From assembly GCA_902595425.1 (NCBI GenBank), contig CACJPV010000005.1, positions 1 to 64,000 on the forward strand: a stretch of 64,000 nt of DNA, read 5' to 3'. Of the stretch, positions 1 to 64,000 are shown piece after piece; positions within the stretch are counted from its first letter, which is position 1, and each line of letters opens with the position of its first letter. The position numbers and the translations under genes are program-made. Below the pieces are notes generated by a model that was given only the letters and a program-made list of their open reading frames with translations, was not told where the DNA came from and ran no database searches. This stretch comes from an uncultured Alphaproteobacteria bacterium (GTDB taxonomy: Bacteria; Pseudomonadota; Alphaproteobacteria; HIMB59; GCA-002718135).

Positions 1-235
1 ATGGAATTCTATATACTAGCTTTAAACTAATTTTCTTTGATTTAAGGAAATTTATAGCAGTTTTATTAATATCAGAAGTACCAAGAGCAGTTAAATAAAA
101 TACTTTAAAACTTTTGGGGTTTAGATATGAAGCAAAATTTAGAGTATCTCCAGCTATAGAATAGTTAAAATTACTTTTATTTTGATGGGTGATTTCAATC
201 ATGCATTCACCAATTGAGCAAATAGTGGTTTTCAT
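1..235 (-). CDS. PfkB-family sugar kinase, KDG kinase-like (5' part only)
   Basis: Only the first 78 codons lie in the window; the rest runs off the left edge. The start is the ATG at 235, 8 bp after the mutarotase gene stops. The visible protein opens with MKTTICSIGECMIEI, then SIAGDTLNFASYL near residues 28-40 and YRIP near 75-78, the N-terminal pattern of 2-keto-3-deoxygluconate kinases of the ribokinase fold. The family phosphorylates 2-keto-3-deoxy sugar acids in the cytoplasm. As the last visible gene of the fucose-type operon it could act on the dehydratase product, or on KDG made by the mannonate dehydratase at 8427. The ATP-binding half and catalytic Asp are not visible, so the exact substrate is an inference. 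Confidence 0.7.
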   Translation of the reverse strand, partial: MKTTICSIGECMIEITHQNKSNFNYSIAGDTLNFASYLNPKSFKVFYLTALGTSDINKTAINFLKSKKISLKLVYRIP

Positions 236-243
236 TTTAAAAA

Positions 244-567
244 CTAATCATGATGAAAAACTTCTTCCATAACAGACCACCATTCACCTTTTTTTCTATT
301 TGGATCAGGTAATTGGCAGGGTCCACATAAATTCCACCATTCTTGAACTTTTTTATTACTTGCCATTAATTTATTATCTCTATCAATATCATCACCATGG
401 TATTCCATGTAACCAAAAAGAGTATTTTTATATAAATAAATAGAATAGTTTTTAAAATTAAGTTCTGTTAAGTTTTCTAAAACTTCTGGCCACACTTTTG
501 CATGTAGTTTTTTATATTCTTCAATTTTATTCTCTTTTATTCCAATAGTCACCCCAATTCTCAACAT
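244..567 (-). CDS. RhaM-family L-rhamnose/L-fucose mutarotase
   Basis: The 107-residue protein has the size of RhaM-type mutarotases, which interconvert alpha and beta anomers of 6-deoxyhexoses in the cytoplasm. Tyr18 and His22 fall at the same positions as the active-site pair I recall for E. coli RhaM, and two WW pairs (78-79 and 97-98) match the family. The start ATG at 567 has a strong GGAGGT ribosome-binding site. It lies between the lactonase and the kinase in the same operon, consistent with supplying the right anomer to the sugar dehydrogenase. The C-terminal half, with CGPCQLPDP near 82-90, differs from enterobacterial RhaM, so fucose rather than rhamnose is plausible from context. 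Confidence 0.85.
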   Translation of the reverse strand: MLRIGVTIGIKENKIEEYKKLHAKVWPEVLENLTELNFKNYSIYLYKNTLFGYMEYHGDDIDRDNKLMASNKKVQEWWNLCGPCQLPDPNRKKGEWWSVMEEVFHHD

Positions 568-597
568 TTAAACCTCCGTATTGAATTTTAATATTTA

Positions 598-1422
598 TTA
601 AATATTATAAAAGTTTTTTGCAGTGTTAGCAAAAATCATATTTTTTTCCGAGTCTGAAAAATTACCACAGAAATCCATAGCAATATCAAACCAATTACCA
701 TAGTTTTCTGCCATTGTTAAAACTGGCCAGTCACTTCCCCACATAATTTTATTTGGTGGAAAGAGATTTAAAACAAAATCAATATATGGTTCTATTTGAG
801 CTTTTGAATAATCATCTCCTACTTCAGTTAAAATTCCTGAAAATTTACAAAATACATTTTCAAAACTTGACAAAATTTTCATATCACTTTTCCATTGATC
901 AATTTCAGATTTTAGTATTTTTGGTTTTGCAATATGATCAATAACTATTGGTAAAAAATCATACTTTTGTACAAATTTAATTAAATATCGCAAATGTTGA
1001 GGCCTTACTAACGCATCAAAAGTTAATTTTTTATTTGCTAAATAATGCAAGTTTTCCTCTAAATTATCATTCAACATCCATGCATCATTTTCTATATCAT
1101 GAATCATTGGCCTTATGCCTTTTAAAAATTTACTTTCACATAGTTTGTCCAAAGTCTCTTTAGTATTAGAATTTTCTAAATCTACCCAGCCGACAACACC
1201 TGCGACAAAATCATTAGCCTCAGCTAATTTAAGCGTAAATTCTGTTTCTGCAACTGTGTCAGCCGCTTGAACAATGATTGTTTTAGAAATATTTTTTTGT
1301 TTTATTAATGGTTCTAAATCTTCTGGAAAAAAATCTTTATATAATGGTTTGTACTCAGAAGACATCCAGGAATAATCTCCTCTAGAGAGCTTCCAAAAAT
1401 GTTGATGACTATCTACGTACAT
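598..1422 (-). CDS. Amidohydrolase-family sugar lactonase (L-fuconolactonase type)
   Basis: A 274-residue Amidohydro_2 family protein. His6 and His8 form the N-terminal HxH metal motif (VDSHQHFW), a further His sits in VIDHIAKP, and Asp231 in WGSDWP is the C-terminal metal/base residue. Members hydrolyse aldonolactones such as L-fucono-1,4-lactone or L-rhamnono-lactone to the acid. It abuts the fuconate dehydratase gene (stop to start without a gap), so it should carry out the step between the aldo-keto reductase (sugar to lactone) and the dehydratase (acid to keto-deoxy acid). The pathway order supports the call more than the sequence alone does. Confidence 0.82.
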   Translation of the reverse strand: MYVDSHQHFWKLSRGDYSWMSSEYKPLYKDFFPEDLEPLIKQKNISKTIIVQAADTVAETEFTLKLAEANDFVAGVVGWVDLENSNTKETLDKLCESKFLKGIRPMIHDIENDAWMLNDNLEENLHYLANKKLTFDALVRPQHLRYLIKFVQKYDFLPIVIDHIAKPKILKSEIDQWKSDMKILSSFENVFCKFSGILTEVGDDYSKAQIEPYIDFVLNLFPPNKIMWGSDWPVLTMAENYGNWFDIAMDFCGNFSDSEKNMIFANTAKNFYNI

Positions 1423-2709
1423 TTAATTCCAATAATTGCCACTATTATAATCAAATTCTTTCAGTGAGCTATCTTTTATTTTTACAGAATATCCAGGATT
1501 AACAGGTGTAACATAACCACCATTCTTAATAATTGCTGGGTTTTCAAAATGTTCTGAGCAGCTCTCCGCATACTCACTTAGAAATAAATTGTTATTTGTA
1601 ATAATATATTTATTTATAAGATTCAAATGTTGCACATATTCACACAAACCAACTCCTCCTGCATGAGGTATAACTGGAATATTGAATTTACTCGCAATCA
1701 ATAAAACAGGTAAAATTTCATTAATACTTGCAATTCTACAACTATCAATTTGGCAGAAATCTAGTGATTGATTTTCAATAAATTGTTTGAACATAACCTT
1801 ATTTTGAATCATTTCACCAGTGGCTAATTTAATATCTGGATGGGCATCTTTAATTTTTTTGAAACCAATTATATCATCAGGACTGGTAGGTTCCTCAAAA
1901 AACATAATATCAAATTGTTTTAAATGATAAATACATTCAATTGTTTCATTGACACTCCAAACTTGATTAGAATCAACCATTAATTTATTTTCTTTTCCAA
2001 TTAGCTCTCTTACTAATTTGCAGCGATGAATATCTCTTTCAATATCTTGACCTACTTTCATTTTAAAATGTGTCCATCCATTTTTTAAGTTTGCTTTAAC
2101 CAAAGCTTTCATTTTATCATCTGAATATCCAAGCCAGCCTGCGGCAGTTGTATAAGCAGGAAAAATAGTTGAGTTGAGTTCATCTAAATTTGTTGGTAAA
2201 TTTTGTTTTTTTTTATTAATTATTTCCGCAGCTTCTTTTTTAGTTATTACATCATCCAAATATGAAAAAGAAAGTTTATCTATCAATCGATCTGTTTCTA
2301 AATCGATTATATATCTCCAAAGTGGTTTGTTATAAAACTTAGAAATTAAATCCCATATTGCATTCAAAAAAGCTGCTGCTGCTAAGTGAGTTACGCCTTT
2401 TTGAGGTCCTACCCACCTTAATTGACTGTGGTTTGTTACTTTTTCCCATATAATTCCTAATTCTTTTTCAATTTGCTCCACTTCTTTTTCTAAAATAAAT
2501 TCTTTAAAATATTCAACAGATTGACAGCAAAGATCATTTCCTTTTCCAATTGTAAAAGTAAGTCCTATACCATTTAAATTATTATCCTCAGTTTCAATTG
2601 TCACATACGTCGCTGAATAATCACAATCTACGTGAACTGCATCGGTTCCTAAATTATCTTTTGAGGTTGGAAAACGTATATCTTGAGTTTTTACATTAGT
2701 TACTCTCAT
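1423..2709 (-). CDS. fucD: L-fuconate dehydratase (enolase superfamily)
   Basis: The 428-residue protein dehydrates L-fuconate (and related acids) to 2-keto-3-deoxy-L-fuconate. The KxK motif lies at 216-218, Mg ligands at Asp246, the FFEEP glutamate near 272 and Glu299, with Asp322 and His349 as the dyad. These numbers are within two of those I recall for Xanthomonas FucD (Lys220, Asp248, Glu274, Glu301, His351). I place the start at the ATG at 2709, which overlaps the preceding stop as TAATG. An in-frame GTG at 2721 would add four residues and fits the family start MRVTNVKTQDIRFPTS less well. The enzyme family also accepts galactonate and arabinonate, so L-fucose is the best but not the only substrate. 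Confidence 0.9.
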   Translation of the reverse strand: MRVTNVKTQDIRFPTSKDNLGTDAVHVDCDYSATYVTIETEDNNLNGIGLTFTIGKGNDLCCQSVEYFKEFILEKEVEQIEKELGIIWEKVTNHSQLRWVGPQKGVTHLAAAAFLNAIWDLISKFYNKPLWRYIIDLETDRLIDKLSFSYLDDVITKKEAAEIINKKKQNLPTNLDELNSTIFPAYTTAAGWLGYSDDKMKALVKANLKNGWTHFKMKVGQDIERDIHRCKLVRELIGKENKLMVDSNQVWSVNETIECIYHLKQFDIMFFEEPTSPDDIIGFKKIKDAHPDIKLATGEMIQNKVMFKQFIENQSLDFCQIDSCRIASINEILPVLLIASKFNIPVIPHAGGVGLCEYVQHLNLINKYIITNNNLFLSEYAESCSEHFENPAIIKNGGYVTPVNPGYSVKIKDSSLKEFDYNSGNYWN

Positions 2710-3710
2710 TATAAAGGACACCTTTCATCAATTAATTTAGCCTTGAATAAATCTAACCATAAATCATCTGGGATATTAAAATTTAAAAAATCTAAATTTT
2801 GCTGAATTTGTTCAGGTCTGTCCATTCCTAATATCATTGAAGAAATTAATTTGTTGGAATAAGAAAACTGAATAGCTGCTGCTGGTACAGGCACATTATA
2901 ATTTTCACAAATTTTTGCTATTTTTAAGTATCTATCTTTAACTTCTTCTGGGATGGTATCATAAAAATATGTAATATTTTCTCCAACACCCTTAGCGAGA
3001 ATTCCAGAATTAAATACTCCAGCTAGAATAATGCCAATATTATTTTTTTCAGCAATAGGAAAAAAATCATTAAGAGCATTTTGATCCAATAAAGAATATC
3101 TACCTGCTAAAAGCATACAATCAAATTCACCAGCTTCAGCAAATTTAGCACATATATCTGAGTCATTTACGCCAACACCGATTGCCTTGATGACTTTTTC
3201 TTCTTTAAGTTTTTGTAGAGCTTTATACGCGCCTTTCATAGCAAGATCGAAGTAATGATCAACTTCATTTCCAAAGTTAAATCTATCAACATCATGTATT
3301 AAACATATATCAACTTTTGAAACAGCTAATCTAATTAGTGATTGTTCAAATGATTTCATAACACCATCATATGAATAGTCTAAATTAGGTGAGAAATTTA
3401 ATCCTCCGGCAAATCTTCCTCTGTCAATATTTGTTTCTTTTTCTGGTGTTAAATATCTACCAACTTTTGTTGATAAATAATAACTATCCTCTTTAACAGT
3501 TTTAAGAAAATTTCCTAATCGATGCTCACTTAAGCCATATCCATAAAGTGGGGAAGTATCATATAAGTTTATATTTGCTTGATAACATTTTTCTAATACT
3601 TGATAACAGTTTGCTTCTTCAAGATTTTCAAATAGATCACCAAGCGGAGCTCCACCAAATCCAATTGCGTTAATATTTATATCAGTTTTCCCAAGTTTTC
3701 TTTTATTCAT
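2709..3710 (-). CDS. Aldo-keto reductase, L-fucose (aldose) 1-dehydrogenase type
   Basis: A 333-residue aldo-keto reductase. The catalytic tetrad is complete: Asp51, Tyr56 (YDTSPLYGYG), Lys82 (STKVGR) and His139 (LIHDVDRF). The N-terminal RKLGKTDININAIGFGGAPL resembles bacterial L-fucose/D-threo-aldose 1-dehydrogenases, which oxidise the sugar to the 1,5-lactone with NAD(P). The gene overlaps the ATPase gene by 8 bp upstream and the dehydratase gene downstream, so it is translated with the transporter. The neighbours lactonase, mutarotase and fuconate dehydratase complete a non-phosphorylating fucose route. D-arabinose or L-galactose are possible alternative substrates. Confidence 0.83.
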   Translation of the reverse strand: MNKRKLGKTDININAIGFGGAPLGDLFENLEEANCYQVLEKCYQANINLYDTSPLYGYGLSEHRLGNFLKTVKEDSYYLSTKVGRYLTPEKETNIDRGRFAGGLNFSPNLDYSYDGVMKSFEQSLIRLAVSKVDICLIHDVDRFNFGNEVDHYFDLAMKGAYKALQKLKEEKVIKAIGVGVNDSDICAKFAEAGEFDCMLLAGRYSLLDQNALNDFFPIAEKNNIGIILAGVFNSGILAKGVGENITYFYDTIPEEVKDRYLKIAKICENYNVPVPAAAIQFSYSNKLISSMILGMDRPEQIQQNLDFLNFNIPDDLWLDLFKAKLIDERCPL

Positions 3711-5211
3711 GAATATTTGCCATTATAGATGCACTCATGTCATCATAGTTATGATTATTTACAGTCTCTCCTACCACTTTAAAATCTTTCATTGTTATTA
3801 TTCTATCTGCCAAACCAATCATTTCTGGCATATCACTTGTAATTAATATTATAGATGTCCCATTTTTAGATAAGTTGATGATTAATTCATGCAAGTAAGC
3901 TTTTGTTTTAATATCAATACCTACGGTTGGCTCATCTATGAACAAGATATCAGTTCCTGAAGCTAGCCACTTTGCAACACTAATTTTCTGCTGATTACCT
4001 CCTGATAAATTTGATACTAATTGCTTATAAGATGGTGTTTTAACTTCTAATTTTTTTACATAAGGATCAACATGATTATAGATAATACTATTATTTAAAA
4101 AATATAAAATTTTTTTTAACTTTGACCAAACAGTTATTCCTGAATTTGTTAATACATCATGCATAAGAATTAATCCTTCTTTCTTGCGATCCTCACTAAT
4201 GTAACCAATTTTAAATTTTTCTAATGCTTGTTGTGGTGAATGTATTATTATTTCTTCTTTATTTAAAATCAATTTACCTGAAATAATTTTATCTAACCCT
4301 AAAAGGCATTTAATTAATTCAGTTCTTCCTGCCCCAACTAATCCATACAGACCTAAGATCTCTCCTTTTTTTAAGCTCAAACTTATTTCTTTATGTCCCA
4401 AGTCAGTATTTATATTAATTAACTCTAGTAAATTTTCATTTAATGTATTTTTGTTTTCTTTGGATTTAATTATTTGTTCATCTCTGCCAATCATTAGTTT
4501 GACTAATTTTTGTCTATCCAAATTTTTTATATTTTCAGATTCACATGCATTTTTTCCATCCCTTAATACTGTAACTTCATCACAAATTTCAAAAACCTCC
4601 TCAAGTTTATGGCTTACAAAGACTATACTTACATCTTGTTCCTTTACTAACCTTTTTAAAAGAGAAAATAAATTTTTAGTATCTTGAGGAGATAAAGAAG
4701 AGGTAGGTTCATCTAACAATAGAATTTTTGACTCCAAAGATAATGCTTTTGCTATTTCACAAAGTTGCATTTTAGCTACCGTTAATTCAGAAACTATAGT
4801 GTTAGGATTTATATCTAAATCCATTATATCAAGCCATTTTTGCGATTGTTCCGCAACTTGATCATAATCAATCAAACCTAAATTATTTTTTGGAAGATTA
4901 TTAAGCATTAAATTTTCACCAACTGAAAAACGACGAATTAAATTCCTTTCTTGATGAACAACCGATATACCTGATTTATTTGCTTCATTAGGAGATGAAA
5001 AACTTTTTTTATTATAATTTATAATGAGATCTCCAAAATCTTGCTTATACACTCCTGTAATAATTTTGATCATTGTTGACTTACCTGCACCATTTTCTCC
5101 AAGTAAGGCGTGTATTGATCCTTTTTTTAGTCTGAAATTTGCATCATCTAGGGCTTTTACTCCTGGAAAATTTTTTGTCACATTTGCTAACTCAAGTATA
5201 TTTTTACTCAT
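3703..5211 (-). CDS. Sugar ABC transporter ATPase, RbsA/MglA type (two nucleotide-binding domains)
   Basis: The 502-residue protein carries two ABC domains, as in RbsA, XylG and MglA. The first Walker A is GENGAGKST at 38-46, followed by a Walker B in LLLDEPTSSLSP. The second domain has the degenerate P-loop GAGRTE usual for this family, plus a clear LSGGNQQK signature and LFIDEPTVGID. It energises uptake of a monosaccharide through the two permeases encoded just upstream. The gene overlaps the preceding permease by 8 bp and the aldo-keto reductase by 8 bp. Substrate is inferred from the catabolic genes in the operon. Confidence 0.95.
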   Translation of the reverse strand: MSKNILELANVTKNFPGVKALDDANFRLKKGSIHALLGENGAGKSTMIKIITGVYKQDFGDLIINYNKKSFSSPNEANKSGISVVHQERNLIRRFSVGENLMLNNLPKNNLGLIDYDQVAEQSQKWLDIMDLDINPNTIVSELTVAKMQLCEIAKALSLESKILLLDEPTSSLSPQDTKNLFSLLKRLVKEQDVSIVFVSHKLEEVFEICDEVTVLRDGKNACESENIKNLDRQKLVKLMIGRDEQIIKSKENKNTLNENLLELININTDLGHKEISLSLKKGEILGLYGLVGAGRTELIKCLLGLDKIISGKLILNKEEIIIHSPQQALEKFKIGYISEDRKKEGLILMHDVLTNSGITVWSKLKKILYFLNNSIIYNHVDPYVKKLEVKTPSYKQLVSNLSGGNQQKISVAKWLASGTDILFIDEPTVGIDIKTKAYLHELIINLSKNGTSIILITSDMPEMIGLADRIITMKDFKVVGETVNNHNYDDMSASIMANIHE

Positions 5212-6172
5212 TTGAAAAAACCTTATTTCTTCTTTCTTCTCGATACTCTCTATATCTATTGATAAAGACTGCTATTAAAATCATAAACCCTAAAAAAATT
5301 TGTACAAAAAATGGATCAATTTTAAAAATTACCAACGTTTGGGAAATTATAGCAACTAGGATAACCCCAAAAGCAGTTGCAATAACATCAACCTTCCCCC
5401 CTGCTAAGATTGCTCCTCCTATTACTGGTGCCGCAAATGAAGGTAACAGCCAAGAATCACCAATGTTAGGTGTTCCCAATTGTAATCTGCACACCACAAG
5501 CATTCCACCTATTGCAGCTAATAAACCTGATATTATATGAGCATAAACAACAATTTTTGTTGAAGAAATACCCATTAATTCAGATGACTGAACATTATTA
5601 CCATAAGCCAACATATATCGACCCAAACTTGTTCTGTTCATTAAAACCCACATTAAGAAAGTAATTATTACAGGGATAATTATTAAGTAAGGAATTGGAC
5701 CAAATATTTTTGCATTTCCAAAATATTTTACAGCTTCGGGTATTTCATAAAAAGGTTGTGCTTCAGTTATTCCTAAGTTCATGCCTTTAAAAATATAAAG
5801 TGTAGCAAGAGTAATAATAAACGCAGAAATTCCTGTTTTAACAGTTATGTACCCATTAATAAAACCACAAATAATTCCTATTCCTAAACCTATAAACATT
5901 GCTGGTAAAATAGATAAATCATATACTTCCATTAATCCTGTAAAAGATATAGCAACTAATCCTCCAATAGCTCCTACGGAAAGATTCATCTGACCTATAG
6001 CAATAATAATCATTTGAGACATTGCCACAACTAGCATTAAACTTACACTCAACATTAAAACATATAAATTAAAAGGAGATACAAAAGCTGGTTTAAAAAA
6101 AGAAATTATGATCGATCCTAAAATAATTACTAAGCCAAGACCAAACCAATCTTTTTTAAGCAAATTACTCAT
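5204..6172 (-). CDS. Sugar ABC transporter permease, RbsC family
   Basis: A 322-residue polytopic inner-membrane protein of the BPD_transp_2 family. It has roughly eight to ten hydrophobic segments and the family signatures NLSVGAIGGL near 63-72, GFINGYITVKTG (about 107-118) and VIGGAILAGG in the C-terminal half. It pairs with the second permease to form a heterodimeric channel. The start ATG at 6172 overlaps the stop of the upstream permease as ATGA, and its own 3' end overlaps the ATPase. The basic C-terminal tail after the last helix is cytoplasmic. Confidence 0.93.
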   Translation of the reverse strand: MSNLLKKDWFGLGLVIILGSIIISFFKPAFVSPFNLYVLMLSVSLMLVVAMSQMIIIAIGQMNLSVGAIGGLVAISFTGLMEVYDLSILPAMFIGLGIGIICGFINGYITVKTGISAFIITLATLYIFKGMNLGITEAQPFYEIPEAVKYFGNAKIFGPIPYLIIIPVIITFLMWVLMNRTSLGRYMLAYGNNVQSSELMGISSTKIVVYAHIISGLLAAIGGMLVVCRLQLGTPNIGDSWLLPSFAAPVIGGAILAGGKVDVIATAFGVILVAIISQTLVIFKIDPFFVQIFLGFMILIAVFINRYREYREERRNKVFSNE

Positions 6173-7155
6173 GAAACAATTGAATTTTTAGAAGTAAAAT
6201 ATTCTCTTGCTCTATCTAAAAGCACCGCAAATAAAAGTATTAGTCCTAGAAAAAATCTTACCCAAAATTCACCCACATCAATTAAATATAAACCATTATT
6301 AATTAGAGTTACTAATATAGCACCTAACATGGTTCCAAAAACTGTAACTTTACCACCAGATAACAATGTCCCACCAATAACAGGTGCAAGAAAAGCTGGA
6401 AGTAACCAATCAAAACCTAAATGGCCTGCCATAGAAGGAATTGCAGCTCCAATTCTAGCAGTCAACATAATGCCAGCTACTGCAGCTAAAAAACCTGATA
6501 GCATATGACAATAAATAAACATCCTACTTACTGAAATGCCTGAAAGTTCCGCAGCATCAGGGTTTGCTCCTGCAGCTATTAATTTTCTCCCAAGGTCAGT
6601 AAATTTAAATAAGTAATATAAAATAAAGCATGTTAAAATACTTAGTAACAATAATGGTGAGATATACTTTTTAAATAACTTCATGCTTCCAAAATCAGTA
6701 AAAGCTTCAGGTAATTTTCTAAAGGCTTCCGCTTCTGTTAACAGAGTCATAAATCCAAAATAAATACTCATTGTAGCTAAGGTAACTATAAAGCTATGCA
6801 CCCCTGTTTTGACAGTTACATAGCCATTAATCCATCCAAGAAAAGATCCAAATATTAAAATTAAAACAATTGAAATTGAAATTGGAATACCCATTGACTC
6901 CATACACCAACCTCCAAACATTGCTGCTGAAACTCCTAAGGCACCAAGAGATAAATTGAGACCTCCAGTAAGAATAACAACCATCATGGCTAAGCCTATC
7001 ATAATGTCAATTGCAACAACTCTTGATAATGCATAGATATTAAATCGTGATGAAAATCCATCAGTTGTAAATGTAAACAAAAGAATAAAAACTATTACTA
7101 ATAATAGTAATCCAAATTGATTAGTTTTTACAAAGTCAGGGATTTTATTTTTCAT
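6169..7155 (-). CDS. Sugar ABC transporter permease, RbsC family (second subunit)
   Basis: A 328-residue paralogue of the neighbouring permease, with the same landmarks: GGLNLSLGALGVSAAM, GWINGYVTVKTG and VIGGTLLSGGKVTVFG. About eight to ten membrane helices are apparent. The gene starts 40 bp after the binding-protein gene, and that gap holds a strong GC-rich hairpin with a U-run, so transcription into this gene is probably partial. Two different RbsC-type permeases in one operon are usual for this ABC subfamily. Confidence 0.93.
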   Translation of the reverse strand: MKNKIPDFVKTNQFGLLLLVIVFILLFTFTTDGFSSRFNIYALSRVVAIDIMIGLAMMVVILTGGLNLSLGALGVSAAMFGGWCMESMGIPISISIVLILIFGSFLGWINGYVTVKTGVHSFIVTLATMSIYFGFMTLLTEAEAFRKLPEAFTDFGSMKLFKKYISPLLLLSILTCFILYYLFKFTDLGRKLIAAGANPDAAELSGISVSRMFIYCHMLSGFLAAVAGIMLTARIGAAIPSMAGHLGFDWLLPAFLAPVIGGTLLSGGKVTVFGTMLGAILVTLINNGLYLIDVGEFWVRFFLGLILLFAVLLDRAREYFTSKNSIVS

Positions 7156-7164
7156 ATAAAAAAA

Positions 7165-7182
7165 GGGGGCGTTTCAGCCCCC
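7165..7182 (-). terminator. Intrinsic terminator-like hairpin between binding protein and permease
   Basis: A six-base-pair GGGGGC/GCCCCC stem (seven pairs with the flanking A-T) has a six-base loop. On the minus strand it is followed at once by eight T residues. It sits after the binding-protein stop and before the permease start, so it most likely acts as a leaky terminator or mRNA 3'-end stabiliser, giving more binding protein than permease. Confidence 0.85.
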
Positions 7183-7195
7183 TAAAATAAAAATA

Positions 7196-8215
7196 TTAAC
7201 AGTTCAAATAAGTACTATCAAAAGTCTCTAAAATTTCTAGAGAAATTCCTCTCATAGCCATTACATATGTATCAACATCATTGATGTCGACAAATACTGT
7301 TCCAGAGTCAATAAATTGATCAGTTTGGGCTGTAGATTTCCATGGTGCATCTGCTTTAAATTCACAACCTTGTCTAACTTTATCCATTACATATGAACCG
7401 ATATAACCTTGACCATAAGGATTTTGCAGCATTGTTCCATGAACAAATCCGTCCTTAATTGCTTTTAGGACAACTTCATCATGATCAATACCAACCATCT
7501 TAATTCTCTTATCACCCATATTAGTAAGTGCTTGCGCTGCTACAACAGCTGGAACCCAGGCAGTTGTAACAATGCCATCAACTTCTCCACCTTGAGCAGC
7601 CATAAAAGCATTAATCTTTTCGTCTGCTGGTTCGTAAGCATCAATATCAGCAATTACTTGGATAATTTCAACTCCACCGCCAGCTTCAGAAACAGCTTGC
7701 TCTACTGCGTTAATCCTAAGAGTCGTATTAGGATCAACTAAGAAACCAGTGAAATGAGCTATTTTTCCTTTTCCACCAAGAGCTTTAATTAACTCTTTTG
7801 TTCCAAGATATGCAGAATGACCTGTGTCCGTTCCAAAGCAAAACTTAGCTTGAGTTGGTTGCTCTACACAACCAGCAAGTGCTGCTGTAGGAATTCCAGC
7901 ATCATCTAATTCACCAAGTATTTTATTTGTTCCAACGGCATCGCCAGGGAATACCAATACAGCATTGTAACCTTGACCAACTAAACTTTCAATAAGCTCA
8001 TTTTGTTGACTTAGATCCCACTCGGCAGGAACTCTGTAATCAGCTTTTCCTAGTCCAAAATCTTTAACTGCATCTAATCCTGCTTGTTCCCATGCAGCAA
8101 AATATGGATGAGGTCCACCTGGTACCAGAGCAACTTTTGTTCCACTACTGTCAGCCTTAACTGCATTAGACATAATTACAAAAAAAGTAATTAATAACGA
8201 AGATATAATTTTCAT
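7196..8215 (-). CDS. Periplasmic sugar-binding protein, RbsB/LacI-like type 1 fold
   Basis: A 339-residue secreted protein. Residues 1-21 form a signal peptide (hydrophobic ISSLLITFFVIM, then NAVKA before DSSG). The mature part begins with KVALVPGGPHPYFAAW and contains the Peripla_BP_4 features of sugar-binding proteins, including GIPTAALAG and GKIAHFTGF. It captures the sugar in the periplasm for the two RbsC permeases downstream. The start has a GGAGGA ribosome-binding site. It is the first gene of the operon, with a terminator-like hairpin directly after it. Confidence 0.92.
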   Translation of the reverse strand: MKIISSLLITFFVIMSNAVKADSSGTKVALVPGGPHPYFAAWEQAGLDAVKDFGLGKADYRVPAEWDLSQQNELIESLVGQGYNAVLVFPGDAVGTNKILGELDDAGIPTAALAGCVEQPTQAKFCFGTDTGHSAYLGTKELIKALGGKGKIAHFTGFLVDPNTTLRINAVEQAVSEAGGGVEIIQVIADIDAYEPADEKINAFMAAQGGEVDGIVTTAWVPAVVAAQALTNMGDKRIKMVGIDHDEVVLKAIKDGFVHGTMLQNPYGQGYIGSYVMDKVRQGCEFKADAPWKSTAQTDQFIDSGTVFVDINDVDTYVMAMRGISLEILETFDSTYLNC

Positions 8216-8284
8216 TTTTCCTCCAATAAATTAAATTATTATTCTATAAAATAATGAATTTATAATTATTCAAGAATGTTACAT

Positions 8285-8302
8285 AACTTATTATAATAAG
8301 TT
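8285..8302. promoter_or_regulatory. Perfect 18-bp palindrome, candidate operator
   Basis: AACTTATTATAATAAGTT is its own reverse complement. It lies just upstream of the possible leftward -35 element and within the divergent promoter region, a usual position for a dimeric regulator site. AT-rich palindromes arise by chance more often in this genome, so this is only a candidate. Confidence 0.45.
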
Positions 8303-8306
8303 GTTG

Positions 8307-8326
8307 ATAACAATTTTGATTGTTAT
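8307..8326. promoter_or_regulatory. Interrupted inverted repeat, candidate operator
   Basis: ATAACAAT and ATTGTTAT are exact 8-bp inverted arms around TTTG. The repeat starts 4 bp after the perfect palindrome and about 100 bp upstream of uxuA. The arrangement could bind a GntR- or LacI-type dimer shared by the two divergent operons, although no regulator gene is in view. Confidence 0.42.
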
Positions 8327-8426
8327 AACATTCAAAATAAGGATTGATAGATAGTTTGAAATAATTTTTAAGTTAAATAAATAAAAAAAATTTGACTTAA
8401 TATCATAGAATAATACTAACAAACTT

Positions 8427-9614
8427 ATGGAATATACATTTAGATGGTTTGGCCCTAATGACCCATCAAGTCTCAATGATATTAGGCAGATTGGTGTTAG
8501 TGGAATAGTAACTTCTCTTGCTAATGTTAAGTACGGAGAAAAATGGACTGACGATTTAATAAACAAAAGAAAAAAATATATTGAGTCATTTAAAATTGAT
8601 AAATCAAAGTTTTTAAAATGGAGTGTTGTAGAAAGTTTGCCAGTTCATAATGATATAAAAAAAAGATCAGGTAACTATAGATATTTTATAGATCAATATA
8701 AAGACTCTTTGGTCAATTTGGCAAAAAATAATATTAAAAATATTTGTTATAATTTTATGCCATTAATCGATTGGGTACGTACTGATCTTAATTTTGAATT
8801 ACCAAATGGATCACAAGCATTAAAATACAATCATCTACATGTTTGTGCATTTGAAAATTTTATACTTAAATCAAAAAATGCAAAATTAAGATATTCAAGT
8901 AAACAAATATTTGAAGCAAGAAAATTATTTAATTCAATGAATTCTAGAGAATTGTCAAAACTTAAAATGGCTTTACTGGGTGGACTAGCTGCAAATGACA
9001 GAAAATATTCTCTAAAAGACCTAAACTATGAAATTGATCAATTTGCTGAATTAAAGCATTCAGATCTAAGAAATAATTTAAAAAAATTCATTAATGAAAT
9101 TTATCCGATAATTAAAAAATATAAACTAAATTATAATATTCACCCTGATGATCCTCCATACGATGTTTATGGATTGCCTAGAATTTTATCTAATGAAAAA
9201 GATATTGATTATTTAATCAAAATAAAAAACGATAATCAAATTGGCTTAACTTTTTGCAGTGGATCTTTAGGTGTAAATAAAAATAATAATTTACCCAAAA
9301 TTATAAATAAATATGGTCCATATATAAATTTTATTCATTTAAGAAATATAAAACATGTTCCAAAATCACTAGATTTTTATGAAGATGACCATCTTGAGGG
9401 AAGTTTAGATATGGTTAAAATTGTTAAATCAATAATTCTGGAAGAAAAAAATAGAAAAAAAACTAATCATCGAATTAAAAACATTCCAATGAGACCTGAT
9501 CATGGACACACAATACTTCACGATAAAAATTCCAAAACAATACCTGGGTATTCTTTATTAGGAAGAATGAAAGGTCTTGATCAACTTAAAGGAGTTATCA
9601 AAACTATAAATTAA
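8427..9614 (+). CDS. uxuA: D-mannonate dehydratase
   Basis: The 395-residue protein matches UxuA in length and opening (MEYTFRWFGPNDPSSL). Metal-ligand candidates are all present: His239 in NIHPDDPP, Cys277 in TFCSGSLG, His304 in FIHLRN and Asp358 in MRPDHGH. It dehydrates D-mannonate to 2-keto-3-deoxygluconate in the cytoplasm. The substrate would come from the UxuB-like enzyme encoded convergently at 10650, and the product suits the KDG-kinase-like gene at the left edge. Its 3' end overlaps the convergent Ldh_2 gene by 11 bp. Confidence 0.95.
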   Translation: MEYTFRWFGPNDPSSLNDIRQIGVSGIVTSLANVKYGEKWTDDLINKRKKYIESFKIDKSKFLKWSVVESLPVHNDIKKRSGNYRYFIDQYKDSLVNLAKNNIKNICYNFMPLIDWVRTDLNFELPNGSQALKYNHLHVCAFENFILKSKNAKLRYSSKQIFEARKLFNSMNSRELSKLKMALLGGLAANDRKYSLKDLNYEIDQFAELKHSDLRNNLKKFINEIYPIIKKYKLNYNIHPDDPPYDVYGLPRILSNEKDIDYLIKIKNDNQIGLTFCSGSLGVNKNNNLPKIINKYGPYINFIHLRNIKHVPKSLDFYEDDHLEGSLDMVKIVKSIILEEKNRKKTNHRIKNIPMRPDHGHTILHDKNSKTIPGYSLLGRMKGLDQLKGVIKTIN

Positions 9615-10653
9615 ATTTCACTTTATATTTTTCTGCAATTGTTGAAAAGTTTACTCTCAACTCCTTATCAAATGGTATGCCATTTGATTTTCTTTTTTTT
9701 TCTGTAATTTTTTCTATCTCTCCAGGATAAAGAATTTTTTTATTTTTATTTTTTGGTTTTTGTTTTTTTAAGTCTTTTAAATATAATTGAATACCTTGAA
9801 AAAAATCTTTTTTACTCACAAAAGCATCGATTTTCATAGCTATTAAAAAATGTCCCAACCTTCTTGGAGTTTTAAAGTCAGGCCCAATCATTGATAATAA
9901 ACGATAACCATGGGCCATTCCAATTAGAGGACCGCACAAAATTTCGATTGATGAAGATAATCCAAACCCTTTATATCCATAATCTTCACCTCCAAGTGGG
10001 GCTAAACCAACTGCCTTAAAAGCATCTTGAGTAAACTCACCTTTTTTATTTGTGGCTACCTGTTTTTTTAGAGAAGTTTGATTTGATCGTGCTCGCATAA
10101 CTTTGTTCCATGGAATAGAAGTTGAAGAAAAATCAACGTGCAAATAATCATTTGTTTTAAAAGGGGCAGTGAATGAATATGGATTTGTACCATGAAAAGG
10201 TAATTTACCATTAAAAGGTATTGCAAAAGAGTCTGAATGCGTAAATGATAATCCAATACAGTTTTGTTGAGCTATTTCTAATGAGTAAACACCAGCAGCA
10301 CCAAAGTGGGAAGAATTCACAATACCAATAGCTGCAATTCCATTTTGTTTTGCCATAGAAGCCACAATTTTAGAGGCCTTTAAGGCGGCAACATGTCCTA
10401 ATCCATCATCAGCATCATAAATTGCTATTCCTTTTTTCTTTTTAATCACTTTCATTCGAGGATTTTTTTTTATTCTTCCTTCCTCCAAGCAATGCACATA
10501 GTGTGAAAATAATCTAATACCATGACTGTCCACTCCTCTTAAAGAAGAACCAACTAATGATTGAATTAATAATTTACGATCATTATTTTTAACTTTAAGT
10601 TTTGAAAGAACATCTTGAAAAAAAAATTCTATTTTTTTATGATTAATTTTCAT
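9604..10653 (-). CDS. Ldh_2-family (malate/L-lactate-type) NAD(P) oxidoreductase
   Basis: A 349-residue member of the Ldh_2 family, with GVDSHGI near residue 40, SSHFGAAGVYSLEIA and HGTNPYSFTAP. Family members include malate, ureidoglycolate, 2,3-diketogulonate and (R)-sulfolactate (ComC) dehydrogenases. Its start overlaps the UxuB-like stop as ATGA, so it is probably co-translated with it and serves sugar-acid metabolism. A ComC role is worth testing because other sulfonate genes lie in the window, but the gene context favours a uronate-related 2-keto acid. Substrate unresolved. Confidence 0.72.
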   Translation of the reverse strand: MKINHKKIEFFFQDVLSKLKVKNNDRKLLIQSLVGSSLRGVDSHGIRLFSHYVHCLEEGRIKKNPRMKVIKKKKGIAIYDADDGLGHVAALKASKIVASMAKQNGIAAIGIVNSSHFGAAGVYSLEIAQQNCIGLSFTHSDSFAIPFNGKLPFHGTNPYSFTAPFKTNDYLHVDFSSTSIPWNKVMRARSNQTSLKKQVATNKKGEFTQDAFKAVGLAPLGGEDYGYKGFGLSSSIEILCGPLIGMAHGYRLLSMIGPDFKTPRRLGHFLIAMKIDAFVSKKDFFQGIQLYLKDLKKQKPKNKNKKILYPGEIEKITEKKRKSNGIPFDKELRVNFSTIAEKYKVKFNL

Positions 10654-12071
10654 TTATTTATTATATTGTTCATTAAATTTCGTATGGAGTTTTTTTTAAT
10701 ATATCTAATATTATCTGATACTTTTTTTTGAAGATTTTCCTTTTCATTTTTTTCAATATTAAAAATTTTTTTTAAATTTAATATTTCCACAAAATATTTA
10801 TCTTTTTTTTCTCTATAAAAGTTCATGAATAGCTCATTGTTTGGATCTTGAAGTGCAGAGCTATCTATAACAAGTCTATCTTCAATAAAAATTAGCCATG
10901 CAGTTATGATTAAATTTATGTAATCAGTTTTTTCTTTATTATTATTAAATGTGTCAATAATTCTAATTGGTAATTTTAGAGATCCATCCATAGCAATTCT
11001 AAGCAATTTATCTTCTATAAAAGAATTTTTAAACCTTTTTAAAACTCTATTTTTATAAGATGTAATATCGAAATCATTTTTATACGGTAATGTTGGAATA
11101 ACTTCTTTATCTAAAAAATTAGATATAAAATTATAACAAGTATTATCATTTATAGCTTCATGAACATAAACATATCCGAGTAGATGACCAATATATGCAA
11201 TTGCAGAATGAGATGCGTTTAATATTTTGAGTTTAATATTTTCATAAAATTTGACGTCATCAACAAAATTAATTTTATCGTTACTTAGTATACTTTGTAA
11301 TTTGGTATTTTTTGACTCAATGTACCATTCTCTATATGGTTCAGTCACTACAAGAGAATTATCCTTATAAGGAAGATCAAAAAAATCAGAGGTTTTATTA
11401 TTGTTTGGCACAATACCATCTACCATTGATAAAGGAAAATCTACGTGCTTATTTAACCATTCAAGACAATCAGGGTCAATTTTTTTAATAAAGCTTGTGA
11501 TTAAATTTTTTAGCACATTTCCATTTTCAGATAAATTATCACAACTTAAAATTGTAATTTTTTGTTTATTTCTTTTAAATCTATTAATTAATCCATAACT
11601 AAGATGACCAATTACAGTTAAGAGTTTTTTATCTTCAAAATCATTAATGATTTCATTGCTCAATAATAAATTTTTATTTTCATCAAAATGATATCCTTTT
11701 TCTGTAACAGTTAGAGTTATTAATTCTATTTCTGGAGAAGAGATTAAGTTTCGTATTTTATTTTTTTCAGTTAAACCAAACAAAATTTCTTTAATAGAAT
11801 TTATAGTAATAACATTTTTTTGATCATCTGAAATTTGAACTAGTGAATAGAGATAATCTTGCCTTTCTAATTTTTCTTTAGTTGTATTAGATCTTAGATT
11901 TACACCAATAATTGATAAATCTTTATTTTGTTCTAGTAATTCATGAATATATAGAGCTTGGTGTGCTCTGTGAAAATTTCCAATACCAAAATGGAGAATA
12001 CAGTTCCTTTTCTCCTGAATATCATATTTAGGTAAAAGATTTTTTTCTTTTATTTGTTTGCTTAGATGCAT
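10650..12071 (-). CDS. uxuB: D-fructuronate reductase (mannonate oxidoreductase), mannitol dehydrogenase family
   Basis: A 473-residue long-chain mannitol dehydrogenase family protein. The N-terminal NAD-binding region shows ILHFGIGNFHRAHQALYIHE near 25-44. SCDNLSENG is at 176-184, and the catalytic pattern Lys280, Asn285, His288 (KLKILNASH) is intact. UxuB reduces D-fructuronate to D-mannonate, the substrate of UxuA encoded nearby on the other strand. Other family members act on tagaturonate, mannitol or arabinitol, so the substrate call depends on the uxuA neighbour. The divergent spacing to the SDR is only 33 bp. Confidence 0.82.
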   Translation of the reverse strand: MHLSKQIKEKNLLPKYDIQEKRNCILHFGIGNFHRAHQALYIHELLEQNKDLSIIGVNLRSNTTKEKLERQDYLYSLVQISDDQKNVITINSIKEILFGLTEKNKIRNLISSPEIELITLTVTEKGYHFDENKNLLLSNEIINDFEDKKLLTVIGHLSYGLINRFKRNKQKITILSCDNLSENGNVLKNLITSFIKKIDPDCLEWLNKHVDFPLSMVDGIVPNNNKTSDFFDLPYKDNSLVVTEPYREWYIESKNTKLQSILSNDKINFVDDVKFYENIKLKILNASHSAIAYIGHLLGYVYVHEAINDNTCYNFISNFLDKEVIPTLPYKNDFDITSYKNRVLKRFKNSFIEDKLLRIAMDGSLKLPIRIIDTFNNNKEKTDYINLIITAWLIFIEDRLVIDSSALQDPNNELFMNFYREKKDKYFVEILNLKKIFNIEKNEKENLQKKVSDNIRYIKKNSIRNLMNNIINK

Positions 12072-12104
12072 AAAATGAATAATAATTATAATAGCAATAT
12101 TTAG
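12072..12104. promoter_or_regulatory. 33-bp divergent gap
   Basis: Only 33 AT-rich bases separate two divergent starts, so promoters must overlap each other or lie within the coding starts. I see no convincing -35/-10 pair or palindrome. Confidence 0.3.
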
Positions 12105-12857
12105 ATGATCAATAAAATTTACAAAAGTGCACTAATAACAGGTGCTGCAGATGGTATAGGTCTTGAAACTTTAAAAAGACTTTTAAGTGAAAAGATTGAT
12201 ATTTATGCATTAGATAAAAATGTTTCAAAATTGAAAAAATTGCAAAAAAAATCAAAGTTTAAAATCATTGAATTAGATTTAACCAATACTAATAAAATTT
12301 ATGAAATTTTATCAAAATTAAAAGTTGATATTTTAATTGCTAATGCAGGAATTGGGAGGGGTGCTGAAGGAATTTTAAAAGCTTCAAGAAGCGATATTGA
12401 GATTTCTACAAAAATTAATTTGGAGTCGTACTTGCATCTATTAAAAACAATTGTTCCAGGAATGATTAAAAGAAGAAAAGGTCATATTGTTCTTATGGGT
12501 TCATTAGCAGGCCTATATCCACAAATGAGCACAGTTTATGGTGGGCAAAAAGGGGCTATTCATCGTATTGCACAAAGCTTAAGAATTGAATTAAGTGGAT
12601 CAAGGGTAAAGGTTTCTGAGATATGTCCAGGTAGAACAAAAACAAACTTTGGTAACGTAGCATTTGACGACAAAGCTAAAGCTAAAAAATTTATGTCTGG
12701 TTTTACATTACTTGAACCTAGAGATATTGTTGATGGAATTATGTTTGCTTTAAGTACAAGATGGAGAAGTAATATAAGTACAATTGAAATCTCTGGAACT
12801 GAACAGTCACCCGGGGGAGTCCCTGTATACCGTGTTAAAGATCCTATCTTGTCTTAA
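12105..12857 (+). CDS. Short-chain dehydrogenase/reductase
   Basis: A 250-residue classical SDR. The dinucleotide motif is ITGAADGIG at 11-19, NAG is at 80-82, and the catalytic Ser133, Tyr145 and Lys149 are present (VYGGQKG). The C-terminal part resembles YdfG-like 3-hydroxy acid/serine dehydrogenases. It begins a rightward run with the Gfo/Idh dehydrogenase and the TIM-barrel epimerase, with a 51-bp gap before the next gene. Sugar-acid or sugar-alcohol oxidation is likely from context. The exact substrate is unknown. Confidence 0.75.
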   Translation: MINKIYKSALITGAADGIGLETLKRLLSEKIDIYALDKNVSKLKKLQKKSKFKIIELDLTNTNKIYEILSKLKVDILIANAGIGRGAEGILKASRSDIEISTKINLESYLHLLKTIVPGMIKRRKGHIVLMGSLAGLYPQMSTVYGGQKGAIHRIAQSLRIELSGSRVKVSEICPGRTKTNFGNVAFDDKAKAKKFMSGFTLLEPRDIVDGIMFALSTRWRSNISTIEISGTEQSPGGVPVYRVKDPILS

Positions 12858-12908
12858 GAAAATTGACAATCTTGATGTCTTCTATTTGAATATTTAATAA
12901 AGTAAATT

Positions 12909-14012
12909 ATGAAAAAAGTAATTAGATACGGAATAGTTGGAATTGGTGGCATGGGGGCTAATCACGCTAATTTATTTTTAAAAAACAAAATAGATAATGC
13001 CTGTTTATCATCTATTTGTGATACAAATTTATCTTATTCAAAAAATTTTCCTGAAATTCCTTTTTATACAAAAACATTAGATTTTTTTAATAATCAGAAA
13101 ATAGATGTCGCCATTATTGCGACCCCGCATGGCTCTCATACAAATTTAGCAATGGAAGCTTTAGAAAATAATATTCATGTTATTATTGAAAAACCGCTTG
13201 CTGTAACAACTAAGCAATGCAGAGAATTTATAGAATTCTCAAAAAATCATGATGCAAAATTTGGCATTATGCTTAATCAACGAACAAACCCTGCATTTAT
13301 TAAGTTAAATCAAATGATTAAGAATAATGAGTTAGGAAAAATACATCGTTATCAGTGGACAATAACGGATTGGTTTAGAACCAATTTTTATTATAATATT
13401 TCTGATTGGAGAGCTACATGGAAAGGTGAGGGTGGTGGTGTTTTAATGAATCAAAGTATTCATCAACTTGACTTGTGTCAGTGGTTATTTGGTATGCCAA
13501 AAAGCGTCATGACAGATATGCGGCTTGGTCATTTTCATAATATTGAAGTGGAGGACGAGGTAACGTCTATTTTGAAATATCAGAATGGTTTGAAAGGGAT
13601 TTTTACTACAACAACTGGTGAAGCTCCAGGTGTAAATCGTCTAGAAATTGCTTCAGATTATGGTCTTGTAATTTATGAAGATAATTGCTTAACTTGGAAA
13701 AAATTAAAAGAAACAACAACTAGCTATATTAAGAATTCAAAAACACTTTTTAAAAAACCTTCATTTGAAATATTAAAATTTGATTTTCCACATGAGGATG
13801 ATCAGCATATAGAGCATAAAAGGATACTTCAAAATTTTACTAACTTTATACTAGGAAAAGAGGAGCTCTATGTACATGGAGATCAGGGGATAAATAGCGT
13901 TGAACTGATAAACGCTATGATTTTATCTGGGCTAAATAAAAGAGAAATAGAATTGCCGTTAAATGAAGAAGAGTATGAAAATAAATTAAAAAAAATGATT
14001 GGGAATTTCTAA
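12909..14012 (+). CDS. Gfo/Idh/MocA-family NAD(P) sugar dehydrogenase
   Basis: A 367-residue protein with the N-terminal Rossmann motif GIVGIGGMGANHA (8-20), the EKPLAV motif (near 97) with its conserved Lys, and GVLMNQSIHQLDL with the conserved His. The family oxidises or reduces cyclic sugars and inositols. The stop overlaps the next start as TAATG, so it is coupled to a sugar isomerase/epimerase-type TIM barrel. That pairing is typical of routes that make a 3-keto sugar or glycoside and then process it by elimination or isomerisation. Substrate unknown. Confidence 0.82.
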   Translation: MKKVIRYGIVGIGGMGANHANLFLKNKIDNACLSSICDTNLSYSKNFPEIPFYTKTLDFFNNQKIDVAIIATPHGSHTNLAMEALENNIHVIIEKPLAVTTKQCREFIEFSKNHDAKFGIMLNQRTNPAFIKLNQMIKNNELGKIHRYQWTITDWFRTNFYYNISDWRATWKGEGGGVLMNQSIHQLDLCQWLFGMPKSVMTDMRLGHFHNIEVEDEVTSILKYQNGLKGIFTTTTGEAPGVNRLEIASDYGLVIYEDNCLTWKKLKETTTSYIKNSKTLFKKPSFEILKFDFPHEDDQHIEHKRILQNFTNFILGKEELYVHGDQGINSVELINAMILSGLNKREIELPLNEEEYENKLKKMIGNF

Positions 14013-14779
14013 TGAAAGTAAATGAAATTGCATTAACGCTTTATACTGTAAGAAATTTTTGTCAGACGGAAAAAGACCTGCTTAGCACATTAAAAAAAAT
14101 AAAAAAAATTGGTTATAATGCAATTCAAGTAAGTTCTATTGGAGTCATTGACCCTAAGGAAGTTAAAAAAATGTGTGATGATACAGGTTTATCAATTTGT
14201 GCCACACATGAACCCAATGAAGAAATAATTAATAATACTCAAGCTGTTATAGACAAACTTAATATTCTAAATTGTTCTTATACAGCTCTACCGTATCCTA
14301 AGGATATGGATTTTCTTAATTTAAATGTTTTGGATAAGTTTATTGCAGATATCAACAAAGCTGGTTTAGTTTTTAGTAAAGCAGATAAAGTACTTTGTTA
14401 TCACAATCACGCTTTAGAATTTCAAAAAACTAATAACGAAATTATTTTAGAAAGAATATACAATAAAACAGACACTAAATTGATTCAAGGTGAACCAGAT
14501 GTTTACTGGATTCAAAAAGGTGGGCATGATCCTATTAGTTGGTGTAGGCGATTAAAAAATAGATTACCATTAATTCACTTAAAAGACTTTATAATGATTA
14601 ATGAGCATGATAGCTATTACGCTGAGATTGGGAATGGAAATTTAGATATTAAAAATATCATAAAAGAAGCAAAATTATCAGGTTGTAAATGGTACATTGT
14701 AGAACAGGATGAATGCAAAGGTGACCCATTCATTTCTGCAGAAACTAGCTTTAATAATCTTAAAAAGTTTGTTAACTAA
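14012..14779 (+). CDS. Sugar phosphate isomerase/epimerase-like TIM barrel (AP_endonuc_2 fold)
   Basis: A 255-residue xylose-isomerase-like TIM-barrel protein. Metal-site features typical of the family include CYHNHALEFQ (about 130-139), GEPDVYWIQKGG with its Asp, LIHLKDF with its His, and the C-terminal Glu in WYIVEQDE. It is translationally coupled to the Gfo/Idh dehydrogenase, suggesting it acts on that enzyme's keto-sugar product. It ends 8 bp inside the convergent uronate-isomerase-like gene. Whether it isomerises, epimerises or eliminates cannot be told from the sequence. Confidence 0.78.
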   Translation: MKVNEIALTLYTVRNFCQTEKDLLSTLKKIKKIGYNAIQVSSIGVIDPKEVKKMCDDTGLSICATHEPNEEIINNTQAVIDKLNILNCSYTALPYPKDMDFLNLNVLDKFIADINKAGLVFSKADKVLCYHNHALEFQKTNNEIILERIYNKTDTKLIQGEPDVYWIQKGGHDPISWCRRLKNRLPLIHLKDFIMINEHDSYYAEIGNGNLDIKNIIKEAKLSGCKWYIVEQDECKGDPFISAETSFNNLKKFVN

Positions 14780-15980
14780 CTCCTAAAAAATTTTTAGCAT
14801 TTCCAAATAATAGTTTATTTATATCTCTTTGAAGAATTTCTTCTGACAAAGGAAAATTTTTATAAAGTAAGTTCTGGTAATACTCTAATAAGATTGGGTA
14901 GAGAATTTTTTTAAAATGACTCCACTTATAAATTAGTTGATCAGTAACTCTCGCATCAGAATGCTGGGGTATAAAAGAAAAACCCAGCATATCAATTCTC
15001 ATTTTTAATACTTGTTTTATTATAGTTGGCTGATTCATAAACCACCAAAATCCAAAAATTCTTAAATTAGGATGCTTTCTTGACAGTACTGTTAACTCGT
15101 GCTGATCATTTAAAGATAAACAAGTAACTAAAAACTTATTCTTTGGAAAAGAATTACAAAGTTTACTTAATTCTTTTAAATTAATATCACCTATCCCATC
15201 ACCTGCTAAACCAAAATCTTTATTTACTGACCTTTTAACACCTAACATTAGAGACAAAGGTAGTTTTTTGCTTTCTAACCATGCAAGAATATTTCTCCAC
15301 ATTGAGCCATCTACTATTGTTTTAAAATTAGCCAGGTTTAGTGAGACAGCTGCATAAACAGGTCTTGATTGTTGATAGCACTTTTCAAGATAAGCAACTA
15401 TAGTATCTTGCTCCTGTTTTGATGTTTGATTTTTTGCCTTATTATAAGCTTCTTCATAGTCTAAAATTAAATCATCTAATCTAAGTGAGGCCAAATATAT
15501 TTTTTTATCCCAGTCAGTGCTCTTAAATAAAGACCATTCGTCTAAATCAAAAGGATTATTAGTCATTACTAAAGATGAAACATTACTATAATTTAATATA
15601 TTTTTATCTGATTGAATTTTGTTATCATATTCATCAGATATTGAGAGAAAATTTTTATTATTTATTTCTATATTAAGCTCCTTAAGAATTGAAAGTACAC
15701 CTGAACAGGCTTCTGAAACTGGTGTTCTTTTTTCGAATAATTCATTCCATATAAGCGATGCTTTTTTTTCAAAATTATATGAATAAAAAGTTGAAGCATC
15801 AATATTTGTAGCTGTTAATAATTCAGCAATTAAATAATGATAATTCAATAAATTTTTAAAACCTGACAAAAAAAAATTTTTATGAGATGGGGGGAATAAA
15901 TGCGTGTGCATATCAAAGATAGTTGTAGAATCAATTATATTTGAAAGTTTATTTGACAGATTATCATTTGATAGAATCAT
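14772..15980 (-). CDS. Glucuronate isomerase-like metal-dependent hydrolase-fold protein
   Basis: A 402-residue protein with IFDMHTHLFPPSH near 18-30 and LLNYHYLIAE near 45-54, the opening pattern of the uronate isomerase (UxaC) group of the amidohydrolase superfamily. It is shorter than UxaC (about 470 residues), and I could not confirm every metal ligand. If it is a uronate isomerase it would supply fructuronate to the UxuB-like enzyme, closing a route with UxuA. It is the last gene of the leftward run headed by the sugar-binding protein at 23571, directly abutting a Gfo/Idh gene. Hydrolase activity is the main alternative. Confidence 0.6.
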   Translation of the reverse strand: MILSNDNLSNKLSNIIDSTTIFDMHTHLFPPSHKNFFLSGFKNLLNYHYLIAELLTATNIDASTFYSYNFEKKASLIWNELFEKRTPVSEACSGVLSILKELNIEINNKNFLSISDEYDNKIQSDKNILNYSNVSSLVMTNNPFDLDEWSLFKSTDWDKKIYLASLRLDDLILDYEEAYNKAKNQTSKQEQDTIVAYLEKCYQQSRPVYAAVSLNLANFKTIVDGSMWRNILAWLESKKLPLSLMLGVKRSVNKDFGLAGDGIGDINLKELSKLCNSFPKNKFLVTCLSLNDQHELTVLSRKHPNLRIFGFWWFMNQPTIIKQVLKMRIDMLGFSFIPQHSDARVTDQLIYKWSHFKKILYPILLEYYQNLLYKNFPLSEEILQRDINKLLFGNAKNFLGVS

Positions 15981-17000
15981 CTATTTTAAATTTCCTAATT
16001 TTTTTGCATTTAATTGAGCATTGATAGCAAGATTCATAACTTTTAAACAATGGTCTTGTTTCATTGCTGAGCTCGTTCTATTTATAACATCATTCTTTAG
16101 TCTTTGAAAATATGTTAATGGTTGAGACGCAGCATTTATGTATTCATATTTTTCTTTATTAACTAGATAAATGTGGTCTGTCCCCTCTTTACCTAATACA
16201 TCAACGTATTTCCTTAATTCTATGTAGCCTTCAGTTCCTATTATGGTTAATCGACCATCACCCCAGTTTGGCAATGCATCTGGAGTATACCAATCTACTC
16301 TTATATAACCTCTGCCTTTATCGCCATGAATTAAAATTTCACCAAAATCTTCAAATTTTGGAAATTCTGGGTGAGCAAAATTTCCCTTACTTGATGATAT
16401 TATTTCTGCTTCTGATGAGCCAGTAAAAAATAAAAATTGATCAATTTGATGTGAGGCAATGTCACAAAGGATCCCACCGTATTTTTCATAATCAAAAAAC
16501 CATTCTGGTCTTGTAGGTAAATTTAGGCGATGAGGTCCCATTCCAATTGTTTGAACTACATTACCTATCTCTCCTTTCTGTATTAAGTCATATGCAACTT
16601 GGACAGAAGGAACTTCAAATCTTTCTGAAAAGTCTATTGAAAAAATTCTTTTAGTTTTTGAAACTGTTTGTTCAATTTTATTTAATTGTTCTAATGAAGT
16701 GCATCCAGGTTTATCAAGCATAACATCTTTTCCAGCCTCCATACATTCTATTGCTAAATCTGCCCTTTTACTTGGAATGTCAGCAATCAAAACAAGATCT
16801 ATCTCAGAATTTGATAATAGATTTTCTTTATTTAATTCTCTTTTAATTGCTGGATATTTTTCTTTAAAATCATTTGTAATTTTATTATCTCCATCATTCC
16901 ACCAACCTACACATTCACAACCAATATCAAGCATGCCTTTTAGTTGACCAAATATATGTCTATGTTCGGTTCCAATTGCAGCTATTTTAAGTTTTTTCAT
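15981..17000 (-). CDS. Gfo/Idh/MocA-family oxidoreductase
   Basis: A 339-residue protein with an N-terminal nucleotide-binding region (KIAAIGTEHRHIFGQ), the motif DKPGCTS near 95 in place of the usual EKP, and GGILCDIASHQIDQF with the conserved His. The Rossmann start is atypical because the usual GxGxxG is replaced by GTEHRH, so cofactor binding may differ from its paralogues. It directly abuts the uronate-isomerase-like gene and follows another Gfo/Idh gene by 15 bp. Two different Gfo/Idh enzymes in one operon often act in sequence on glycosides, for example oxidation then re-reduction. Confidence 0.75.
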   Translation of the reverse strand: MKKLKIAAIGTEHRHIFGQLKGMLDIGCECVGWWNDGDNKITNDFKEKYPAIKRELNKENLLSNSEIDLVLIADIPSKRADLAIECMEAGKDVMLDKPGCTSLEQLNKIEQTVSKTKRIFSIDFSERFEVPSVQVAYDLIQKGEIGNVVQTIGMGPHRLNLPTRPEWFFDYEKYGGILCDIASHQIDQFLFFTGSSEAEIISSSKGNFAHPEFPKFEDFGEILIHGDKGRGYIRVDWYTPDALPNWGDGRLTIIGTEGYIELRKYVDVLGKEGTDHIYLVNKEKYEYINAASQPLTYFQRLKNDVINRTSSAMKQDHCLKVMNLAINAQLNAKKLGNLK

Positions 17001-17015
17001 TTCAATCTTTTTTTA

Positions 17016-18041
17016 TCAAACCTTAACCATTTTACCATTATTTGAGGACGTAATTAAAGCATCAATTAGTCCATGCACTAATAATGCTTCCTTACCTGAA
17101 ACATAATTTGATTGATTATCATTTATAGAAAGAGCAAAGTTTTTAATAAGGTTTTTATGCCAATCATATGGAAAAGCCATTGGATCAGCACTTCCGCCCG
17201 TTCCAGAAGTTTCTCCGAATTCTTCAAATTCATTAGTTTGCCAATTTATTTTTAATGTTCCCGACTCTATTTTTACAGAACCTTTTTCACAGTTTAAAAT
17301 TATTGACTCAGGATAACCTGGATATGAAGATGTGCTAGCCATTAAAGATCCTACTGCGCCATTTTTAAACTTTAAACCTGCACCAACAAAATCTTCCGAT
17401 TCCATTTTATGAAAAGAGGTTGTTTTCGCAATAGCTTGAACTTCATCAACTTGACCAACCAAATTGATCATTAGATCTAATGTATGTATTGCTTGACTAA
17501 TTAATACACCTCCGCCATCTCTTGCATATGTTCCTCTTCCTGGCTCATCATAATATGATTGATCACGCCACCATGGTATATTTACTTGGACAGAATAAAT
17601 TGAACCAAGTGAATTATCTTTAATTAGTTTTTTTAATTTTATAGAAGACTCTCTGAAACGGTGTTGTAAGACAATACCTAAACGTACATTATTATTTTCA
17701 CAGATATTAACTATTTCTTCTGCATTTTTGGTCGATCGTTCAATTGGTTTTTCCATTAAAATATGTTTACCAGCTTTACTAAATTCTCTCACCAGTTCTA
17801 ATCGTTGATTTGGAGGAGTTATTAGAATAACCATTTCAATATCATTATTTTCAGAAATTTCTTGAATAGAATTTGCAGGTTTAAAATTATACAATGTAGC
17901 AAATGAATTACATTTATCTTTATTTCTAGAAAATATAGCCTTAACATCAATAATATCTTTCAAATCATTAAGTGCTAAAGCATGAGGTTTTGCTGCCATC
18001 CCAGTTCCAATAATGCCAACACCAATTTTTTTAGTAGTCAT
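17016..18041 (-). CDS. Gfo/Idh/MocA-family oxidoreductase
   Basis: A 341-residue protein with a normal GVGIIGTGMAAKPHA nucleotide-binding start, MEKPIERSTKNAEE (the EKP motif) and GGGVLISQAIHTLDLM with the conserved His. I set the start at the ATG at 18041, overlapping the ATPase stop as TGATG. An in-frame TTG at 18044 is the only earlier choice. It belongs to the sugar ABC operon and probably oxidises the imported sugar or a derivative. It differs from the neighbouring paralogue in having the canonical cofactor motif. Confidence 0.83.
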   Translation of the reverse strand: MTTKKIGVGIIGTGMAAKPHALALNDLKDIIDVKAIFSRNKDKCNSFATLYNFKPANSIQEISENNDIEMVILITPPNQRLELVREFSKAGKHILMEKPIERSTKNAEEIVNICENNNVRLGIVLQHRFRESSIKLKKLIKDNSLGSIYSVQVNIPWWRDQSYYDEPGRGTYARDGGGVLISQAIHTLDLMINLVGQVDEVQAIAKTTSFHKMESEDFVGAGLKFKNGAVGSLMASTSSYPGYPESIILNCEKGSVKIESGTLKINWQTNEFEEFGETSGTGGSADPMAFPYDWHKNLIKNFALSINDNQSNYVSGKEALLVHGLIDALITSSNNGKMVKV

Positions 18042-19120
18042 CAAGATTTATTTTTTTTTATTGCTTTTCCATCTGATCCAAATAAGTGCATAGAAGAACG
18101 ATCTAAACGTAAAAATAATTTATCACCTTTTGTAACTTTATATTGACCTGTTTGATGAACAATAAGTTGGGAACCACCTTTTACGTTACAGTAAAAATAT
18201 GTTTCACTTCCTAGTTGTTCGGAATAATCAACTATTACCTCTAAGTCTGACTCTTGTTTTTCACAAATATAAATATGTTCTGGCCTAATGCCTAAAGTAA
18301 AATCTTTATTACTATCAACTTCAATTAAAGATTGTATATTTAAGCATTCAGATTTTAAATTTATTCCATTATTTTCTTTTAAAGATTTAACTTTCATAAA
18401 ATTCATTTTAGGTGATCCTATAAAACCTGCAACAAAAGTATCACTAGGATTATTATATAAGTCTAGGGGTGCTCCTGCTTGAGCAACGTAACCTTCATTA
18501 AGAACAACTATTTGATCAGCTAAAGTCATAGCTTCAACCTGATCATGTGTAACATAAATCATTGTTCCACCAATCTTTTCATGCAAAGCTGATAATTCTT
18601 TTCTCATCGTAACTCTTAACTCAGCGTCTAAATTTGATAATGGCTCATCAAATAAAAAAGCTTTTGGATCTCTTACGATGGCACGCCCGATTGCAACTCT
18701 TTGTCTTTGACCCCCAGATAGAGCTTTTGGTTTTCGTTGTAGGTAGTCTTCAATTTGAAGAAGTTTTGCTGCACTATTAACTTTCTCTTCAATCGTTTTT
18801 TTATCAATTTTTAAATTTTCTAGAGAAAAGGCCATATTTTTATAAACAGACATATGCGGATACAACGCATATGATTGAAATACCATAGCTAGACCTCTTT
18901 CAGAAGCAGGAATATTACTCACTTCTTTTCCTTCAATTAAAATCTCTCCTGAAGTGATTCTTTCTAAGCCTGCTATAATTCTTAAAAGAGTTGATTTTCC
19001 ACATCCAGATGGACCAACTAATACTAGAAACTTACCGCTCTCTACTTTTAAGTCAACTCCGTGAATAACTTCAGTTTGATCATAACTTTTGAATATATTT
19101 TTCAAAACTATTTCAGTCAT
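18041..19120 (-). CDS. Sugar ABC transporter ATPase, MalK/UgpC family
   Basis: A 359-residue ATPase with Walker A GPSGCGKST near 38-46, the LSGGQRQRVAIGRA signature, Walker B AFLFDEPLSNLDAEL and the switch His in YVTHDQVEAMTLAD. The C-terminal third is the TOBE-type regulatory domain of MalK homologues (LGIRPEHIYI near 275). It would power the MalF/MalG-type permeases of this operon. The start overlaps the 2-hydroxyacid dehydrogenase stop by 4 bp. Confidence 0.95.
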   Translation of the reverse strand: MTEIVLKNIFKSYDQTEVIHGVDLKVESGKFLVLVGPSGCGKSTLLRIIAGLERITSGEILIEGKEVSNIPASERGLAMVFQSYALYPHMSVYKNMAFSLENLKIDKKTIEEKVNSAAKLLQIEDYLQRKPKALSGGQRQRVAIGRAIVRDPKAFLFDEPLSNLDAELRVTMRKELSALHEKIGGTMIYVTHDQVEAMTLADQIVVLNEGYVAQAGAPLDLYNNPSDTFVAGFIGSPKMNFMKVKSLKENNGINLKSECLNIQSLIEVDSNKDFTLGIRPEHIYICEKQESDLEVIVDYSEQLGSETYFYCNVKGGSQLIVHQTGQYKVTKGDKLFLRLDRSSMHLFGSDGKAIKKNKS

Positions 19121-20130
19121 TTATCTCTCCTCAGCATTGCCTGATGCGGTTCAGCTCTTTGTAATCTTGTTGGCGGCATACCTTTTAAAATTTGTCTTAT
19201 ATCATCCATCATCATATCTCTAATATTTTTATATGAAAAATGCATAGCTCCAGCTACATGAGATGTGAACAAAATATTTGAATCTTTTCTAAATACAGCA
19301 TTAAAAGGGACAGGTTCTTCAGGAAAAACATCTACTGCTGCTCTAAAAAAATTTTGTTCAGCTAAATTAATAAATTCATCAAAATCTAAAACCTCTGCTC
19401 TACTTACTAAAATTACTGAACTATCTTTTTCTATTAATTTTAATTTATCTTTATTGATAAAACCTTCATTTTCATTTGTAACCCCCGCTAGTATAAAGAT
19501 AAATTGATTAGTAGACATTAGTTTTTCTAAAGAAACGCTTTTAACACCTTGTGACTCTAAATATTCATTTGAAAGCCACGGATCATAAGCAGAAATACTA
19601 CATTTAAAAGGTTTCAAAAGAGGTACTAAACTTTTAGCTAAATTACCAAATCCCACTAATCCAACATTAGAATTAAATAATGTATAAGCCTCTTGATTGC
19701 CTTTAATTCCATACTTCTCTTCAGATTTTAGAAATTTATTATAATTTTGAATAGTACGTCTCGATAGAGAAATTGCATAACCAATACAAGCCTCAGCAAC
19801 CGCAGGTGCCATTGCTGGAGCAGCAGATAAAATATAAATTCCTTTTTTATGAGCTTCTATATAATCAATATTAGGCTCCCAATTACATTTAACATTTATT
19901 ATTGCTTTAAGTTTTTTTGCTTTATCTAATCTTTCTTTGGGCATGCTTGTTTGTCCCACAATAATTTCTACCTCAGGTAGATTTTGTTCTATTTTATCAT
20001 CAGGCGCCCTACTTCCAAAGTGAGTGACTAAATGTGATATTTGTTTTAATTCTTTTTCGACATCTGATGTGAAAACCATTTCTTCATTTCTTGGAAAGGG
20101 GTCAAAAATAATTACAGGTTTATCAGTCAT
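19117..20130 (-). CDS. D-isomer-specific 2-hydroxyacid dehydrogenase family protein
   Basis: A 337-residue NAD-dependent dehydrogenase of the SerA/GhrA type. It shows GLVGFGNLAKSLVPLL as the Rossmann motif, an Arg in LVSRAEVLDF, Glu in DVFPEEPVP and His in SHVAGAM as the usual catalytic triad. The C-terminal tail (about 20 residues, basic) is longer than in small family members. It lies between the MalG-type permease and the ATPase, overlapping both, so it is made with the transporter. A sugar-acid or 2-keto acid product of the imported substrate is the likely target. Substrate unknown. Confidence 0.8.
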   Translation of the reverse strand: MTDKPVIIFDPFPRNEEMVFTSDVEKELKQISHLVTHFGSRAPDDKIEQNLPEVEIIVGQTSMPKERLDKAKKLKAIINVKCNWEPNIDYIEAHKKGIYILSAAPAMAPAVAEACIGYAISLSRRTIQNYNKFLKSEEKYGIKGNQEAYTLFNSNVGLVGFGNLAKSLVPLLKPFKCSISAYDPWLSNEYLESQGVKSVSLEKLMSTNQFIFILAGVTNENEGFINKDKLKLIEKDSSVILVSRAEVLDFDEFINLAEQNFFRAAVDVFPEEPVPFNAVFRKDSNILFTSHVAGAMHFSYKNIRDMMMDDIRQILKGMPPTRLQRAEPHQAMLRRDK

Positions 20131-21194
20131 TATTTCATACCTGTGCTAGCTATCCCAGTTGTTATAAATTTTTGAAGATATGCGAATATTAATGCAATCG
20201 GTAATAGAGTGACCATAGTCATTGCTAAAACATAATTCCATTGACTAGTTAATTCTCCATGAAAAGCATTTAAAGCTATCTGTAAAGTATAAACTTCACT
20301 TTTAGAAAGAACGATCAGAGGCCATAAGAAATCGTTCCATCTCCACATAATAGAGAATATGGCTAACACAGCTATTGCTGGAATAGATAATGGCAAAACA
20401 ATTCGCCAATAAATTGCCCACTCACTTGCATGATCCATTCTAGCCGCTTCGATTAATTCACGTGGTAAAGTTAACATATACTGCCTTAATAAAAAAACAC
20501 CGGTGGGAGTAGCTGCTCCAGGCAAAATGACTCCCCATAAAGAATTTATCATTCCAAAATTTGCAATAACATAAAATACTGGTACTAAAATTATTGTAAG
20601 AGGTATTAGTAAAGTTCCAATTACAAAAACAAGAGCTACTGTTTTTCCTCTAAACTCATAAATAGAAAGAGCATAAGCGGCCATAGAATTAATAATAAGT
20701 GTAATTATTGTGGCAATAACAGTCACAAAAATTGAATTCTTGAAATAAAGAAGAAAATTATATTTTCTTAATGGGTCTAAATAATTACCCCACTGCACAC
20801 TAAACTCTCTAATTTTTTCTCTTTTATCTATAGGAATTTTATATTTTTTTTCTGCATCATTTGGGTCAACCATTTTTGATGTAATCCCCACTCTTTTAAT
20901 TTCAGCTAATTGCGTTTGACTACCATCATCTAATGTAACATTATACAAAGATAGCGGCTTATCATATCCATCAACCTCAACTTGTATTTGAGAAAGTGGA
21001 AGAATTGTTGGAGGATACTCCTGAATACCAGCATTAGTTTTTACTGACGATAAACCTAGCCAAATAATCGGACCAAACATTAAAAAAACACCTAAGAATA
21101 AATAGAAATATGAAAAATAATCTGTCCAATGATACTTCTCTTTGTATTTTTTTTGTGTAACGATATCTTTGATTATATTTGTTGAACTATTCAT
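20130..21194 (-). CDS. Sugar ABC transporter permease, MalG/CUT1 type, with long periplasmic insert
   Basis: A 354-residue permease with an N-terminal helix (about 24-50), a non-membrane stretch of roughly 90 residues, and five further helices. The EAA loop reads ELIEAARMDHASEWAIYWRI. CUT1 MalG-like permeases are usually 275-300 residues, so the stretch between helix 1 and helix 2 (about residues 53-140) is an insertion. It may contact the binding protein. The gene abuts the MalF-type gene and overlaps the dehydrogenase gene as TAATG. Confidence 0.92.
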   Translation of the reverse strand: MNSSTNIIKDIVTQKKYKEKYHWTDYFSYFYLFLGVFLMFGPIIWLGLSSVKTNAGIQEYPPTILPLSQIQVEVDGYDKPLSLYNVTLDDGSQTQLAEIKRVGITSKMVDPNDAEKKYKIPIDKREKIREFSVQWGNYLDPLRKYNFLLYFKNSIFVTVIATIITLIINSMAAYALSIYEFRGKTVALVFVIGTLLIPLTIILVPVFYVIANFGMINSLWGVILPGAATPTGVFLLRQYMLTLPRELIEAARMDHASEWAIYWRIVLPLSIPAIAVLAIFSIMWRWNDFLWPLIVLSKSEVYTLQIALNAFHGELTSQWNYVLAMTMVTLLPIALIFAYLQKFITTGIASTGMK

Positions 21195-22226
21195 TTAAAT
21201 CTCTTGGTGTTTAGTTTCTTTATTTCTTCCTAAAAACAATTGAATCAATGTTAAACATAATAATACAATTCCTAAAACCATAGATGCAGCAGCAGCAAGA
21301 CCAAAGTTTTGTACAGATCCAGAAGATGCAAAACCTGTTGTAAAAATATATTGAACAATCAAAGAAGTGGAGGTTCCTGGACCGCCACCAGTAAGAACAT
21401 ATATTTCATCAAAGGTCTGAACTCCTTTGATTGAAGCGAGTATAAATACAACGAGTAAATTTGGCATTAAGAGTGGAAGCGTTATTCTAAAAAAAGTTCT
21501 TTCTGTGCTCGTTCCATCCATTTCAGCAGCTTCATATAAGTTAGGTGGAATTGCTTGAAGTCCAGCTAAAACAATTAATGTATAAAAACCCATATGCGCC
21601 CATATTGAAACAAATATACTTGATGTCATTGCCCAACCAGGATCAGTAAGAAAAGAAAATTTATCTCCACCATTAGCTTCAATAACTGCATTTAGTATCC
21701 CATTTTTTAATAGTATCCATTGCCAAATTAAACCAACAACTACGGGCGATAACAAAACTGGGAAAAAGAAAACTGATCTAAAAAAACCTCTACCAATAAT
21801 TTTTTTATTTAAAATTACTGCTGTGAGTAAAGAAAAAAAAATCATTAAACCAACCTGAAAGATAACAAAAAAAATAGTGTTGTATACACCTCTCCAAAAG
21901 AAATCTTCTTTACATGTATTAGGATTTAAATAACTTTCACAATTGAATAAATCATTATAATGTTTAGATCCTGAAAATTCTCTATCAGCAAAAAGTAGCT
22001 CATCACCACCTGTGATCGAGAAAGCTACATTTACACCAAGTGGTATAATTACAAACAGTCCAAAGAAAATTAAATTTGGAAGTAAAAAAATATAAGGCAT
22101 GTTTCTAACACCAATTATTTTTTGAATTGGCCACATGATAATATCAATAGTATGCATTAAAAAGCCAAAAGGAATTTTAAATATAGTTATAAAAAAATTT
22201 TTAATTTTTGATCTTATATTTTTCAT
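21195..22226 (-). CDS. Sugar ABC transporter permease, MalF/CUT1 type
   Basis: A 343-residue permease with about six to seven helices. The EAA motif is LYEAAEMDGTSTERTFFRIT near residues 222-241, followed by ITLPLLMPN. It forms the transmembrane channel with the MalG-type subunit encoded immediately downstream without any gap. The gene starts 70 bp after the binding-protein gene, a gap that contains a long hairpin. Confidence 0.93.
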   Translation of the reverse strand: MKNIRSKIKNFFITIFKIPFGFLMHTIDIIMWPIQKIIGVRNMPYIFLLPNLIFFGLFVIIPLGVNVAFSITGGDELLFADREFSGSKHYNDLFNCESYLNPNTCKEDFFWRGVYNTIFFVIFQVGLMIFFSLLTAVILNKKIIGRGFFRSVFFFPVLLSPVVVGLIWQWILLKNGILNAVIEANGGDKFSFLTDPGWAMTSSIFVSIWAHMGFYTLIVLAGLQAIPPNLYEAAEMDGTSTERTFFRITLPLLMPNLLVVFILASIKGVQTFDEIYVLTGGGPGTSTSLIVQYIFTTGFASSGSVQNFGLAAAASMVLGIVLLCLTLIQLFLGRNKETKHQEI

Positions 22227-22245
22227 TTAATTTTAAAATTAAAGT

Positions 22246-22276
22246 AAAAAGCTGCTCAATAAATGAGCAGCTTTTT
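22246..22276 (-). terminator. Intrinsic terminator-like hairpin after sugar-binding protein gene
   Basis: AAAAAGCTGCTCA and TGAGCAGCTTTTT form a 13-bp stem around a five-base loop, with U-runs on either strand. It lies between the binding-protein stop and the MalF-type start. Transcription from the binding-protein promoter should partly stop here, so binding protein would exceed permease. Confidence 0.88.
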
Positions 22277-22296
22277 TTATATTTAAGATAAGTTAA

Positions 22297-23571
22297 TTAT
22301 CCGCCGTATTTTTCTTTTAGTTGTTTTTCAACATCCTCATCCATTTTAACCCAAGCTTCTTCAAGAGACATCTCTCCAACAATAGCTTGACCCAATCTAG
22401 AAATGATAGCGTTAAACATAATACGGTTATCAACATGTGCCTGTAGATCAAATGCAACTTGATCAATAGTAGGAACAGCACCTGCAAAAGTTTCAAGTGC
22501 GTGTTTTGCATTTGGATCGTCAGTTTGATAATCAACAGGTAGGTCTAGGTGTCCTGGAATTGCAAGAACCTCTCCAATAAAAGCACCTAATTGCTCTTTG
22601 CTTGAAAGATAGTCCATTACTTTTCCAACTGCATCATTTGCAGTGAAAGCTAATAAAGCGTTACCACCTGGCATTCCAGTACATGCAGCTGGGCCACATG
22701 GAGCAGGAACTGCCCACCAATCAAAATCATCACCAACTTCGTTAGCAAATCTTCCAATTTGCCAAGATCCACTCATCATGAAAACAACTTCAGCTGCATT
22801 CCACCAATCATTTGGTGCGTGATACTTTGTGCCAGACACAGAACCCCAAAGATCTTTTGACATAGTTCCATCTTGGTGCCAGTCATAAAGCATTTGTGTC
22901 ATAGCTTTTAATCCATCATCAACTAATTTTGGATCACCGTTAGCATCAAAATATTTTGCACCCATAGAAACTGCAGGACCGGACACACGGTGACCAGATC
23001 TATCCCAAGCCATTGGAATTGGAATATCTAATTTACTTGCAACTGCATTAGCTGCATCTGCCCATTCAGCCCAAGTTGCTCCAGGACCAAGAAGATCTAC
23101 ACCTGCTTGTTCAAATAAAGTTTTATTTACGTAAGGACCAGTTACAGTCATCGTGGAGTGAAAACCATGAATTGAGCTTGTATCTCCAGCCTTACGATAC
23201 CATTTTAAGAATGGTCCAAAACTATCCTCGTAGTATTGTGGATTTGCAACATGAGGAGTGATATCTGCATAATATTTATTCAGACCACCAAGATCTGTAA
23301 CTCTTGCGATATCTGGCCCTTCACCAGCTGCTAATTGAATAGGTAAAGTGTTCATAATTGCATCGTAAGGAACGATATCAAGTATGACATTAATATCAGG
23401 ATTAGCTGCATTAAACGCATCTATTTGTCCTTGCATTGGAACATTTTCTTTATCTCCATCGCCATACCACATGATTCTTACATCAGTAGCTGCGAAGGAA
23501 ACTGCAGAAATTAATGTCAATGAGATTGTTATTAAAGCAACAGATATTGCTTTAAAAAAATATTTAATCAT
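22297..23571 (-). CDS. Periplasmic sugar-binding protein, SBP family 1
   Basis: The 424-residue precursor has a signal peptide ending near SFAATD (cleavage about residue 27). The mature protein starts with DVRIMWYGDG and has the family-1 features DIARVTDLGGL and a Trp-rich region (WAEWADAANA). It delivers a mono- or oligosaccharide to the MalF/MalG-type permeases. The start has a GGAGGA site. Its operon carries two Gfo/Idh dehydrogenases, and the divergent operon encodes a YihT/LacD-like aldolase and an isomerase, so sulfosugars and sugar acids are both candidate ligands. Confidence 0.92.
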   Translation of the reverse strand: MIKYFFKAISVALITISLTLISAVSFAATDVRIMWYGDGDKENVPMQGQIDAFNAANPDINVILDIVPYDAIMNTLPIQLAAGEGPDIARVTDLGGLNKYYADITPHVANPQYYEDSFGPFLKWYRKAGDTSSIHGFHSTMTVTGPYVNKTLFEQAGVDLLGPGATWAEWADAANAVASKLDIPIPMAWDRSGHRVSGPAVSMGAKYFDANGDPKLVDDGLKAMTQMLYDWHQDGTMSKDLWGSVSGTKYHAPNDWWNAAEVVFMMSGSWQIGRFANEVGDDFDWWAVPAPCGPAACTGMPGGNALLAFTANDAVGKVMDYLSSKEQLGAFIGEVLAIPGHLDLPVDYQTDDPNAKHALETFAGAVPTIDQVAFDLQAHVDNRIMFNAIISRLGQAIVGEMSLEEAWVKMDEDVEKQLKEKYGG

Positions 23572-23648
23572 ATTTCCTCCAATTTTTAAGTAACATTACC
23601 TATAATGATGACATATACAAGTCAAAATACACAAGTAATTAGTTAAAT

Positions 23649-23669
23649 TATTGCTACTTTCTAGTAATA
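23649..23669. promoter_or_regulatory. Near-perfect inverted repeat, candidate operator
   Basis: TATTGCTA and TAGTAATA are inverted arms with a single mismatch around a five-base spacer. It lies midway in the divergent gap, where a regulator could control both the transporter and the aldolase operon. Confidence 0.35.
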
Positions 23670-23695
23670 CAAAATTAAAAAATCAATAATTTAAG

Positions 23696-23737
23696 TTTTT
23701 TTTGAAATTTTAATTATTCATAAGTTTTCAAAAAAAA
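23696..23737. repeat. Long AT-rich inverted repeat
   Basis: Perfect 12-bp arms (TTTTTTTTGAAA and TTTCAAAAAAAA) are separated by 18 bases. It could be a weak hairpin in the aldolase leader or merely compositional. It lacks GC pairs, so a terminator is unlikely. Confidence 0.35.
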
Positions 23738-23818
23738 TAAATCTTGTTTTAAAATTCTATTAAACTATTAAAAAATGTTGAGAATGCTCTTTAAATTGGT
23801 CACTTAGAAAAAAATGAA

Positions 23819-24838
23819 ATGAAAATAAATACAATAGGCAAATATGTGCATATTAAAAAAATATGTAATGATAATCACCATTTAGAAATGCTAGCTATTG
23901 ATCAAAGACCACCAATCTTTAATATTATTAAAAAAAAGAAAAAGAATTATAATTTTGATGATGTAGTTGATTTTAAAAAACAAATATCTCAAAGCTTGTC
24001 TAAACACTCTAGTGCTATTTTAATGGATCCAGTTTATTCAATTCCAAGGCTGTTAAATACTAGCCAATCTAATGGATTAATAATTACACTAGAAGATCAT
24101 TTATTTGCTGAAAAAGGAAAAGGAAGATATTCAAAAAATATTCAAAATTGGACTGTTGAAAAAATAAAGAAAATAGGTGGTGATGCTGTCAAAGTACTTG
24201 CATGGTATCGACCAGATAGTGATAAAAAATCTATTCAACATCAAAAAAAATATATTGAAAATGTTGGTAAGCAATGTGAAAAATACGATATACCTTTTTT
24301 ACTTGAGCTATTAGTTTACCCTTTTAAAAATGAGATAGGCTATTCTAAAGATTATAAAGAACAACAAGGTAAAGATCATAATCATGTTATAGATAGTGTT
24401 AAAGAATTTTCTAAATCAAAATATAAAGTTGATATTTTTAAATTAGAAAGTCCTGTAGATAGCACAAAGTTAGAGAATGATAAATTTTCAAAAGAAACAG
24501 AAAAAGCTTTTAAACAATTGTCTATTGCAACAAGAAATATTCCATGGGTAATGCTATCTTCGGGAATGAGTAAAAAATCTTTTTATAATTGTTTAAAATT
24601 AGCATATAAAAATGGTGCCTCTGGATACCTCGCTGGTAGAACAATATGGCTTGATGCATTTAGGGATTACCCAAATAATTTAAAAATTAAAAAAAATCTT
24701 AATAAAGAAAGTGTAAATTATATAAAAAAATTAAACTTACTTACTAAAAATAAAGCGAGGTCTTTAAAAAGTTATTTAAAAAATAATTTTGTAAAAAAAG
24801 AATCAATAAACTTTAAAAATACGTATAAAGGTTTTTAA
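23819..24838 (+). CDS. Class I aldolase, YihT/LacD family (sulfofructose-1-phosphate or tagatose-bisphosphate aldolase type)
   Basis: A 339-residue Schiff-base aldolase. MLAIDQRPP is at 24-32, HSSAILMDP at 63-71, GGDAVKVLAWYRPD at 120-133, the Schiff-base Lys208 in VDIFKLESP, SSG at 247-249 and Arg274 in GASGYLAGRTIW. The last two elements match, as I recall them, the Ser226 and Arg253 regions that hold the substrate sulfonate/phosphate in E. coli YihT. The GASG-LAGR form is closer to YihT than to LacD, while the middle (QCEKYDIPFLLELLVYPF) is LacD-like. It is coupled (TAATG) to a sugar isomerase. Products would be DHAP plus an aldehyde. Tagatose or fuculose phosphates remain alternatives. 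Confidence 0.72.
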   Translation: MKINTIGKYVHIKKICNDNHHLEMLAIDQRPPIFNIIKKKKKNYNFDDVVDFKKQISQSLSKHSSAILMDPVYSIPRLLNTSQSNGLIITLEDHLFAEKGKGRYSKNIQNWTVEKIKKIGGDAVKVLAWYRPDSDKKSIQHQKKYIENVGKQCEKYDIPFLLELLVYPFKNEIGYSKDYKEQQGKDHNHVIDSVKEFSKSKYKVDIFKLESPVDSTKLENDKFSKETEKAFKQLSIATRNIPWVMLSSGMSKKSFYNCLKLAYKNGASGYLAGRTIWLDAFRDYPNNLKIKKNLNKESVNYIKKLNLLTKNKARSLKSYLKNNFVKKESINFKNTYKGF

Positions 24839-26217
24839 TGATTGGTTGTCTAAGTTTAGCAAGAGAAACATTTGATATTGAGTTTGCTAAGAAGAAATTA
24901 GTAAAAACAAAAAAAATACTAAAAAAATTAAATAAAAATATTAGTTTTTTTGATGATTTAATAACAAATGATAAAATAGGTGAAGAAGCAGTAAATTTTT
25001 TTAATAAAATAAACTGTTCAAGATTTATTGTTATTCAATCAACTTTTACTGATGCAAAATTTATTTCTTCATTTGTTAAAAAATTTAAGAAACCAATATT
25101 ATTTGTATCATTTAAAGAAAAAAGAACAGGAGGACGCTTAAGACTTAATTCTCTTTGTGGAATTAATTTAGGATTGCATGCATTAATCAAAAATAAATTT
25201 TATTCAAATTTTATAATTCACTCAAATAATGAAGAAGCTTTTACAAAAGAAGTTTTAAAGTTTATAAAAAATAAAATTTTTTTTAAGAAAATAAATTATT
25301 TTAAAAAACTACCAAATTCAAAAAAAATTCAAAAAAAATCAATTGAATTTAAACAACCAAAAATTGGTATAATTGGAGAAAGACCAGAAGGTTTTGATAC
25401 ATGCGATTTTAACAGTAAAGAACTAAAAAACAAATTTAATGCTAAGTTAGCAAATATTAATCTAGAAAAATTATTTGATATCTCAAGTAATATTGAAAAA
25501 AAAACAATTAATTTAACAAAAAAAAATATCAGCAATAATCTAAAAAATATAAATAAATTAAATCAAAAAGAATTAAATAAAAGTATATCTTTATTCCACG
25601 GACTTGAAAAATTACATGAAAAACAAAAAATTGATGCTTTTGCTGTTCGGTGTTGGCCAGAAATGTTTACAGAGTATGGTTGTGCTTCATGTGGACCAAT
25701 GGCCATGATGAACGAAAAAAAAATAAGTGCTGCATGTGAGGCCGATGTTCTTGGAAGTTTGAGTTGTAATATATTAAATCAACTAAATAATAAACCTGCT
25801 TTACTTGTAGATATTGTCGATGTTGATGAGAAAGACAACACTACAGTTTTTTGGCATTGTGGACTAGCTCCTCTCAGTATGGCTGAAAAAAATACACCTA
25901 GTGCTACTGTACACTCGAATAGAAGAAAACCACTTCTTCATAACTTTGCATTTAAAGCTGGTGAAATTACAATCTTTCGAGTTTCAAAATCAGAAAATAA
26001 ATTAAAATTTATTTTAATGAGGGGAAAAGTACTTAAAAGAAAAAACTCCTTTTCTGGAACATCAGGTGTAATAAGTTTAGGTCCAAATACATTCAAGAAA
26101 ATTAAAAATTTATTTTTAAGTGGTCTTGAGCATCATGTAAGCTTTACTTATGGCGATGTGATTGAAGATATTAAAAGTCTAGGAAAGCAGTTAAGAATTC
26201 CGACATATACAATATGA
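24838..26217 (+). CDS. L-fucose/L-arabinose isomerase-like ketol isomerase
   Basis: A 459-residue protein of the FucI/AraA-like fold. The C-terminal half carries CWPEMFTEYGCASCG (Glu275), CEADVLGSLSC (Glu301/Asp303) and VFWHCGLAP (His340), a pattern typical of fucose-isomerase-like enzymes and their Mn site. The N-terminal 260 residues are Lys-rich and poorly conserved. It sits between the aldolase and a Gfo/Idh dehydrogenase, overlapping both (TAATG before, ATGA after). With the YihV-like kinase it could supply the ketose to be phosphorylated and cleaved. The true aldose, sulfonated or not, is unknown. Confidence 0.68.
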   Translation: MIGCLSLARETFDIEFAKKKLVKTKKILKKLNKNISFFDDLITNDKIGEEAVNFFNKINCSRFIVIQSTFTDAKFISSFVKKFKKPILFVSFKEKRTGGRLRLNSLCGINLGLHALIKNKFYSNFIIHSNNEEAFTKEVLKFIKNKIFFKKINYFKKLPNSKKIQKKSIEFKQPKIGIIGERPEGFDTCDFNSKELKNKFNAKLANINLEKLFDISSNIEKKTINLTKKNISNNLKNINKLNQKELNKSISLFHGLEKLHEKQKIDAFAVRCWPEMFTEYGCASCGPMAMMNEKKISAACEADVLGSLSCNILNQLNNKPALLVDIVDVDEKDNTTVFWHCGLAPLSMAEKNTPSATVHSNRRKPLLHNFAFKAGEITIFRVSKSENKLKFILMRGKVLKRKNSFSGTSGVISLGPNTFKKIKNLFLSGLEHHVSFTYGDVIEDIKSLGKQLRIPTYTI

Positions 26218-27302
26218 GTGAAACTATAAAATATGGAATAATTGGAACTGGTGTAATGGGCCAAGAACATATTCAGAATATAAATCTAATTAAGAATGCA
26301 GAAGTAGTAGCAATTTGTGATACGAATGAAGGTTCTAGAAACAAAGCTAAATCATTAGTGAAAGAGTCAACAAAATTTTACAATAGTTTAAATGAATTAA
26401 TAAGTACAAATATTGCAGATGCTTATATTATTGCTACACCTAATTTTACACACATAGATGTATTAGAACAAATTTTAAAAACAAATAAACATTTGTTAAT
26501 TGAAAAACCGCTATGCACAATTACTGAGGATTGTAAAAAATTTCAGACACTTTCAAAAAACTATTCAAAGATAATTTGGACTGGGATGGAATACAGATAC
26601 ATGCCCCCCGTAAAAAAATTAATTGAAGAAATTCATAACAATGTAATTGGTAAAATAAAAATGCTATCTATTCGTGAACATCGATTTCCTTTTTTACACA
26701 AAGTTGATGATTGGAATAGATTTTCTGTTAACACGGGAGGTACATTAGTTGAAAAGTGTTGTCACTTCTTTGACTTGATGCGACTCGTTATTCAAAGTGA
26801 GCCAATCAAAGTTTATGCGAGTGGAAATCAGGATATTAATCATTTAGATGAAAAATATAATGGTAAAACTCCGGACATTTTAGATAACGCTTTTGTAATT
26901 GTAGATTTTGAAAACGGTGTTCGTGGAATGCTTGATTTATGTATGTTTGCAGAAAATTCAGAATACCAAGAAGAGATTGTTGCTGTTGGTGATTTGGGAA
27001 AAATTGAAACTTTTGTTCCATCAAGTGCTTCAGGGAGAGACTCTTCAGAAGTTAGAATTGGTATGCGAAAAGATAATTTTACTAAATCAATAGAAGTAAA
27101 AGTTGATAAAGAAATTTTATTAGCAGGCCATCACCACGGCTCAACTTACTATGAACATCTAGCTTTTATAAATTCTATTTTAAACAATAAAAAACCAGAT
27201 GTATCTCTAAGAGATGGATTAATGTCAGTTGCTATTGGTGAGGCAGCTGAAAACTCAATCAAAGAAAACAGAGTTGTATTTATGAAAGAGTTAAATCTAT
27301 AA
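26214..27302 (+). CDS. Gfo/Idh/MocA-family NAD(P) oxidoreductase
   Basis: A 362-residue protein with GIIGTGVMGQEHIQN near 8-22, the EKPLCT motif near 97-102 and GGTLVEKCCHFFDLM with the conserved His. It is coupled by ATGA to the isomerase gene. The family acts on sugars, inositols and sugar-like carbonyls, so it may convert a glycoside or a related sugar into the isomerase substrate. Its last 6 bp overlap the convergent hydroxyacid dehydrogenase gene. Confidence 0.82.
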   Translation: MSETIKYGIIGTGVMGQEHIQNINLIKNAEVVAICDTNEGSRNKAKSLVKESTKFYNSLNELISTNIADAYIIATPNFTHIDVLEQILKTNKHLLIEKPLCTITEDCKKFQTLSKNYSKIIWTGMEYRYMPPVKKLIEEIHNNVIGKIKMLSIREHRFPFLHKVDDWNRFSVNTGGTLVEKCCHFFDLMRLVIQSEPIKVYASGNQDINHLDEKYNGKTPDILDNAFVIVDFENGVRGMLDLCMFAENSEYQEEIVAVGDLGKIETFVPSSASGRDSSEVRIGMRKDNFTKSIEVKVDKEILLAGHHHGSTYYEHLAFINSILNNKKPDVSLRDGLMSVAIGEAAENSIKENRVVFMKELNL

Positions 27303-28220
27303 ATTAAAAAATTCTTTTACGGCATTAGCTATAAAGTCACTGACTCTTATATTAGACTCTTCAGTCACTCCTGCAACATGGGGTGTGAGTAAGCAATTTG
27401 TATTATTTTTTATTTTATCTAAAAAAGATTTAGGCACAGGCTCTGCATTATAAACATCAAGAGCAAATCCAGATATTAGTTTTTCATCATAAGCTCTTAT
27501 TAAATCTTCTTCATTAACTATGGACCCTCGAGAAGAATTAATGATAACAGGATGTTTTAACATTTTCTTAAAAGCGCTATAATTTAATAAATTTCTTGTA
27601 TCTTCATTAAGAGGCAAATGAATTGAAATTATATCTGACATTCTAAAAACATCATTTATATCATGTAATTTAGTATCAAATTGATTACCAACGCTTGGAT
27701 CAAGATATGGATCGTAAGCAATGATTTTTACATCAAAAACTTTAGCTAAAATAGATACTTTTTTTGCAATTAAACCAAAACCCAGTAAACCAATCGTTTT
27801 ACCTTTGAGTTCTCTTGAAGTAATTGAGGTTCGAGGCCAATTTGCCATCAAAGTTTCTTGATGCATTAAGGGAATATTTTTTAATAATGTAAGAGATGCA
27901 TTAATTACATATTCTGCAACAGAGTTGGCATTCATTCCTGTAGCTGGCTGCACATGAATATTATGATTTTTACAATACTCAGTATCTATATTATCAAGAC
28001 CTACACCTAAACGTCCAACAAATTTTAGATTATGAGCCTTCTCTAGAACTTTTTTATTAACTTGTGTTTTATTCCTTACAATTAAAGCATCAAAACTATT
28101 AATTATTTTTTTTAATTCATCAATATTTGTTGATAGATCATGATCAACGGTAACATCAAAATTTAATTTAAGCATCTCAACACATTTGATATCCATAAAT
28201 TCAGTTATCAAAATTTTCAT
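27297..28220 (-). CDS. 2-hydroxyacid dehydrogenase, (S)-sulfolactate dehydrogenase (SlcC)-like
   Basis: A 307-residue SerA-type dehydrogenase. The Rossmann motif is near 144-152 (GLLGFGLIA), with Arg231, Glu260 and His281 as catalytic residues. The opening ITEFMD and the stretch DALIVRNKTQV near 44-54 look like proteins annotated as (S)-sulfolactate dehydrogenase, which oxidise sulfolactate to sulfopyruvate. This resemblance is recalled, not computed. The context is strong: it is the last gene after the two sulfopyruvate decarboxylase subunits and a YihV-like kinase. A phosphoglycerate or hydroxypyruvate role is the fallback. Confidence 0.68.
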   Translation of the reverse strand: MKILITEFMDIKCVEMLKLNFDVTVDHDLSTNIDELKKIINSFDALIVRNKTQVNKKVLEKAHNLKFVGRLGVGLDNIDTEYCKNHNIHVQPATGMNANSVAEYVINASLTLLKNIPLMHQETLMANWPRTSITSRELKGKTIGLLGFGLIAKKVSILAKVFDVKIIAYDPYLDPSVGNQFDTKLHDINDVFRMSDIISIHLPLNEDTRNLLNYSAFKKMLKHPVIINSSRGSIVNEEDLIRAYDEKLISGFALDVYNAEPVPKSFLDKIKNNTNCLLTPHVAGVTEESNIRVSDFIANAVKEFFNL

Positions 28221-28224
28221 AAAA

Positions 28225-29130
28225 CTATATTTCCTTTAATTGTATTTTTTTTACAAACTTTTTAACAGATGAAAGTTTAGGTAATGAATAGATTCCTCCA
28301 TTTTTAGTACATTTTAAGGAAGCTGTTGCTGTGGCTAGTTTCATAGTATTTTGCAAAGAATACTTTTGATGAATAAAAGTTGCAAAAGCTCCATGGAAGA
28401 CATCTCCTGCACAATTTGTTTCAACAACTTTTATTTTTGGAGGTTTACAATTAAAAATTAAACCATTTTCAATCCAATAAACTCCTTTTTCACCAGCCGT
28501 TATTGCATAAAATTTATTTTTTATTGAATACATTTTCTTTAATGAGCCAACAATTGAGTTAATTTTTGTATATTCAAATGCTCCTGTCTCAGAAAAAATA
28601 AGATGAGAGGATAAATCAATTATTTGTTTAATTTTTGTGTTTAATTTATAATTATCAAGATCGACAACATGATTTAATTTTTTTTTATTGCAAGTTTTGG
28701 ATATATAAAGAGTTGCTTCAACCCATCTCAAATCAGACATGATTGTTGTACATTTTTCAAATGAGATTTTAGGTAATTTTTTATTATTAACTAATTTTTT
28801 CTCACTAAAAGCAGCCAAGAGTCTTTCTCCTTTTTTATCCTCGTAAACAAAACTTTGTGATGATTGAGCCCCTTTAATTGTAATAATATTATCATGTTTA
28901 ATTTTAAATTTTTTTAACTCTCTTCTTAAATATTTAGAAGCATCATCATCTCCCAACCTGCCAATAAATGAAGTATTCATTCCAAGTTTTTTTATGGTAA
29001 AACTTGCAACTGCTGCAGAACCTCCAAGTCTTTTTTCTATCCCATGTGCAAGAACTTTAACTGGTTTTTTTGGGAAAGTATCAATTTTAACAATATGATC
29101 TAGAAAGACTGATCCTACGCAAATAATCAT
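28225..29130 (-). CDS. PfkB-family kinase resembling sulfofructose kinase YihV
   Basis: A 301-residue ribokinase-fold kinase. The GGSAAVA substrate motif is at 36-42, IGRLGDDDAS at 56-65, and the anion-hole and catalytic Asp motif is CAGDVFHGAF near 249-258. Features shared with E. coli YihV as I remember it are SSQS followed by DKKGER, SDLRW with Arg135 at the place of the sulfonate-binding Arg138, FSETG, GDVFHGA and ASLKCTKNGG. The residue matching YihV Asn109 is Ala here. It would phosphorylate 6-deoxy-6-sulfofructose. Its neighbours SlcC-like and ComE/ComD support a sulfonated substrate. Adenosine- or fructose-kinase-like activity is the alternative. Confidence 0.7.
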   Translation of the reverse strand: MIICVGSVFLDHIVKIDTFPKKPVKVLAHGIEKRLGGSAAVASFTIKKLGMNTSFIGRLGDDDASKYLRRELKKFKIKHDNIITIKGAQSSQSFVYEDKKGERLLAAFSEKKLVNNKKLPKISFEKCTTIMSDLRWVEATLYISKTCNKKKLNHVVDLDNYKLNTKIKQIIDLSSHLIFSETGAFEYTKINSIVGSLKKMYSIKNKFYAITAGEKGVYWIENGLIFNCKPPKIKVVETNCAGDVFHGAFATFIHQKYSLQNTMKLATATASLKCTKNGGIYSLPKLSSVKKFVKKIQLKEI

Positions 29131-29151
29131 TATTAGATTATATATTAAAAA

Positions 29152-29721
29152 TTAGAGGTAAGGAACTAAACCTATTACTTTTCGAAATCGATCCCTTATT
29201 GTAACAGCATTTAGTGGTATTGGTTTTATTGGCACATTACCTGATTGTATTTTAGAAATAATAACATACGAATTATTTTTATCAGCTAACGCTTTCTTTA
29301 AGTTTTCATCTGTTTCTTCGCCAGAGCACTCTATGACATTTTTACATCCAGCCCCAATAGCAACATCTTTCAATGAGGTGCTCTCATTAGTAAATGTTTT
29401 TTGATCTCCAGTAGAGCCATAAGAACCATTATCCACTATTAGAAGAGTATAGTTTGAAGGCGCTCTATTACCAATAGTTGCGAGTGTGTTCATATTCATT
29501 AAAACTGAACCATCACCATCAATACTAATAACATTTCTATCAATTGCTAAGGAAAGACCTAAACCAATTGATGATGCTAAACCCATACTGCCTAACATAT
29601 AAAAATAATTTGGACTGTCGTTAATTTTATATAATTCTTGTGAGGGAAGACCGATGTTGCATATAACCAATTCATCCTTAATCGTTTCTTTCAAAAGATT
29701 TAATAATTCAAATCTATTCAT
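29152..29721 (-). CDS. comE: Sulfopyruvate decarboxylase, beta (TPP-binding) subunit
   Basis: A 189-residue thiamine-diphosphate protein. GSMGLASSIGLGLSLA at 44-59, GDGS at 69-72 and Asn98 in VDNGSYGSTGDQ form the TPP/Mg motif, and the length matches ComE of methanogens and bacterial sulfopyruvate decarboxylase beta chains. With the alpha subunit, encoded 2 bp upstream, it converts sulfopyruvate to sulfoacetaldehyde and CO2, feeding Xsc. Phosphonopyruvate decarboxylase is the closest alternative, but that is normally a single fused chain. Confidence 0.85.
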   Translation of the reverse strand: MNRFELLNLLKETIKDELVICNIGLPSQELYKINDSPNYFYMLGSMGLASSIGLGLSLAIDRNVISIDGDGSVLMNMNTLATIGNRAPSNYTLLIVDNGSYGSTGDQKTFTNESTSLKDVAIGAGCKNVIECSGEETDENLKKALADKNNSYVIISKIQSGNVPIKPIPLNAVTIRDRFRKVIGLVPYL

Positions 29722-29723
29722 CT

Positions 29724-30221
29724 TTAATCATCCTTCATTAAATTAAAATTACAAAGTATGGCGACAGGACTTTCAATTACTTTTGCGTGATTAGTAAAGG
29801 TAGATATTTTATCTAGATCATCTTCGGTATTACAATGAAGCATAGGTATGCGAAGGGTATTCAGTATATCTTCAGTGACGCTTGCCATTCCACCCTGAGC
29901 TCCAACTGGCTCTCCAGAAGTTCCTCTATAGCTTATCAAGAAAACAACTGGTATTTGGTATAACTGAAGAAGAGAAACAATAGAATTAACAGAGTTACCA
30001 ATCCCGGTGTTTTGCATCATAATGCAGGGAAGTTTATTTCCTAAATATGCGCCAGCACAAATGCCCATTCCTTCTTCCTCTCTAGGTATAGCTGAATAAT
30101 AAATATCTTTATCATTCTCTAAAATGGAGATCATGTTTGCTAAAAGCTTACATGGGACACTTAAAAAAAAGTCAGACCCACCTTCTTTTAGGTTAGTAAC
30201 AATTTTTTGGCTTATTTTCAT
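29724..30221 (-). CDS. comD: Sulfopyruvate decarboxylase, alpha subunit
   Basis: A 165-residue pyrimidine-domain thiamine-diphosphate subunit. SVPCKLL (21-27), IPREEEGMGICAGAYLG (45-61) with the activating glutamate, and MMQNTGIGNSVNS (68-80) closely match ComD. It forms the active decarboxylase with ComE. The start at 30221 follows a 49-bp gap after the mutarotase gene, the widest gap inside this leftward run, so a second promoter there is possible. Separate alpha and beta genes in this order distinguish it from fused phosphonopyruvate decarboxylases. Confidence 0.86.
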   Translation of the reverse strand: MKISQKIVTNLKEGGSDFFLSVPCKLLANMISILENDKDIYYSAIPREEEGMGICAGAYLGNKLPCIMMQNTGIGNSVNSIVSLLQLYQIPVVFLISYRGTSGEPVGAQGGMASVTEDILNTLRIPMLHCNTEDDLDKISTFTNHAKVIESPVAILCNFNLMKDD

Positions 30222-30270
30222 GGTATATGATTAATACTTAAATAAAAACTTAAGACAAGATTTTATTTTT

Positions 30271-31320
30271 TTAAAAATCATTGCGTAATTTAATTTTTAT
30301 TTTTGATAAATAATTTTTATTTTTTCTTAAGATTGGAGTTGGAAAATTTGATTGATTTACTGCATCTGGATAATTTTGCGGCTCTAAACACATCCCATAT
30401 TGTATCCCATATGATTTATTTTGCTTACCGACATAATTATCTAGCATCATATTACCCGTATAAAATTGAATTCCTTGTTGGTTGGTAAAATATTCAACAC
30501 CCATTTTAGTTTTTTTGCTATAAATTTTTGCAATTGGAGACTTCATAGATTGATCTTCTAAAACATAGTTATGATCAATGCCTCCAGAATCTAAAAATTC
30601 TCTATCTATTATAAAAGATTTTCTTAAATCAAACTTTGTACCTGATACTTTTAAAAGATTACCTGTTGGAATAGATCCCTGATCAGTTTCGCATATTTCA
30701 TCAGAGATTATTTGCACAACATGATCCTCATTATTTTGGTAATAACTTTGATGTCCATGAAAATTCCAATAATTATGATTGGTAAGATTAACTATTGTGT
30801 CTTGATCTGTTGTTGCATGAAACTCAATAGAAAGTTCATTGTGATTATTTAATTCATAAATTACTTTACAATCAAGATTTCCAGGATAATTTTCTTCCAT
30901 ATCAGGCGAAAGATAACTTAAAACACATTTCGTAGAGTCTGTTTTTTCTTCTATATTATCAATATTCCAAATTTTTTTATTAAAACCAGTTTTGCCACCA
31001 TGTAGATGATTTGGTGGGGTATTTGCATATAGTTTATAATCTTTATCATCTAATGAAAACTGAGCACCCCCTATTCTATTAGCAACTCTTCCAACTATAG
31101 AATTAAAATACCCATTTGAATTTAGAACACCATCAACATCTCCATAACCCAGAAGAACATCCTCAGTTATTTCTTCCCTGTTAAGATAAGGAATATGAAC
31201 CTCATGAATATATCCTCCATAAGTATAAAATTTATAACTAAAATTATTATCATTTACTACTTCAACTGACTCAATAGGAAGTGCAGCAGGATTTTCTATT
31301 TTGTCTTGATTAATTTTCAT
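30271..31320 (-). CDS. Aldose 1-epimerase (GalM family)
   Basis: A 349-residue mutarotase. GRVANRIGGAQFSLDD, the catalytic-region His in HLHGGKTGF, the second His in LTNHNYWNFHG and the C-terminal Glu in MCLEPQNYP are all present. I start it at the ATG at 31320, which overlaps the transporter stop as TAATG. An open frame extends 36 codons further upstream, but that part lies inside the transporter gene and has no epimerase similarity. Sulfosugar clusters of the yih type include a mutarotase of this superfamily (YihR), so placement beside a YihV-like kinase is suggestive. Galactose or glucose are ordinary alternatives. Confidence 0.88.
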   Translation of the reverse strand: MKINQDKIENPAALPIESVEVVNDNNFSYKFYTYGGYIHEVHIPYLNREEITEDVLLGYGDVDGVLNSNGYFNSIVGRVANRIGGAQFSLDDKDYKLYANTPPNHLHGGKTGFNKKIWNIDNIEEKTDSTKCVLSYLSPDMEENYPGNLDCKVIYELNNHNELSIEFHATTDQDTIVNLTNHNYWNFHGHQSYYQNNEDHVVQIISDEICETDQGSIPTGNLLKVSGTKFDLRKSFIIDREFLDSGGIDHNYVLEDQSMKSPIAKIYSKKTKMGVEYFTNQQGIQFYTGNMMLDNYVGKQNKSYGIQYGMCLEPQNYPDAVNQSNFPTPILRKNKNYLSKIKIKLRNDF

Positions 31321-32219
31321 TACGCTTTTCTGTCTCTTGTTTTTATAGAATTTTTTTGACGAAGATAGATGATTATTCCACCAGCAACAATAAATAAAGC
31401 TCCAGGAAACAATTGATCGACTGGCCATTCTCTAAAGAATATCCATCCTAAGATTAAAGCAAAAAATATTTCGATATAATCAAATGGCATGATTTTACTT
31501 AACTCTGCTTTTCTTGCACCATATATCAGTAGTAAAGTTCCAGTTCCACCTGCCAAACCCATAAGAAAGAAAATAAATAAATCATTTACACTTTTAAAAT
31601 TTTCCCACATCCCAAAAGTTAACACTAATATTAATGATACGCTGATTGTTCCAACTTGACCGTAAATATTAATTAATGGTGTTGGAACATCCATTGTAAA
31701 ACTTAAAGAAGTAACCCTAGCTAGGGCGTAACCCAAAGCTGCTATAACTGGTAATAAAATCATATAATTAAAATCAGATGACCAAGGTTCCATAATAAGA
31801 ACAATACCTATAAAGCCAGATATAACCGCAGATGTTTTAAACCATCCAAATTTTTCTCCAAGAATAGGCACACTTAATAGTGTCACCATCATAGGACCTG
31901 TATATTCCATCGTAGCTACAAGGGCAAAAGGCAAATATAAATATGAAGTATATAAACAAAGCTGAGCTAACGCTACAAAAGCTCCTCGAACAAAGCCTAA
32001 TCGCCATTGTTTAATTTTAATTTTTCTTCCATTTTGATGCCAGTCGGTTGAAAAATAAAGAGCAATAAAACAGGGGATCATTCCAAAAAGATTTCTGAAA
32101 ACAGACAATTGTGCTGCTGGGTAATCATTTCTTAAAAACTTGATGGCAATACCCATACAGTCCATCAAAAATAATCCTGAAAGTGATAAAGCAACTGCTA
32201 GTAATAAATTATGTTTCAA
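31320..32219 (-). CDS. EamA/DMT-family transporter
   Basis: A 299-residue membrane protein with about ten helices arranged as two EamA repeats. The start is a TTG at 32219. An in-frame stop lies immediately upstream and the next Met (residue 19) would remove most of helix 1, so TTG is favoured. It begins 4 bp after the oligopeptide-type ATPase gene and overlaps the mutarotase gene. In this operon it may export a sulfonate end product or metabolite, but EamA substrates cannot be predicted from sequence. Confidence 0.85.
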   Translation of the reverse strand: MKHNLLLAVALSLSGLFLMDCMGIAIKFLRNDYPAAQLSVFRNLFGMIPCFIALYFSTDWHQNGRKIKIKQWRLGFVRGAFVALAQLCLYTSYLYLPFALVATMEYTGPMMVTLLSVPILGEKFGWFKTSAVISGFIGIVLIMEPWSSDFNYMILLPVIAALGYALARVTSLSFTMDVPTPLINIYGQVGTISVSLILVLTFGMWENFKSVNDLFIFFLMGLAGGTGTLLLIYGARKAELSKIMPFDYIEIFFALILGWIFFREWPVDQLFPGALFIVAGGIIIYLRQKNSIKTRDRKA

Positions 32220-32223
32220 TTAG

Positions 32224-33216
32224 CTAAGCACAATTAACACCGCAACGATCAACCCAATGTTCTGGAGACACTTCAACTAAGCCCATTTCAATATTTGCTT
32301 CTTTACCATCTTTGGAAGCATGAGGGCATCTTGTTCTAAATACACAACCAGATGGAGGATTCATTGCACTAGGTATCTCTCCCTCAAGCTCAATAGCTCG
32401 TGATTTATTTTCAGGATCAATAGATGGAATAGAAGACAATAATGCTTTTGTATAAGGGTGTCTTGGATTACTAAATAGTTCTCTTGAAGGAGCCATCTCA
32501 ACAATATGACCAAGATACATTACCGCTACAATATCACAGACGTGAGCTACAACACTTAAATCATGACTTATAAATAAATATGTTAAATTTAATTCATTTT
32601 GAAGTTGCTTTAAAAGATTTAAAATATCTGCTTGGATGGAGACATCTAATGCTGCAACACTCTCATCAGCCACAATAAATTTTGGATTACTCACAAGAGC
32701 TCTTGCAATAGAGATACGTTGACGTTGACCTCCCGAGAATGCGTGAGGAAATCTTCTTAAGTGCTCTAAATTTAATCGACATTTTGAGGCTATGTCCCTT
32801 ACCCTTTCATCTGTCTCTTCTCTTGAATTAGTAATTTTCATTACTTCTAATGGTTCAGCAATTATATCTCTAACAGTCATTCGAGGACTAAGAGCGGCGT
32901 AGGGATCTTGAAATATAAGTTGTGCTTTTTTTCTATATTCCTTCATTTCTTTTGAATTAATTGAGGTTAAGTCAAAATCCCTTTCATCATCATGAAAAAT
33001 TACATTTCCGTTACTTATTTTATTTGCACCTAATATTGCTCTTCCAAGTGTAGTTTTGCCAGATCCAGACTCTCCAACTAAACCAAAGAAAGATCCCTTT
33101 TTAATCTTAATGTTAATATTATTAACGGCTTTTATTTTTTGCTTCTTTGAAAGAAAGTTCTCTTGGTAATCAAAAGATACCGAAAGATTGTTTACTGATA
33201 CAATATTTTCACTCAT
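32224..33216 (-). CDS. Oligopeptide-type ABC transporter ATPase, OppF/DppF family
   Basis: A 330-residue ATPase with Walker A GESGSGKTT, signature FSGGQRQRISIARAL, Walker B FIVADESVAALD and the C-terminal Cys-rich oligopeptide ATPase tail (GCVFRTRCPHA). I set the start at the ATG at 33216, which overlaps the OppD-type stop as ATGA and gives MSENIVSVNN. A start eight codons earlier is less likely. It pairs with the next ATPase to drive the two OppB/OppC-like permeases. Confidence 0.94.
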   Translation of the reverse strand: MSENIVSVNNLSVSFDYQENFLSKKQKIKAVNNINIKIKKGSFFGLVGESGSGKTTLGRAILGANKISNGNVIFHDDERDFDLTSINSKEMKEYRKKAQLIFQDPYAALSPRMTVRDIIAEPLEVMKITNSREETDERVRDIASKCRLNLEHLRRFPHAFSGGQRQRISIARALVSNPKFIVADESVAALDVSIQADILNLLKQLQNELNLTYLFISHDLSVVAHVCDIVAVMYLGHIVEMAPSRELFSNPRHPYTKALLSSIPSIDPENKSRAIELEGEIPSAMNPPSGCVFRTRCPHASKDGKEANIEMGLVEVSPEHWVDRCGVNCA

Positions 33217-34199
33217 ACTTTCCCACAATCTACACCACATTTATCTAACCAATGACCTGGTTTAATCTCTACTAAACCCATATCAATGTTTGCTTCCTTA
33301 CCCTCTTTTGATGCATGAGGGCATCTTGTTCTAAAAACACATCCACTAGGTCTATCTAAAGGGCTTGGAATATTACCTGGTATTGGTGTAAGCGGTGCAT
33401 CTAAATTATTTATATCAGGAAGAGCATTTATTAGACCTTTTGTATAGGGATGCATTGGATTTTTTAAAATTTCATTTACTGGTCCTTGCTCGACAACACT
33501 ACCAAGATACATAACTGCAACATCATCAGCTACTTGTGCAATAACACCAAGATCATGAGTTATAAATATTACGCCCATATTATATTCCTTAATGATATCT
33601 TTCATTAAATTTATTACTTGAGCTTGAATAGTTACATCTAAAGCTGTTGTGGGCTCATCAGCTAATAATAGTTTAGGCATTGTTGATAAAGCCATAGCAA
33701 TCATTGCACGCTGCCTCATTCCTCCTGATAGCTCAAAAGCATATTGATTAAATCGTTTCTCAGCATCTGCTATCCCTACTCTATTTAACATATCTATTGA
33801 TATATTTTTTGCTTCATTCTTATCTAGAGGTTTGTGAATCATTAGTTGCTCAACCATTTGACTACCTATTTTAATAGCTGGCGCAAAACTAGCCATAGGT
33901 TCTTGAAAAATCATTGAAACTTTTCCACCTCGAATTTTTTTCAAATCATTTTTAGAGGTAAATTTAAGAACATTTTCATCATCAATTATTATTTCGGCAT
34001 TATCATTATAAATAGTATTGCCCGGATTAAGTTGCATAATTGATTTTGCTGTTACAGACTTACCAGATCCTGACTCACCAACAATTCCTAAAACCTTGCC
34101 TTGATCCAAAGTTAGAGATACATTATCTATTGCTGTTATACGACCTTCATCAGTATCAAACTTTACATCAAGGTTATTTATTTCTAAAAGATGTGTCAT
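33213..34199 (-). CDS. Oligopeptide-type ABC transporter ATPase, OppD/DppD family
   Basis: A 328-residue ATPase with Walker A GESGSGKSV, the ELSGGMRQRAMIAMAL signature, Walker B LLLADEPTTALD and a Cys-containing oligo_HPY tail (GCVFRTRCPHASKEG). The last 40 residues nearly repeat those of OppF-like, suggesting recent common ancestry or gene conversion of the tails. It lies 6 bp after the OppC-type gene in a transporter that may carry oligosaccharides or other large solutes. Confidence 0.94.
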   Translation of the reverse strand: MTHLLEINNLDVKFDTDEGRITAIDNVSLTLDQGKVLGIVGESGSGKSVTAKSIMQLNPGNTIYNDNAEIIIDDENVLKFTSKNDLKKIRGGKVSMIFQEPMASFAPAIKIGSQMVEQLMIHKPLDKNEAKNISIDMLNRVGIADAEKRFNQYAFELSGGMRQRAMIAMALSTMPKLLLADEPTTALDVTIQAQVINLMKDIIKEYNMGVIFITHDLGVIAQVADDVAVMYLGSVVEQGPVNEILKNPMHPYTKGLINALPDINNLDAPLTPIPGNIPSPLDRPSGCVFRTRCPHASKEGKEANIDMGLVEIKPGHWLDKCGVDCGKV

Positions 34200-34205
34200 A
34201 AAAAT

Positions 34206-35369
34206 TTAATTTTTTGTTTTGTGTGGATCTGCAGCATCACGAAGACCATCTCCGACATATACAAATGTTAAAATTAAAACAACTAAGAAAAAGACAGGTA
34301 TGAAATACCATTGGTAATTTAATAAAACATCTGCCTTTGTTGCATTTTGTAAAAGTACACCTAATGAATTTACAGGTTCTCTTAACCCTAAACCTATAAA
34401 GCTAAGGGCTGTTTCAGATAACAACATGTAAGGAAAACTTATAACCAGATCAACAATTATGTAGCTTGTAAAACTTGGCAAAAGATGTCGGATAATTATA
34501 TGAGTTGATGAAGCACCACACATTTTAGCTGCCAAAATATATTCCTGACTTCTCTCACTTAGTAAATGAGTTCGAACACGTCTTGCTAATGTTGGCCAAG
34601 ATATCAAACCTAATAAACAGGATATAAAGAAAAATCTGAGCTCTGAACTCCACTCAAGAGGCGCAAAGGCAGCGAGACACATAAATAAAGGTATGGGGGG
34701 GACTGTTCGAATGGCATCAGTAAACATTTGTAACAAACTATCAATCCAGCCACCATAATAACCTGATATACCTCCGATAATTAAGGACAGAACGAAAGAG
34801 ATAAATACACCTAAAGTTCCTACAGCCAAGGAAATATATATCGCACTTAAGGTTCTGCTAAATAAATCTTTTCCTGCTTTATCAGTTCCAAATAGATGAA
34901 TTCCTCCCTCTTCAACTCCAAACAAATGCGTATCAAATGTTAGTCCTGGAATTGTAAAATCTAATGCCTTACCTGGAAGATTAATACTATAATTAAAATA
35001 TTTATATTCCCAACCTTTAACAAAAAAATAAACATAGCGTCTTTTTTCCGTATCTGTTTTATAAACCCATCTGAAATTTGTATCAGCTCCTCTATACTTT
35101 GTTAGAGTATGTAAAAAAGGTCTAGGAGAAAAACCATTTTCATCCCAAAACATTGGAATTTGTGGAGCGCCGTTTTCATAATCTTTATCACGACCAGCAA
35201 TAGTTGGGTCATATGGAGATAAAAAACCAGAAAAAAGACTACAAACTATCATGAATAACAAAATAGATCCTGCAATCATCGCCGAACGATTTCCAAAGAA
35301 ACGAGTTCTAACCAATTGCATTTGTGTGGCGGTATAATATGCTTCTTTCTTTTTTGTACTAACCTCCAC
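34206..35369 (-). CDS. Oligopeptide-type ABC permease, OppC family, with periplasmic insert
   Basis: A 387-residue permease, longer than OppC (about 300). A non-membrane stretch of about 100 residues follows helix 1 (roughly 55-165) and ends with HLFGTDKAGKDLFSRTL, the usual entry into the core. This long form is common in transporters with very large family-5 binding proteins such as alpha-galactoside systems. The start is a GTG at 35369 with AGGAG six bases upstream, overlapping the OppB-type gene by 11 bp. Confidence 0.92.
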   Translation of the reverse strand: MEVSTKKKEAYYTATQMQLVRTRFFGNRSAMIAGSILLFMIVCSLFSGFLSPYDPTIAGRDKDYENGAPQIPMFWDENGFSPRPFLHTLTKYRGADTNFRWVYKTDTEKRRYVYFFVKGWEYKYFNYSINLPGKALDFTIPGLTFDTHLFGVEEGGIHLFGTDKAGKDLFSRTLSAIYISLAVGTLGVFISFVLSLIIGGISGYYGGWIDSLLQMFTDAIRTVPPIPLFMCLAAFAPLEWSSELRFFFISCLLGLISWPTLARRVRTHLLSERSQEYILAAKMCGASSTHIIIRHLLPSFTSYIIVDLVISFPYMLLSETALSFIGLGLREPVNSLGVLLQNATKADVLLNYQWYFIPVFFLVVLILTFVYVGDGLRDAADPHKTKN

Positions 35370-36372
35370 CCATTACTCCTTTTCTAATTCTTGGATCCAT
35401 TATTGCTAATAATATATCAGTTACAAAATTTACAAAAACAATTGTTGCAGTTAATAAAAATATAATAGCTCCTGCTAATTGTTGATCATTAGATCTAGCT
35501 AAAGCCTCAATCAACAATGCACCAGCTTCAGTTAAAATTAAAATCAAAGCAACCACTGGAAGAGCACTAAAAATTCTATTTAAATCAAATCCAATAGAAT
35601 TTATTACTGGTCCAAGTGAGTGTTTTGCTGGATAGCGCCATAATAGACTCATGCCTGATATTCCTCTTGCTCTAGCAGCCATAACATAGAGTTTATCATT
35701 TTCATCTAACATCAATGCTCTAACAGTTTGTAGTGCAAAAGCAGTAGCGTTCCAACCAAGAACAAAAATAGGCAGCCACGCCCTAGCAAGAAAATCTTTT
35801 AACTTATCAGCAGACCAAGGAGCATTTTCATATTCTTGAGAGAACAAACCTGTCATCGTATCTCCATAATATACTGTCATAAAAAGCATTATACAAAGGG
35901 CTACTAAAAAGTTTGGTAAAGCTATTCCTAAATAACTAACAAATTTAAGAGTCTGATCTAAAGAGACATATTTTGTCGTGGCGGAAATAATACCAACTGG
36001 TATGGCTATTAAATAAGAAAAGATTAAAGCTACCAAACATATTGTAAGAGAAAGCATAAACCTTCCACTAAGAAGATCATTAATATTCATTCGAAGAATA
36101 CAACTATCTCCAAAATCTTGATTTATAACAATATCGGAAACCCACTTTCCATATCTATAGAAAAATGGTTTATCCAAACCTAAGCGTACTTTTTCAGCCT
36201 CGATATCTTCAAATGTTATCTGAGAACCTTGTGTATTTTTAAAAGCTAAATATCTTTCTGCACAAGTACCAGGAACTAATTCCATTAATGAAAAAACTAT
36301 AAAACAAACTATGAGCAATGTTACAATCGCTAAGAAAGCCCTGGTTAATGTGAATTGGATAAAATTAATCAT
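35359..36372 (-). CDS. Oligopeptide-type ABC permease, OppB family
   Basis: A 337-residue permease with an N-terminal helix (about 8-30), the ELVPGTCAERY segment, and five core helices with the EAA loop around YVMAARARGISGMSLLWRYPAK. It pairs with the OppC-type protein. The start lies 95 bp after the binding-protein gene, with a hairpin in between. Substrate is unspecified by the sequence. Confidence 0.93.
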   Translation of the reverse strand: MINFIQFTLTRAFLAIVTLLIVCFIVFSLMELVPGTCAERYLAFKNTQGSQITFEDIEAEKVRLGLDKPFFYRYGKWVSDIVINQDFGDSCILRMNINDLLSGRFMLSLTICLVALIFSYLIAIPVGIISATTKYVSLDQTLKFVSYLGIALPNFLVALCIMLFMTVYYGDTMTGLFSQEYENAPWSADKLKDFLARAWLPIFVLGWNATAFALQTVRALMLDENDKLYVMAARARGISGMSLLWRYPAKHSLGPVINSIGFDLNRIFSALPVVALILILTEAGALLIEALARSNDQQLAGAIIFLLTATIVFVNFVTDILLAIMDPRIRKGVMGGG

Positions 36373-36417
36373 AATTTGAATTTAGTTAGTTACCGATTCA
36401 GAATAATTAAAAAAAAG

Positions 36418-36446
36418 AAAAGCGGCAATATAAAATTGCCGCTTTT
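36418..36446 (-). terminator. Intrinsic terminator-like hairpin after family-5 binding protein gene
   Basis: AAAAGCGGCAAT and ATTGCCGCTTTT form a 12-bp stem with a five-base loop, followed on the minus strand by a T-rich tract. It sits between the binding-protein stop and the OppB-type start, the same position as the hairpins in the other three transporter operons. Confidence 0.87.
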
Positions 36447-36467
36447 AAAGATATTTATTTACTTATC

Positions 36468-38528
36468 TTATTCGTCTAACCACCACTGAGTAGCTAGATA
36501 TGGATAAGTTCTGTAATACTCATAAGAAGTTGTTTTGAATTGCGTAAAGTTTTTCAAAGCATTTCTATGATATGTTGGGAATGGTGCTTTTACAGTACCA
36601 ATTAACAAAGTTTGTTCTGTTAACATAGTAGTAATTTTTTTACCCCACTCATTAGATTCAGCAGTACCTAAAGCATATGATTGAAATTTATCAATCCCAT
36701 CGCTTAAGTCATAAACCCATTGTGGAGGTTCTACACCGTCTGTACCGTTACTATCAATGTAAGCAGCCCATAACATACCTTGAGTATGGTTAAAGTAGTT
36801 ACCAAATGGTGCTTTAAATGTTTCAGGGTTACCTGCAATAATAGCCAGTGGCTGACCTTTATCCCAAGCATGAACATCTAGAGCATTTGAAGATTGTGAA
36901 CCACGATATTCATCTGGTGTAACTTCTTTAAATGTTGTTTTTACACCAACATCGTTCCACATACGAGCAACTAATTCAACTTCAACACCACCAATACCTT
37001 GAGTAGCATAGTCAATGTTCATTGCAAACGGAGCTCCATTTGGAAGTTCTCTAAAGCCATCACCATCAACATCTTTTAACCCAACTTCATCTAGAAGTGC
37101 ATTAGCACCATCCGGATCATATTGAGCCATATGCATTTTGATTTCATCAGAAACGAAATCAGGTGCAGGTGATATACCTACAAACTGCTCTACAACACCC
37201 ATTCCATAGTAAGCAACATCGTTGATTTCATTTCTATCAAGTGCAATTGACATTGCTTGACGGAAACGAATATCACCATAGACTTTACGTTTTTCCATAT
37301 CTGGATGAGTTACGTTAAAGCTAAATAGTGCTGCACCACAACCAGGATTAATTTGAAGATTATATCCACCAGACTCAGCACCATCTAATAATTGAGGTGC
37401 AGATTCAAGTTGAACAGATTGCGATTTATAGTCAACTTCACCGTTAACTAGTTTTAACAATCTAATCTCATTTTCATTGATGTATCTTTCATTTTGATAA
37501 TCAATGTATGGTAATTGATTTCCAGCGGTATCCACTTGGTGGAAATATGGATTAGCTGCATACACTCTACCCTCAGTAGTATCTTCAATTGTCATGTACG
37601 CTTCTAATGAAGGATAAGCTGCATATTCTAAGCCACCGACTAGATCAGGATTTCTCAACATAGGAGTTGGAGTATCAGTCCAACCTGAATTACCATAATA
37701 AGCAGCAAGAGCATCCCAACCATCTGCAAAACCTAAAGCTTGTGCATTTGCATCGGCATTAGAGTCTATTTCAGGATGGAATTGTTCTAAGAAATGTGCT
37801 GGCATAAAAAATTGATTGTATGACCAAGCGATAGTTGCTGTTAAACCTGGGAAAGGTGATGGTAAGTTAAATCTAGCTGTTACGTCATCAATAACATCAA
37901 CAGTCATTGGTTCACCACCAACAAGAAGATACGGATATGGTTTTTCTCTAATTTTTGGATTCATCATTAGATCTTCATACCAAAATTCAATATCTCTAGC
38001 AGTAAAAGGTTCTCCATTAGACCACTTATGTCCTTTTCTAAGTGTAAAAGTTAAAGTTGTGAAATCGGCATTCCACTCAAAACTTTTAGCAACATTTGGA
38101 ACAATAGTTGATAAGTCATCAGCAAATCTTAAAAGGTTTACGTGACGAGTTGATAACATATCTGAAGTACCTGCTTCAGTAGCATTTGATAAGAAATTAA
38201 TTGTACCACCGTATTTTCCAATTGAATCATAAGGTCTTACAACCAATGGTTCTTCTGGAAGTCTATCCTCTACAGGAGGTAAAGCTTTATTTCCTTGAAT
38301 AGTTGCATTAATACTTGCAATATTAGGGTTTTCCTTAAATTGCATTTCACAACCTGCTAATTGTTCAAACTCATCTAATTCATACTGTTGTGTATATTGT
38401 CCAGCATCAACACCATTTGGATTGCTTTGCGTTGAACCATTACCAGCACAAGGACCGGCAAAAGAAAAACTACTCCATGATATTGTAGCTAAAGAAAATA
38501 CAACAGCTAAAATTAATTTTTTAAACAT
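36468..38528 (-). CDS. Large periplasmic binding protein, SBP family 5
   Basis: A 686-residue secreted protein. The signal peptide (about 1-24) ends near SFSFAGP. The SBP_bac_5 signatures are KGHKWSNGEPFTARDIEFWY and FRQAMSIALDRNEIN. At 686 residues it is larger than OppA/DppA (about 530) and closer to binding proteins for oligosaccharides or opine-like solutes. A GAGGAG site precedes the start. It heads the leftward run that continues through the transporter into the mutarotase and sulfopyruvate decarboxylase genes, so a sulfosugar derivative is one candidate ligand. Confidence 0.92.
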   Translation of the reverse strand: MFKKLILAVVFSLATISWSSFSFAGPCAGNGSTQSNPNGVDAGQYTQQYELDEFEQLAGCEMQFKENPNIASINATIQGNKALPPVEDRLPEEPLVVRPYDSIGKYGGTINFLSNATEAGTSDMLSTRHVNLLRFADDLSTIVPNVAKSFEWNADFTTLTFTLRKGHKWSNGEPFTARDIEFWYEDLMMNPKIREKPYPYLLVGGEPMTVDVIDDVTARFNLPSPFPGLTATIAWSYNQFFMPAHFLEQFHPEIDSNADANAQALGFADGWDALAAYYGNSGWTDTPTPMLRNPDLVGGLEYAAYPSLEAYMTIEDTTEGRVYAANPYFHQVDTAGNQLPYIDYQNERYINENEIRLLKLVNGEVDYKSQSVQLESAPQLLDGAESGGYNLQINPGCGAALFSFNVTHPDMEKRKVYGDIRFRQAMSIALDRNEINDVAYYGMGVVEQFVGISPAPDFVSDEIKMHMAQYDPDGANALLDEVGLKDVDGDGFRELPNGAPFAMNIDYATQGIGGVEVELVARMWNDVGVKTTFKEVTPDEYRGSQSSNALDVHAWDKGQPLAIIAGNPETFKAPFGNYFNHTQGMLWAAYIDSNGTDGVEPPQWVYDLSDGIDKFQSYALGTAESNEWGKKITTMLTEQTLLIGTVKAPFPTYHRNALKNFTQFKTTSYEYYRTYPYLATQWWLDE

Positions 38529-38697
38529 ATTATTTTCTCCTCTTTAAATTTAAAGTAATGATAAAGTAATTACATGAATAGATTTAAAATACAAAAAATT
38601 TTTGATAAATATATTACAATTAAATGAAGATATTGTGTATTAATTAAATTAAACAACAAGATGTAGTGATGTTTTTGTTTAAATATTATTAAATTTT
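38529..38697. promoter_or_regulatory. 169-bp divergent gap
   Basis: AT-rich gap between the leftward binding-protein gene and the rightward sulfatase-family gene. A GAGGAG ribosome-binding site serves the former. The latter has no recognisable site within 15 bp of its ATG. I see no convincing palindrome. Confidence 0.35.
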
Positions 38698-40227
38698 ATG
38701 AAGAAATCAGTTTTATTTTTATGTGCAGATCAGTGGAGGTGGGACTCTTTTAGCTTTATGAAACATAAGAATGTTTTAACTCCAAACATTGATAGGTTAG
38801 TTAAAAAAAGTACTGCTTTTACATCACACTATGCAGGCATCGTGCCTTGTGGTCCATCAAGAACAACTATGTTAACAGGATTATACCCTTTCAATCATCG
38901 TTCAGTTACAAATGGTGCACCTTTAGATAAGCGTTTTACAAATATTGCAAAAGAAGTTCGCAAAATTGGTTATGAACCAAACTTATATGGCTATACCGAT
39001 ACATCATGGGATCCAAGATATTTAGATCCTAAAGATGAAAAAAATTTTACTTATGAATCACCTATGGAAGGATTTAATACAAAATGTCTTTTACCAGGAA
39101 GTGAACCAGAAGCTTGGGCTAAACATTTAAATAATAATGGTTTCAAAATAAATCACGCATCAGAATTATATAAAAGTCGTCAAGCAATAAAAGGTAAGGC
39201 TTTTATTCACGAACCTTATGATATTCCAACTGAATTTTCTGATACAGCTTTTTTAGCTGATAGAGCAATCAAAGATTTATTATTAGAAAAAAATTCTTTT
39301 TTTAACCACATATCTTTTTTAAAACCTCATCCACCTTTTCATGTTGCTGAACCTTGGTTTAGTCAAGTAAATCCTGATGATATTGATTTACCAGTTGCTA
39401 ATAATTCATTGGACGAGCTTTCAGATAGGCATCCATTACTTAAGGAGCTTTCCAAAAAATTTCAAAATGAAAAAAATTTTACTGAGATGAGGTTTTCAGA
39501 ACTAACCGAAAAAGATATCAAAAATATTAAAAGTGTTTATTTCGGAATGTGTGCTGAAGTAGATCATAACATTGGTAAAATTTTAAATGCTTTAGAGTCC
39601 TCTGATCAAATCAATAACACAATGATTATTTTTACAAGTGATCATGGGGAAATGCTAGGTGAAAATAATTTGTGGGGAAAATTGGGTTGGTGGGATTCAT
39701 CTTATCGTATTCCACTTATTATTCATGTGCCAGGTCAACAACATACATTTGTAAATGATATGACAGAGTCTGTTGATCTAGCTCCAACTATATTAGATTG
39801 GTTAGGTGCAGAAATACCCCTTGATTGGAATGGAAGATCACTACTAAAATATGTAAAAAATCAAAAAAATGAAATACCGCCAAAAGATTATGTAGTTTTT
39901 GATTATGATTTTAGAGAATGGACATCATTTGTAAAAAATAAAAAACTTGCTCCAGAAGAATGTAATTTATCTGTAATTAGGACTACTAAATGGAAGTATG
40001 TACATTTTCCTTCTATGCCTTCATTACTTTTTAATATGGATGAAGACCCATCTGAACTTAATAATCTATCTGAGTTACCAAAATATCAATCTATTAAAAA
40101 TGAGCTTTTATCGAAATTATTAAGTCACCGAATGCTTCATCAAGAGAGACAATTATCAAATACTATGCTATCTTCAAATGGTGTTAAAACAAATTCTGGT
40201 CCATTTAATAGAAAACAAAATCATTAA
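38698..40227 (+). CDS. Phosphonate monoester hydrolase / arylsulfatase family enzyme (PMH-like)
   Basis: A 509-residue alkaline-phosphatase-superfamily enzyme. Cys51 in the formylglycine motif CGPSR is intact. Metal-site residues are Asp11/Gln12 (ADQWRWD) and Asp315/His316 (TSDHGE). FLKPHPPF at 207-214 and the C-terminal HRMLHQERQLS are arranged as in Rhizobium phosphonate monoester hydrolase, which also cleaves sulfate and phosphate diesters. No signal peptide is visible, so it is cytoplasmic. It needs a formylglycine-generating enzyme encoded elsewhere. The MetE-like gene starts 6 bp after it. The natural ester is unknown. Confidence 0.86.
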   Translation: MKKSVLFLCADQWRWDSFSFMKHKNVLTPNIDRLVKKSTAFTSHYAGIVPCGPSRTTMLTGLYPFNHRSVTNGAPLDKRFTNIAKEVRKIGYEPNLYGYTDTSWDPRYLDPKDEKNFTYESPMEGFNTKCLLPGSEPEAWAKHLNNNGFKINHASELYKSRQAIKGKAFIHEPYDIPTEFSDTAFLADRAIKDLLLEKNSFFNHISFLKPHPPFHVAEPWFSQVNPDDIDLPVANNSLDELSDRHPLLKELSKKFQNEKNFTEMRFSELTEKDIKNIKSVYFGMCAEVDHNIGKILNALESSDQINNTMIIFTSDHGEMLGENNLWGKLGWWDSSYRIPLIIHVPGQQHTFVNDMTESVDLAPTILDWLGAEIPLDWNGRSLLKYVKNQKNEIPPKDYVVFDYDFREWTSFVKNKKLAPEECNLSVIRTTKWKYVHFPSMPSLLFNMDEDPSELNNLSELPKYQSIKNELLSKLLSHRMLHQERQLSNTMLSSNGVKTNSGPFNRKQNH

Positions 40228-40233
40228 ATAAAC

Positions 40234-41286
40234 ATGTTAACTACTGTTATCGGCGCTTACCCAAAACCTAATTACCTTAAAATTACAGATTGGTTTAATG
40301 CAAAAGGTGGAACAGACACAGCTAACCCAACAAAATTCTATAATGATGAAATAAGAAAAATGGGCAATGATGCAGATAAGATTTTTAAAAAAGCAGCAGA
40401 AGATGTAATTAAAGATCAATTAGATTGTGGTATCGACATAATAACTGATGGTGAAATTAAAAGAGAAAACTACATTCATTATCATTGTAGACATTTAAAC
40501 GGCGTTGATTTTAATACCCTTACAGAAAAAGTAGCAAGAACTGGTAATTATAAATGTTGGCTTCCAACAATAACAGATAAAATATCAGCAACAGAACCTT
40601 TCTTGGTTGATGAATGGAAAAGTAATCAAAGTATATCTAGCAAACCTGTGAAGGTTACCATTCCAGGACCAATGACAATTACAGACACAATAGCAAATTC
40701 CTATTACAAATCAGATGATGAAATGGGATATGATTTAGCAATAGCTATCAACATAGAAATTAAAAGATTAGTTGAAGCTGGTTGTAAATATATACAGGTT
40801 GATGAGCCTCTTTTTGCACGCAAACCTGAAAACGCCCTTAACTTTGGAATTAGTAATCTTGAAAAATGTTTTGAAGGGATTAATGATAGCGGTATTGAAA
40901 AAATCACACATATTTGTTGTGGCTATCCTGACAAAATTGATGCAATTAATTATCCAAAAGCACCATTAGACTCCTATAAGAAAATTGCGAAGACACTGGA
41001 TAACTCAATCATCGATAGTGTCTCGATTGAAGATGCTCACCGTTACAATGATTTGAGCTTGTTATCAGATTATCATGAGACAAAAGTAATTTTTGGTGTG
41101 ATCAAAATTGCTAGTTCTTCAATTGAAACTGAAGAAGAAATTGAAAATAGAATTCATGAATCGCTTCAATATATTTCAAAAGAGCAACTAATTTTAGCTC
41201 CAGATTGTGGATTAGGGCATTTATCTAGAGAACTTGCAATGCAAAAACTAAAGATAATGACCGCAGTTGCAAAAAAGTTTAATTAA
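40234..41286 (+). CDS. MetE C-terminal-like (core MetE) methyltransferase
   Basis: A 350-residue protein with only the zinc-binding catalytic half of cobalamin-independent methionine synthase. Zn ligand candidates are His226 and Cys228 in HICCGYPD and Cys325 in APDCGLGHL, with Glu191 in VDEPLF and the loop TDGEIKREN at 71-79. Such short MetE-like proteins may use methyl donors other than methyl-folate, so donor and acceptor cannot be named. It is probably co-transcribed with the PMH-like gene (6-bp gap), and the functional link between them is unclear. Confidence 0.82.
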   Translation: MLTTVIGAYPKPNYLKITDWFNAKGGTDTANPTKFYNDEIRKMGNDADKIFKKAAEDVIKDQLDCGIDIITDGEIKRENYIHYHCRHLNGVDFNTLTEKVARTGNYKCWLPTITDKISATEPFLVDEWKSNQSISSKPVKVTIPGPMTITDTIANSYYKSDDEMGYDLAIAINIEIKRLVEAGCKYIQVDEPLFARKPENALNFGISNLEKCFEGINDSGIEKITHICCGYPDKIDAINYPKAPLDSYKKIAKTLDNSIIDSVSIEDAHRYNDLSLLSDYHETKVIFGVIKIASSSIETEEEIENRIHESLQYISKEQLILAPDCGLGHLSRELAMQKLKIMTAVAKKFN

Positions 41287-41292
41287 TTAGAG

Positions 41293-41320
41293 TATAAAAA
41301 TTTTAAATTTAATTTTTATA
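41293..41320. terminator. AT-rich hairpin between convergent genes
   Basis: TATAAAAATT and AATTTTTATA form perfect 10-bp arms around an eight-base loop between the convergent MetE-like and DUF1989 genes, running into the last codons of the latter. It may be a weak bidirectional terminator, though without GC pairs its strength is doubtful. Confidence 0.4.
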
Positions 41321-42176
41321 AACCATGTAATTGATTGTAATCTGATAATGTAGGAGATGTCCAATTATTCAGAACGGTAGATGTTGTTCTAAATACTGAT
41401 ACTTTTAAGGGATAACACTTTGCAGAATCTGAAGAATGTGAAGAACTACAATCGCCACCAGGGCAAGCAGATAATACACCGAGTAAATCCACTTCAGCAA
41501 AAAATTCTAAAAAATCTCCTGGTCTGACTGGACTTGCCTTCATAAAATATTGATGTGTATCAAGAGTAAAGCCTGTACACATAAATACATTCAGAACATC
41601 ATGAACTAAATTTTCAGCTTCATCTTTTTGTAAATTTCTATCTTTTACTAAAGCTCTTGTGAGATTGGAGTGGCAACAATAATGATATTGATTGTTTGAA
41701 ATTAAATTATTTGTATAGGGGTCACACCTTGTTCCAATAACATCATGGACAGAACCTCCGTCTTTATCGAATCCGTACCAATCTAGAGTGTCATATGTGA
41801 TAGTAGCTAGTGGTCTCATATAAGGAAAGGTACTCCACATTTGATCTTTCAGTGAGAGATGCGTTCCGTGTAAAGCACGAGTTTTACCTGAATAAAACTT
41901 TTCTTTATAATTATTTGAATTGAACAAATTTAGATCCCCAACTTGAGGACCATCAATACTTTCTATTCTAAAAAAATATCCTGCTTTTACATCAAAACAT
42001 TTTGCATCTCTTGGAGGAATTATAATTTCATCTATTTTCTCAAGCTCTTTTCTAGCTTGCTGATAATTATCCCAATGAGGAATTTTTAATGTATTATTTG
42101 GATAACAAATTACAGGTAAATTTAGTTTTCGACTCTCCCCATCCACAGGTTTTTGATGTTGGGAATATTTTTTCAT
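41316..42176 (-). CDS. DUF1989 / urea carboxylase-associated family protein
   Basis: A 286-residue DUF1989 protein. Recognisable features are FRIESIDGPQVGDLNLF, RALHGTHLSL, THD-like ITYDTLDWYG, YHYCCHSN with adjacent Cys and His, and GVLSACPGGDCSS. Known relatives are urea carboxylase-associated proteins and the carboxyguanidine deiminase subunits, so a role in guanidine or urea nitrogen release is plausible. It is the last gene of a leftward run after a ureohydrolase, alanine dehydrogenase and a transaminase. A single DUF1989 gene is present here, whereas the deiminase has two subunits. Confidence 0.8.
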   Translation of the reverse strand: MKKYSQHQKPVDGESRKLNLPVICYPNNTLKIPHWDNYQQARKELEKIDEIIIPPRDAKCFDVKAGYFFRIESIDGPQVGDLNLFNSNNYKEKFYSGKTRALHGTHLSLKDQMWSTFPYMRPLATITYDTLDWYGFDKDGGSVHDVIGTRCDPYTNNLISNNQYHYCCHSNLTRALVKDRNLQKDEAENLVHDVLNVFMCTGFTLDTHQYFMKASPVRPGDFLEFFAEVDLLGVLSACPGGDCSSSHSSDSAKCYPLKVSVFRTTSTVLNNWTSPTLSDYNQLHGL

Positions 42177-42202
42177 ACTTAATCTATTAGATAAGAAAAC
42201 AT

Positions 42203-43180
42203 TTATTTATATGCAATTACACTAATAATCTCAAACATAATAGAAGCAGCTACCATTGAAGTAATATGATTCTTTTGATCTTTAGTAGGCATTAGGCATA
42301 CAACATCACCACCAATAACATTTTTACTTTTAACAGATTGTATTAGTGCTTTTGCTTCATCAACAGTAAAACCAGTAAAGCCAGGTTCAATGTTTGATAC
42401 AGCAGGAGCAACAGTGGCATCAAGTGAGTCTAAATCAAACGTAATATAAAGAGGATTATCACCTATTTTGTCTAAAGTTTCTTTAATGACATCATTGATT
42501 CCTCTTTTTTTAAATTCATCCATCGTTACTACATTGTATCCAAGGTCATAACTTGGTTGCAGCCAATCTAAAGTTCTAGGATTGCCACGCATACCAATTT
42601 GCATACTAGTTTTTGGATCTATAATTCCTTGTTCAACTAAATAAGCGCCCCAATGAGCAGCACTTTTTTTTGCTCCCATAAAATGGTCTAATTGACTAAA
42701 GGTATCAGTGTGAGCATCAATATGGAGAAATGATATTTTTTTTCCATTTGTTAATTCCAGATTATTACTTCCTAAACCTTGAAGAATTCCACCTGTAATT
42801 GAATGATCTCCACCAATTGATACAACTGGTTTTTTTTCTTTTGCAATTCTCTGATAAAAATTTGTAATATCTTCAATGCATCGTTCATTGTTATTTGCAT
42901 GGGGAAGAGCAACATCACCTAAATCAAATATTTTTTTTTGTTTCCAAGGATTAATATTGAAATCTAAATGTACTCTTCTTAATCCAGCGGATACATGTCT
43001 AACAGCTCTTGGGCCTAAATGTTGATCTCTTTCTGTTGTGCCATTACCAGTACTATGCGGTACTCCAACAAGCGCAATATCACATTTTGATACATCTTTT
43101 TGGTGCTCGCAGCGAAACAATGTTGGTATTCCCCACCAATACATGGTCTCCATCATCAACTCATCGTTTGAGTTAGTCAT
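42203..43180 (-). CDS. Ureohydrolase (agmatinase/guanidino-acid hydrolase family)
   Basis: A 325-residue binuclear-metal hydrolase. The metal ligands are complete: His126 (GGDHS), Asp155, His157 and Asp159 (HIDAHTDT), Asp249 and Asp251 (TFDLDSLD). It cleaves a guanidino compound to urea and an amine. Agmatine, guanidinobutyrate, guanidinopropionate, guanidine and taurocyamine are possible. The neighbours are an omega-amino acid transaminase and alanine dehydrogenase, which would deaminate the released amine, and DUF1989, which may act on the nitrogen product. That context favours a guanidino acid over agmatine. Confidence 0.85.
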   Translation of the reverse strand: MTNSNDELMMETMYWWGIPTLFRCEHQKDVSKCDIALVGVPHSTGNGTTERDQHLGPRAVRHVSAGLRRVHLDFNINPWKQKKIFDLGDVALPHANNNERCIEDITNFYQRIAKEKKPVVSIGGDHSITGGILQGLGSNNLELTNGKKISFLHIDAHTDTFSQLDHFMGAKKSAAHWGAYLVEQGIIDPKTSMQIGMRGNPRTLDWLQPSYDLGYNVVTMDEFKKRGINDVIKETLDKIGDNPLYITFDLDSLDATVAPAVSNIEPGFTGFTVDEAKALIQSVKSKNVIGGDVVCLMPTKDQKNHITSMVAASIMFEIISVIAYK

Positions 43181-43190
43181 CTTTATTAGA

Positions 43191-44306
43191 TTAATTTATT
43201 GCAGTGCTTGGATCAACAAAATTATAACCCAAATCTTCTGCTACCGCTTTGTAAGTAACATTTCCTTGGCAAATATTTAAACCTGCAAGAAAATTTGCAT
43301 CACTATTGAGAGCATCTCGATAGCCGCTTTGAGCTAATTGTAATACAAAAGGTAATGTTGCTGCATTTAAAGCCAGAGTGGAAGTTCTTGGAACACCTCC
43401 TGGCATATTAGCAACACAGTAATGAACAACATCATCGATAACATAAGTAGGGTTAGCATGCGTTGTTGGCTTGCTTGTTTCTACACATCCACCTTGATCG
43501 ATAGCAACATCAACAATTACAGAGCCTCTCTTCATGACTTTAAGCATATCTTTTGTAATTAATTTAGGAGCATTGGCGCCTGGAATTAAAACACCCCCAA
43601 TTAATAAATCAGTTTCAGCAACATAATTTTCTAAATTTATATCATCTGAAACAAGAGGAATGATACGATCACCAAACTTTGCTTGAAGTTCTTTTAGGCG
43701 GGTTTCTGATTTATCGACAATATAAACTTTTGCTTCCATTCCCGTTGCAATTGTAGCTGCATTTTCACCAACAACTCCGCCACCTAATATAAGAACATTC
43801 CCAGGGTTTACTCCAGGAGCTCCACCAATAAGCAAACCTCTTCCACCTTGAGGTTTTTCTAAGCAATGTGCTCCAGCTTGAATTGACATTCTTCCTGCCA
43901 CTGCACTCATCGGTGCCAATAAAGGAAGTCTATTATTTTCATCAGTTACAGTTTCATAGGCAATACAAATTGATTTTGAGTCAACTAAGCCTTTTGTCAA
44001 TTCAGGGGCAGCAGATAAATGCAAATAGGTAAATAAGATTTGATTTTCTCTTAACATATTTACTTCTTCAGATTGAGGCTCTTTCACCTTTACAATCATG
44101 TCTGAGTCGTTGAAAACATCAGCCGCACTTGAAGCTATATTGGCACCAGCTTTTTCATAGTCAGCATTTTCAAAACCTGCACCAAAACCTGCATTATTTT
44201 CAACTAGGACTTCGTGGCCATGGTTGGTTAGCTGCTGGACACTTTGAGGAGTCAGTCCAACTCTAGACTCCTGAGCTTTAATCTCAGACGGAATACCAAC
44301 TTTCAT
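43191..44306 (-). CDS. ald: Alanine dehydrogenase
   Basis: The 371-residue protein matches Ald in length and motifs: MKVGIPSEIKAQESRVGLTP at the N-terminus, APMSAVAGRMSIQAGA and the NAD-binding ILGGGVVGENAA near 172-183. It oxidises alanine to pyruvate and ammonium. It overlaps the transaminase gene as TAATG, so it probably regenerates the pyruvate acceptor for that enzyme, the standard tpa-ald logic in taurine and beta-alanine degradation. Confidence 0.96.
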   Translation of the reverse strand: MKVGIPSEIKAQESRVGLTPQSVQQLTNHGHEVLVENNAGFGAGFENADYEKAGANIASSAADVFNDSDMIVKVKEPQSEEVNMLRENQILFTYLHLSAAPELTKGLVDSKSICIAYETVTDENNRLPLLAPMSAVAGRMSIQAGAHCLEKPQGGRGLLIGGAPGVNPGNVLILGGGVVGENAATIATGMEAKVYIVDKSETRLKELQAKFGDRIIPLVSDDINLENYVAETDLLIGGVLIPGANAPKLITKDMLKVMKRGSVIVDVAIDQGGCVETSKPTTHANPTYVIDDVVHYCVANMPGGVPRTSTLALNAATLPFVLQLAQSGYRDALNSDANFLAGLNICQGNVTYKAVAEDLGYNFVDPSTAIN

Positions 44307-45646
44307 TATTTTTCCTTGAAGTAATTAGTAATACCTGTTCGGAGTTTCTCTATCATTTCATCAATATGTTTTTTTTCTGAAATAAATGGTGGAGCAACAA
44401 TTAGACAATCTCCTGTTGCTTTTAGGCTTAAGCCAGAAGCAAACAAATGTTTAAAGCAAGCGTATCCAGCTTTACCTAAACGCTCATCCATTCTTAGATC
44501 AATACCACCCATCATTCCGTATCCTCTAATATCAATGATGCCCTCAATATCTTTTAAGCTAAACAAGCCATCTAAGAAATATGGTGACATTTCTTTTGCA
44601 CGCTTGAATAAATCTTCCTTTTCAAAAATATCTTGCATTGCTAATCCAGCTGCTACTGAACAGGGTATTGCTGAATAAGTATAACCATGGAAAAATTCGA
44701 TTGCTCCTTTTGGTGCAGCATCAACCATTGAGTCATAGATATGTTCTCGTGATGCCACTGCTCCAAGAGGCACAACACCATTTGTAATTGCTTTTGCCAT
44801 AGTCATGATATCAGGCGTCACATCAAATGCTTGAGCTCCAAATGTGTCACCCATTCTACCCCAACCAGTTATGACCTCATCAAAAATAAGAAGGATGCCA
44901 TGCTTATCACAAATTTCTCTTAATTTTTTTAAATATCCTTTTGGTGGCACTAAAGTTCCTGTTGATCCTGCAACAGGCTCTACAATACATGCAGCAATAT
45001 TCTCTCCACCAATATGTCCTGCAATTCTCTCTAAATCTTCTGCAAGGTAATCACCTGTTTCAGGTTCACCGCGAACAAATTTATTTTCTGGTAAGTGAGT
45101 ATGTCTTAAATGATGAGTATTCGGCATTAATATGCTGGAAAAAGTTTTTCTATTAGCAACCATGCCGCCAACCGAAATTCCACCGATATTCATTCCGTGA
45201 TAACCCCTTTCACGACCAACAATGTGATGTCGGTGTCCTTCACCTTTTGCTTTAAAGTATGCTATCGCAGTTTTAATTGCTGTATCAACTGCAGACGAAC
45301 CACACATAGTGAAAAATATTCTATTTAAATCTTCAGGTGTATGTTTAGAAATTTTTCTTGCTAATTCAAAAGAACCATTAAAGCCTTGTTGAAAAGGTTG
45401 CACGTAGTCAAGTTGTTCAAGTTGTTTATAAACAGCTTCTCTAATTTCTTGACGGCCATGACCCGCAGGGCTACAAAATAATCCAGAACTTGCATCAATT
45501 AATTGATTGCCATGATGATCAGTGTAATACATTCCTTCAGCTTTAACCATTAGCCTTGGACTATCTTTAAAATCGTGATTGGATGTAAATGGCATCCAAT
45601 GTTCTTCAAGTGAATTTGGTAATTCGTTTCTATTTTCTAAATCCAT
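44306..45646 (-). CDS. Omega-amino acid:pyruvate aminotransferase (class III)
   Basis: A 446-residue class III aminotransferase. HWMPFTSNHDFKDSPRL near 16-32 (numbered from the ATG), GRERGYHGMNIGG, IFDEVITGWGRMG and AKAITNGVVPLGA with the PLP lysine closely resemble the beta-alanine:pyruvate transaminase BauA. I choose the ATG at 45646, with GAGGA five to six bases upstream; a TTG four codons earlier is less likely. Substrates of this family include beta-alanine, taurine, GABA and putrescine-type amines. With Ald and Xsc in the window, taurine to sulfoacetaldehyde is an attractive role, but not proven. Confidence 0.87.
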   Translation of the reverse strand: MDLENRNELPNSLEEHWMPFTSNHDFKDSPRLMVKAEGMYYTDHHGNQLIDASSGLFCSPAGHGRQEIREAVYKQLEQLDYVQPFQQGFNGSFELARKISKHTPEDLNRIFFTMCGSSAVDTAIKTAIAYFKAKGEGHRHHIVGRERGYHGMNIGGISVGGMVANRKTFSSILMPNTHHLRHTHLPENKFVRGEPETGDYLAEDLERIAGHIGGENIAACIVEPVAGSTGTLVPPKGYLKKLREICDKHGILLIFDEVITGWGRMGDTFGAQAFDVTPDIMTMAKAITNGVVPLGAVASREHIYDSMVDAAPKGAIEFFHGYTYSAIPCSVAAGLAMQDIFEKEDLFKRAKEMSPYFLDGLFSLKDIEGIIDIRGYGMMGGIDLRMDERLGKAGYACFKHLFASGLSLKATGDCLIVAPPFISEKKHIDEMIEKLRTGITNYFKEK

Positions 45647-45778
45647 AAATGTCCTCAAATAAGCAAAATTTACCTAGCCTTACATCATACAAATGGCTTA
45701 TCCAAGAGGAATTCTTGCTGTTTTTCTTAATTTCGTAGGAAAAATTGACGCCCTAGTATAGAAGAAAAAAATTCAATT
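45647..45778. promoter_or_regulatory. Divergent promoter region, transaminase operon / phosphotransacetylase
   Basis: A 132-bp gap between the leftward transaminase operon and the rightward Pta-like gene. TTGACG near 45744 points rightward but has no well-spaced -10. A GAGGA ribosome-binding site precedes the transaminase ATG. No clear palindrome. Confidence 0.35.
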
Positions 45779-46690
45779 ATGCTAAGCAATAAAGAAGCTC
45801 AAATCCCTAATAATTTACTGTCGCTCGCTCAAAAATCACCTAATCTATCGGCAGGGATCATATGTGCAAACCATGACTCATCAATGGAATCAGCAAAAAA
45901 ATCTGTAGAATTAAATCTTATAGAGCCAATTTTTATAGGAGATAAAAATGCTATTAATGAAAAAGCAGACAAAATTAATTGGGATATAAGTTCTTATAAT
46001 ATCATTAATTCATCAACTGACATCGAAGCTGCTACTATTGGGGCTGAACTCGCAAGAGATGATAAAATAAAAATAATGATAAAAGGAAATCTTCATACAG
46101 ATATTTTAATGAAGACTTATTTAAAAAAAGATTTTGGTCTTATTGAAGGAAAAAGATTAAGTCATATTTGGCATATGACGATTAATAAAGATGATAAACC
46201 TCTTTTTATAACAGATGGAGCTTTAAATGTAGCTCCACGACTTGATGTAAAAATGCACATACTAAAAAATGTAATTAACTTTGCTAATCAATTAAGTATT
46301 ATAAAACCAAGAGTAGCTATTTTATCAGGAACAGAAGATCCAATTGAAAGTATGCCAAGTTCAATTGAAGCAAAAGAACTTATGGAACGTGCAAGAAAAG
46401 AAAATATTAACGCCTATGTTCATGGACCTTTAGCGTTTGATAACGCTGTTTCTCCTGATGCTGCAGCAATAAAAAACATTTCAAATGAAGTGGCTGGAAA
46501 AGCTGATATACTTTTAGTGCCAAACTTAGAAACTGGAAATGCTCTTTCCAAAATGATGGTTTATTTTATGGGAGCTTGCGCAGCAGGATTTATAGTAGGT
46601 GGCAAGGTTCCAGTTGTTGTAACAAGTAGAGCGGATAGTTCTTCATCTCGTATAGCATCTATAGCAGCATCTGTTATTGCTGCTTTATAG
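45779..46690 (+). CDS. Phosphate acetyl/butyryltransferase family (phosphotransacetylase)
   Basis: A 303-residue PTA_PTB family protein. Features are IMIKGNLHTDILMK, ITDGALNVAP, GPLAFDNAVSP and NLETGNALSKMMVYFMGA. It interconverts acetyl-phosphate (or a related acyl phosphate) and acetyl-CoA. Sulfonate degraders need such an enzyme to use the acetyl-phosphate made by Xsc, and one is often clustered with xsc. Here it is divergent from the transaminase operon and 16 kb from xsc. Phosphate butyryltransferase activity cannot be excluded from sequence. Confidence 0.88.
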   Translation: MLSNKEAQIPNNLLSLAQKSPNLSAGIICANHDSSMESAKKSVELNLIEPIFIGDKNAINEKADKINWDISSYNIINSSTDIEAATIGAELARDDKIKIMIKGNLHTDILMKTYLKKDFGLIEGKRLSHIWHMTINKDDKPLFITDGALNVAPRLDVKMHILKNVINFANQLSIIKPRVAILSGTEDPIESMPSSIEAKELMERARKENINAYVHGPLAFDNAVSPDAAAIKNISNEVAGKADILLVPNLETGNALSKMMVYFMGACAAGFIVGGKVPVVVTSRADSSSSRIASIAASVIAAL

Positions 46691-47592
46691 TGAAACAAAA
46701 TAAATCATTTAATGTTGTATTATTAGCAATAGCAGCAACTTTTTTTGGCTCTTTTATGGGGGCAAGTGTAAAACTTTTATCTAATGATCTCCACCCAATT
46801 ATTATTTGTTTTTATAGATGTCTGATGGGGCTTATAATAATTACACCCTTTGTAGCTAGAAATAATTTTCAAGCACTTCAAACAGATAATATGCGATTGC
46901 AAGTTCTTAGGGCCTTGATAAATATAATATCAATGATCTGTTGGTTTAGTGCTATTGGCATGATGCATCTTGAAAAAGCAACAGCACTAGGATTTACCAC
47001 ACCACTTTTTACTACTTTGCTTGCAGTAGTAGTTCTTGGAGAAATAATTCGTTTTCATCGAACAGCAGCTCTTTTTCTTGGTTTCATTGGTATCATCATC
47101 ATTATCAGACCTGGATATATGCCCTTTGAATTCGGAACATTATTAATGCTAATCGCTTCTTTTAGTTTTTCTTTTGTTTTGATTTTCGTAAAAAAATTAT
47201 CAGCAACTGACTCTAGTATAACAATAATTTTTTATCATTTACTCTACATGACTCCTGCTTTTTTTATTTTATCACTATTTTATTGGGAGAGTGTTAATTT
47301 CAATCAACTTTTAATTTTTTCTTTAATGGGTGCTTCAGGACTTTTATCTCATTGGTGCTTAGCTCAAGCATTTAAAATGTCAGACACAACTTTTGTTATG
47401 CCATTACAATTTACAAAATTAATTTGGGCTTCTTTAATTGGATTGTTTCTTTTTGCTGAGCAACCAGACATTTGGACGTGGGTTGGTGGAGTAATTATTT
47501 TTATTTCAGTTGTCTACATAACATATCGTGAGGCATTTAAGAAAAAAGGGACACAAAAAACAATACAAGTTGATAGAGCAATTATTAATTAA
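46690..47592 (+). CDS. EamA/DMT-family transporter
   Basis: A 300-residue membrane protein with two five-helix EamA repeats, and landmarks FYRCLMGLIIITP and LEKATALGFTTPLFTTLLAVVVLGE. The start is a GTG at 46690 that overlaps the Pta-like stop as TAGTG, so it is coupled to that gene. It may export a by-product of sulfonate or amino-acid degradation, but substrates of this family are not predictable. It differs clearly from the EamA protein at 31320. Confidence 0.87.
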   Translation: MKQNKSFNVVLLAIAATFFGSFMGASVKLLSNDLHPIIICFYRCLMGLIIITPFVARNNFQALQTDNMRLQVLRALINIISMICWFSAIGMMHLEKATALGFTTPLFTTLLAVVVLGEIIRFHRTAALFLGFIGIIIIIRPGYMPFEFGTLLMLIASFSFSFVLIFVKKLSATDSSITIIFYHLLYMTPAFFILSLFYWESVNFNQLLIFSLMGASGLLSHWCLAQAFKMSDTTFVMPLQFTKLIWASLIGLFLFAEQPDIWTWVGGVIIFISVVYITYREAFKKKGTQKTIQVDRAIIN

Positions 47593-47616
47593 TTTTTAAT
47601 TTAAAATATTATATAA

Positions 47617-48384
47617 TTATTTAGCTGTCCATCCCCCATCAATAACAAGTGAGGAGCCCGTAATCATTGAAGAAGCATTTGATGCTAAGTAAACAACTGC
47701 TGTAGCGATATCACTATCTGTAGCTAATCTTCCAAGAGGAATATTATCCATCATAGCTTTTTTAAATTTCTTATCTTTAAAGAATTTTTTTACCAATGGC
47801 GTCTCTACAAAAGTTGGGCAAATGGTATTTACGCGGATATTATTCTTGGCTAGATCTAGTGCCATCCCCCTTGTTAAACCTTCAATACCAAATTTTGTCA
47901 TATTATATATACTTCTTATGGGGGCGCCAACTTTACCCAATTGAGATGACATATTGATGATTGATCCACCTTTAGTTTTTCTATTTTTTGATCTTAACAT
48001 TACTTTTGTAGCCATTTGAGCAACATGAAAAGCAGCCTTGATGTTTAAATCTACTACATAATCCATATCTTCTTTTTTAATTTTAGTAAAATGGTCTGGT
48101 CGATTAGTTCCAGCATTATTGACTAGAATATCAAGTGAGTTTATTTGTTTAAAAACTGACTTTACTTCTGCAGGATTTGAAACATCGCATTTAAAGACAC
48201 TACATTTTCTTTTTAACTTATTAATTTGTTTTTTAACTTTATTTAAATCAGTAGGTGTTCGGCTTATAATAATAAGATCTGCTCCTGCTTCAGCAAGAGC
48301 AATGGCTGAAGCCTTTCCAATTCCCTTTCCTGCCCCTGTTACTAAGGCGGTTTTGTTTTTGACTTCAAATTTTTGTAAAAACAT
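47617..48384 (-). CDS. Short-chain dehydrogenase/reductase
   Basis: A 255-residue SDR with TGAGKGIGKASA near 16-27, NNAG near 89-92, Ser146/147, Tyr160 and Lys164, and the C-terminal SSMITGSSLVIDGGW typical of NAD-dependent sugar-alcohol or gluconate dehydrogenases. It is transcribed divergently from the HpsN-like gene. In dihydroxypropanesulfonate clusters, accessory dehydrogenases interconvert the two enantiomers, so this SDR could play that part. 2-Keto-3-deoxy-L-fuconate dehydrogenase is another possibility for the fucose route. Confidence 0.78.
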   Translation of the reverse strand: MFLQKFEVKNKTALVTGAGKGIGKASAIALAEAGADLIIISRTPTDLNKVKKQINKLKRKCSVFKCDVSNPAEVKSVFKQINSLDILVNNAGTNRPDHFTKIKKEDMDYVVDLNIKAAFHVAQMATKVMLRSKNRKTKGGSIINMSSQLGKVGAPIRSIYNMTKFGIEGLTRGMALDLAKNNIRVNTICPTFVETPLVKKFFKDKKFKKAMMDNIPLGRLATDSDIATAVVYLASNASSMITGSSLVIDGGWTAK

Positions 48385-48494
48385 TTCTCCTATATCAATA
48401 TTTATTGATAGCTTTGCAACTAATTAAAAATAACAGATTTAATAGATATTATCAGATAATTATATATACGTAGTGAATTAATTAAGGGGAAAAA
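48385..48494. promoter_or_regulatory. Divergent promoter region, SDR / hpsN-like
   Basis: A 110-bp AT-rich gap. AAGGGG precedes the HpsN-like start and GGAGA the SDR start. An 18-bp inverted repeat near the SDR start is listed separately. Confidence 0.4.
48393..48410. promoter_or_regulatory. 18-bp inverted repeat just upstream of SDR start
   Basis: TATCAATA and TATTGATA are exact arms around TT. The repeat ends 9 bp upstream of the SDR ATG, right before its ribosome-binding site, so a bound protein or an RNA hairpin could block initiation. It may also reflect AT-rich composition. Confidence 0.42.
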
Positions 48495-49781
48495 ATGACA
48501 ATTTCATATATCAAAAAAGCTGATAAAACTGCTTCTTCTGATGAAGTAGAAACGAGACAACGAGTTCAAGAAGTTCTTAAAGAAATTGAATCAAAAAGAG
48601 ATGACGGCATTAGAGAAATTTCTCGAAAGTTTGATAAGTATGAAGGTGATGTTATTGTTTCCCAAGAAAAAATTGAAGAAGTAATAAAATCATTAGACCA
48701 AAAGGTAAAAGATGATGTGCAGTTCTCCTATGATAGAGTTCGCAGTTTTGCAGAGCATCAACTAAAGCATCTTAATAATGATTTTGAAGTTGAATTATCT
48801 CCAGGTCTTTTTGCTGGTCAAAAATTAATTCCTGTAAACAGTGTTGGTTGTTATGTTCCTGGGGGTCGTTATAATAATATTGCCTCAGCTGTAATGAGTA
48901 TCACGACAGCTAAAGTTGCTGGTGTTAAAAATGTAATTGCCGCGAGTCCCCCAAAAGATGAAAATGGCGCTAACCCTATAATTATTTACACAGCAAATTT
49001 ATGTGGTGCTGATGTTATTATGAACTGTGGTGGAATTGGTGCAATTGGTGCTTTTGCTTATGGATGTTTTGGTAACCCAGAAGTTGATATGATCGTTGGT
49101 CCAGGAAACCAATACGTAGCAGAGGCAAAAAGAATTTTATATGGAAAAGTCGGAATTGATTTATTTGCAGGTCCAACAGAAATTGGCATTATCGCAGATC
49201 ATACTGCTGACAAAGAAATGATCGCCGTTGATCTTGTTGGTCAAGCAGAGCACGGCCCAAACTCTCCAGCGTGGCTGTATACAACTGATAAAGCATTGTG
49301 TGATTATGTCATGAAGCGAGTCCCAGAATTAATTGCTGAACTTCCTGAAACTTCAAGAAATAATGCTGATTCTGCTTGGCGTGATTATGGTGAGGTTGTG
49401 TTGTGTGATACGAATGAAGAATTATGCCAAGTGAGTGATGAGTACGCACCCGAACATTTAGAAGTGCAAGCAGAAAACTTGGATTGGTGGTTAAATAAAT
49501 TAAAAAACTATGGATCATTATTTTTAGGAGAAGAAACTACAGTTGCTTACGGCGATAAATGTTCTGGAACTAATCACATTCTTCCAACCAAAGGTGCAGC
49601 AAAATACACTGGTGGCTTGTTTGTGGGTAAATTTATTAAAACAGTTACTTTTCAACGCATGACAAAAGAATCTAATAAAGAAGTTGGCGCTGCAGCAGCT
49701 AGAATTTCAAGATTGGAAGGAATGGAAGCACATGCACGAACAGGTGATGCCCGTTTAAGAAAGTATGGTTTTCAAAATTAA
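48495..49781 (+). CDS. hpsN: HpsN-like sulfopropanediol 3-dehydrogenase (histidinol dehydrogenase family)
   Basis: A 428-residue HisD-fold enzyme. Zn ligands Gln250, His253, Asp354 and His413 and the catalytic Glu320-His321 pair are intact. YVPGGRYNNIASAVMS at 120-135 and GMEAHARTGDARL at 409-421 differ from biosynthetic HisD and fit the HpsN group, which oxidises (R)-2,3-dihydroxypropanesulfonate to sulfolactate through the aldehyde with two NAD. No other histidine gene is nearby. The ComDE and Xsc genes supply the downstream steps. The sulfolactaldehyde half-reaction might also serve sulfosugar breakdown. Specificity is inferred from family and context. Confidence 0.77.
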   Translation: MTISYIKKADKTASSDEVETRQRVQEVLKEIESKRDDGIREISRKFDKYEGDVIVSQEKIEEVIKSLDQKVKDDVQFSYDRVRSFAEHQLKHLNNDFEVELSPGLFAGQKLIPVNSVGCYVPGGRYNNIASAVMSITTAKVAGVKNVIAASPPKDENGANPIIIYTANLCGADVIMNCGGIGAIGAFAYGCFGNPEVDMIVGPGNQYVAEAKRILYGKVGIDLFAGPTEIGIIADHTADKEMIAVDLVGQAEHGPNSPAWLYTTDKALCDYVMKRVPELIAELPETSRNNADSAWRDYGEVVLCDTNEELCQVSDEYAPEHLEVQAENLDWWLNKLKNYGSLFLGEETTVAYGDKCSGTNHILPTKGAAKYTGGLFVGKFIKTVTFQRMTKESNKEVGAAAARISRLEGMEAHARTGDARLRKYGFQN

Positions 49782-51652
49782 ATAATTTTTTTACTTTCTA
49801 AAAAATTAATAATTTGATCAGCTAACTCTTCAGCATTATTTGTTTTTGTATCAAGGACGAGATCTGCATTTTCTGGTATTTCATAAGTAGAATCAATTCC
49901 TGTAAAATTCTTTAATTCGCCTGATCTTGCTTTTTTATATAATCCTTTAGGATCTCTCTTTTCACATTCTTCTAGTGGGGTACTAACAAAGACTTCAAAA
50001 AATTCACCTTCCTCAAGCAAATCTCTTGCCATTTTTCTTTCTGAGCGAAACGGAGAAATAAAGGATACTAGAGTAATCAATCCAGCATCTAGCATTAATT
50101 TTGATACTTCAGCAACACGTCGAATATTTTCAACACGGTCTGTATCGGTAAATCCTAAATCTTTATTTAATCCATGACGAACATTATCACCATCTAATAG
50201 ATAAGTTCTTTTGTTGATCGTATGAAGTTTTTGCTCGAGAATATCGGCGATTGTTGACTTCCCTGATCCTGATAATCCCGTAAACCAAATCACACATGGT
50301 TGTTGGACATTTAGTTTGGATCGAGTCTCTTTATTGATACTCATTTCGTGCCAAGAAATATTAGTGGATCGACGCAATGCATGATCAATCATGCCAGCAC
50401 CAATTGTTTTATTATTATATGGATCAATAATAACGAAGCTGCCTAATTGATGATTGTTTTTATAAGGAGCAATACTATGCATTTTAGTTAATGCTATTTT
50501 ACAATACGCAATGTCATTTAAATTTAATTTTTTGGTTGCTATTTCTTCATAAGAATTAACATTAATACTGTGAGCTAGATCAGTTATTTGTCCATTAATA
50601 TAAGTGTTATTAAAACGAAAGATATAATTACGCTCTGGTAACATTGGCTCTTGATCCATCCAAACAAGATGAGCTGCAAACTGATCGGCTTTGATAATTT
50701 CCTTATTATCTTGTGTAAGAATGATATCTCCTCGAGAAATATCTAATTCATCTTTTAATGTTAATGTTACTGGCTGATTAGTAAAAGCCTCACTCAACTC
50801 ACCATTGGGTCCATAAATATTCTTAATGGAGGTTTGAAAATTCGATATTGCAGTTGTAATCACATCTCCTTTTGATACTTTCCCAGAACTTATGGTTCCA
50901 GCATATCCTCGAAAATCTGAGCTTGATCTATTCACCCACTGCACTGGCATGCTAAATGCATTATTAAGATCTACCTCTTGAATTTGAATATTTTCTAAAG
51001 TTTCAATAAGGGAAGGGCCTGTGTACCATTTAGTATTTTCAAAGGTTGAAAAAACATTATCTCCTTTTAGGGCTGACAGAGGAATATACTTGGTAGAGAT
51101 AAGATTAAAATTTTTTAATAATTCTTTATATTCTGTGACGATTTTATGAAAAATATTTTCATCATAATTTACTAAATCCATTTTGTTAATTGCGACAACA
51201 ACATGCTGAATGCCTAGGAGATTAACAATAAAACTATGCCTTTTTGTTTGCTCTAAAACACCTTTTTGCGCATCAATTAAGATGATAGCAACATCAGAAT
51301 TAGAAGCACCTGTTGCCATATTACGTGTATATTGTTCATGTCCTGGTGTATCGGCAACAATAAATTTACATTTTGATGTTTCAAAGAAACGATATGCAAC
51401 ATCAATTGTAATTCCTTGTTCGCGCTCCGCTTGCAAGCCATCAATTAATAAAGCTAGGTCTATATCTTTTCCTTGGGTTCCATATTTTTCACTTTCAATC
51501 TTTGCTTGATCAATTTGATCAACAAATACATTTTGAGAATCGTACAATAGTCTACCTAATAAAGTCGACTTGCCATCATCCACTGATCCACATGTTAAAA
51601 TTTTAACTTGCTTCTTATTATTTTGATTTTGAAAAAATTTTTCTAAATCCAT
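49778..51652 (-). CDS. cysNC: Bifunctional sulfate adenylyltransferase large subunit / APS kinase (CysN-CysC)
   Basis: A 624-residue fusion. The N-terminal GTPase has GSVDDGKST at 22-30, DTPGHEQY at 101-108 and NKMD at 156-159, followed by EF-Tu-like domains. A C-terminal APS kinase begins near 450 with P-loop GLSGSGKST at 459-467 and has LLDGDNVRHGL. With CysD it makes APS from sulfate and ATP with GTP hydrolysis, then PAPS. No PAPS or sulfite reductase is visible, so the PAPS could feed assimilation elsewhere or sulfotransferases. It overlaps the convergent HpsN-like gene by 4 bp. Confidence 0.96.
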   Translation of the reverse strand: MDLEKFFQNQNNKKQVKILTCGSVDDGKSTLLGRLLYDSQNVFVDQIDQAKIESEKYGTQGKDIDLALLIDGLQAEREQGITIDVAYRFFETSKCKFIVADTPGHEQYTRNMATGASNSDVAIILIDAQKGVLEQTKRHSFIVNLLGIQHVVVAINKMDLVNYDENIFHKIVTEYKELLKNFNLISTKYIPLSALKGDNVFSTFENTKWYTGPSLIETLENIQIQEVDLNNAFSMPVQWVNRSSSDFRGYAGTISSGKVSKGDVITTAISNFQTSIKNIYGPNGELSEAFTNQPVTLTLKDELDISRGDIILTQDNKEIIKADQFAAHLVWMDQEPMLPERNYIFRFNNTYINGQITDLAHSINVNSYEEIATKKLNLNDIAYCKIALTKMHSIAPYKNNHQLGSFVIIDPYNNKTIGAGMIDHALRRSTNISWHEMSINKETRSKLNVQQPCVIWFTGLSGSGKSTIADILEQKLHTINKRTYLLDGDNVRHGLNKDLGFTDTDRVENIRRVAEVSKLMLDAGLITLVSFISPFRSERKMARDLLEEGEFFEVFVSTPLEECEKRDPKGLYKKARSGELKNFTGIDSTYEIPENADLVLDTKTNNAEELADQIINFLESKKII

Positions 51653-52551
51653 TAAAAATATCCTTCTTGCTTCTTTTTTTCCATTGATCCAATTTGATCT
51701 TTATCTATTGCTCTTCCTTCTCTTTCAGAATTTTTACTCTCTAATAATTCAATGATAATCTCTTCTACTGATGTTGCTGTTGACTCAATGGCCCCGGTTA
51801 ACGGATAGCAACCTAATGTTCTAAAACGCACCATTCGATTTTCTATTTTTTCATGTTCTTTTACATCGAGCCTTTTGTCATCAACCATTAAAAGTAAATT
51901 ATCACGTTTAATTACGGGGCGTTCTTTTGCAAAATATAGAGGAACAATATTTATCTTTTCTTGGTAAATGTATTGCCATACGTCAATCTCAGTCCAATTT
52001 GATAGAGGGAAAACTCTTACGTTTTCTCCCTTTGCTATTTTTGTATTATATAAATTCCACAATTCAGGTCGTTGATTTTTTGGATCCCAATGATGTTGCT
52101 GATCTCTAAAAGAAAATACTCTTTCCTTTGCTCTTGATTTTTCTTCATCTCTTCGTGCTCCTCCAAAAGCAGCATCAAACTTATATTTATCTAGTGCTTG
52201 CTTCAGAGCTTGTGTCTTCATAACATCTGTATGAAGTTTAGAGCCATGGGTAATGGGACCAATATTATTTTTTACACCCTCTTTATTAATATGAACTAAT
52301 AAATCTAAGTTGTATTCTTTTGCTATCTCATCACGAAAAGCTATCATTTCTCTAAATTTCCAAGTTGTATCAACGTGTAATAATTTAAATGGCAACTTAC
52401 TTGGTGCAAAAGCTTTTAATGCTAAATGTAGCATGACAGCAGAGTCTTTTCCTATTGAATATAACATGACAGGATTTTCAAACTCTGATGCTACTTCTCT
52501 AATAATGTGAATGCTCTCAGACTCTAATTTTTCTAAATGGGTTAAGTTCAT
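51652..52551 (-). CDS. cysD: Sulfate adenylyltransferase small subunit
   Basis: A 299-residue PAPS-reductase-fold protein with the PP-loop variant [14 protein letters not shown] near 31-44, [11 protein letters not shown] and [15 protein letters not shown], all typical of CysD. It forms the ATP sulfurylase with the CysN domain encoded next, overlapping as TAATG. The Arg/Lys-rich C-terminal [12 protein letters not shown] is the standard family ending. Confidence 0.97.
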
Positions 52552-52554
52552 AAT

Positions 52555-53349
52555 TTAATTGAGATCAATGTTGCCTATAGCATAAAATTCAGGATTAATA
52601 ATATTCTCTTTGGTATTATATTTGATACTATCATTTTGAAAGGTTCTAATTTTTCCACCAGCTTCATTTACTATCATATGACCAGCTGCTATATCCCATT
52701 CAGATGTTGGGCCAAAACGAGGATATATATCTGCTTCACCCTCTGCAATTAAACAAAATTTTAATGAACTCCCAGCTTGAACTATGTCAGCATTAGGAAA
52801 CTTTTCTTTTACCCAATTATCAAAAGTAGCGTTAGAGTGAGAACGACTTCCAATTACGCGCTCTCTATTCGCTTGACTTGAAACTAGAATTTTTTGAATT
52901 CCTTCAAGGTTTTTTAATTTATCTTTTGTAATGGTTTTAAATGATCCTTTATTTTTTTCAGCCAAGTATAAGAAAGATTTTGCAGGCACATATACTACCC
53001 CTAAAATTGGATTATTGCCTTCAATCAAAGCAATATTTACAGTGAACTCACCATTTTTTTTAATAAATTCTTTTGTTCCATCTAAGGGATCAACTAGCCA
53101 ATACTTCTTCCAATTTTTTCTTATACTCCAATCAACAAGTGACTCTTCGCTCAAAATAGGAATATTGCTATTTAATTTAGTTAGAGACTCTAGAATAATT
53201 TTATTAGAAGCTAAATCTGCTTTTGTTAAAGGAGATAAGTCCTCTTTGTTTACAACTTCAATATCATTATTATAGAAATTTAAAATTTCGTTACCTGCTT
53301 CTATTGCAACATTACAAACATCTAATAACAATTTATTATTTGGTATCAT
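52555..53349 (-). CDS. cysQ: 3'(2'),5'-bisphosphate nucleotidase
   Basis: A 264-residue inositol-monophosphatase-superfamily phosphatase. Metal motifs are SEES (67-70), DPLDGTKEF (87-95) and WDIAAGH in the C-terminal part. CysQ removes the 3' phosphate of PAP, the by-product of PAPS use, and sometimes of PAPS itself. It is the first gene of the cysQ-cysD-cysNC run, with 3 bp to cysD, confirming that PAPS turnover is expected in this cell. The divergent gap to the Rieske gene is 48 bp. Confidence 0.94.
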   Translation of the reverse strand: MIPNNKLLLDVCNVAIEAGNEILNFYNNDIEVVNKEDLSPLTKADLASNKIILESLTKLNSNIPILSEESLVDWSIRKNWKKYWLVDPLDGTKEFIKKNGEFTVNIALIEGNNPILGVVYVPAKSFLYLAEKNKGSFKTITKDKLKNLEGIQKILVSSQANRERVIGSRSHSNATFDNWVKEKFPNADIVQAGSSLKFCLIAEGEADIYPRFGPTSEWDIAAGHMIVNEAGGKIRTFQNDSIKYNTKENIINPEFYAIGNIDLN

Positions 53350-53397
53350 TTTAATTTGACTTTTATAGAACCTAAATTAGTGTTTTGATAGGTTTTT

Positions 53398-54597
53398 ATG
53401 GAAAAAGAGATTTATAAAATAATCAATAAAGAAAAACTAAACATTGTTTCAGAATCCATTGAAAAAGCACACGGTCTTCCTAATGAATGTTATCTCAATG
53501 GACCCTACACGAGCATTGAACGAAAAAAAATATTTGAAAATAAATGGGTTACTATTGGAGTTGCAAGCTCTGTTCCTAACCCAGGTGATACTAAACCATT
53601 TGATTTATTAGGTATTCCTCTCATAATTGTTAGAGATAAAAAAAAACAGATTAGAGTTTTTCATAATGTATGTAGTCACCGTGGTTACAAACTGATTCAT
53701 CAACGATGTTCTCTTAAAAATGTTTTACGTTGTCCTTATCATTCCTGGTCTTATGACTTTGAAGGAAATTTAGTTGCGACCCCTCATTTAGGAGGTGTCA
53801 ATAAACATGAACATGAAGATTTTGATAAATCTAAAAGTGGCTTGAAAGAAGTACGAACTTACGTGTGGCTTGATTTGATTATGGTCAATATTTCAGAAAA
53901 CGAAATACCCTTTGAGCAATACATTGAACCGCTTGAGGAAAGATGGTCCTCTTTTTGGACAAAAGAAGATCAACACATGATACGCCACGCAAAAGATTAT
54001 GGATATTTTCAATTAGAGGCCAAATGTAATTGGAAATTTGCTATTGAAAATTATTGTGAAAGTTATCACTTGCCTTTTGTTCACCCTGGGTTGAATGCCT
54101 ATTCAAAAATTGATGACCATTATCATATACAGGGATTACCAAATCGTTTTGCTGGTCAGGGAACGCTTGTTTACAATCCACGATTTACTAATGATGAAAA
54201 ATTTCCAACTTTCCCTGGTTGGTCAAAAGATAAAGAACATCACGCCGAATATGTTGCTTTGTTTCCAAATACAATGATAGGTATTCATAAAGATCATTAC
54301 TATGCATATTGGTTAGAGCCAATAAGTCATGAGCTTACAAAAGAACACATGGAGATCTATTATGTGGGTGATGAGGCGGCAAATGGAGATAAATTTAAAT
54401 CTTTGAGAAAACAAAATTATGAACAATGGCTTAGTATTCAATCAGAAGACTTAAATATTATAGAGGGTATGCAAGAAGGAAGAAATTCACCAGTTTATAA
54501 TGGAGGTAATTTTTCTCCAGTTCTTGATAATCCTACTCACCACTTTAATAAATGGGTAGCAACATCATTAACTGACAATGACTTTGCCTCAATTTAA
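53398..54597 (+). CDS. Rieske non-heme iron oxygenase, quaternary-amine (betaine) type
   Basis: A 399-residue alpha-only Rieske oxygenase. The [2Fe-2S] ligands are Cys92, His94, Cys112 and His115. The mononuclear iron ligands are His224, His229 and Asp351. The bridging residue is Glu221 (NYCESYHLPFVHP) rather than the usual Asp; CntA-type carnitine oxygenases also use Glu, as I recall. This favours glycine betaine, proline betaine, carnitine or similar substrates, demethylated or cleaved with O2. The next gene, 9 bp on, is a DgcA/TMADH-like flavoprotein, matching stepwise N-demethylation. No reductase partner is evident nearby. Confidence 0.83.
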   Translation: MEKEIYKIINKEKLNIVSESIEKAHGLPNECYLNGPYTSIERKKIFENKWVTIGVASSVPNPGDTKPFDLLGIPLIIVRDKKKQIRVFHNVCSHRGYKLIHQRCSLKNVLRCPYHSWSYDFEGNLVATPHLGGVNKHEHEDFDKSKSGLKEVRTYVWLDLIMVNISENEIPFEQYIEPLEERWSSFWTKEDQHMIRHAKDYGYFQLEAKCNWKFAIENYCESYHLPFVHPGLNAYSKIDDHYHIQGLPNRFAGQGTLVYNPRFTNDEKFPTFPGWSKDKEHHAEYVALFPNTMIGIHKDHYYAYWLEPISHELTKEHMEIYYVGDEAANGDKFKSLRKQNYEQWLSIQSEDLNIIEGMQEGRNSPVYNGGNFSPVLDNPTHHFNKWVATSLTDNDFASI

Positions 54598-54606
54598 AGA
54601 AAACTA

Positions 54607-56649
54607 ATGAATGATCCTTTATTGCAGTCTTTTCAACTTAAACATTTGCATTTAAAAAATCGCATTATCATCACAAGTCATGAGCCATCTTATAACGAAG
54701 ATGGCTTTCCAAAAGATAAGTACATAGCCTATCATCTAGAAAGAGCAAAAGGTGGAATAGCGATGACGATGACTGCAGGTTCATCGGTAGTATCTAAAGA
54801 TAGTCCTCCTTCATTTGATAATATTCATGCATACAAAGATGAAGTTGTTCCCTGGATAAAGAAACTTACAAATGCCATTCATGATCAGGATTGTAAAATT
54901 ATGATACAATTAACTCATTTAGGAAGAAGAACATCATGGAGTAAGGGTGATTGGCTTCCATCTATTTCATCGGGAAAGCACCGTGAACCTGCTCACAAAG
55001 CATTTCCAAAAATTGCTGAAAGTTGGGACATTGAGCGAATTATAAAAGAATATGGCGATGCTGCAGAACGGATGAAAGAAGGCGGAATGGATGGAGTTGA
55101 GCTTGAGGGTCAAGGTCATCTAATAGGTCAATTTTTATCACCACTGAGTAATGATTTAGACACAGAGTATGGGGGAAGTTTAGAGAATAGACTTCGTTTT
55201 ACCATTGAGGTTTTAACAGAAATAAGAAAAAAAGTTGGACAGAAATTTATTGTAGGTATTCGTTGTGTCTTTGATGAAGCAACTGAAGGTGGGCTTAACA
55301 AATCTGATGGATTAGAAATTGCTAAGATTTTATCTGAATCAGGTCTTGTAGATTACCTGAATATCAATAGAGGAAGAATTCACACTGATCCTAGTTTGAC
55401 TAAACTAATTCCTATACAAGGGATGAAGAGTGCTCCGCATTTAGATTTTGCTGGAGAAATAAAAAAAGAAGTTAATTTACCAATTTTTCATGCTTCTAAA
55501 ATTTCTGATGTAGCCACTGCAAGATATGCTATTTCCAATGATCTTGTTGATATGATTGGCATGACTAGAGGGCACTTAGCTGATCCCCATATTGTAAAAA
55601 AAATTAGAGAAAATAGAGAAGAAGATATAAGACCATGTGTTGGGGCAACGTATTGTTTAGATAGAATATATCAAGGTGAAGAAGCCCTCTGCATTCATAA
55701 TGCTGCAACAGGTAGAGAATTAAAATTTCCAAATATAATTTCCCCCTCAAAAACAAAAAAAAGAATTGTGATAGTAGGTGCAGGACCTGGTGGTCTTGAG
55801 TCAGCTAGAATAGCATCCGAAAGAGGTCATGAAGTTGTAATTTTTGAGGCTGCCTCTGACCCCGGTGGGCAGGTAAGATTATGTGCAAAATCAAAAAGAA
55901 GAAAAGATATGATGGGAATTATTGATTGGCGGATGGAGCAGTGCACTAAAAAAAGGGTAAATTTTAAATTTAATGTTTTAGCAGAAAAAGATGAAATACT
56001 TGATCAAAATCCAGACACTGTAATTATTGCAACTGGAGGTATACCTAATCTAGAACTTTTTGAGACAAAAAAAGATTTAGAAAATGTTTTTTCAAGTTGG
56101 GATATAATATCAGGCGATATTAAAACAGCAGAAAATATATTAATTTATGATGAAGCAGGAGATCATGTTGCAATGCAATCAGCTGAATTAGCAATTGAAC
56201 AAGGGTCAAATGTTAGCTTTGTCACACCTGATCGATTAATATCTTCAGAAATAATGGGCATGAATTTAACTCCTTATTTAAAAAAACTTCAGAATGAAAA
56301 TATTTCATTTTCAATAGGAAGAAGATTATTAGACGTGTCAATAAGAGGTAATAAACTAAATGCATTAATAGGATCAGACTATGATGAGTTATTCAAAAAT
56401 AATTTAACGTTCGATCAAGTATTTGTTAACTATGGAACAAAACCTCTAGATGAGTTGTATTTTGAGCTATTGCCAGATTCAAAAAATGAAGGAGAGGTAG
56501 ATTATGAAAGATTTATTAAGGGATATGAGCAAAAAATAATCAAAAACAAAGAAAGCACTTTTAATATTTTTAGAATTGGAGATGCTATTGCATCACGAAA
56601 TATCCATGCAGCAATTTATGATGCATTAAGATTAGCAGTCAAAATTTAA
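54607..56649 (+). CDS. DgcA/trimethylamine dehydrogenase-like FMN/FAD oxidoreductase
   Basis: A 680-residue fusion of an old-yellow-enzyme barrel (about 1-340), a cluster segment and a pyridine-nucleotide-disulfide-type FAD domain (GAGPGG at 391-396). The cluster segment has Cys344, Cys350 and Cys362, but Ala347 replaces the second cysteine of the TMADH pattern C-x2-C-x2-C-x11-C. Homologues demethylate dimethylglycine or N-methylproline. Coupling to the Rieske oxygenase suggests it handles the demethylated intermediate. Whether three cysteines still hold a [4Fe-4S] cluster is unclear. A dienoyl-CoA reductase role is less likely. Confidence 0.82.
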   Translation: MNDPLLQSFQLKHLHLKNRIIITSHEPSYNEDGFPKDKYIAYHLERAKGGIAMTMTAGSSVVSKDSPPSFDNIHAYKDEVVPWIKKLTNAIHDQDCKIMIQLTHLGRRTSWSKGDWLPSISSGKHREPAHKAFPKIAESWDIERIIKEYGDAAERMKEGGMDGVELEGQGHLIGQFLSPLSNDLDTEYGGSLENRLRFTIEVLTEIRKKVGQKFIVGIRCVFDEATEGGLNKSDGLEIAKILSESGLVDYLNINRGRIHTDPSLTKLIPIQGMKSAPHLDFAGEIKKEVNLPIFHASKISDVATARYAISNDLVDMIGMTRGHLADPHIVKKIRENREEDIRPCVGATYCLDRIYQGEEALCIHNAATGRELKFPNIISPSKTKKRIVIVGAGPGGLESARIASERGHEVVIFEAASDPGGQVRLCAKSKRRKDMMGIIDWRMEQCTKKRVNFKFNVLAEKDEILDQNPDTVIIATGGIPNLELFETKKDLENVFSSWDIISGDIKTAENILIYDEAGDHVAMQSAELAIEQGSNVSFVTPDRLISSEIMGMNLTPYLKKLQNENISFSIGRRLLDVSIRGNKLNALIGSDYDELFKNNLTFDQVFVNYGTKPLDELYFELLPDSKNEGEVDYERFIKGYEQKIIKNKESTFNIFRIGDAIASRNIHAAIYDALRLAVKI

Positions 56650-56724
56650 AATTTAAATAAGCCAATGCACAGTGACAATTAAGTCATTAATCTTTATAGT
56701 TAATATTATTAATTAAGGGGTAGT

Positions 56725-57102
56725 ATGGATGAAAAATTATTTAAAAAAGGATTAGAAAAAAGAAAAGCTACATTGGGAAGAGAATATATTGAAAAAAATT
56801 TAGAGCAAGCCAATGATTTTACTCTGCCTTTTCAAAAAGCAATGACGGAATGGTGTTGGGGGTTTGGTTGGGGTGACGAAGTAATAGACATGAAAACACG
56901 CTCAATGATGAATCTTTCAATGATTGGTGCACTAGGAAAAATGCATGAATGGGAAATACATTGTAGAGGAGCAATAACTAATGGAGTATCTAAAGATGAA
57001 ATTAGAGCAATAATTCATGTTATTGGAATTTACTGCGGTGTACCTCAGGCCCTAGAATGCTTTAGAGTTGCAAAAAAAGTGTTGGAAGAAAAAAATCTTT
57101 AA
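56725..57102 (+). CDS. Carboxymuconolactone decarboxylase (AhpD-like) family protein
   Basis: A 125-residue alpha-helical CMD-family protein, PcaC-like in length. WGDEVIDMKTRSMMNLSMI, HEWEIHCRGAITNG and IHVIGIYCGVPQALE are typical. It lacks the AhpD CxxC pair. AAGGGG precedes the start at 56725, 75 bp after the DgcA-like gene. The family includes gamma-carboxymuconolactone decarboxylases and uncharacterised relatives, so its reaction here is not known. It may belong to the same demethylation unit. Confidence 0.82.
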   Translation: MDEKLFKKGLEKRKATLGREYIEKNLEQANDFTLPFQKAMTEWCWGFGWGDEVIDMKTRSMMNLSMIGALGKMHEWEIHCRGAITNGVSKDEIRAIIHVIGIYCGVPQALECFRVAKKVLEEKNL

Positions 57103-57110
57103 AGAAATTT

Positions 57111-58031
57111 TTAGCTATAAATATAAAAAATATAGCCAACGTATAAAATTAATCCAATAGAACCATATGTTCTTCCAATTCTTTTAAGAAAAATCATAAA
57201 TCCTAAAATCATTACAGTAACAAACAACATAAAGAGCAAATCAATATAACCTATTACTGTTGGTATACTGAAGTTTCCAAAAAAAGAAGAAACACCTAAT
57301 ACTCCTAAGACATTATAAATATTTGATCCTAAAACATTACCTAGAGCAAAATCAACTTTTCGTCTTATAGCAGATAAAATTCCAACCACTAATTCTGGCA
57401 GTGAGGTACCAAAGGCAACTAATGAAACACCTATTATAGCTTCTGGAATATTTAATTGTTTAGCAATATTAATAGCTGAGTCTACAAAAAGATCTGATCC
57501 ATAAATTAAAAGTATTATTCCTAATACAATAAAAATTATTGAAACAAGAAGAGAATAATCTCCTTTTTCTTCAACATCAGAAACGTCAATAGAACCCTGC
57601 TTAACTTGTACGTACATAATTAAAAATAATAAACCTATCGCTAATATGCCAAAAAGAAAATTAAAAGGCAGAATCAAATAACTCATAGCTATTAAGATTA
57701 ATGCTAAGAAAATATTTATCCAAGCTTGATTAATTTGATTTTGATTAATATTTCCTATGGGAATTAAAAAAGATGTAGCGGCCATTACTAGTATTAAATT
57801 TGCAATATTGCTTCCGATAACAGCTCCAACAGCTAGATCAGCATGATTAGAAACTACAGCATTAATACTACTAGCTAGCTCAGGCAAAGACGTACCTCCA
57901 GCTACAATAACAACTCCAATAGCAAATAAAGATACTTTAAGCTTTCTTCCAAAACTTACTGAGCCTCTAATTATTAGTTCAGCACCAAGTATTAGAAGAG
58001 CAAGACCAATAATTAATAAAAATAAATTCAC
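57111..58031 (-). CDS. Sodium/calcium exchanger family (CaCA, YrbG-like) antiporter
   Basis: A 306-residue polytopic membrane protein with two inverted Na_Ca_ex repeats. The alpha-repeat motifs are VAGGTSLPELASSINA and GAVIGSNIANLI in the first half, and VAFGTSLPELVVGI and ALGNVLGSNIYNVLG in the second. It exchanges Na or H with Ca or another cation. The start is a GTG at 58031, 6 bp after the TRAP large subunit stop, so it appears to be the last gene of the TRAP operon. Since TRAP uptake is Na-driven, an exchanger in the operon could adjust ion balance, but that is inference. Confidence 0.9.
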   Translation of the reverse strand: MNLFLLIIGLALLILGAELIIRGSVSFGRKLKVSLFAIGVVIVAGGTSLPELASSINAVVSNHADLAVGAVIGSNIANLILVMAATSFLIPIGNINQNQINQAWINIFLALILIAMSYLILPFNFLFGILAIGLLFLIMYVQVKQGSIDVSDVEEKGDYSLLVSIIFIVLGIILLIYGSDLFVDSAINIAKQLNIPEAIIGVSLVAFGTSLPELVVGILSAIRRKVDFALGNVLGSNIYNVLGVLGVSSFFGNFSIPTVIGYIDLLFMLFVTVMILGFMIFLKRIGRTYGSIGLILYVGYIFYIYS

Positions 58032-58037
58032 GAATAT

Positions 58038-59372
58038 CTAACTACCGTAAATATAATGGGGTAACCATAAAGCAATTTGAGGGAAAATAATTATTAGAGC
58101 TAACCCAATTACTTGCAAGACCATAAACTGCATCATACCTATATATATATCCTTCAAATCCCATTCTGGCACAACGCCTTTTAAGAAATAGGCTGATAAG
58201 GCAACTGGTGGTGATAACCATGCAGTTTGTAAATTAACTGCAACAAGTATTGCAAACCATATTAAGTTAAAACCAAGTCCTTCAATTAAAGGTAAAATTA
58301 TTGGAACAACAATTAATACAATTGGTACCCATTCTAGTGGCCACCCTAATAAAAATATCATCGCCATAACAATTAACAAAATTAAATATCTATTTACTTC
58401 AAGACTTAGCAAGAAATCAGTAATCATTGACGGGGTTCCTAATCTAGCAAAAACAGCTCCAAAAAAATTAGAAGCTGCTACAAGCAACATTATTAATGCC
58501 GTAATTTCCAATGTTTTAATTAATCCATCTTTTAATTTTTCCATAGTTAGTTTTCGATAGGCAAGCGCTAATATTATTGAACCTAGAGCGCCACAACCTG
58601 CTGCCTCTGTTGGTGTTGCAAGACCAAATAAAATACTTCCAAGTGCAGAGAAAACTAAAAGTGCAGGAGGCACTAGTCCCATAAAAAATTCATAAAGAAC
58701 AACACTCATATCCTTTTCTCTATCTTCTTCTGGAACAACTGGTCCAAGTGAAGGGTCTAGGTAACATCTTATAGTTGCGTAACCAGCATATAAAACTGCT
58801 AACATAATTCCAGGAATTATAGCTGCTGCAAAAAGATCTGTAACAGGAATTTCCATTATTGGACCCATTACAACAAGCATAATACTTGGAGGAATTAAAA
58901 TTCCTAAAGTTCCTCCTGCAGTTATCGTTCCAGCTGCCAACCTAACATCATATCCTGATCTATTCATAGATTTTGCAGCCATAATTCCCAATATTGTAAC
59001 TGATGCACCAACAATACCTGTGGCTGCAGCAAAAATTATAGATACAAAAAGAACAGCATAAAAAAGAGATCCACGAACTCTCGAAAGCATCATCTGAACT
59101 GAGGAAAATAATCTTTCCATTAAACCTGCTTGTTCCATCATAATGCCCATAAAGACAAACAATGGAACGGCGGCTAAAGTTTGTTCGGTCATAACCATTG
59201 AAAACTGCAAAGTCATTAAATAGAAAACTAATTTTCCAAATCCAAGATAACCAAAGACAAATCCTAAAAAAATTAAAGTAAAGGAAATCGGGAAACCAAC
59301 AAAAATAGAAAATAGCATTACTGCTATTAAAAATATTCCTAAAATCTCTGGACTAATAAATTCTGCAATCAT
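58038..59372 (-). CDS. TRAP transporter large permease (DctM family)
   Basis: A 444-residue membrane protein with about 12 helices and family landmarks PLFVFMGIMMEQAGL, GTLGILIPPSIMLVVMGP and TPTEAAGCGALGSI. It is the Na-dependent transport subunit. The start overlaps the small-subunit stop as ATGA. The system is divergent from a GMC oxidoreductase that is followed by xsc, which fits uptake of a C2/C3 sulfonate such as isethionate. Confidence 0.95.
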   Translation of the reverse strand: MIAEFISPEILGIFLIAVMLFSIFVGFPISFTLIFLGFVFGYLGFGKLVFYLMTLQFSMVMTEQTLAAVPLFVFMGIMMEQAGLMERLFSSVQMMLSRVRGSLFYAVLFVSIIFAAATGIVGASVTILGIMAAKSMNRSGYDVRLAAGTITAGGTLGILIPPSIMLVVMGPIMEIPVTDLFAAAIIPGIMLAVLYAGYATIRCYLDPSLGPVVPEEDREKDMSVVLYEFFMGLVPPALLVFSALGSILFGLATPTEAAGCGALGSIILALAYRKLTMEKLKDGLIKTLEITALIMLLVAASNFFGAVFARLGTPSMITDFLLSLEVNRYLILLIVMAMIFLLGWPLEWVPIVLIVVPIILPLIEGLGFNLIWFAILVAVNLQTAWLSPPVALSAYFLKGVVPEWDLKDIYIGMMQFMVLQVIGLALIIIFPQIALWLPHYIYGS

Positions 59373-59980
59373 TCATCACCTGGCCATTTGCCATTTTTCA
59401 TAGCGTAGTGACTTTTTAATAATTCAGATACACCTTGTATAAGTAAAAAAACTATACCAATCCATAAGCATGATTTTATTGGCCAAAGGTAAGGCATCCA
59501 AGCTGTGTCCATTCCTTTTTCTCCACGCTGCATTGACTCAATGACAAATATTGTAGTCATGTACAAACAAAAGAAAAGTCCAGGAAAGTAAAAGAATAAA
59601 TATAACCAAAAATCAACAAAGCCTTGCGTTTTTATTTTAAAATTACGATATAAAAAATCTGCTCTTATATGTACACCTCTTGATAATGCATATCCTGAAC
59701 CAATCATAAACATCGCGCCATAAAAAAATCTGCTCATATCGTAAGCCCAGTAAGTAGGTGCGAGAAAAAATTTTCTTGCTACAACCTCATATGCCATACA
59801 TAAAAATAATGGAACAGTTATCCAGCAAATAGTTTTTCCCACTAGCAAACTAAACTTATCAATGTTGATGATGGTTTTGTAAATCCAATTTGCCATATCA
59901 GATGGTTGTTCAAAATAGCCTACTTTTCTCTCAGCAATTAACTCATCCTTTAAATCGTAATCTTGAATATTATCTGACAT
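59369..59980 (-). CDS. TRAP transporter small permease (DctQ family)
   Basis: A 203-residue protein with four helices (first near 42-62), larger than the common 160-180 residues because of a hydrophilic N-terminus of about 40 residues. The family motif near SRGVHIRADFLY is present. It bridges the binding protein and the large permease. The gene follows the binding-protein gene by 58 bp containing a hairpin. Confidence 0.92.
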   Translation of the reverse strand: MSDNIQDYDLKDELIAERKVGYFEQPSDMANWIYKTIINIDKFSLLVGKTICWITVPLFLCMAYEVVARKFFLAPTYWAYDMSRFFYGAMFMIGSGYALSRGVHIRADFLYRNFKIKTQGFVDFWLYLFFYFPGLFFCLYMTTIFVIESMQRGEKGMDTAWMPYLWPIKSCLWIGIVFLLIQGVSELLKSHYAMKNGKWPGDE

Positions 59981-60000
59981 TCTTGTGTTCTATAGGAATT

Positions 60001-60026
60001 AAAGAGCGGAAACTAGTCCGCTCTTT
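60001..60026 (-). terminator. Intrinsic terminator-like hairpin after TRAP binding protein gene
   Basis: AAAGAGCGGA and TCCGCTCTTT form a 10-bp stem around a six-base loop. It sits between the dctP-like stop and the dctQ-like start, as in the three ABC operons of the window. The U-tract on the minus strand is short, so it could stabilise mRNA as well as terminate. Confidence 0.8.
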
Positions 60027-60038
60027 ATATATTTTAAA

Positions 60039-61136
60039 TTATTTTAATGTTGCAGCGTGAGCCATACCTAATTTAGCATTAGACATTTGAGCTCCACTCC
60101 AAAATGGTACTGCAATATCAGCAAATTCTTTCATAGAAGTGTAAACTTCATTAAAAAATTCATTTTCTTCAGCATTTTTATTTAGAGTTGCTAAAGCAGC
60201 CGCCATGTATTCAGAAAAATAATCAGTTGGTGTATCATGCAGTATAACACCCGCTTCTTCTGTTAACATTCTAAGTGCTTTTCCATTCTCATAAATTCTA
60301 TCAGATAAAGTTAGCATCAATGATGCATCAGCAGCCACCTGAAGAGAAGCTTTTTCATGATCAGTTAAACTATCATATGTAGTACCGTTCATATAAAAGT
60401 CTGCATTTACAACCACTTGGTGCAAACCTTGAAGATAGTAGTGTTTTAATACTTTTTGAAAACCAAAAACACTGTCAGGTTTTGGACAGCACCATTCTGC
60501 AGCATCAATTGTACCAGCTTCAAGAGCAGGAAGAATATCTCCACCACCCATTGCTACTGAAGCAATACCAATATCTTTATATGTTTGACCAGGTATACCT
60601 GGAGGTGTTCTAAAACGATATTTTCTAAAATCCTCCATACTTGTGATTGGCTCTTTAAACCATCCTAGTGCTTCTGGACCAACAGGTTGAAGCATAAATC
60701 CTTTTATGTCTCTTCCCATCTCATCCCAAAGTTGTTCATATAATTCTTTTCCACCTGCAGCGTTAAACCACGATAGGAATGCTAGGTTATCGATTCCTAC
60801 ACCGCCACCTGCAACAGGTGATCCAAATAACATTGCAGCTGGATGCTCTCCTGACCAATAGTGAGTCCAAGCAAATCCACAATCAATTAGACCTTTGTCG
60901 ATTGCATCGAGCGTTTCTTTACCGCCAACAACAGTTCCTGCTGGCATAATTTCAAACTTTAAAGAACCACCAGTTAATTCTGTCACTCTATCAGTAAACT
61001 CTTCTTTTAGTAAACGCGCTTCATCACTCTTAGCATTTAGAACTGTCTGACACTTAAGTGTTTTTGCTTTTGCAGAGACAGTTGAAAATCCTAGAATCAA
61101 AACTGTTCCTAGAACTAATGTTAATAATTTTTTCAT
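60039..61136 (-). CDS. TRAP transporter periplasmic binding protein (DctP family)
   Basis: A 365-residue secreted protein. The signal peptide (about 1-24) ends near STVSAKAKTL. The mature protein has the DctP features LKCQTVLNAKSDEARLL, FRTPPGIPGQTYKDIG with its ligand-binding Arg, and DAAEWCCPKPDSVFGF. It carries a carboxylate or sulfonate to the Na-driven permease. The start has a GGGAGG site. In marine isethionate degraders TRAP genes (iseKLM) cluster with iseJ and xsc, the same arrangement as here. Taurine and 2-keto acids are alternatives. Confidence 0.92.
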   Translation of the reverse strand: MKKLLTLVLGTVLILGFSTVSAKAKTLKCQTVLNAKSDEARLLKEEFTDRVTELTGGSLKFEIMPAGTVVGGKETLDAIDKGLIDCGFAWTHYWSGEHPAAMLFGSPVAGGGVGIDNLAFLSWFNAAGGKELYEQLWDEMGRDIKGFMLQPVGPEALGWFKEPITSMEDFRKYRFRTPPGIPGQTYKDIGIASVAMGGGDILPALEAGTIDAAEWCCPKPDSVFGFQKVLKHYYLQGLHQVVVNADFYMNGTTYDSLTDHEKASLQVAADASLMLTLSDRIYENGKALRMLTEEAGVILHDTPTDYFSEYMAAALATLNKNAEENEFFNEVYTSMKEFADIAVPFWSGAQMSNAKLGMAHAATLK

Positions 61137-61380
61137 ATTTCCTCCCGAAAAATTGTATAAAAAAACTTAACATTAATAAAACGTTTTACAAAGATATTAT
61201 TAGGATTAATTAATAAAAAATATTGATAATAATGTAATAATGAAAAAAATAAAAATTAAGCAAATAACAAAAAAAATAAACAATTTAAAATATGTTGCCA
61301 TTAAATTTTAAACCTTTTAAATCAAACGTGTTTATAAAATTATCTTTTAATTTTCTATTTTTTAAACTCTAATATTTATA
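61137..61380. promoter_or_regulatory. Divergent promoter region, TRAP operon / GMC oxidoreductase
   Basis: This 244-bp AT-rich gap contains a GGGAGG site for the TRAP gene and a CG-centred palindrome (listed separately). I see no well-formed promoter, although several AT-rich -10-like stretches occur. No ribosome-binding site is obvious before the GMC start. Confidence 0.4.
61177..61188. promoter_or_regulatory. CG-centred palindrome, candidate operator
   Basis: TAAAACGTTTTA is a perfect 12-bp palindrome centred on CG, the form many LacI-family regulators use. It lies 41 bp upstream of the TRAP binding-protein start. It is one of the few CG-centred palindromes in the intergenic DNA here. Confidence 0.42.
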
Positions 61381-62982
61381 ATGAGCGATAGTTTTGATTA
61401 TATAATTGTTGGTGCCGGTTCAGCAGGATGTGTATTAGCAAACAGATTATCAACTAATCCTAAAATCTCAGTTCTTTTAATTGAAGCTGGAGGAAAGGAT
61501 ACGTATCCATGGATACATATTCCTGTTGGTTACTACAAAACTATGCATAATCCAAAAACAGATTGGTGTTTCAAAACAGAACCAGATGAGTCCATAAATG
61601 GAAGATCAATTAATTATCCAAGAGGCAAAACATTAGGAGGTAGCTCGTCAATAAACGGTCTCTTGTACATTAGAGGTCAATCAAGAGATTATGATATTTG
61701 GCGTCAACTCGGAAACACTGGATGGGGATGGGACGATGTACTGCCATATTTTATTAAATCAGAAAATCAAGAAAGAGGGGAAGATCAATTTCATGGTGTT
61801 GGCGGTCCTTTATCAGTTTCTGATATTAGAATTAAACTTGATATATTAGATGAATTCCAAAATGCTGCTGAAGAGGTAGGCATTCCTAAGATTAAAGATT
61901 TTAATACAGGTGATAATTTTGGATGTGATTATTTTCAAGTAACAGAAAAAAATGGATTAAGATGTAGTACTGCAGTCGGGTATTTAAATCCTGCTAAAAA
62001 AAGAAAAAATTTAAAAATTGTAGTTAAGGCGCATGTAAAAAAAATTAATTTTGATAAAAAAAAAGCTGTTGGTATTTCCTATTGGCATAATAATGAATTA
62101 ATAACAGTAAAAGCTAATAAAGAAGTCATTTTGTCAGCAGGAGCAATTGGTTCCCCTCATATTTTGCAAACATCAGGGATTGGCAATCAGAAGAAATTAC
62201 AAGAATTAGGTATAAATATGGTTCATCATAACCCAAATGTTGGACAAAATCTTCAAGATCATCTGATGCTAAGACCAGTCTACAAAGTAAAAAATATAAA
62301 AACATTAAACAAGACTATAAATAGTTTTTTTGGCAAAATGTTAATTGGAATGGAGTTTGTATTTTTTAGAAAAGGAGTAATGACAATGGGTGCAAGTCAG
62401 TTGTGTGGCTTTGCGAAAAGTGATGATAGCAAGGAAACACCAGATTTACAATTTCATGTTCAGCCTATCAGCACTGATAAACTTGGAGGAGCTAGTCTTC
62501 ATAAGTTTAATGCTTTTACTCCCACTGTTGCAAACTTAAGACCAACTAGCAGAGGAGAAATTTATATTACTTCTAAAGATAGTAGAAATGACCCTAAAAT
62601 AAAAATGAATTATTTGTCTACTCCAGAAGACCGACAAGTGTCAGCGGCAGGTATTCGATTAGTCAGAAAAATTATTTTTAAAAGTGAGACGTTTAAAAAA
62701 TATTCACCTGAAGAATTTAGACCAGGGTTAGAATATCAAACTGATGAGGACATAATTAATGCTGCAAGCGAACATGCCCAAACCATTTTTCATCCGGTAG
62801 GCACATGTAAAATGGGAAATGACTCAAACGCGGTAGTTGATGATACTCTAAAAGTTCACCAAATTAAAAATTTAAGAGTTGTTGATGCGTCTATTATGCC
62901 AAATATTACGTCTGGTAATACTAATGCACCTACAATAATGATAGCTGAAAAAGCATCTGATATGATTATTGCAGATCAATAA
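61381..62982 (+). CDS. GMC-family oxidoreductase, choline/isethionate dehydrogenase type
   Basis: A 533-residue GMC flavoprotein. The FAD motif IIVGAGSAGCVLANRL is near 8-23, PRGKTLGGSSSINGLLYIRG near 80-99, and the catalytic His471 (HPVGTCKMG) and Asn515 (SGNTNAPT) are present. Length and motifs match choline dehydrogenase BetA and the isethionate dehydrogenase IseJ. Context favours IseJ: it lies between a TRAP transporter and xsc and would yield sulfoacetaldehyde from isethionate. Betaine aldehyde dehydrogenase is not adjacent. Choline or other alcohols remain possible. Confidence 0.75.
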   Translation: MSDSFDYIIVGAGSAGCVLANRLSTNPKISVLLIEAGGKDTYPWIHIPVGYYKTMHNPKTDWCFKTEPDESINGRSINYPRGKTLGGSSSINGLLYIRGQSRDYDIWRQLGNTGWGWDDVLPYFIKSENQERGEDQFHGVGGPLSVSDIRIKLDILDEFQNAAEEVGIPKIKDFNTGDNFGCDYFQVTEKNGLRCSTAVGYLNPAKKRKNLKIVVKAHVKKINFDKKKAVGISYWHNNELITVKANKEVILSAGAIGSPHILQTSGIGNQKKLQELGINMVHHNPNVGQNLQDHLMLRPVYKVKNIKTLNKTINSFFGKMLIGMEFVFFRKGVMTMGASQLCGFAKSDDSKETPDLQFHVQPISTDKLGGASLHKFNAFTPTVANLRPTSRGEIYITSKDSRNDPKIKMNYLSTPEDRQVSAAGIRLVRKIIFKSETFKKYSPEEFRPGLEYQTDEDIINAASEHAQTIFHPVGTCKMGNDSNAVVDDTLKVHQIKNLRVVDASIMPNITSGNTNAPTIMIAEKASDMIIADQ

Positions 62983-62983
62983 A

Positions 62984-64000
62984 TTATTGAACTACAGTAT
63001 CTTTACTATCAATTCCTGCTACTTCAACAGGGGCCTTCATAGCATCTCTTCTAAATGGCTCTCCTAATTCTTGGTTTAAAATTACCTCAATAAAAGTAGT
63101 GATACCATTCATTTGTTCAGCACATGAAGTTTTAAGTGCTTCTGTTAACTCAGATTGAGTGGTTACTTTAACACCCTTGAAACCACAAGCTTCAGCTATT
63201 TTTGCATAGCTTAGTTTTGGATCAAGCTCAGTCCCGATAAAATTATTATCATACCAAAGTGTAGTATTTCTTTTTTCTGCACCCCATTGGTAGTTTCTAA
63301 AAATTACCATCGTTATGTTAGGCCACTCTTCTCTGTTACAAGAAGTCATTTCACTCATGCTTATTCCAAAAGCACCGTCTCCTGAAAAACCAACTACTGG
63401 TGTATCTGGGCAGCCAATTTTTGCACCCAACACAGATGGAAAACCATAACCGCAGGGTCCAAACAAACCAGGAGCTAAATATTTTCTTCCTTTTTCGAAG
63501 GTTGGATAAGCATTACCAATTGCACAATTGTTTCCAATATCACTAGAGATAATTGCATCTTCAGGAAGTCCTGCTTGAATTGCTCTCCACGCCATACGAG
63601 GAGACATTCTATCAGGATCTCTCTCTCTTGAGTCTTTATTCCAAGAAGTTCCTTCATCATCCTCTTCGTGATCAAGGCTAGTTAATGTTTGTAACCAAGC
63701 TGATTTTGTTTGATGTATGAGAGCTTTTCTATCTTCTCTTCCCACATCACCAGCACTTGATGATAATTGGTCAAGAATTTGTTGAGCCACGAGCTTAGCA
63801 TCACCACAAATCCCAACAGATACTTTTTTGGCAAGTCCTATTCTATCAGAGTTTATATCAACTTGAATGATTTTTGCTTCTTTTGGCCAATAATCAATTC
63901 CATATCCAGGCAGAGTTGAGAAAGGGTTAAGTCTGGTTCCGAGTGCTAAAACTACATCAGCTTTTGAAATAATTTCCATTGCTGCTTTAGAGCCATTATA
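62984..64000 (-). CDS. xsc: Sulfoacetaldehyde acetyltransferase (3' part; 5' end beyond window)
   Basis: The C-terminal 338 codons of a roughly 590-residue thiamine-diphosphate enzyme. The frame stays open to the right edge with YNGSKAAMEIISKADV, so the Met at 63979 is internal. ALGTRLNPF, VGICGDAKLVAQQI, the TPP/Mg motif GDGAFGISMSEM and RNYQWGAEKRNTT all fit Xsc. It converts sulfoacetaldehyde and phosphate to acetyl-phosphate and sulfite. It ends 2 bp after the convergent GMC gene. It is the hub where taurine, isethionate and sulfopyruvate routes of this window would meet. Confidence 0.93.
   Translation of the reverse strand, partial: YNGSKAAMEIISKADVVLALGTRLNPFSTLPGYGIDYWPKEAKIIQVDINSDRIGLAKKVSVGICGDAKLVAQQILDQLSSSAGDVGREDRKALIHQTKSAWLQTLTSLDHEEDDEGTSWNKDSRERDPDRMSPRMAWRAIQAGLPEDAIISSDIGNNCAIGNAYPTFEKGRKYLAPGLFGPCGYGFPSVLGAKIGCPDTPVVGFSGDGAFGISMSEMTSCNREEWPNITMVIFRNYQWGAEKRNTTLWYDNNFIGTELDPKLSYAKIAEACGFKGVKVTTQSELTEALKTSCAEQMNGITTFIEVILNQELGEPFRRDAMKAPVEVAGIDSKDTVVQ

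Follow-up and report, generated by a model that had tools for sequence, protein, structure and literature searches.

A predicted sulfoquinovose cassette beside comDE suggests genetic potential for one-cell sulfoquinovose mineralisation in a likely marine bacterium

Introduction

Sulfoquinovose (SQ) is described as ranking among the most abundant organosulfur compounds (PMC12890257). Bacteria that carry out sulfoglycolysis are said to release sulfonates for partner species to use, and a 2025 paper regarded it as unusual for one bacterium to combine sulfoglycolysis with biomineralisation (PMC12421959). Pathways of this kind are already known as extended or tandem sulfoglycolysis, and the gene set described here would be a variant of them.

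Arthrobacter sp. AK01/AK04, whose sulfo-EMP pathway includes the GH188 enzyme SqgA (PMC8873060, PMC10755693), share with our locus an isomerase, a PfkB-type kinase (YihV), a class I aldolase (YihT), GH188 and an ABC importer. There the isomerase is of YihS type, GabD lies in the cluster and sulfolactate (SL) is excreted, whereas here the isomerase is SqvD/SftI-like, GabD lies outside the cluster, and the genes that come next are SlcC-like and ComDE. The sulfo-EMP2 and hybrid sulfo-EMP1/2 pathways are alike in their SqvD-type isomerase and in their products, dihydroxyacetone phosphate (DHAP) and sulfolactaldehyde (SLA), and hybrid enzyme sets have been reported in Proteobacteria; in sulfo-EMP2, however, the kinase belongs to PF00365, the aldolase is of class II (PF01116) and the end product is SL or DHPS (PMC9594981, PMC12890257), whereas the kinase found here is of PfkB type and the aldolase of class I. 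The lower half matches sulfolactate degradation in Roseovarius nubinhibens (SL, sulfopyruvate, sulfoacetaldehyde, Xsc), which is described without attached SQ genes (PMC6278857).

Other systems also take a sulfosugar through to desulfonation. The tandem sulfofucolytic-sulfolactate sulfolyase pathway of Paracoccus wurundjeri leads from sulfosugar to sulfite in one bacterium via S-SLA, S-SL and SlcC, and its SLA dehydrogenase was likewise not identified, but its substrate is sulfofucose, its route is of Entner-Doudoroff type and the SuyAB lyase stands in place of ComDE-Xsc (PMC12421959). Extended sulfo-TAL clusters with SuyAB in Thermotogae and Chloroflexi suggest sulfoglycolysis and desulfonation in one genome, although through a transaldolase and SuyAB (PMC9594981). 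Sulfolytic sulfo-SMO/SDO pathways likewise achieve complete SQ use in one cell, but an oxygenase cuts the C-S bond on SQ itself (PMC12890257, PMC13372026). The route reported for Roseobacters is sulfolytic and so distinct from the pathway predicted here. Among the matches listed for sulfoquinovose or sulfofructose in open-licence PMC papers, as far as their consulted portions go, sulfo-EMP joined to ComDE-Xsc was not found. Here both halves occur at one locus, and the clade includes numerous relatives that are uncultured. If our reading is true, the path that SQ sulfur takes in the open ocean becomes directly testable.

Results

The window, the whole 64-kb stretch of contig C5 analysed here, comes from a likely marine bacterium. 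All genes named in the initial annotation proved to be open frames; Rfam gave zero matches in the window at gathering thresholds. Directly beside comE-comD lies a five-gene cassette (23,819-29,130):

23819..24838, plus strand: class I (DeoC/LacD) aldolase, predicted sulfofructose-1-phosphate aldolase (Pfam, NCBIfam, YihT alignment)
24838..26217, plus strand: SqvD/SftI (fucose-isomerase-like) isomerase, predicted sulfoquinovose isomerase (NCBIfam SftI, fold, residues)
26214..27302, plus strand: GH188 NAD-dependent sulfoquinovosidase homologue (SqgA; 375 bits to FlSqgA)
27297..28220, minus strand: 2-hydroxyacid dehydrogenase, predicted S-sulfolactate dehydrogenase (SlcC; cassette co-occurrence, homologue neighbourhoods)
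28225..29130, minus strand: PfkB kinase, predicted sulfofructose kinase (nearest solved relative YihV)

The initial annotation had seen no sulfoquinovosidase, but the GH188 homologue lies inside the very interval it described. Against solved structures this protein scores 375 bits to 8qc2 (FlSqgA), 371 to 8qc3 (ArSqgA) and 349 to 8zn9, which is named only as an oxidoreductase; the next match falls to 104, so that full-length similarity to SqgA stands well above that to other Gfo/Idh/MocA proteins. All eight SQ-binding or catalytic residues of ArSqgA (K107, Y136, R166, L170, K172, E189, H193 and H321), mapped by hand through FlSqgA (8qc2), whose numbering was related to that of ArSqgA by a constant offset of 13, are kept in type, and the corresponding K98, Y127, R157, L161, K163, E180, H184 and H307 are conserved in 80/80 aligned GH188 rows. 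(Rows in these residue counts matched their best query, passed a bit threshold and exceeded 80% of length.) We predict NAD+-dependent release of SQ, and GH188 members so far tested cleave SQ glycosides (PMC10755693).

The upper pathway is predicted to be a hybrid sulfo-EMP set, with an SftI/SqvD-type isomerase, a YihV-type kinase and a class I LacD/YihT-type aldolase. Described at first as fucose-type, the isomerase does match arabinose or fucose isomerases in fold (41/41 PDB matches at E<=0.001, TM about 0.5), but its only NCBIfam match is the sulfoquinovose isomerase SftI, at 303.6 bits, far under the cut-off of 700. E301, D325, H432 and H433, which we take to be metal-site residues, recur in 82/82 aligned rows. 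The best solved relative of the kinase is sulfofructose kinase YihV (7ag6, 143 bits; ribokinase, 62). K25 is present in 86/86 aligned rows and R135 in 78/86, while Ala107 stands where YihV has Asn, leaving no equivalent of YihV Asn109; presumably two of the three YihV sulfonate contacts are thus kept.

For the aldolase, family (Pfam class I DeoC/LacD, 92.5 bits; NCBIfam PRK12858, 320.6 against a cut-off of 184) and residues point to the class I enzyme of a hybrid sulfo-EMP pathway, with sulfofructose-1-phosphate as the predicted substrate. It is 26% identical to YihT over 274 columns, and Lys208 and Arg274 occur in 38/38 aligned rows, YihT included; we take these to correspond in number and role to YihT K193 and R253, with Lys208 as the putative Schiff-base lysine of a class I enzyme. 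The NCBIfam family itself is named tagatose 1,6-diphosphate aldolase. Most related cassettes are without a class I aldolase, and this is a weak link: a close one occurs in only 2/25 same-genus genomes and 6/46 clade loci.

Co-occurrence was counted at 80 isomerase loci out of at least 243 confirmed relatives, with thresholds set in this analysis and at most 10 kb examined on either side. GH188 above 300 bits is present in 72, the kinase in 74 and the SlcC-like gene in 68, which is clustering beyond chance; at the other 8 loci no GH188 above 300 bits was seen in the examined stretch, 2 of them having matches of 226-235 bits. The 46 closely related alphaproteobacterial loci hold GH188 in 46, SlcC-like in 45, and kinase, ComD and ComE in 44 each. 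Among nine SUP05/Thioglobus-type loci the counts are 9 for GH188, 8 for kinase, 8 for SlcC-like and 7 for aldolase, and all four genes occur in 3/3 SAR116-like loci. These groups were assigned from record titles and similarity (L117 lacks a SAR116 title); L037-L044, whose genomes also appear among L045-L124, were kept out of the co-occurrence counts and retained in the residue rows.

The SlcC-like protein has phosphoglycerate dehydrogenase as its best NCBIfam match, below cut-off, and its gene travels with the SQ cassette among relatives. We opened four of its eight homologue matches, one of them without annotation. Paracoccus/Methylobacterium homologues have ComC-like and sulfite/sulfate exporter genes adjacent in 3/3 annotated regions; plasmid homologues adjoin a ComC-like Ldh, with a SuyAB-like UxaA pair too in 2/3. 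A dehydrogenase of the cassette's own would fit the S-sulfolactate expected from SQ.

Beyond the cassette, the locus continues:

29152..29721, minus strand: ComE, sulfopyruvate decarboxylase beta; resident locus (TIGR03846, 218.4 bits, cut-off 221.5)
29724..30221, minus strand: ComD, sulfopyruvate decarboxylase alpha; resident locus (TIGR03845, 156.2 bits, cut-off 147.95)
30271..31320, minus strand: GalM-type aldose 1-epimerase; resident locus, possible SQ mutarotase (present in relatives without the SQ cassette too)
31320..32219, minus strand: EamA-type transporter; resident locus (family match, relatives)

Both subunits needed for a SlcC-ComDE-Xsc pathway are therefore in place. ComE scores 3.1 bits under its cut-off, and ComD of L109 and ComE of L122 are over theirs. 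The listed GalM frame is 30271-31428; an ATG at 31320, which is also the end of the interval first described, gives 349-350 aa as in relatives. Relatives show two layers, a resident galM-comD-comE and, directly behind comE, a variable insert of isomerase, GH188, SlcC-like gene and kinase, here with aldolase. We observed gene presence, residues and synteny directly, and the insertion site both with and without the cassette. Five relatives show the empty site: between agmatinase and comE nothing of the cassette is found in G001, G004 and G015, only an AKR in G011 and only UxuA in G024. ComE occurs in 20/25 same-genus genomes. Xsc was not seen in 4/14 isomerase carriers of the genus, whose genomes are incomplete. 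ComDE and Xsc are found across the genus and are not dedicated to SQ; since relatives lacking the cassette carry ComE and Xsc, these two have other inputs (DHPS, taurine).

The lower pathway and transport genes are as follows:

62984..63979, minus strand: Xsc, sulfoacetaldehyde acetyltransferase, C-terminus in window (whole gene C5:62984-64759)
45779..46690, plus strand: Pta, phosphate acetyltransferase (PTA_PTB family match)
48495..49781, plus strand: HpsN, R-DHPS 3-dehydrogenase (524 bits to solved HpsN, 248 to HisD)
18041..23571, minus strand: sugar ABC transporter genes, candidate SQ or SQ-glycerol importer, divergent from the cassette (solute-binding protein, 22297-23571, minus strand; two permeases; ATPase)
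19117-20130: 2-HADH among the ABC transporter genes

Xsc scores 956.2 bits against a cut-off of 676.4. ABC transporter orthologues adjoin the isomerase in several relatives; the solute-binding protein has zero solved relatives at 1e-10. The initial annotation had suggested looking through the genome for a sulfite oxidase or exporter, and SoeABC-like genes with TauE-like ones are indeed present, off this contig; aprA (AprAB sulfite oxidation) was not found in the 84% complete genome.

As to sulfolactaldehyde dehydrogenase, of which the initial annotation saw no dedicated example, the cassette has no ALDH, and all PF00171 matches of the genome lie on contigs other than C5, but one of them is a candidate. 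Among 9 of its 12 ALDH matches compared (L004, L013 and L014 left out), the best is GabD at 134 kb of contig C1 (G000), which is closer to E. coli succinate-semialdehyde dehydrogenase (683 bits) than to the SLA dehydrogenase solved from R. leguminosarum (577). A second ALDH (L007, at C1:355 kb) shares 65% identity with one about 5.6 kb beyond the kinase in gammaproteobacterial locus L061, and has Leu and Asn at the two RlGabD Arg positions. HpsN, counted among the chain genes at the outset, is present, but we rejected it as the default SLA dehydrogenase: CpHpsN is R-specific and consumed only 48% of racemic SLA (PMC11382572), which makes it unreliable for the S-SLA that SQ gives.

In four relatives, matched to isolates AG-892-A10, AG-891-K21, AG-892-I02 and AG-911-C02 (which we take to be single-cell genomes), a single contig carries the isomerase, ComE and Xsc together with an HpsN-like gene (47-48% to that of the window). 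In two Rhodobacteraceae records, L109 and L122, a single run with GabD extends from kinase to ComE and ends SlcC-ComD-ComE, the SlcC-like gene of L109 sitting between GabD and ComD; both genomes also have Xsc (74%) and ComE. Among 15 other cassette genomes, however, a close ComE (56%) occurs in only 2 and a 34-38% ComE in 3 more, so the coupling of cassette to ComDE is not general.

Discussion

Genetic potential for SQ mineralisation by one cell is well supported by these genes. It is rather probable, in our judgement, that the cassette takes SQ glycosides to DHAP and sulfopyruvate and that ComDE, Xsc and Pta, encoded on the same contig, carry the latter to sulfite and acetyl-CoA. By homology for each reaction, the ABC importer would take up SQ-glycerol, GH188 would release SQ, the isomerase would form sulfofructose and the kinase sulfofructose-1-phosphate, which the aldolase would split into DHAP and S-SLA. 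An ALDH outside the cassette, GabD being the best candidate, would give S-sulfolactate, which SlcC would convert to sulfopyruvate, ComDE to sulfoacetaldehyde and Xsc to acetyl phosphate and sulfite, the sulfite then being oxidised by the SoeABC-like complex or exported by TauE-like permeases. The chain from sulfolactaldehyde to acetyl phosphate and sulfite, first proposed for this DNA from the letters of the window, thus holds as genetic potential, with the upper genes, ComDE, HpsN, Pta and Xsc on one contig.

Sulfo-EMP could instead end in excreted sulfolactate or DHPS, with ComDE and Xsc serving only DHPS and taurine, as characterised sulfo-EMP bacteria are reported to excrete (PMC8873060, PMC12890257). 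The cassette's want of an SLA dehydrogenase and the ComE and Xsc of genus members without the cassette fit such partial use, yet we hold it unlikely: a pathway ending in sulfolactate would need no SlcC, and the SlcC-like gene is in all but one of the 46 clade loci, beside the kinase that itself adjoins comE, and terminates both Rhodobacteraceae runs together with ComD-ComE. An ordinary sugar of tagatose, fuculose or arabinose type, with comDE adjacent through the accident of a sugar-gene hotspot, would suit the aldolase's family name, the isomerase's best folds and the mannonate-type and presumably fucose-type genes of the island. It is very improbable given the sulfonate-binding Arg and Lys in every GH188 row, SftI as the one NCBIfam match of the isomerase, YihV as the closest solved relative of the kinase, and co-occurrence across four locus groups. 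Slightly less probable still is another sulfosugar such as sulfofucose, whose bacterial catabolism is known; the isomerase reaches only 304 bits to SftI, but sulfofucose is known to be degraded in an Entner-Doudoroff-like manner, by way of an SfcF dehydratase rather than kinase and aldolase (PMC12421959), and tested GH188 members act on SQ glycosides (PMC10755693).

The cassette is a variable module docking onto a resident galM-comDE locus, and bacteria would thus acquire the use of SQ by adding an upper pathway, complete with its own SlcC, to sulfonate-mineralising genes that they already have. We give an even chance to the broader proposal that in streamlined surface-ocean bacteria (this clade and, via related cassettes, SUP05 and SAR116) the SQ module is swappable and plugged into a resident C2/C3-sulfonate core, so that the return of SQ sulfur to sulfite and sulfate takes place within single cells rather than through cross-feeding pairs. 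The module would bring a stereospecific SlcC adaptor because SQ yields S-sulfolactate and the resident HpsN route is R.

A ComC candidate at 9604-10653, beside UxuA, matches NCBIfam ureidoglycolate dehydrogenase (208.9 bits) and L-sulfolactate dehydrogenase (206.3 bits), and neither score comes near its cut-off. The CysN/C, CysD-size and CysQ-like genes at 49778-53349 are possible candidates for sulfite handling.

The sulfoquinovose cassette

The interval 23819-31320 holds two convergent gene runs. All of the genes listed by the initial annotation, which had proposed that a single bacterium might mineralise sulfoquinovose (SQ) completely, were found again on re-reading, and contig C5 (87,958 bases), on which they lie, also carries Pta, HpsN, and Xsc farther to the right. 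The source genome comprises 39 contigs, with a completeness of 84% and a contamination of 0.36%. The features are as follows, those at 23819-29130 making up the SQ cassette:

18041-23571, divergent from the aldolase gene: sugar ABC transporter
23819-24838, plus strand: class I aldolase
24838-26217, plus strand: isomerase
26214-27302, plus strand: Gfo/Idh/MocA protein (GH188 homologue)
31320-27297, minus strand: GalM (start 31320), ComD, ComE, PfkB kinase, and a SlcC-like 2-hydroxyacid dehydrogenase (2-HADH) ending at 27297

The isomerase, kinase, and aldolase form a predicted hybrid sulfo-EMP1/2 set, a type reported before (PMC12890257, PMC9594981). The sole NCBIfam match of the isomerase is sulfoquinovose isomerase SftI, at 303.6 bits against a cut-off of 700, and its AlphaFold2 model (13-sequence alignment, pLDDT 82.7) appears to adopt the arabinose/fucose isomerase fold, as do all 41 PDB matches at E<=0.001, with TM about 0.5 and a poor overall superposition. 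Taken together, family match and modeled fold would place the enzyme in the SqvD/SftI kind, though distantly. The kinase has the sulfofructose kinase of E. coli as its nearest solved relative, at 143 bits; a chain labelled simply sugar kinase scores 114, and ribokinase 62. The aldolase is 26% identical to YihT, with the Lys and Arg of YihT both conserved, and scores highest with the DUF2090 protein 8tnf (258 bits), ahead of tagatose-bisphosphate aldolases (132) and YihT (64).

Two gaps had been named in the pathway, a sulfoquinovosidase and a sulfolactaldehyde (SLA) dehydrogenase. Among solved structures, the protein at 26214-27302 scores best with two NAD-dependent sulfoquinovosidases, FlSqgA (8qc2, 375 bits) and ArSqgA (8qc3, 371 bits); another solved relative, 8zn9, named only oxidoreductase, scores 349 bits, and the next chain 104. 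The residues named as holding SQ in the founding paper of GH188 are K107, Y136, R166, the L170 backbone, K172, E189, H193, and H321 (PMC10755693), and all eight residue types are conserved in the window protein and in 80/80 aligned rows (fetched loci, window counted). This GH188 homologue would close the first gap from within the interval. No gene for an SLA dehydrogenase lies in the cassette.

A variable insert beside resident comDE

We compared 25 same-genus genomes, the source genome counted, with 16 from a second family in the order. Fourteen of the 25 have the isomerase (>50% identity), a count that includes three partial copies and one contig-edge fragment. ComE is present in 20/25 and in 0/16 of the other family (one 19-bit match disregarded), and Xsc (at least 87%) in 19/25, once in two pieces, with weak TPP-enzyme matches only in the other family (0/16). 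Among the 14 genomes with the isomerase, ComE is present in 13 and Xsc in 10.

The borders of the locus recur with and without the cassette. A conserved agmatinase-like gene abuts comE in genomes G001, G004, and G015, with no gene of at least 140 aa between them; the gap holds only an aldo-keto reductase in G011 and only UxuA in G024, and in G020, G021, G022, and G023 the space between these two borders is filled by the SQ cassette together with further sugar genes. In G005 and G012, two genomes beyond the 14 isomerase carriers, kinase genes adjoining comE end at or near the contig end. Window genes 598-23571 match the G023 island in order, the window's left border lying beyond the contig start. 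From these borders we conclude that galM-comDE is resident and the SQ cassette a variable insert, with which the SlcC-like gene travels. An upper pathway carrying its own predicted S-sulfolactate dehydrogenase would thereby dock onto a pre-existing sulfopyruvate decarboxylase, and this docking onto existing ComDE is our most telling result. That ComDE, GalM, and Xsc are also found without the cassette counts against a reading in which every gene is dedicated to SQ.

The same agmatinase-comE hotspot includes a sugar island at 598-15980, again ordered as in G023, which encodes an amidohydrolase, an enolase-superfamily dehydratase, an aldo-keto reductase, an ABC importer, UxuA, and Gfo/Idh proteins, along with an ORF that we take to be mannitol dehydrogenase-like.

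The aldolase step is a problem for the proposed scheme in relatives that lack a close class I aldolase, which was found in 2/25 same-genus genomes and 6/46 clade loci. In four relatives, probably AG-892-A10, AG-891-K21, AG-892-I02, and AG-911-C02, a single contig bears the isomerase, ComE, and Xsc along with an HpsN-like gene (47-48% to the window's), and a close class I aldolase was found in 0/4 of these. SQ cassettes with no class I aldolase match in the locus were seen at L038-L044 (G007, G021, G019, G022, G018, G023, and G010), genomes in which a genome-wide search found no close one. Class II aldolases (PF01116) occur in 36/41 genomes and could stand in, as suggested by a sulfo-EMP-like set on Zymomonas mobilis ZM4 plasmid pZZM402 (NC_013785.1, 32957-33853 and 128-11361; regions L188, L190, and L191). 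In this laboratory ethanologen the set consists of a PfkB kinase and a class II aldolase, an aldose epimerase, an isomerase (35% to that in the window), a GH188 protein (50%) that keeps each of the eight SqgA residues, an MFS protein, a TonB receptor, and a GabD-like gene.

Predicted steps from sulfolactaldehyde to acetyl phosphate

ComD scores above its NCBIfam cut-off, ComE just under, and Xsc clearly above, and Pta is present. No curated SlcC match was found for the 2-HADH, so its predicted identity as S-sulfolactate dehydrogenase rests on gene context. Locus L109 (uncultured Rhodobacteraceae, SRR5468194_bin.239) reads kinase-aldolase-isomerase-GH188-GalM-GabD-2HADH-ComD-ComE, and L122 (Marivivens sp. 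YM.5) has the same order, as read from similarity matches; the L109 ComD and the L122 ComE both score above their cut-offs. On plasmids of Paracoccus and Methylobacterium, the 2-HADH has homologues at 38-42% identity; four regions of eight matches were viewed, one of them without annotation. In 3/3 annotated regions the homologue lies beside a ComC-like Ldh and an exporter of sulfite or sulfate, with a SuyAB-like UxaA pair nearby in 2/3.

Nine of the 12 aldehyde dehydrogenase matches in the source genome were compared. In R. leguminosarum GabD, two Arg have been put forward as contacts of the sulfonate group (PMC10599462). Of the enzymes compared, only the GabD at 134 kb on contig C1 carries both, but in human succinate-semialdehyde dehydrogenase (SSADH) the equivalent pair binds succinate semialdehyde. 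This GabD shares 51-54% identity with four in-cluster GabDs (L102, L108, L109, and L122) and is closer to E. coli SSADH. Because Ruegeria pomeroyi GabD-2 reportedly oxidises SLA (PMC11131964), and Paracoccus wurundjeri makes sulfolactate although it likewise has no identified SLA dehydrogenase (PMC12421959), the missing in-cluster enzyme would not be fatal to the pathway reading.

We regard the whole as a variant of extended (tandem) sulfoglycolysis, ordinary parts in an unusual assembly. The genomic case for a potential to mineralise SQ in one cell is strong; actual complete mineralisation is a prediction that waits on the SLA step.

Breadth across bacteria

A genome scan confirmed at least 243 relatives of the isomerase, of which 80 loci were kept; by our own grouping, 46 belong to this clade, 9 are SUP05/Thioglobus-type, 3 SAR116-like, and 22 others. 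Within these 80, ComDE lies inside the cluster in 44/46, 0/9, 0/3, and 2/22, respectively, so that ComDE next to SQ genes characterises this clade and two Rhodobacteraceae. In the other loci, a SlcC-like gene often accompanies the cassette with no ComDE nearby. Fifteen other cassette genomes were tested: Xsc was found at 71-83% in 6, a 45-46% Xsc-like protein in five gammaproteobacterial genomes (L061, L063, L073, L082, and L083), and ComE at 56% in 2 and at 34-38% in 3. The SUP05/Thioglobus-type loci L063, L073, L076, L078, L079, L082, and L083 show aldolase-isomerase-GH188 with a SlcC-like gene and kinase, and no ComDE nearby.

Sulfite handling and neighboring regions

On C1 of the source genome, at about 180-186 kb (L184 4077-9583) and near molybdenum-cofactor-type genes, an operon encoding a molybdopterin protein of 975 aa, an Fe-S subunit, and a DmsC-type anchor lies next to the gene of a TauE-like permease. 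Two large-subunit homologues among the 120 matches listed are named SoeA and at least three formate dehydrogenase, and with names thus mixed, the operon is likely, though not certainly, SoeABC. Two more TauE-family genes occur in the genome.

The stretch 43191-53349 appears to be a second sulfonate and sulfate-activation region, as judged from its gene content. It opens with alanine dehydrogenase, an AptA-type omega-aminotransferase, Pta, an SDR, and HpsN, followed by a fusion of GTPase and APS kinase (CysN/C type), a CysD-size PAPS-reductase-domain protein, and a CysQ-like member of the inositol-phosphatase family. The interval 53398-56649 encodes a Rieske-type oxygenase, which resembles glycine-betaine monooxygenase at a score below the cut-off, and then an FMN/NAD(P)H oxidoreductase. 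At 38698-40227, a sulfatase-superfamily gene (PehA, 447 bits; cut-off 900) adjoins the resident locus's genes for a peptide-type ABC transporter.
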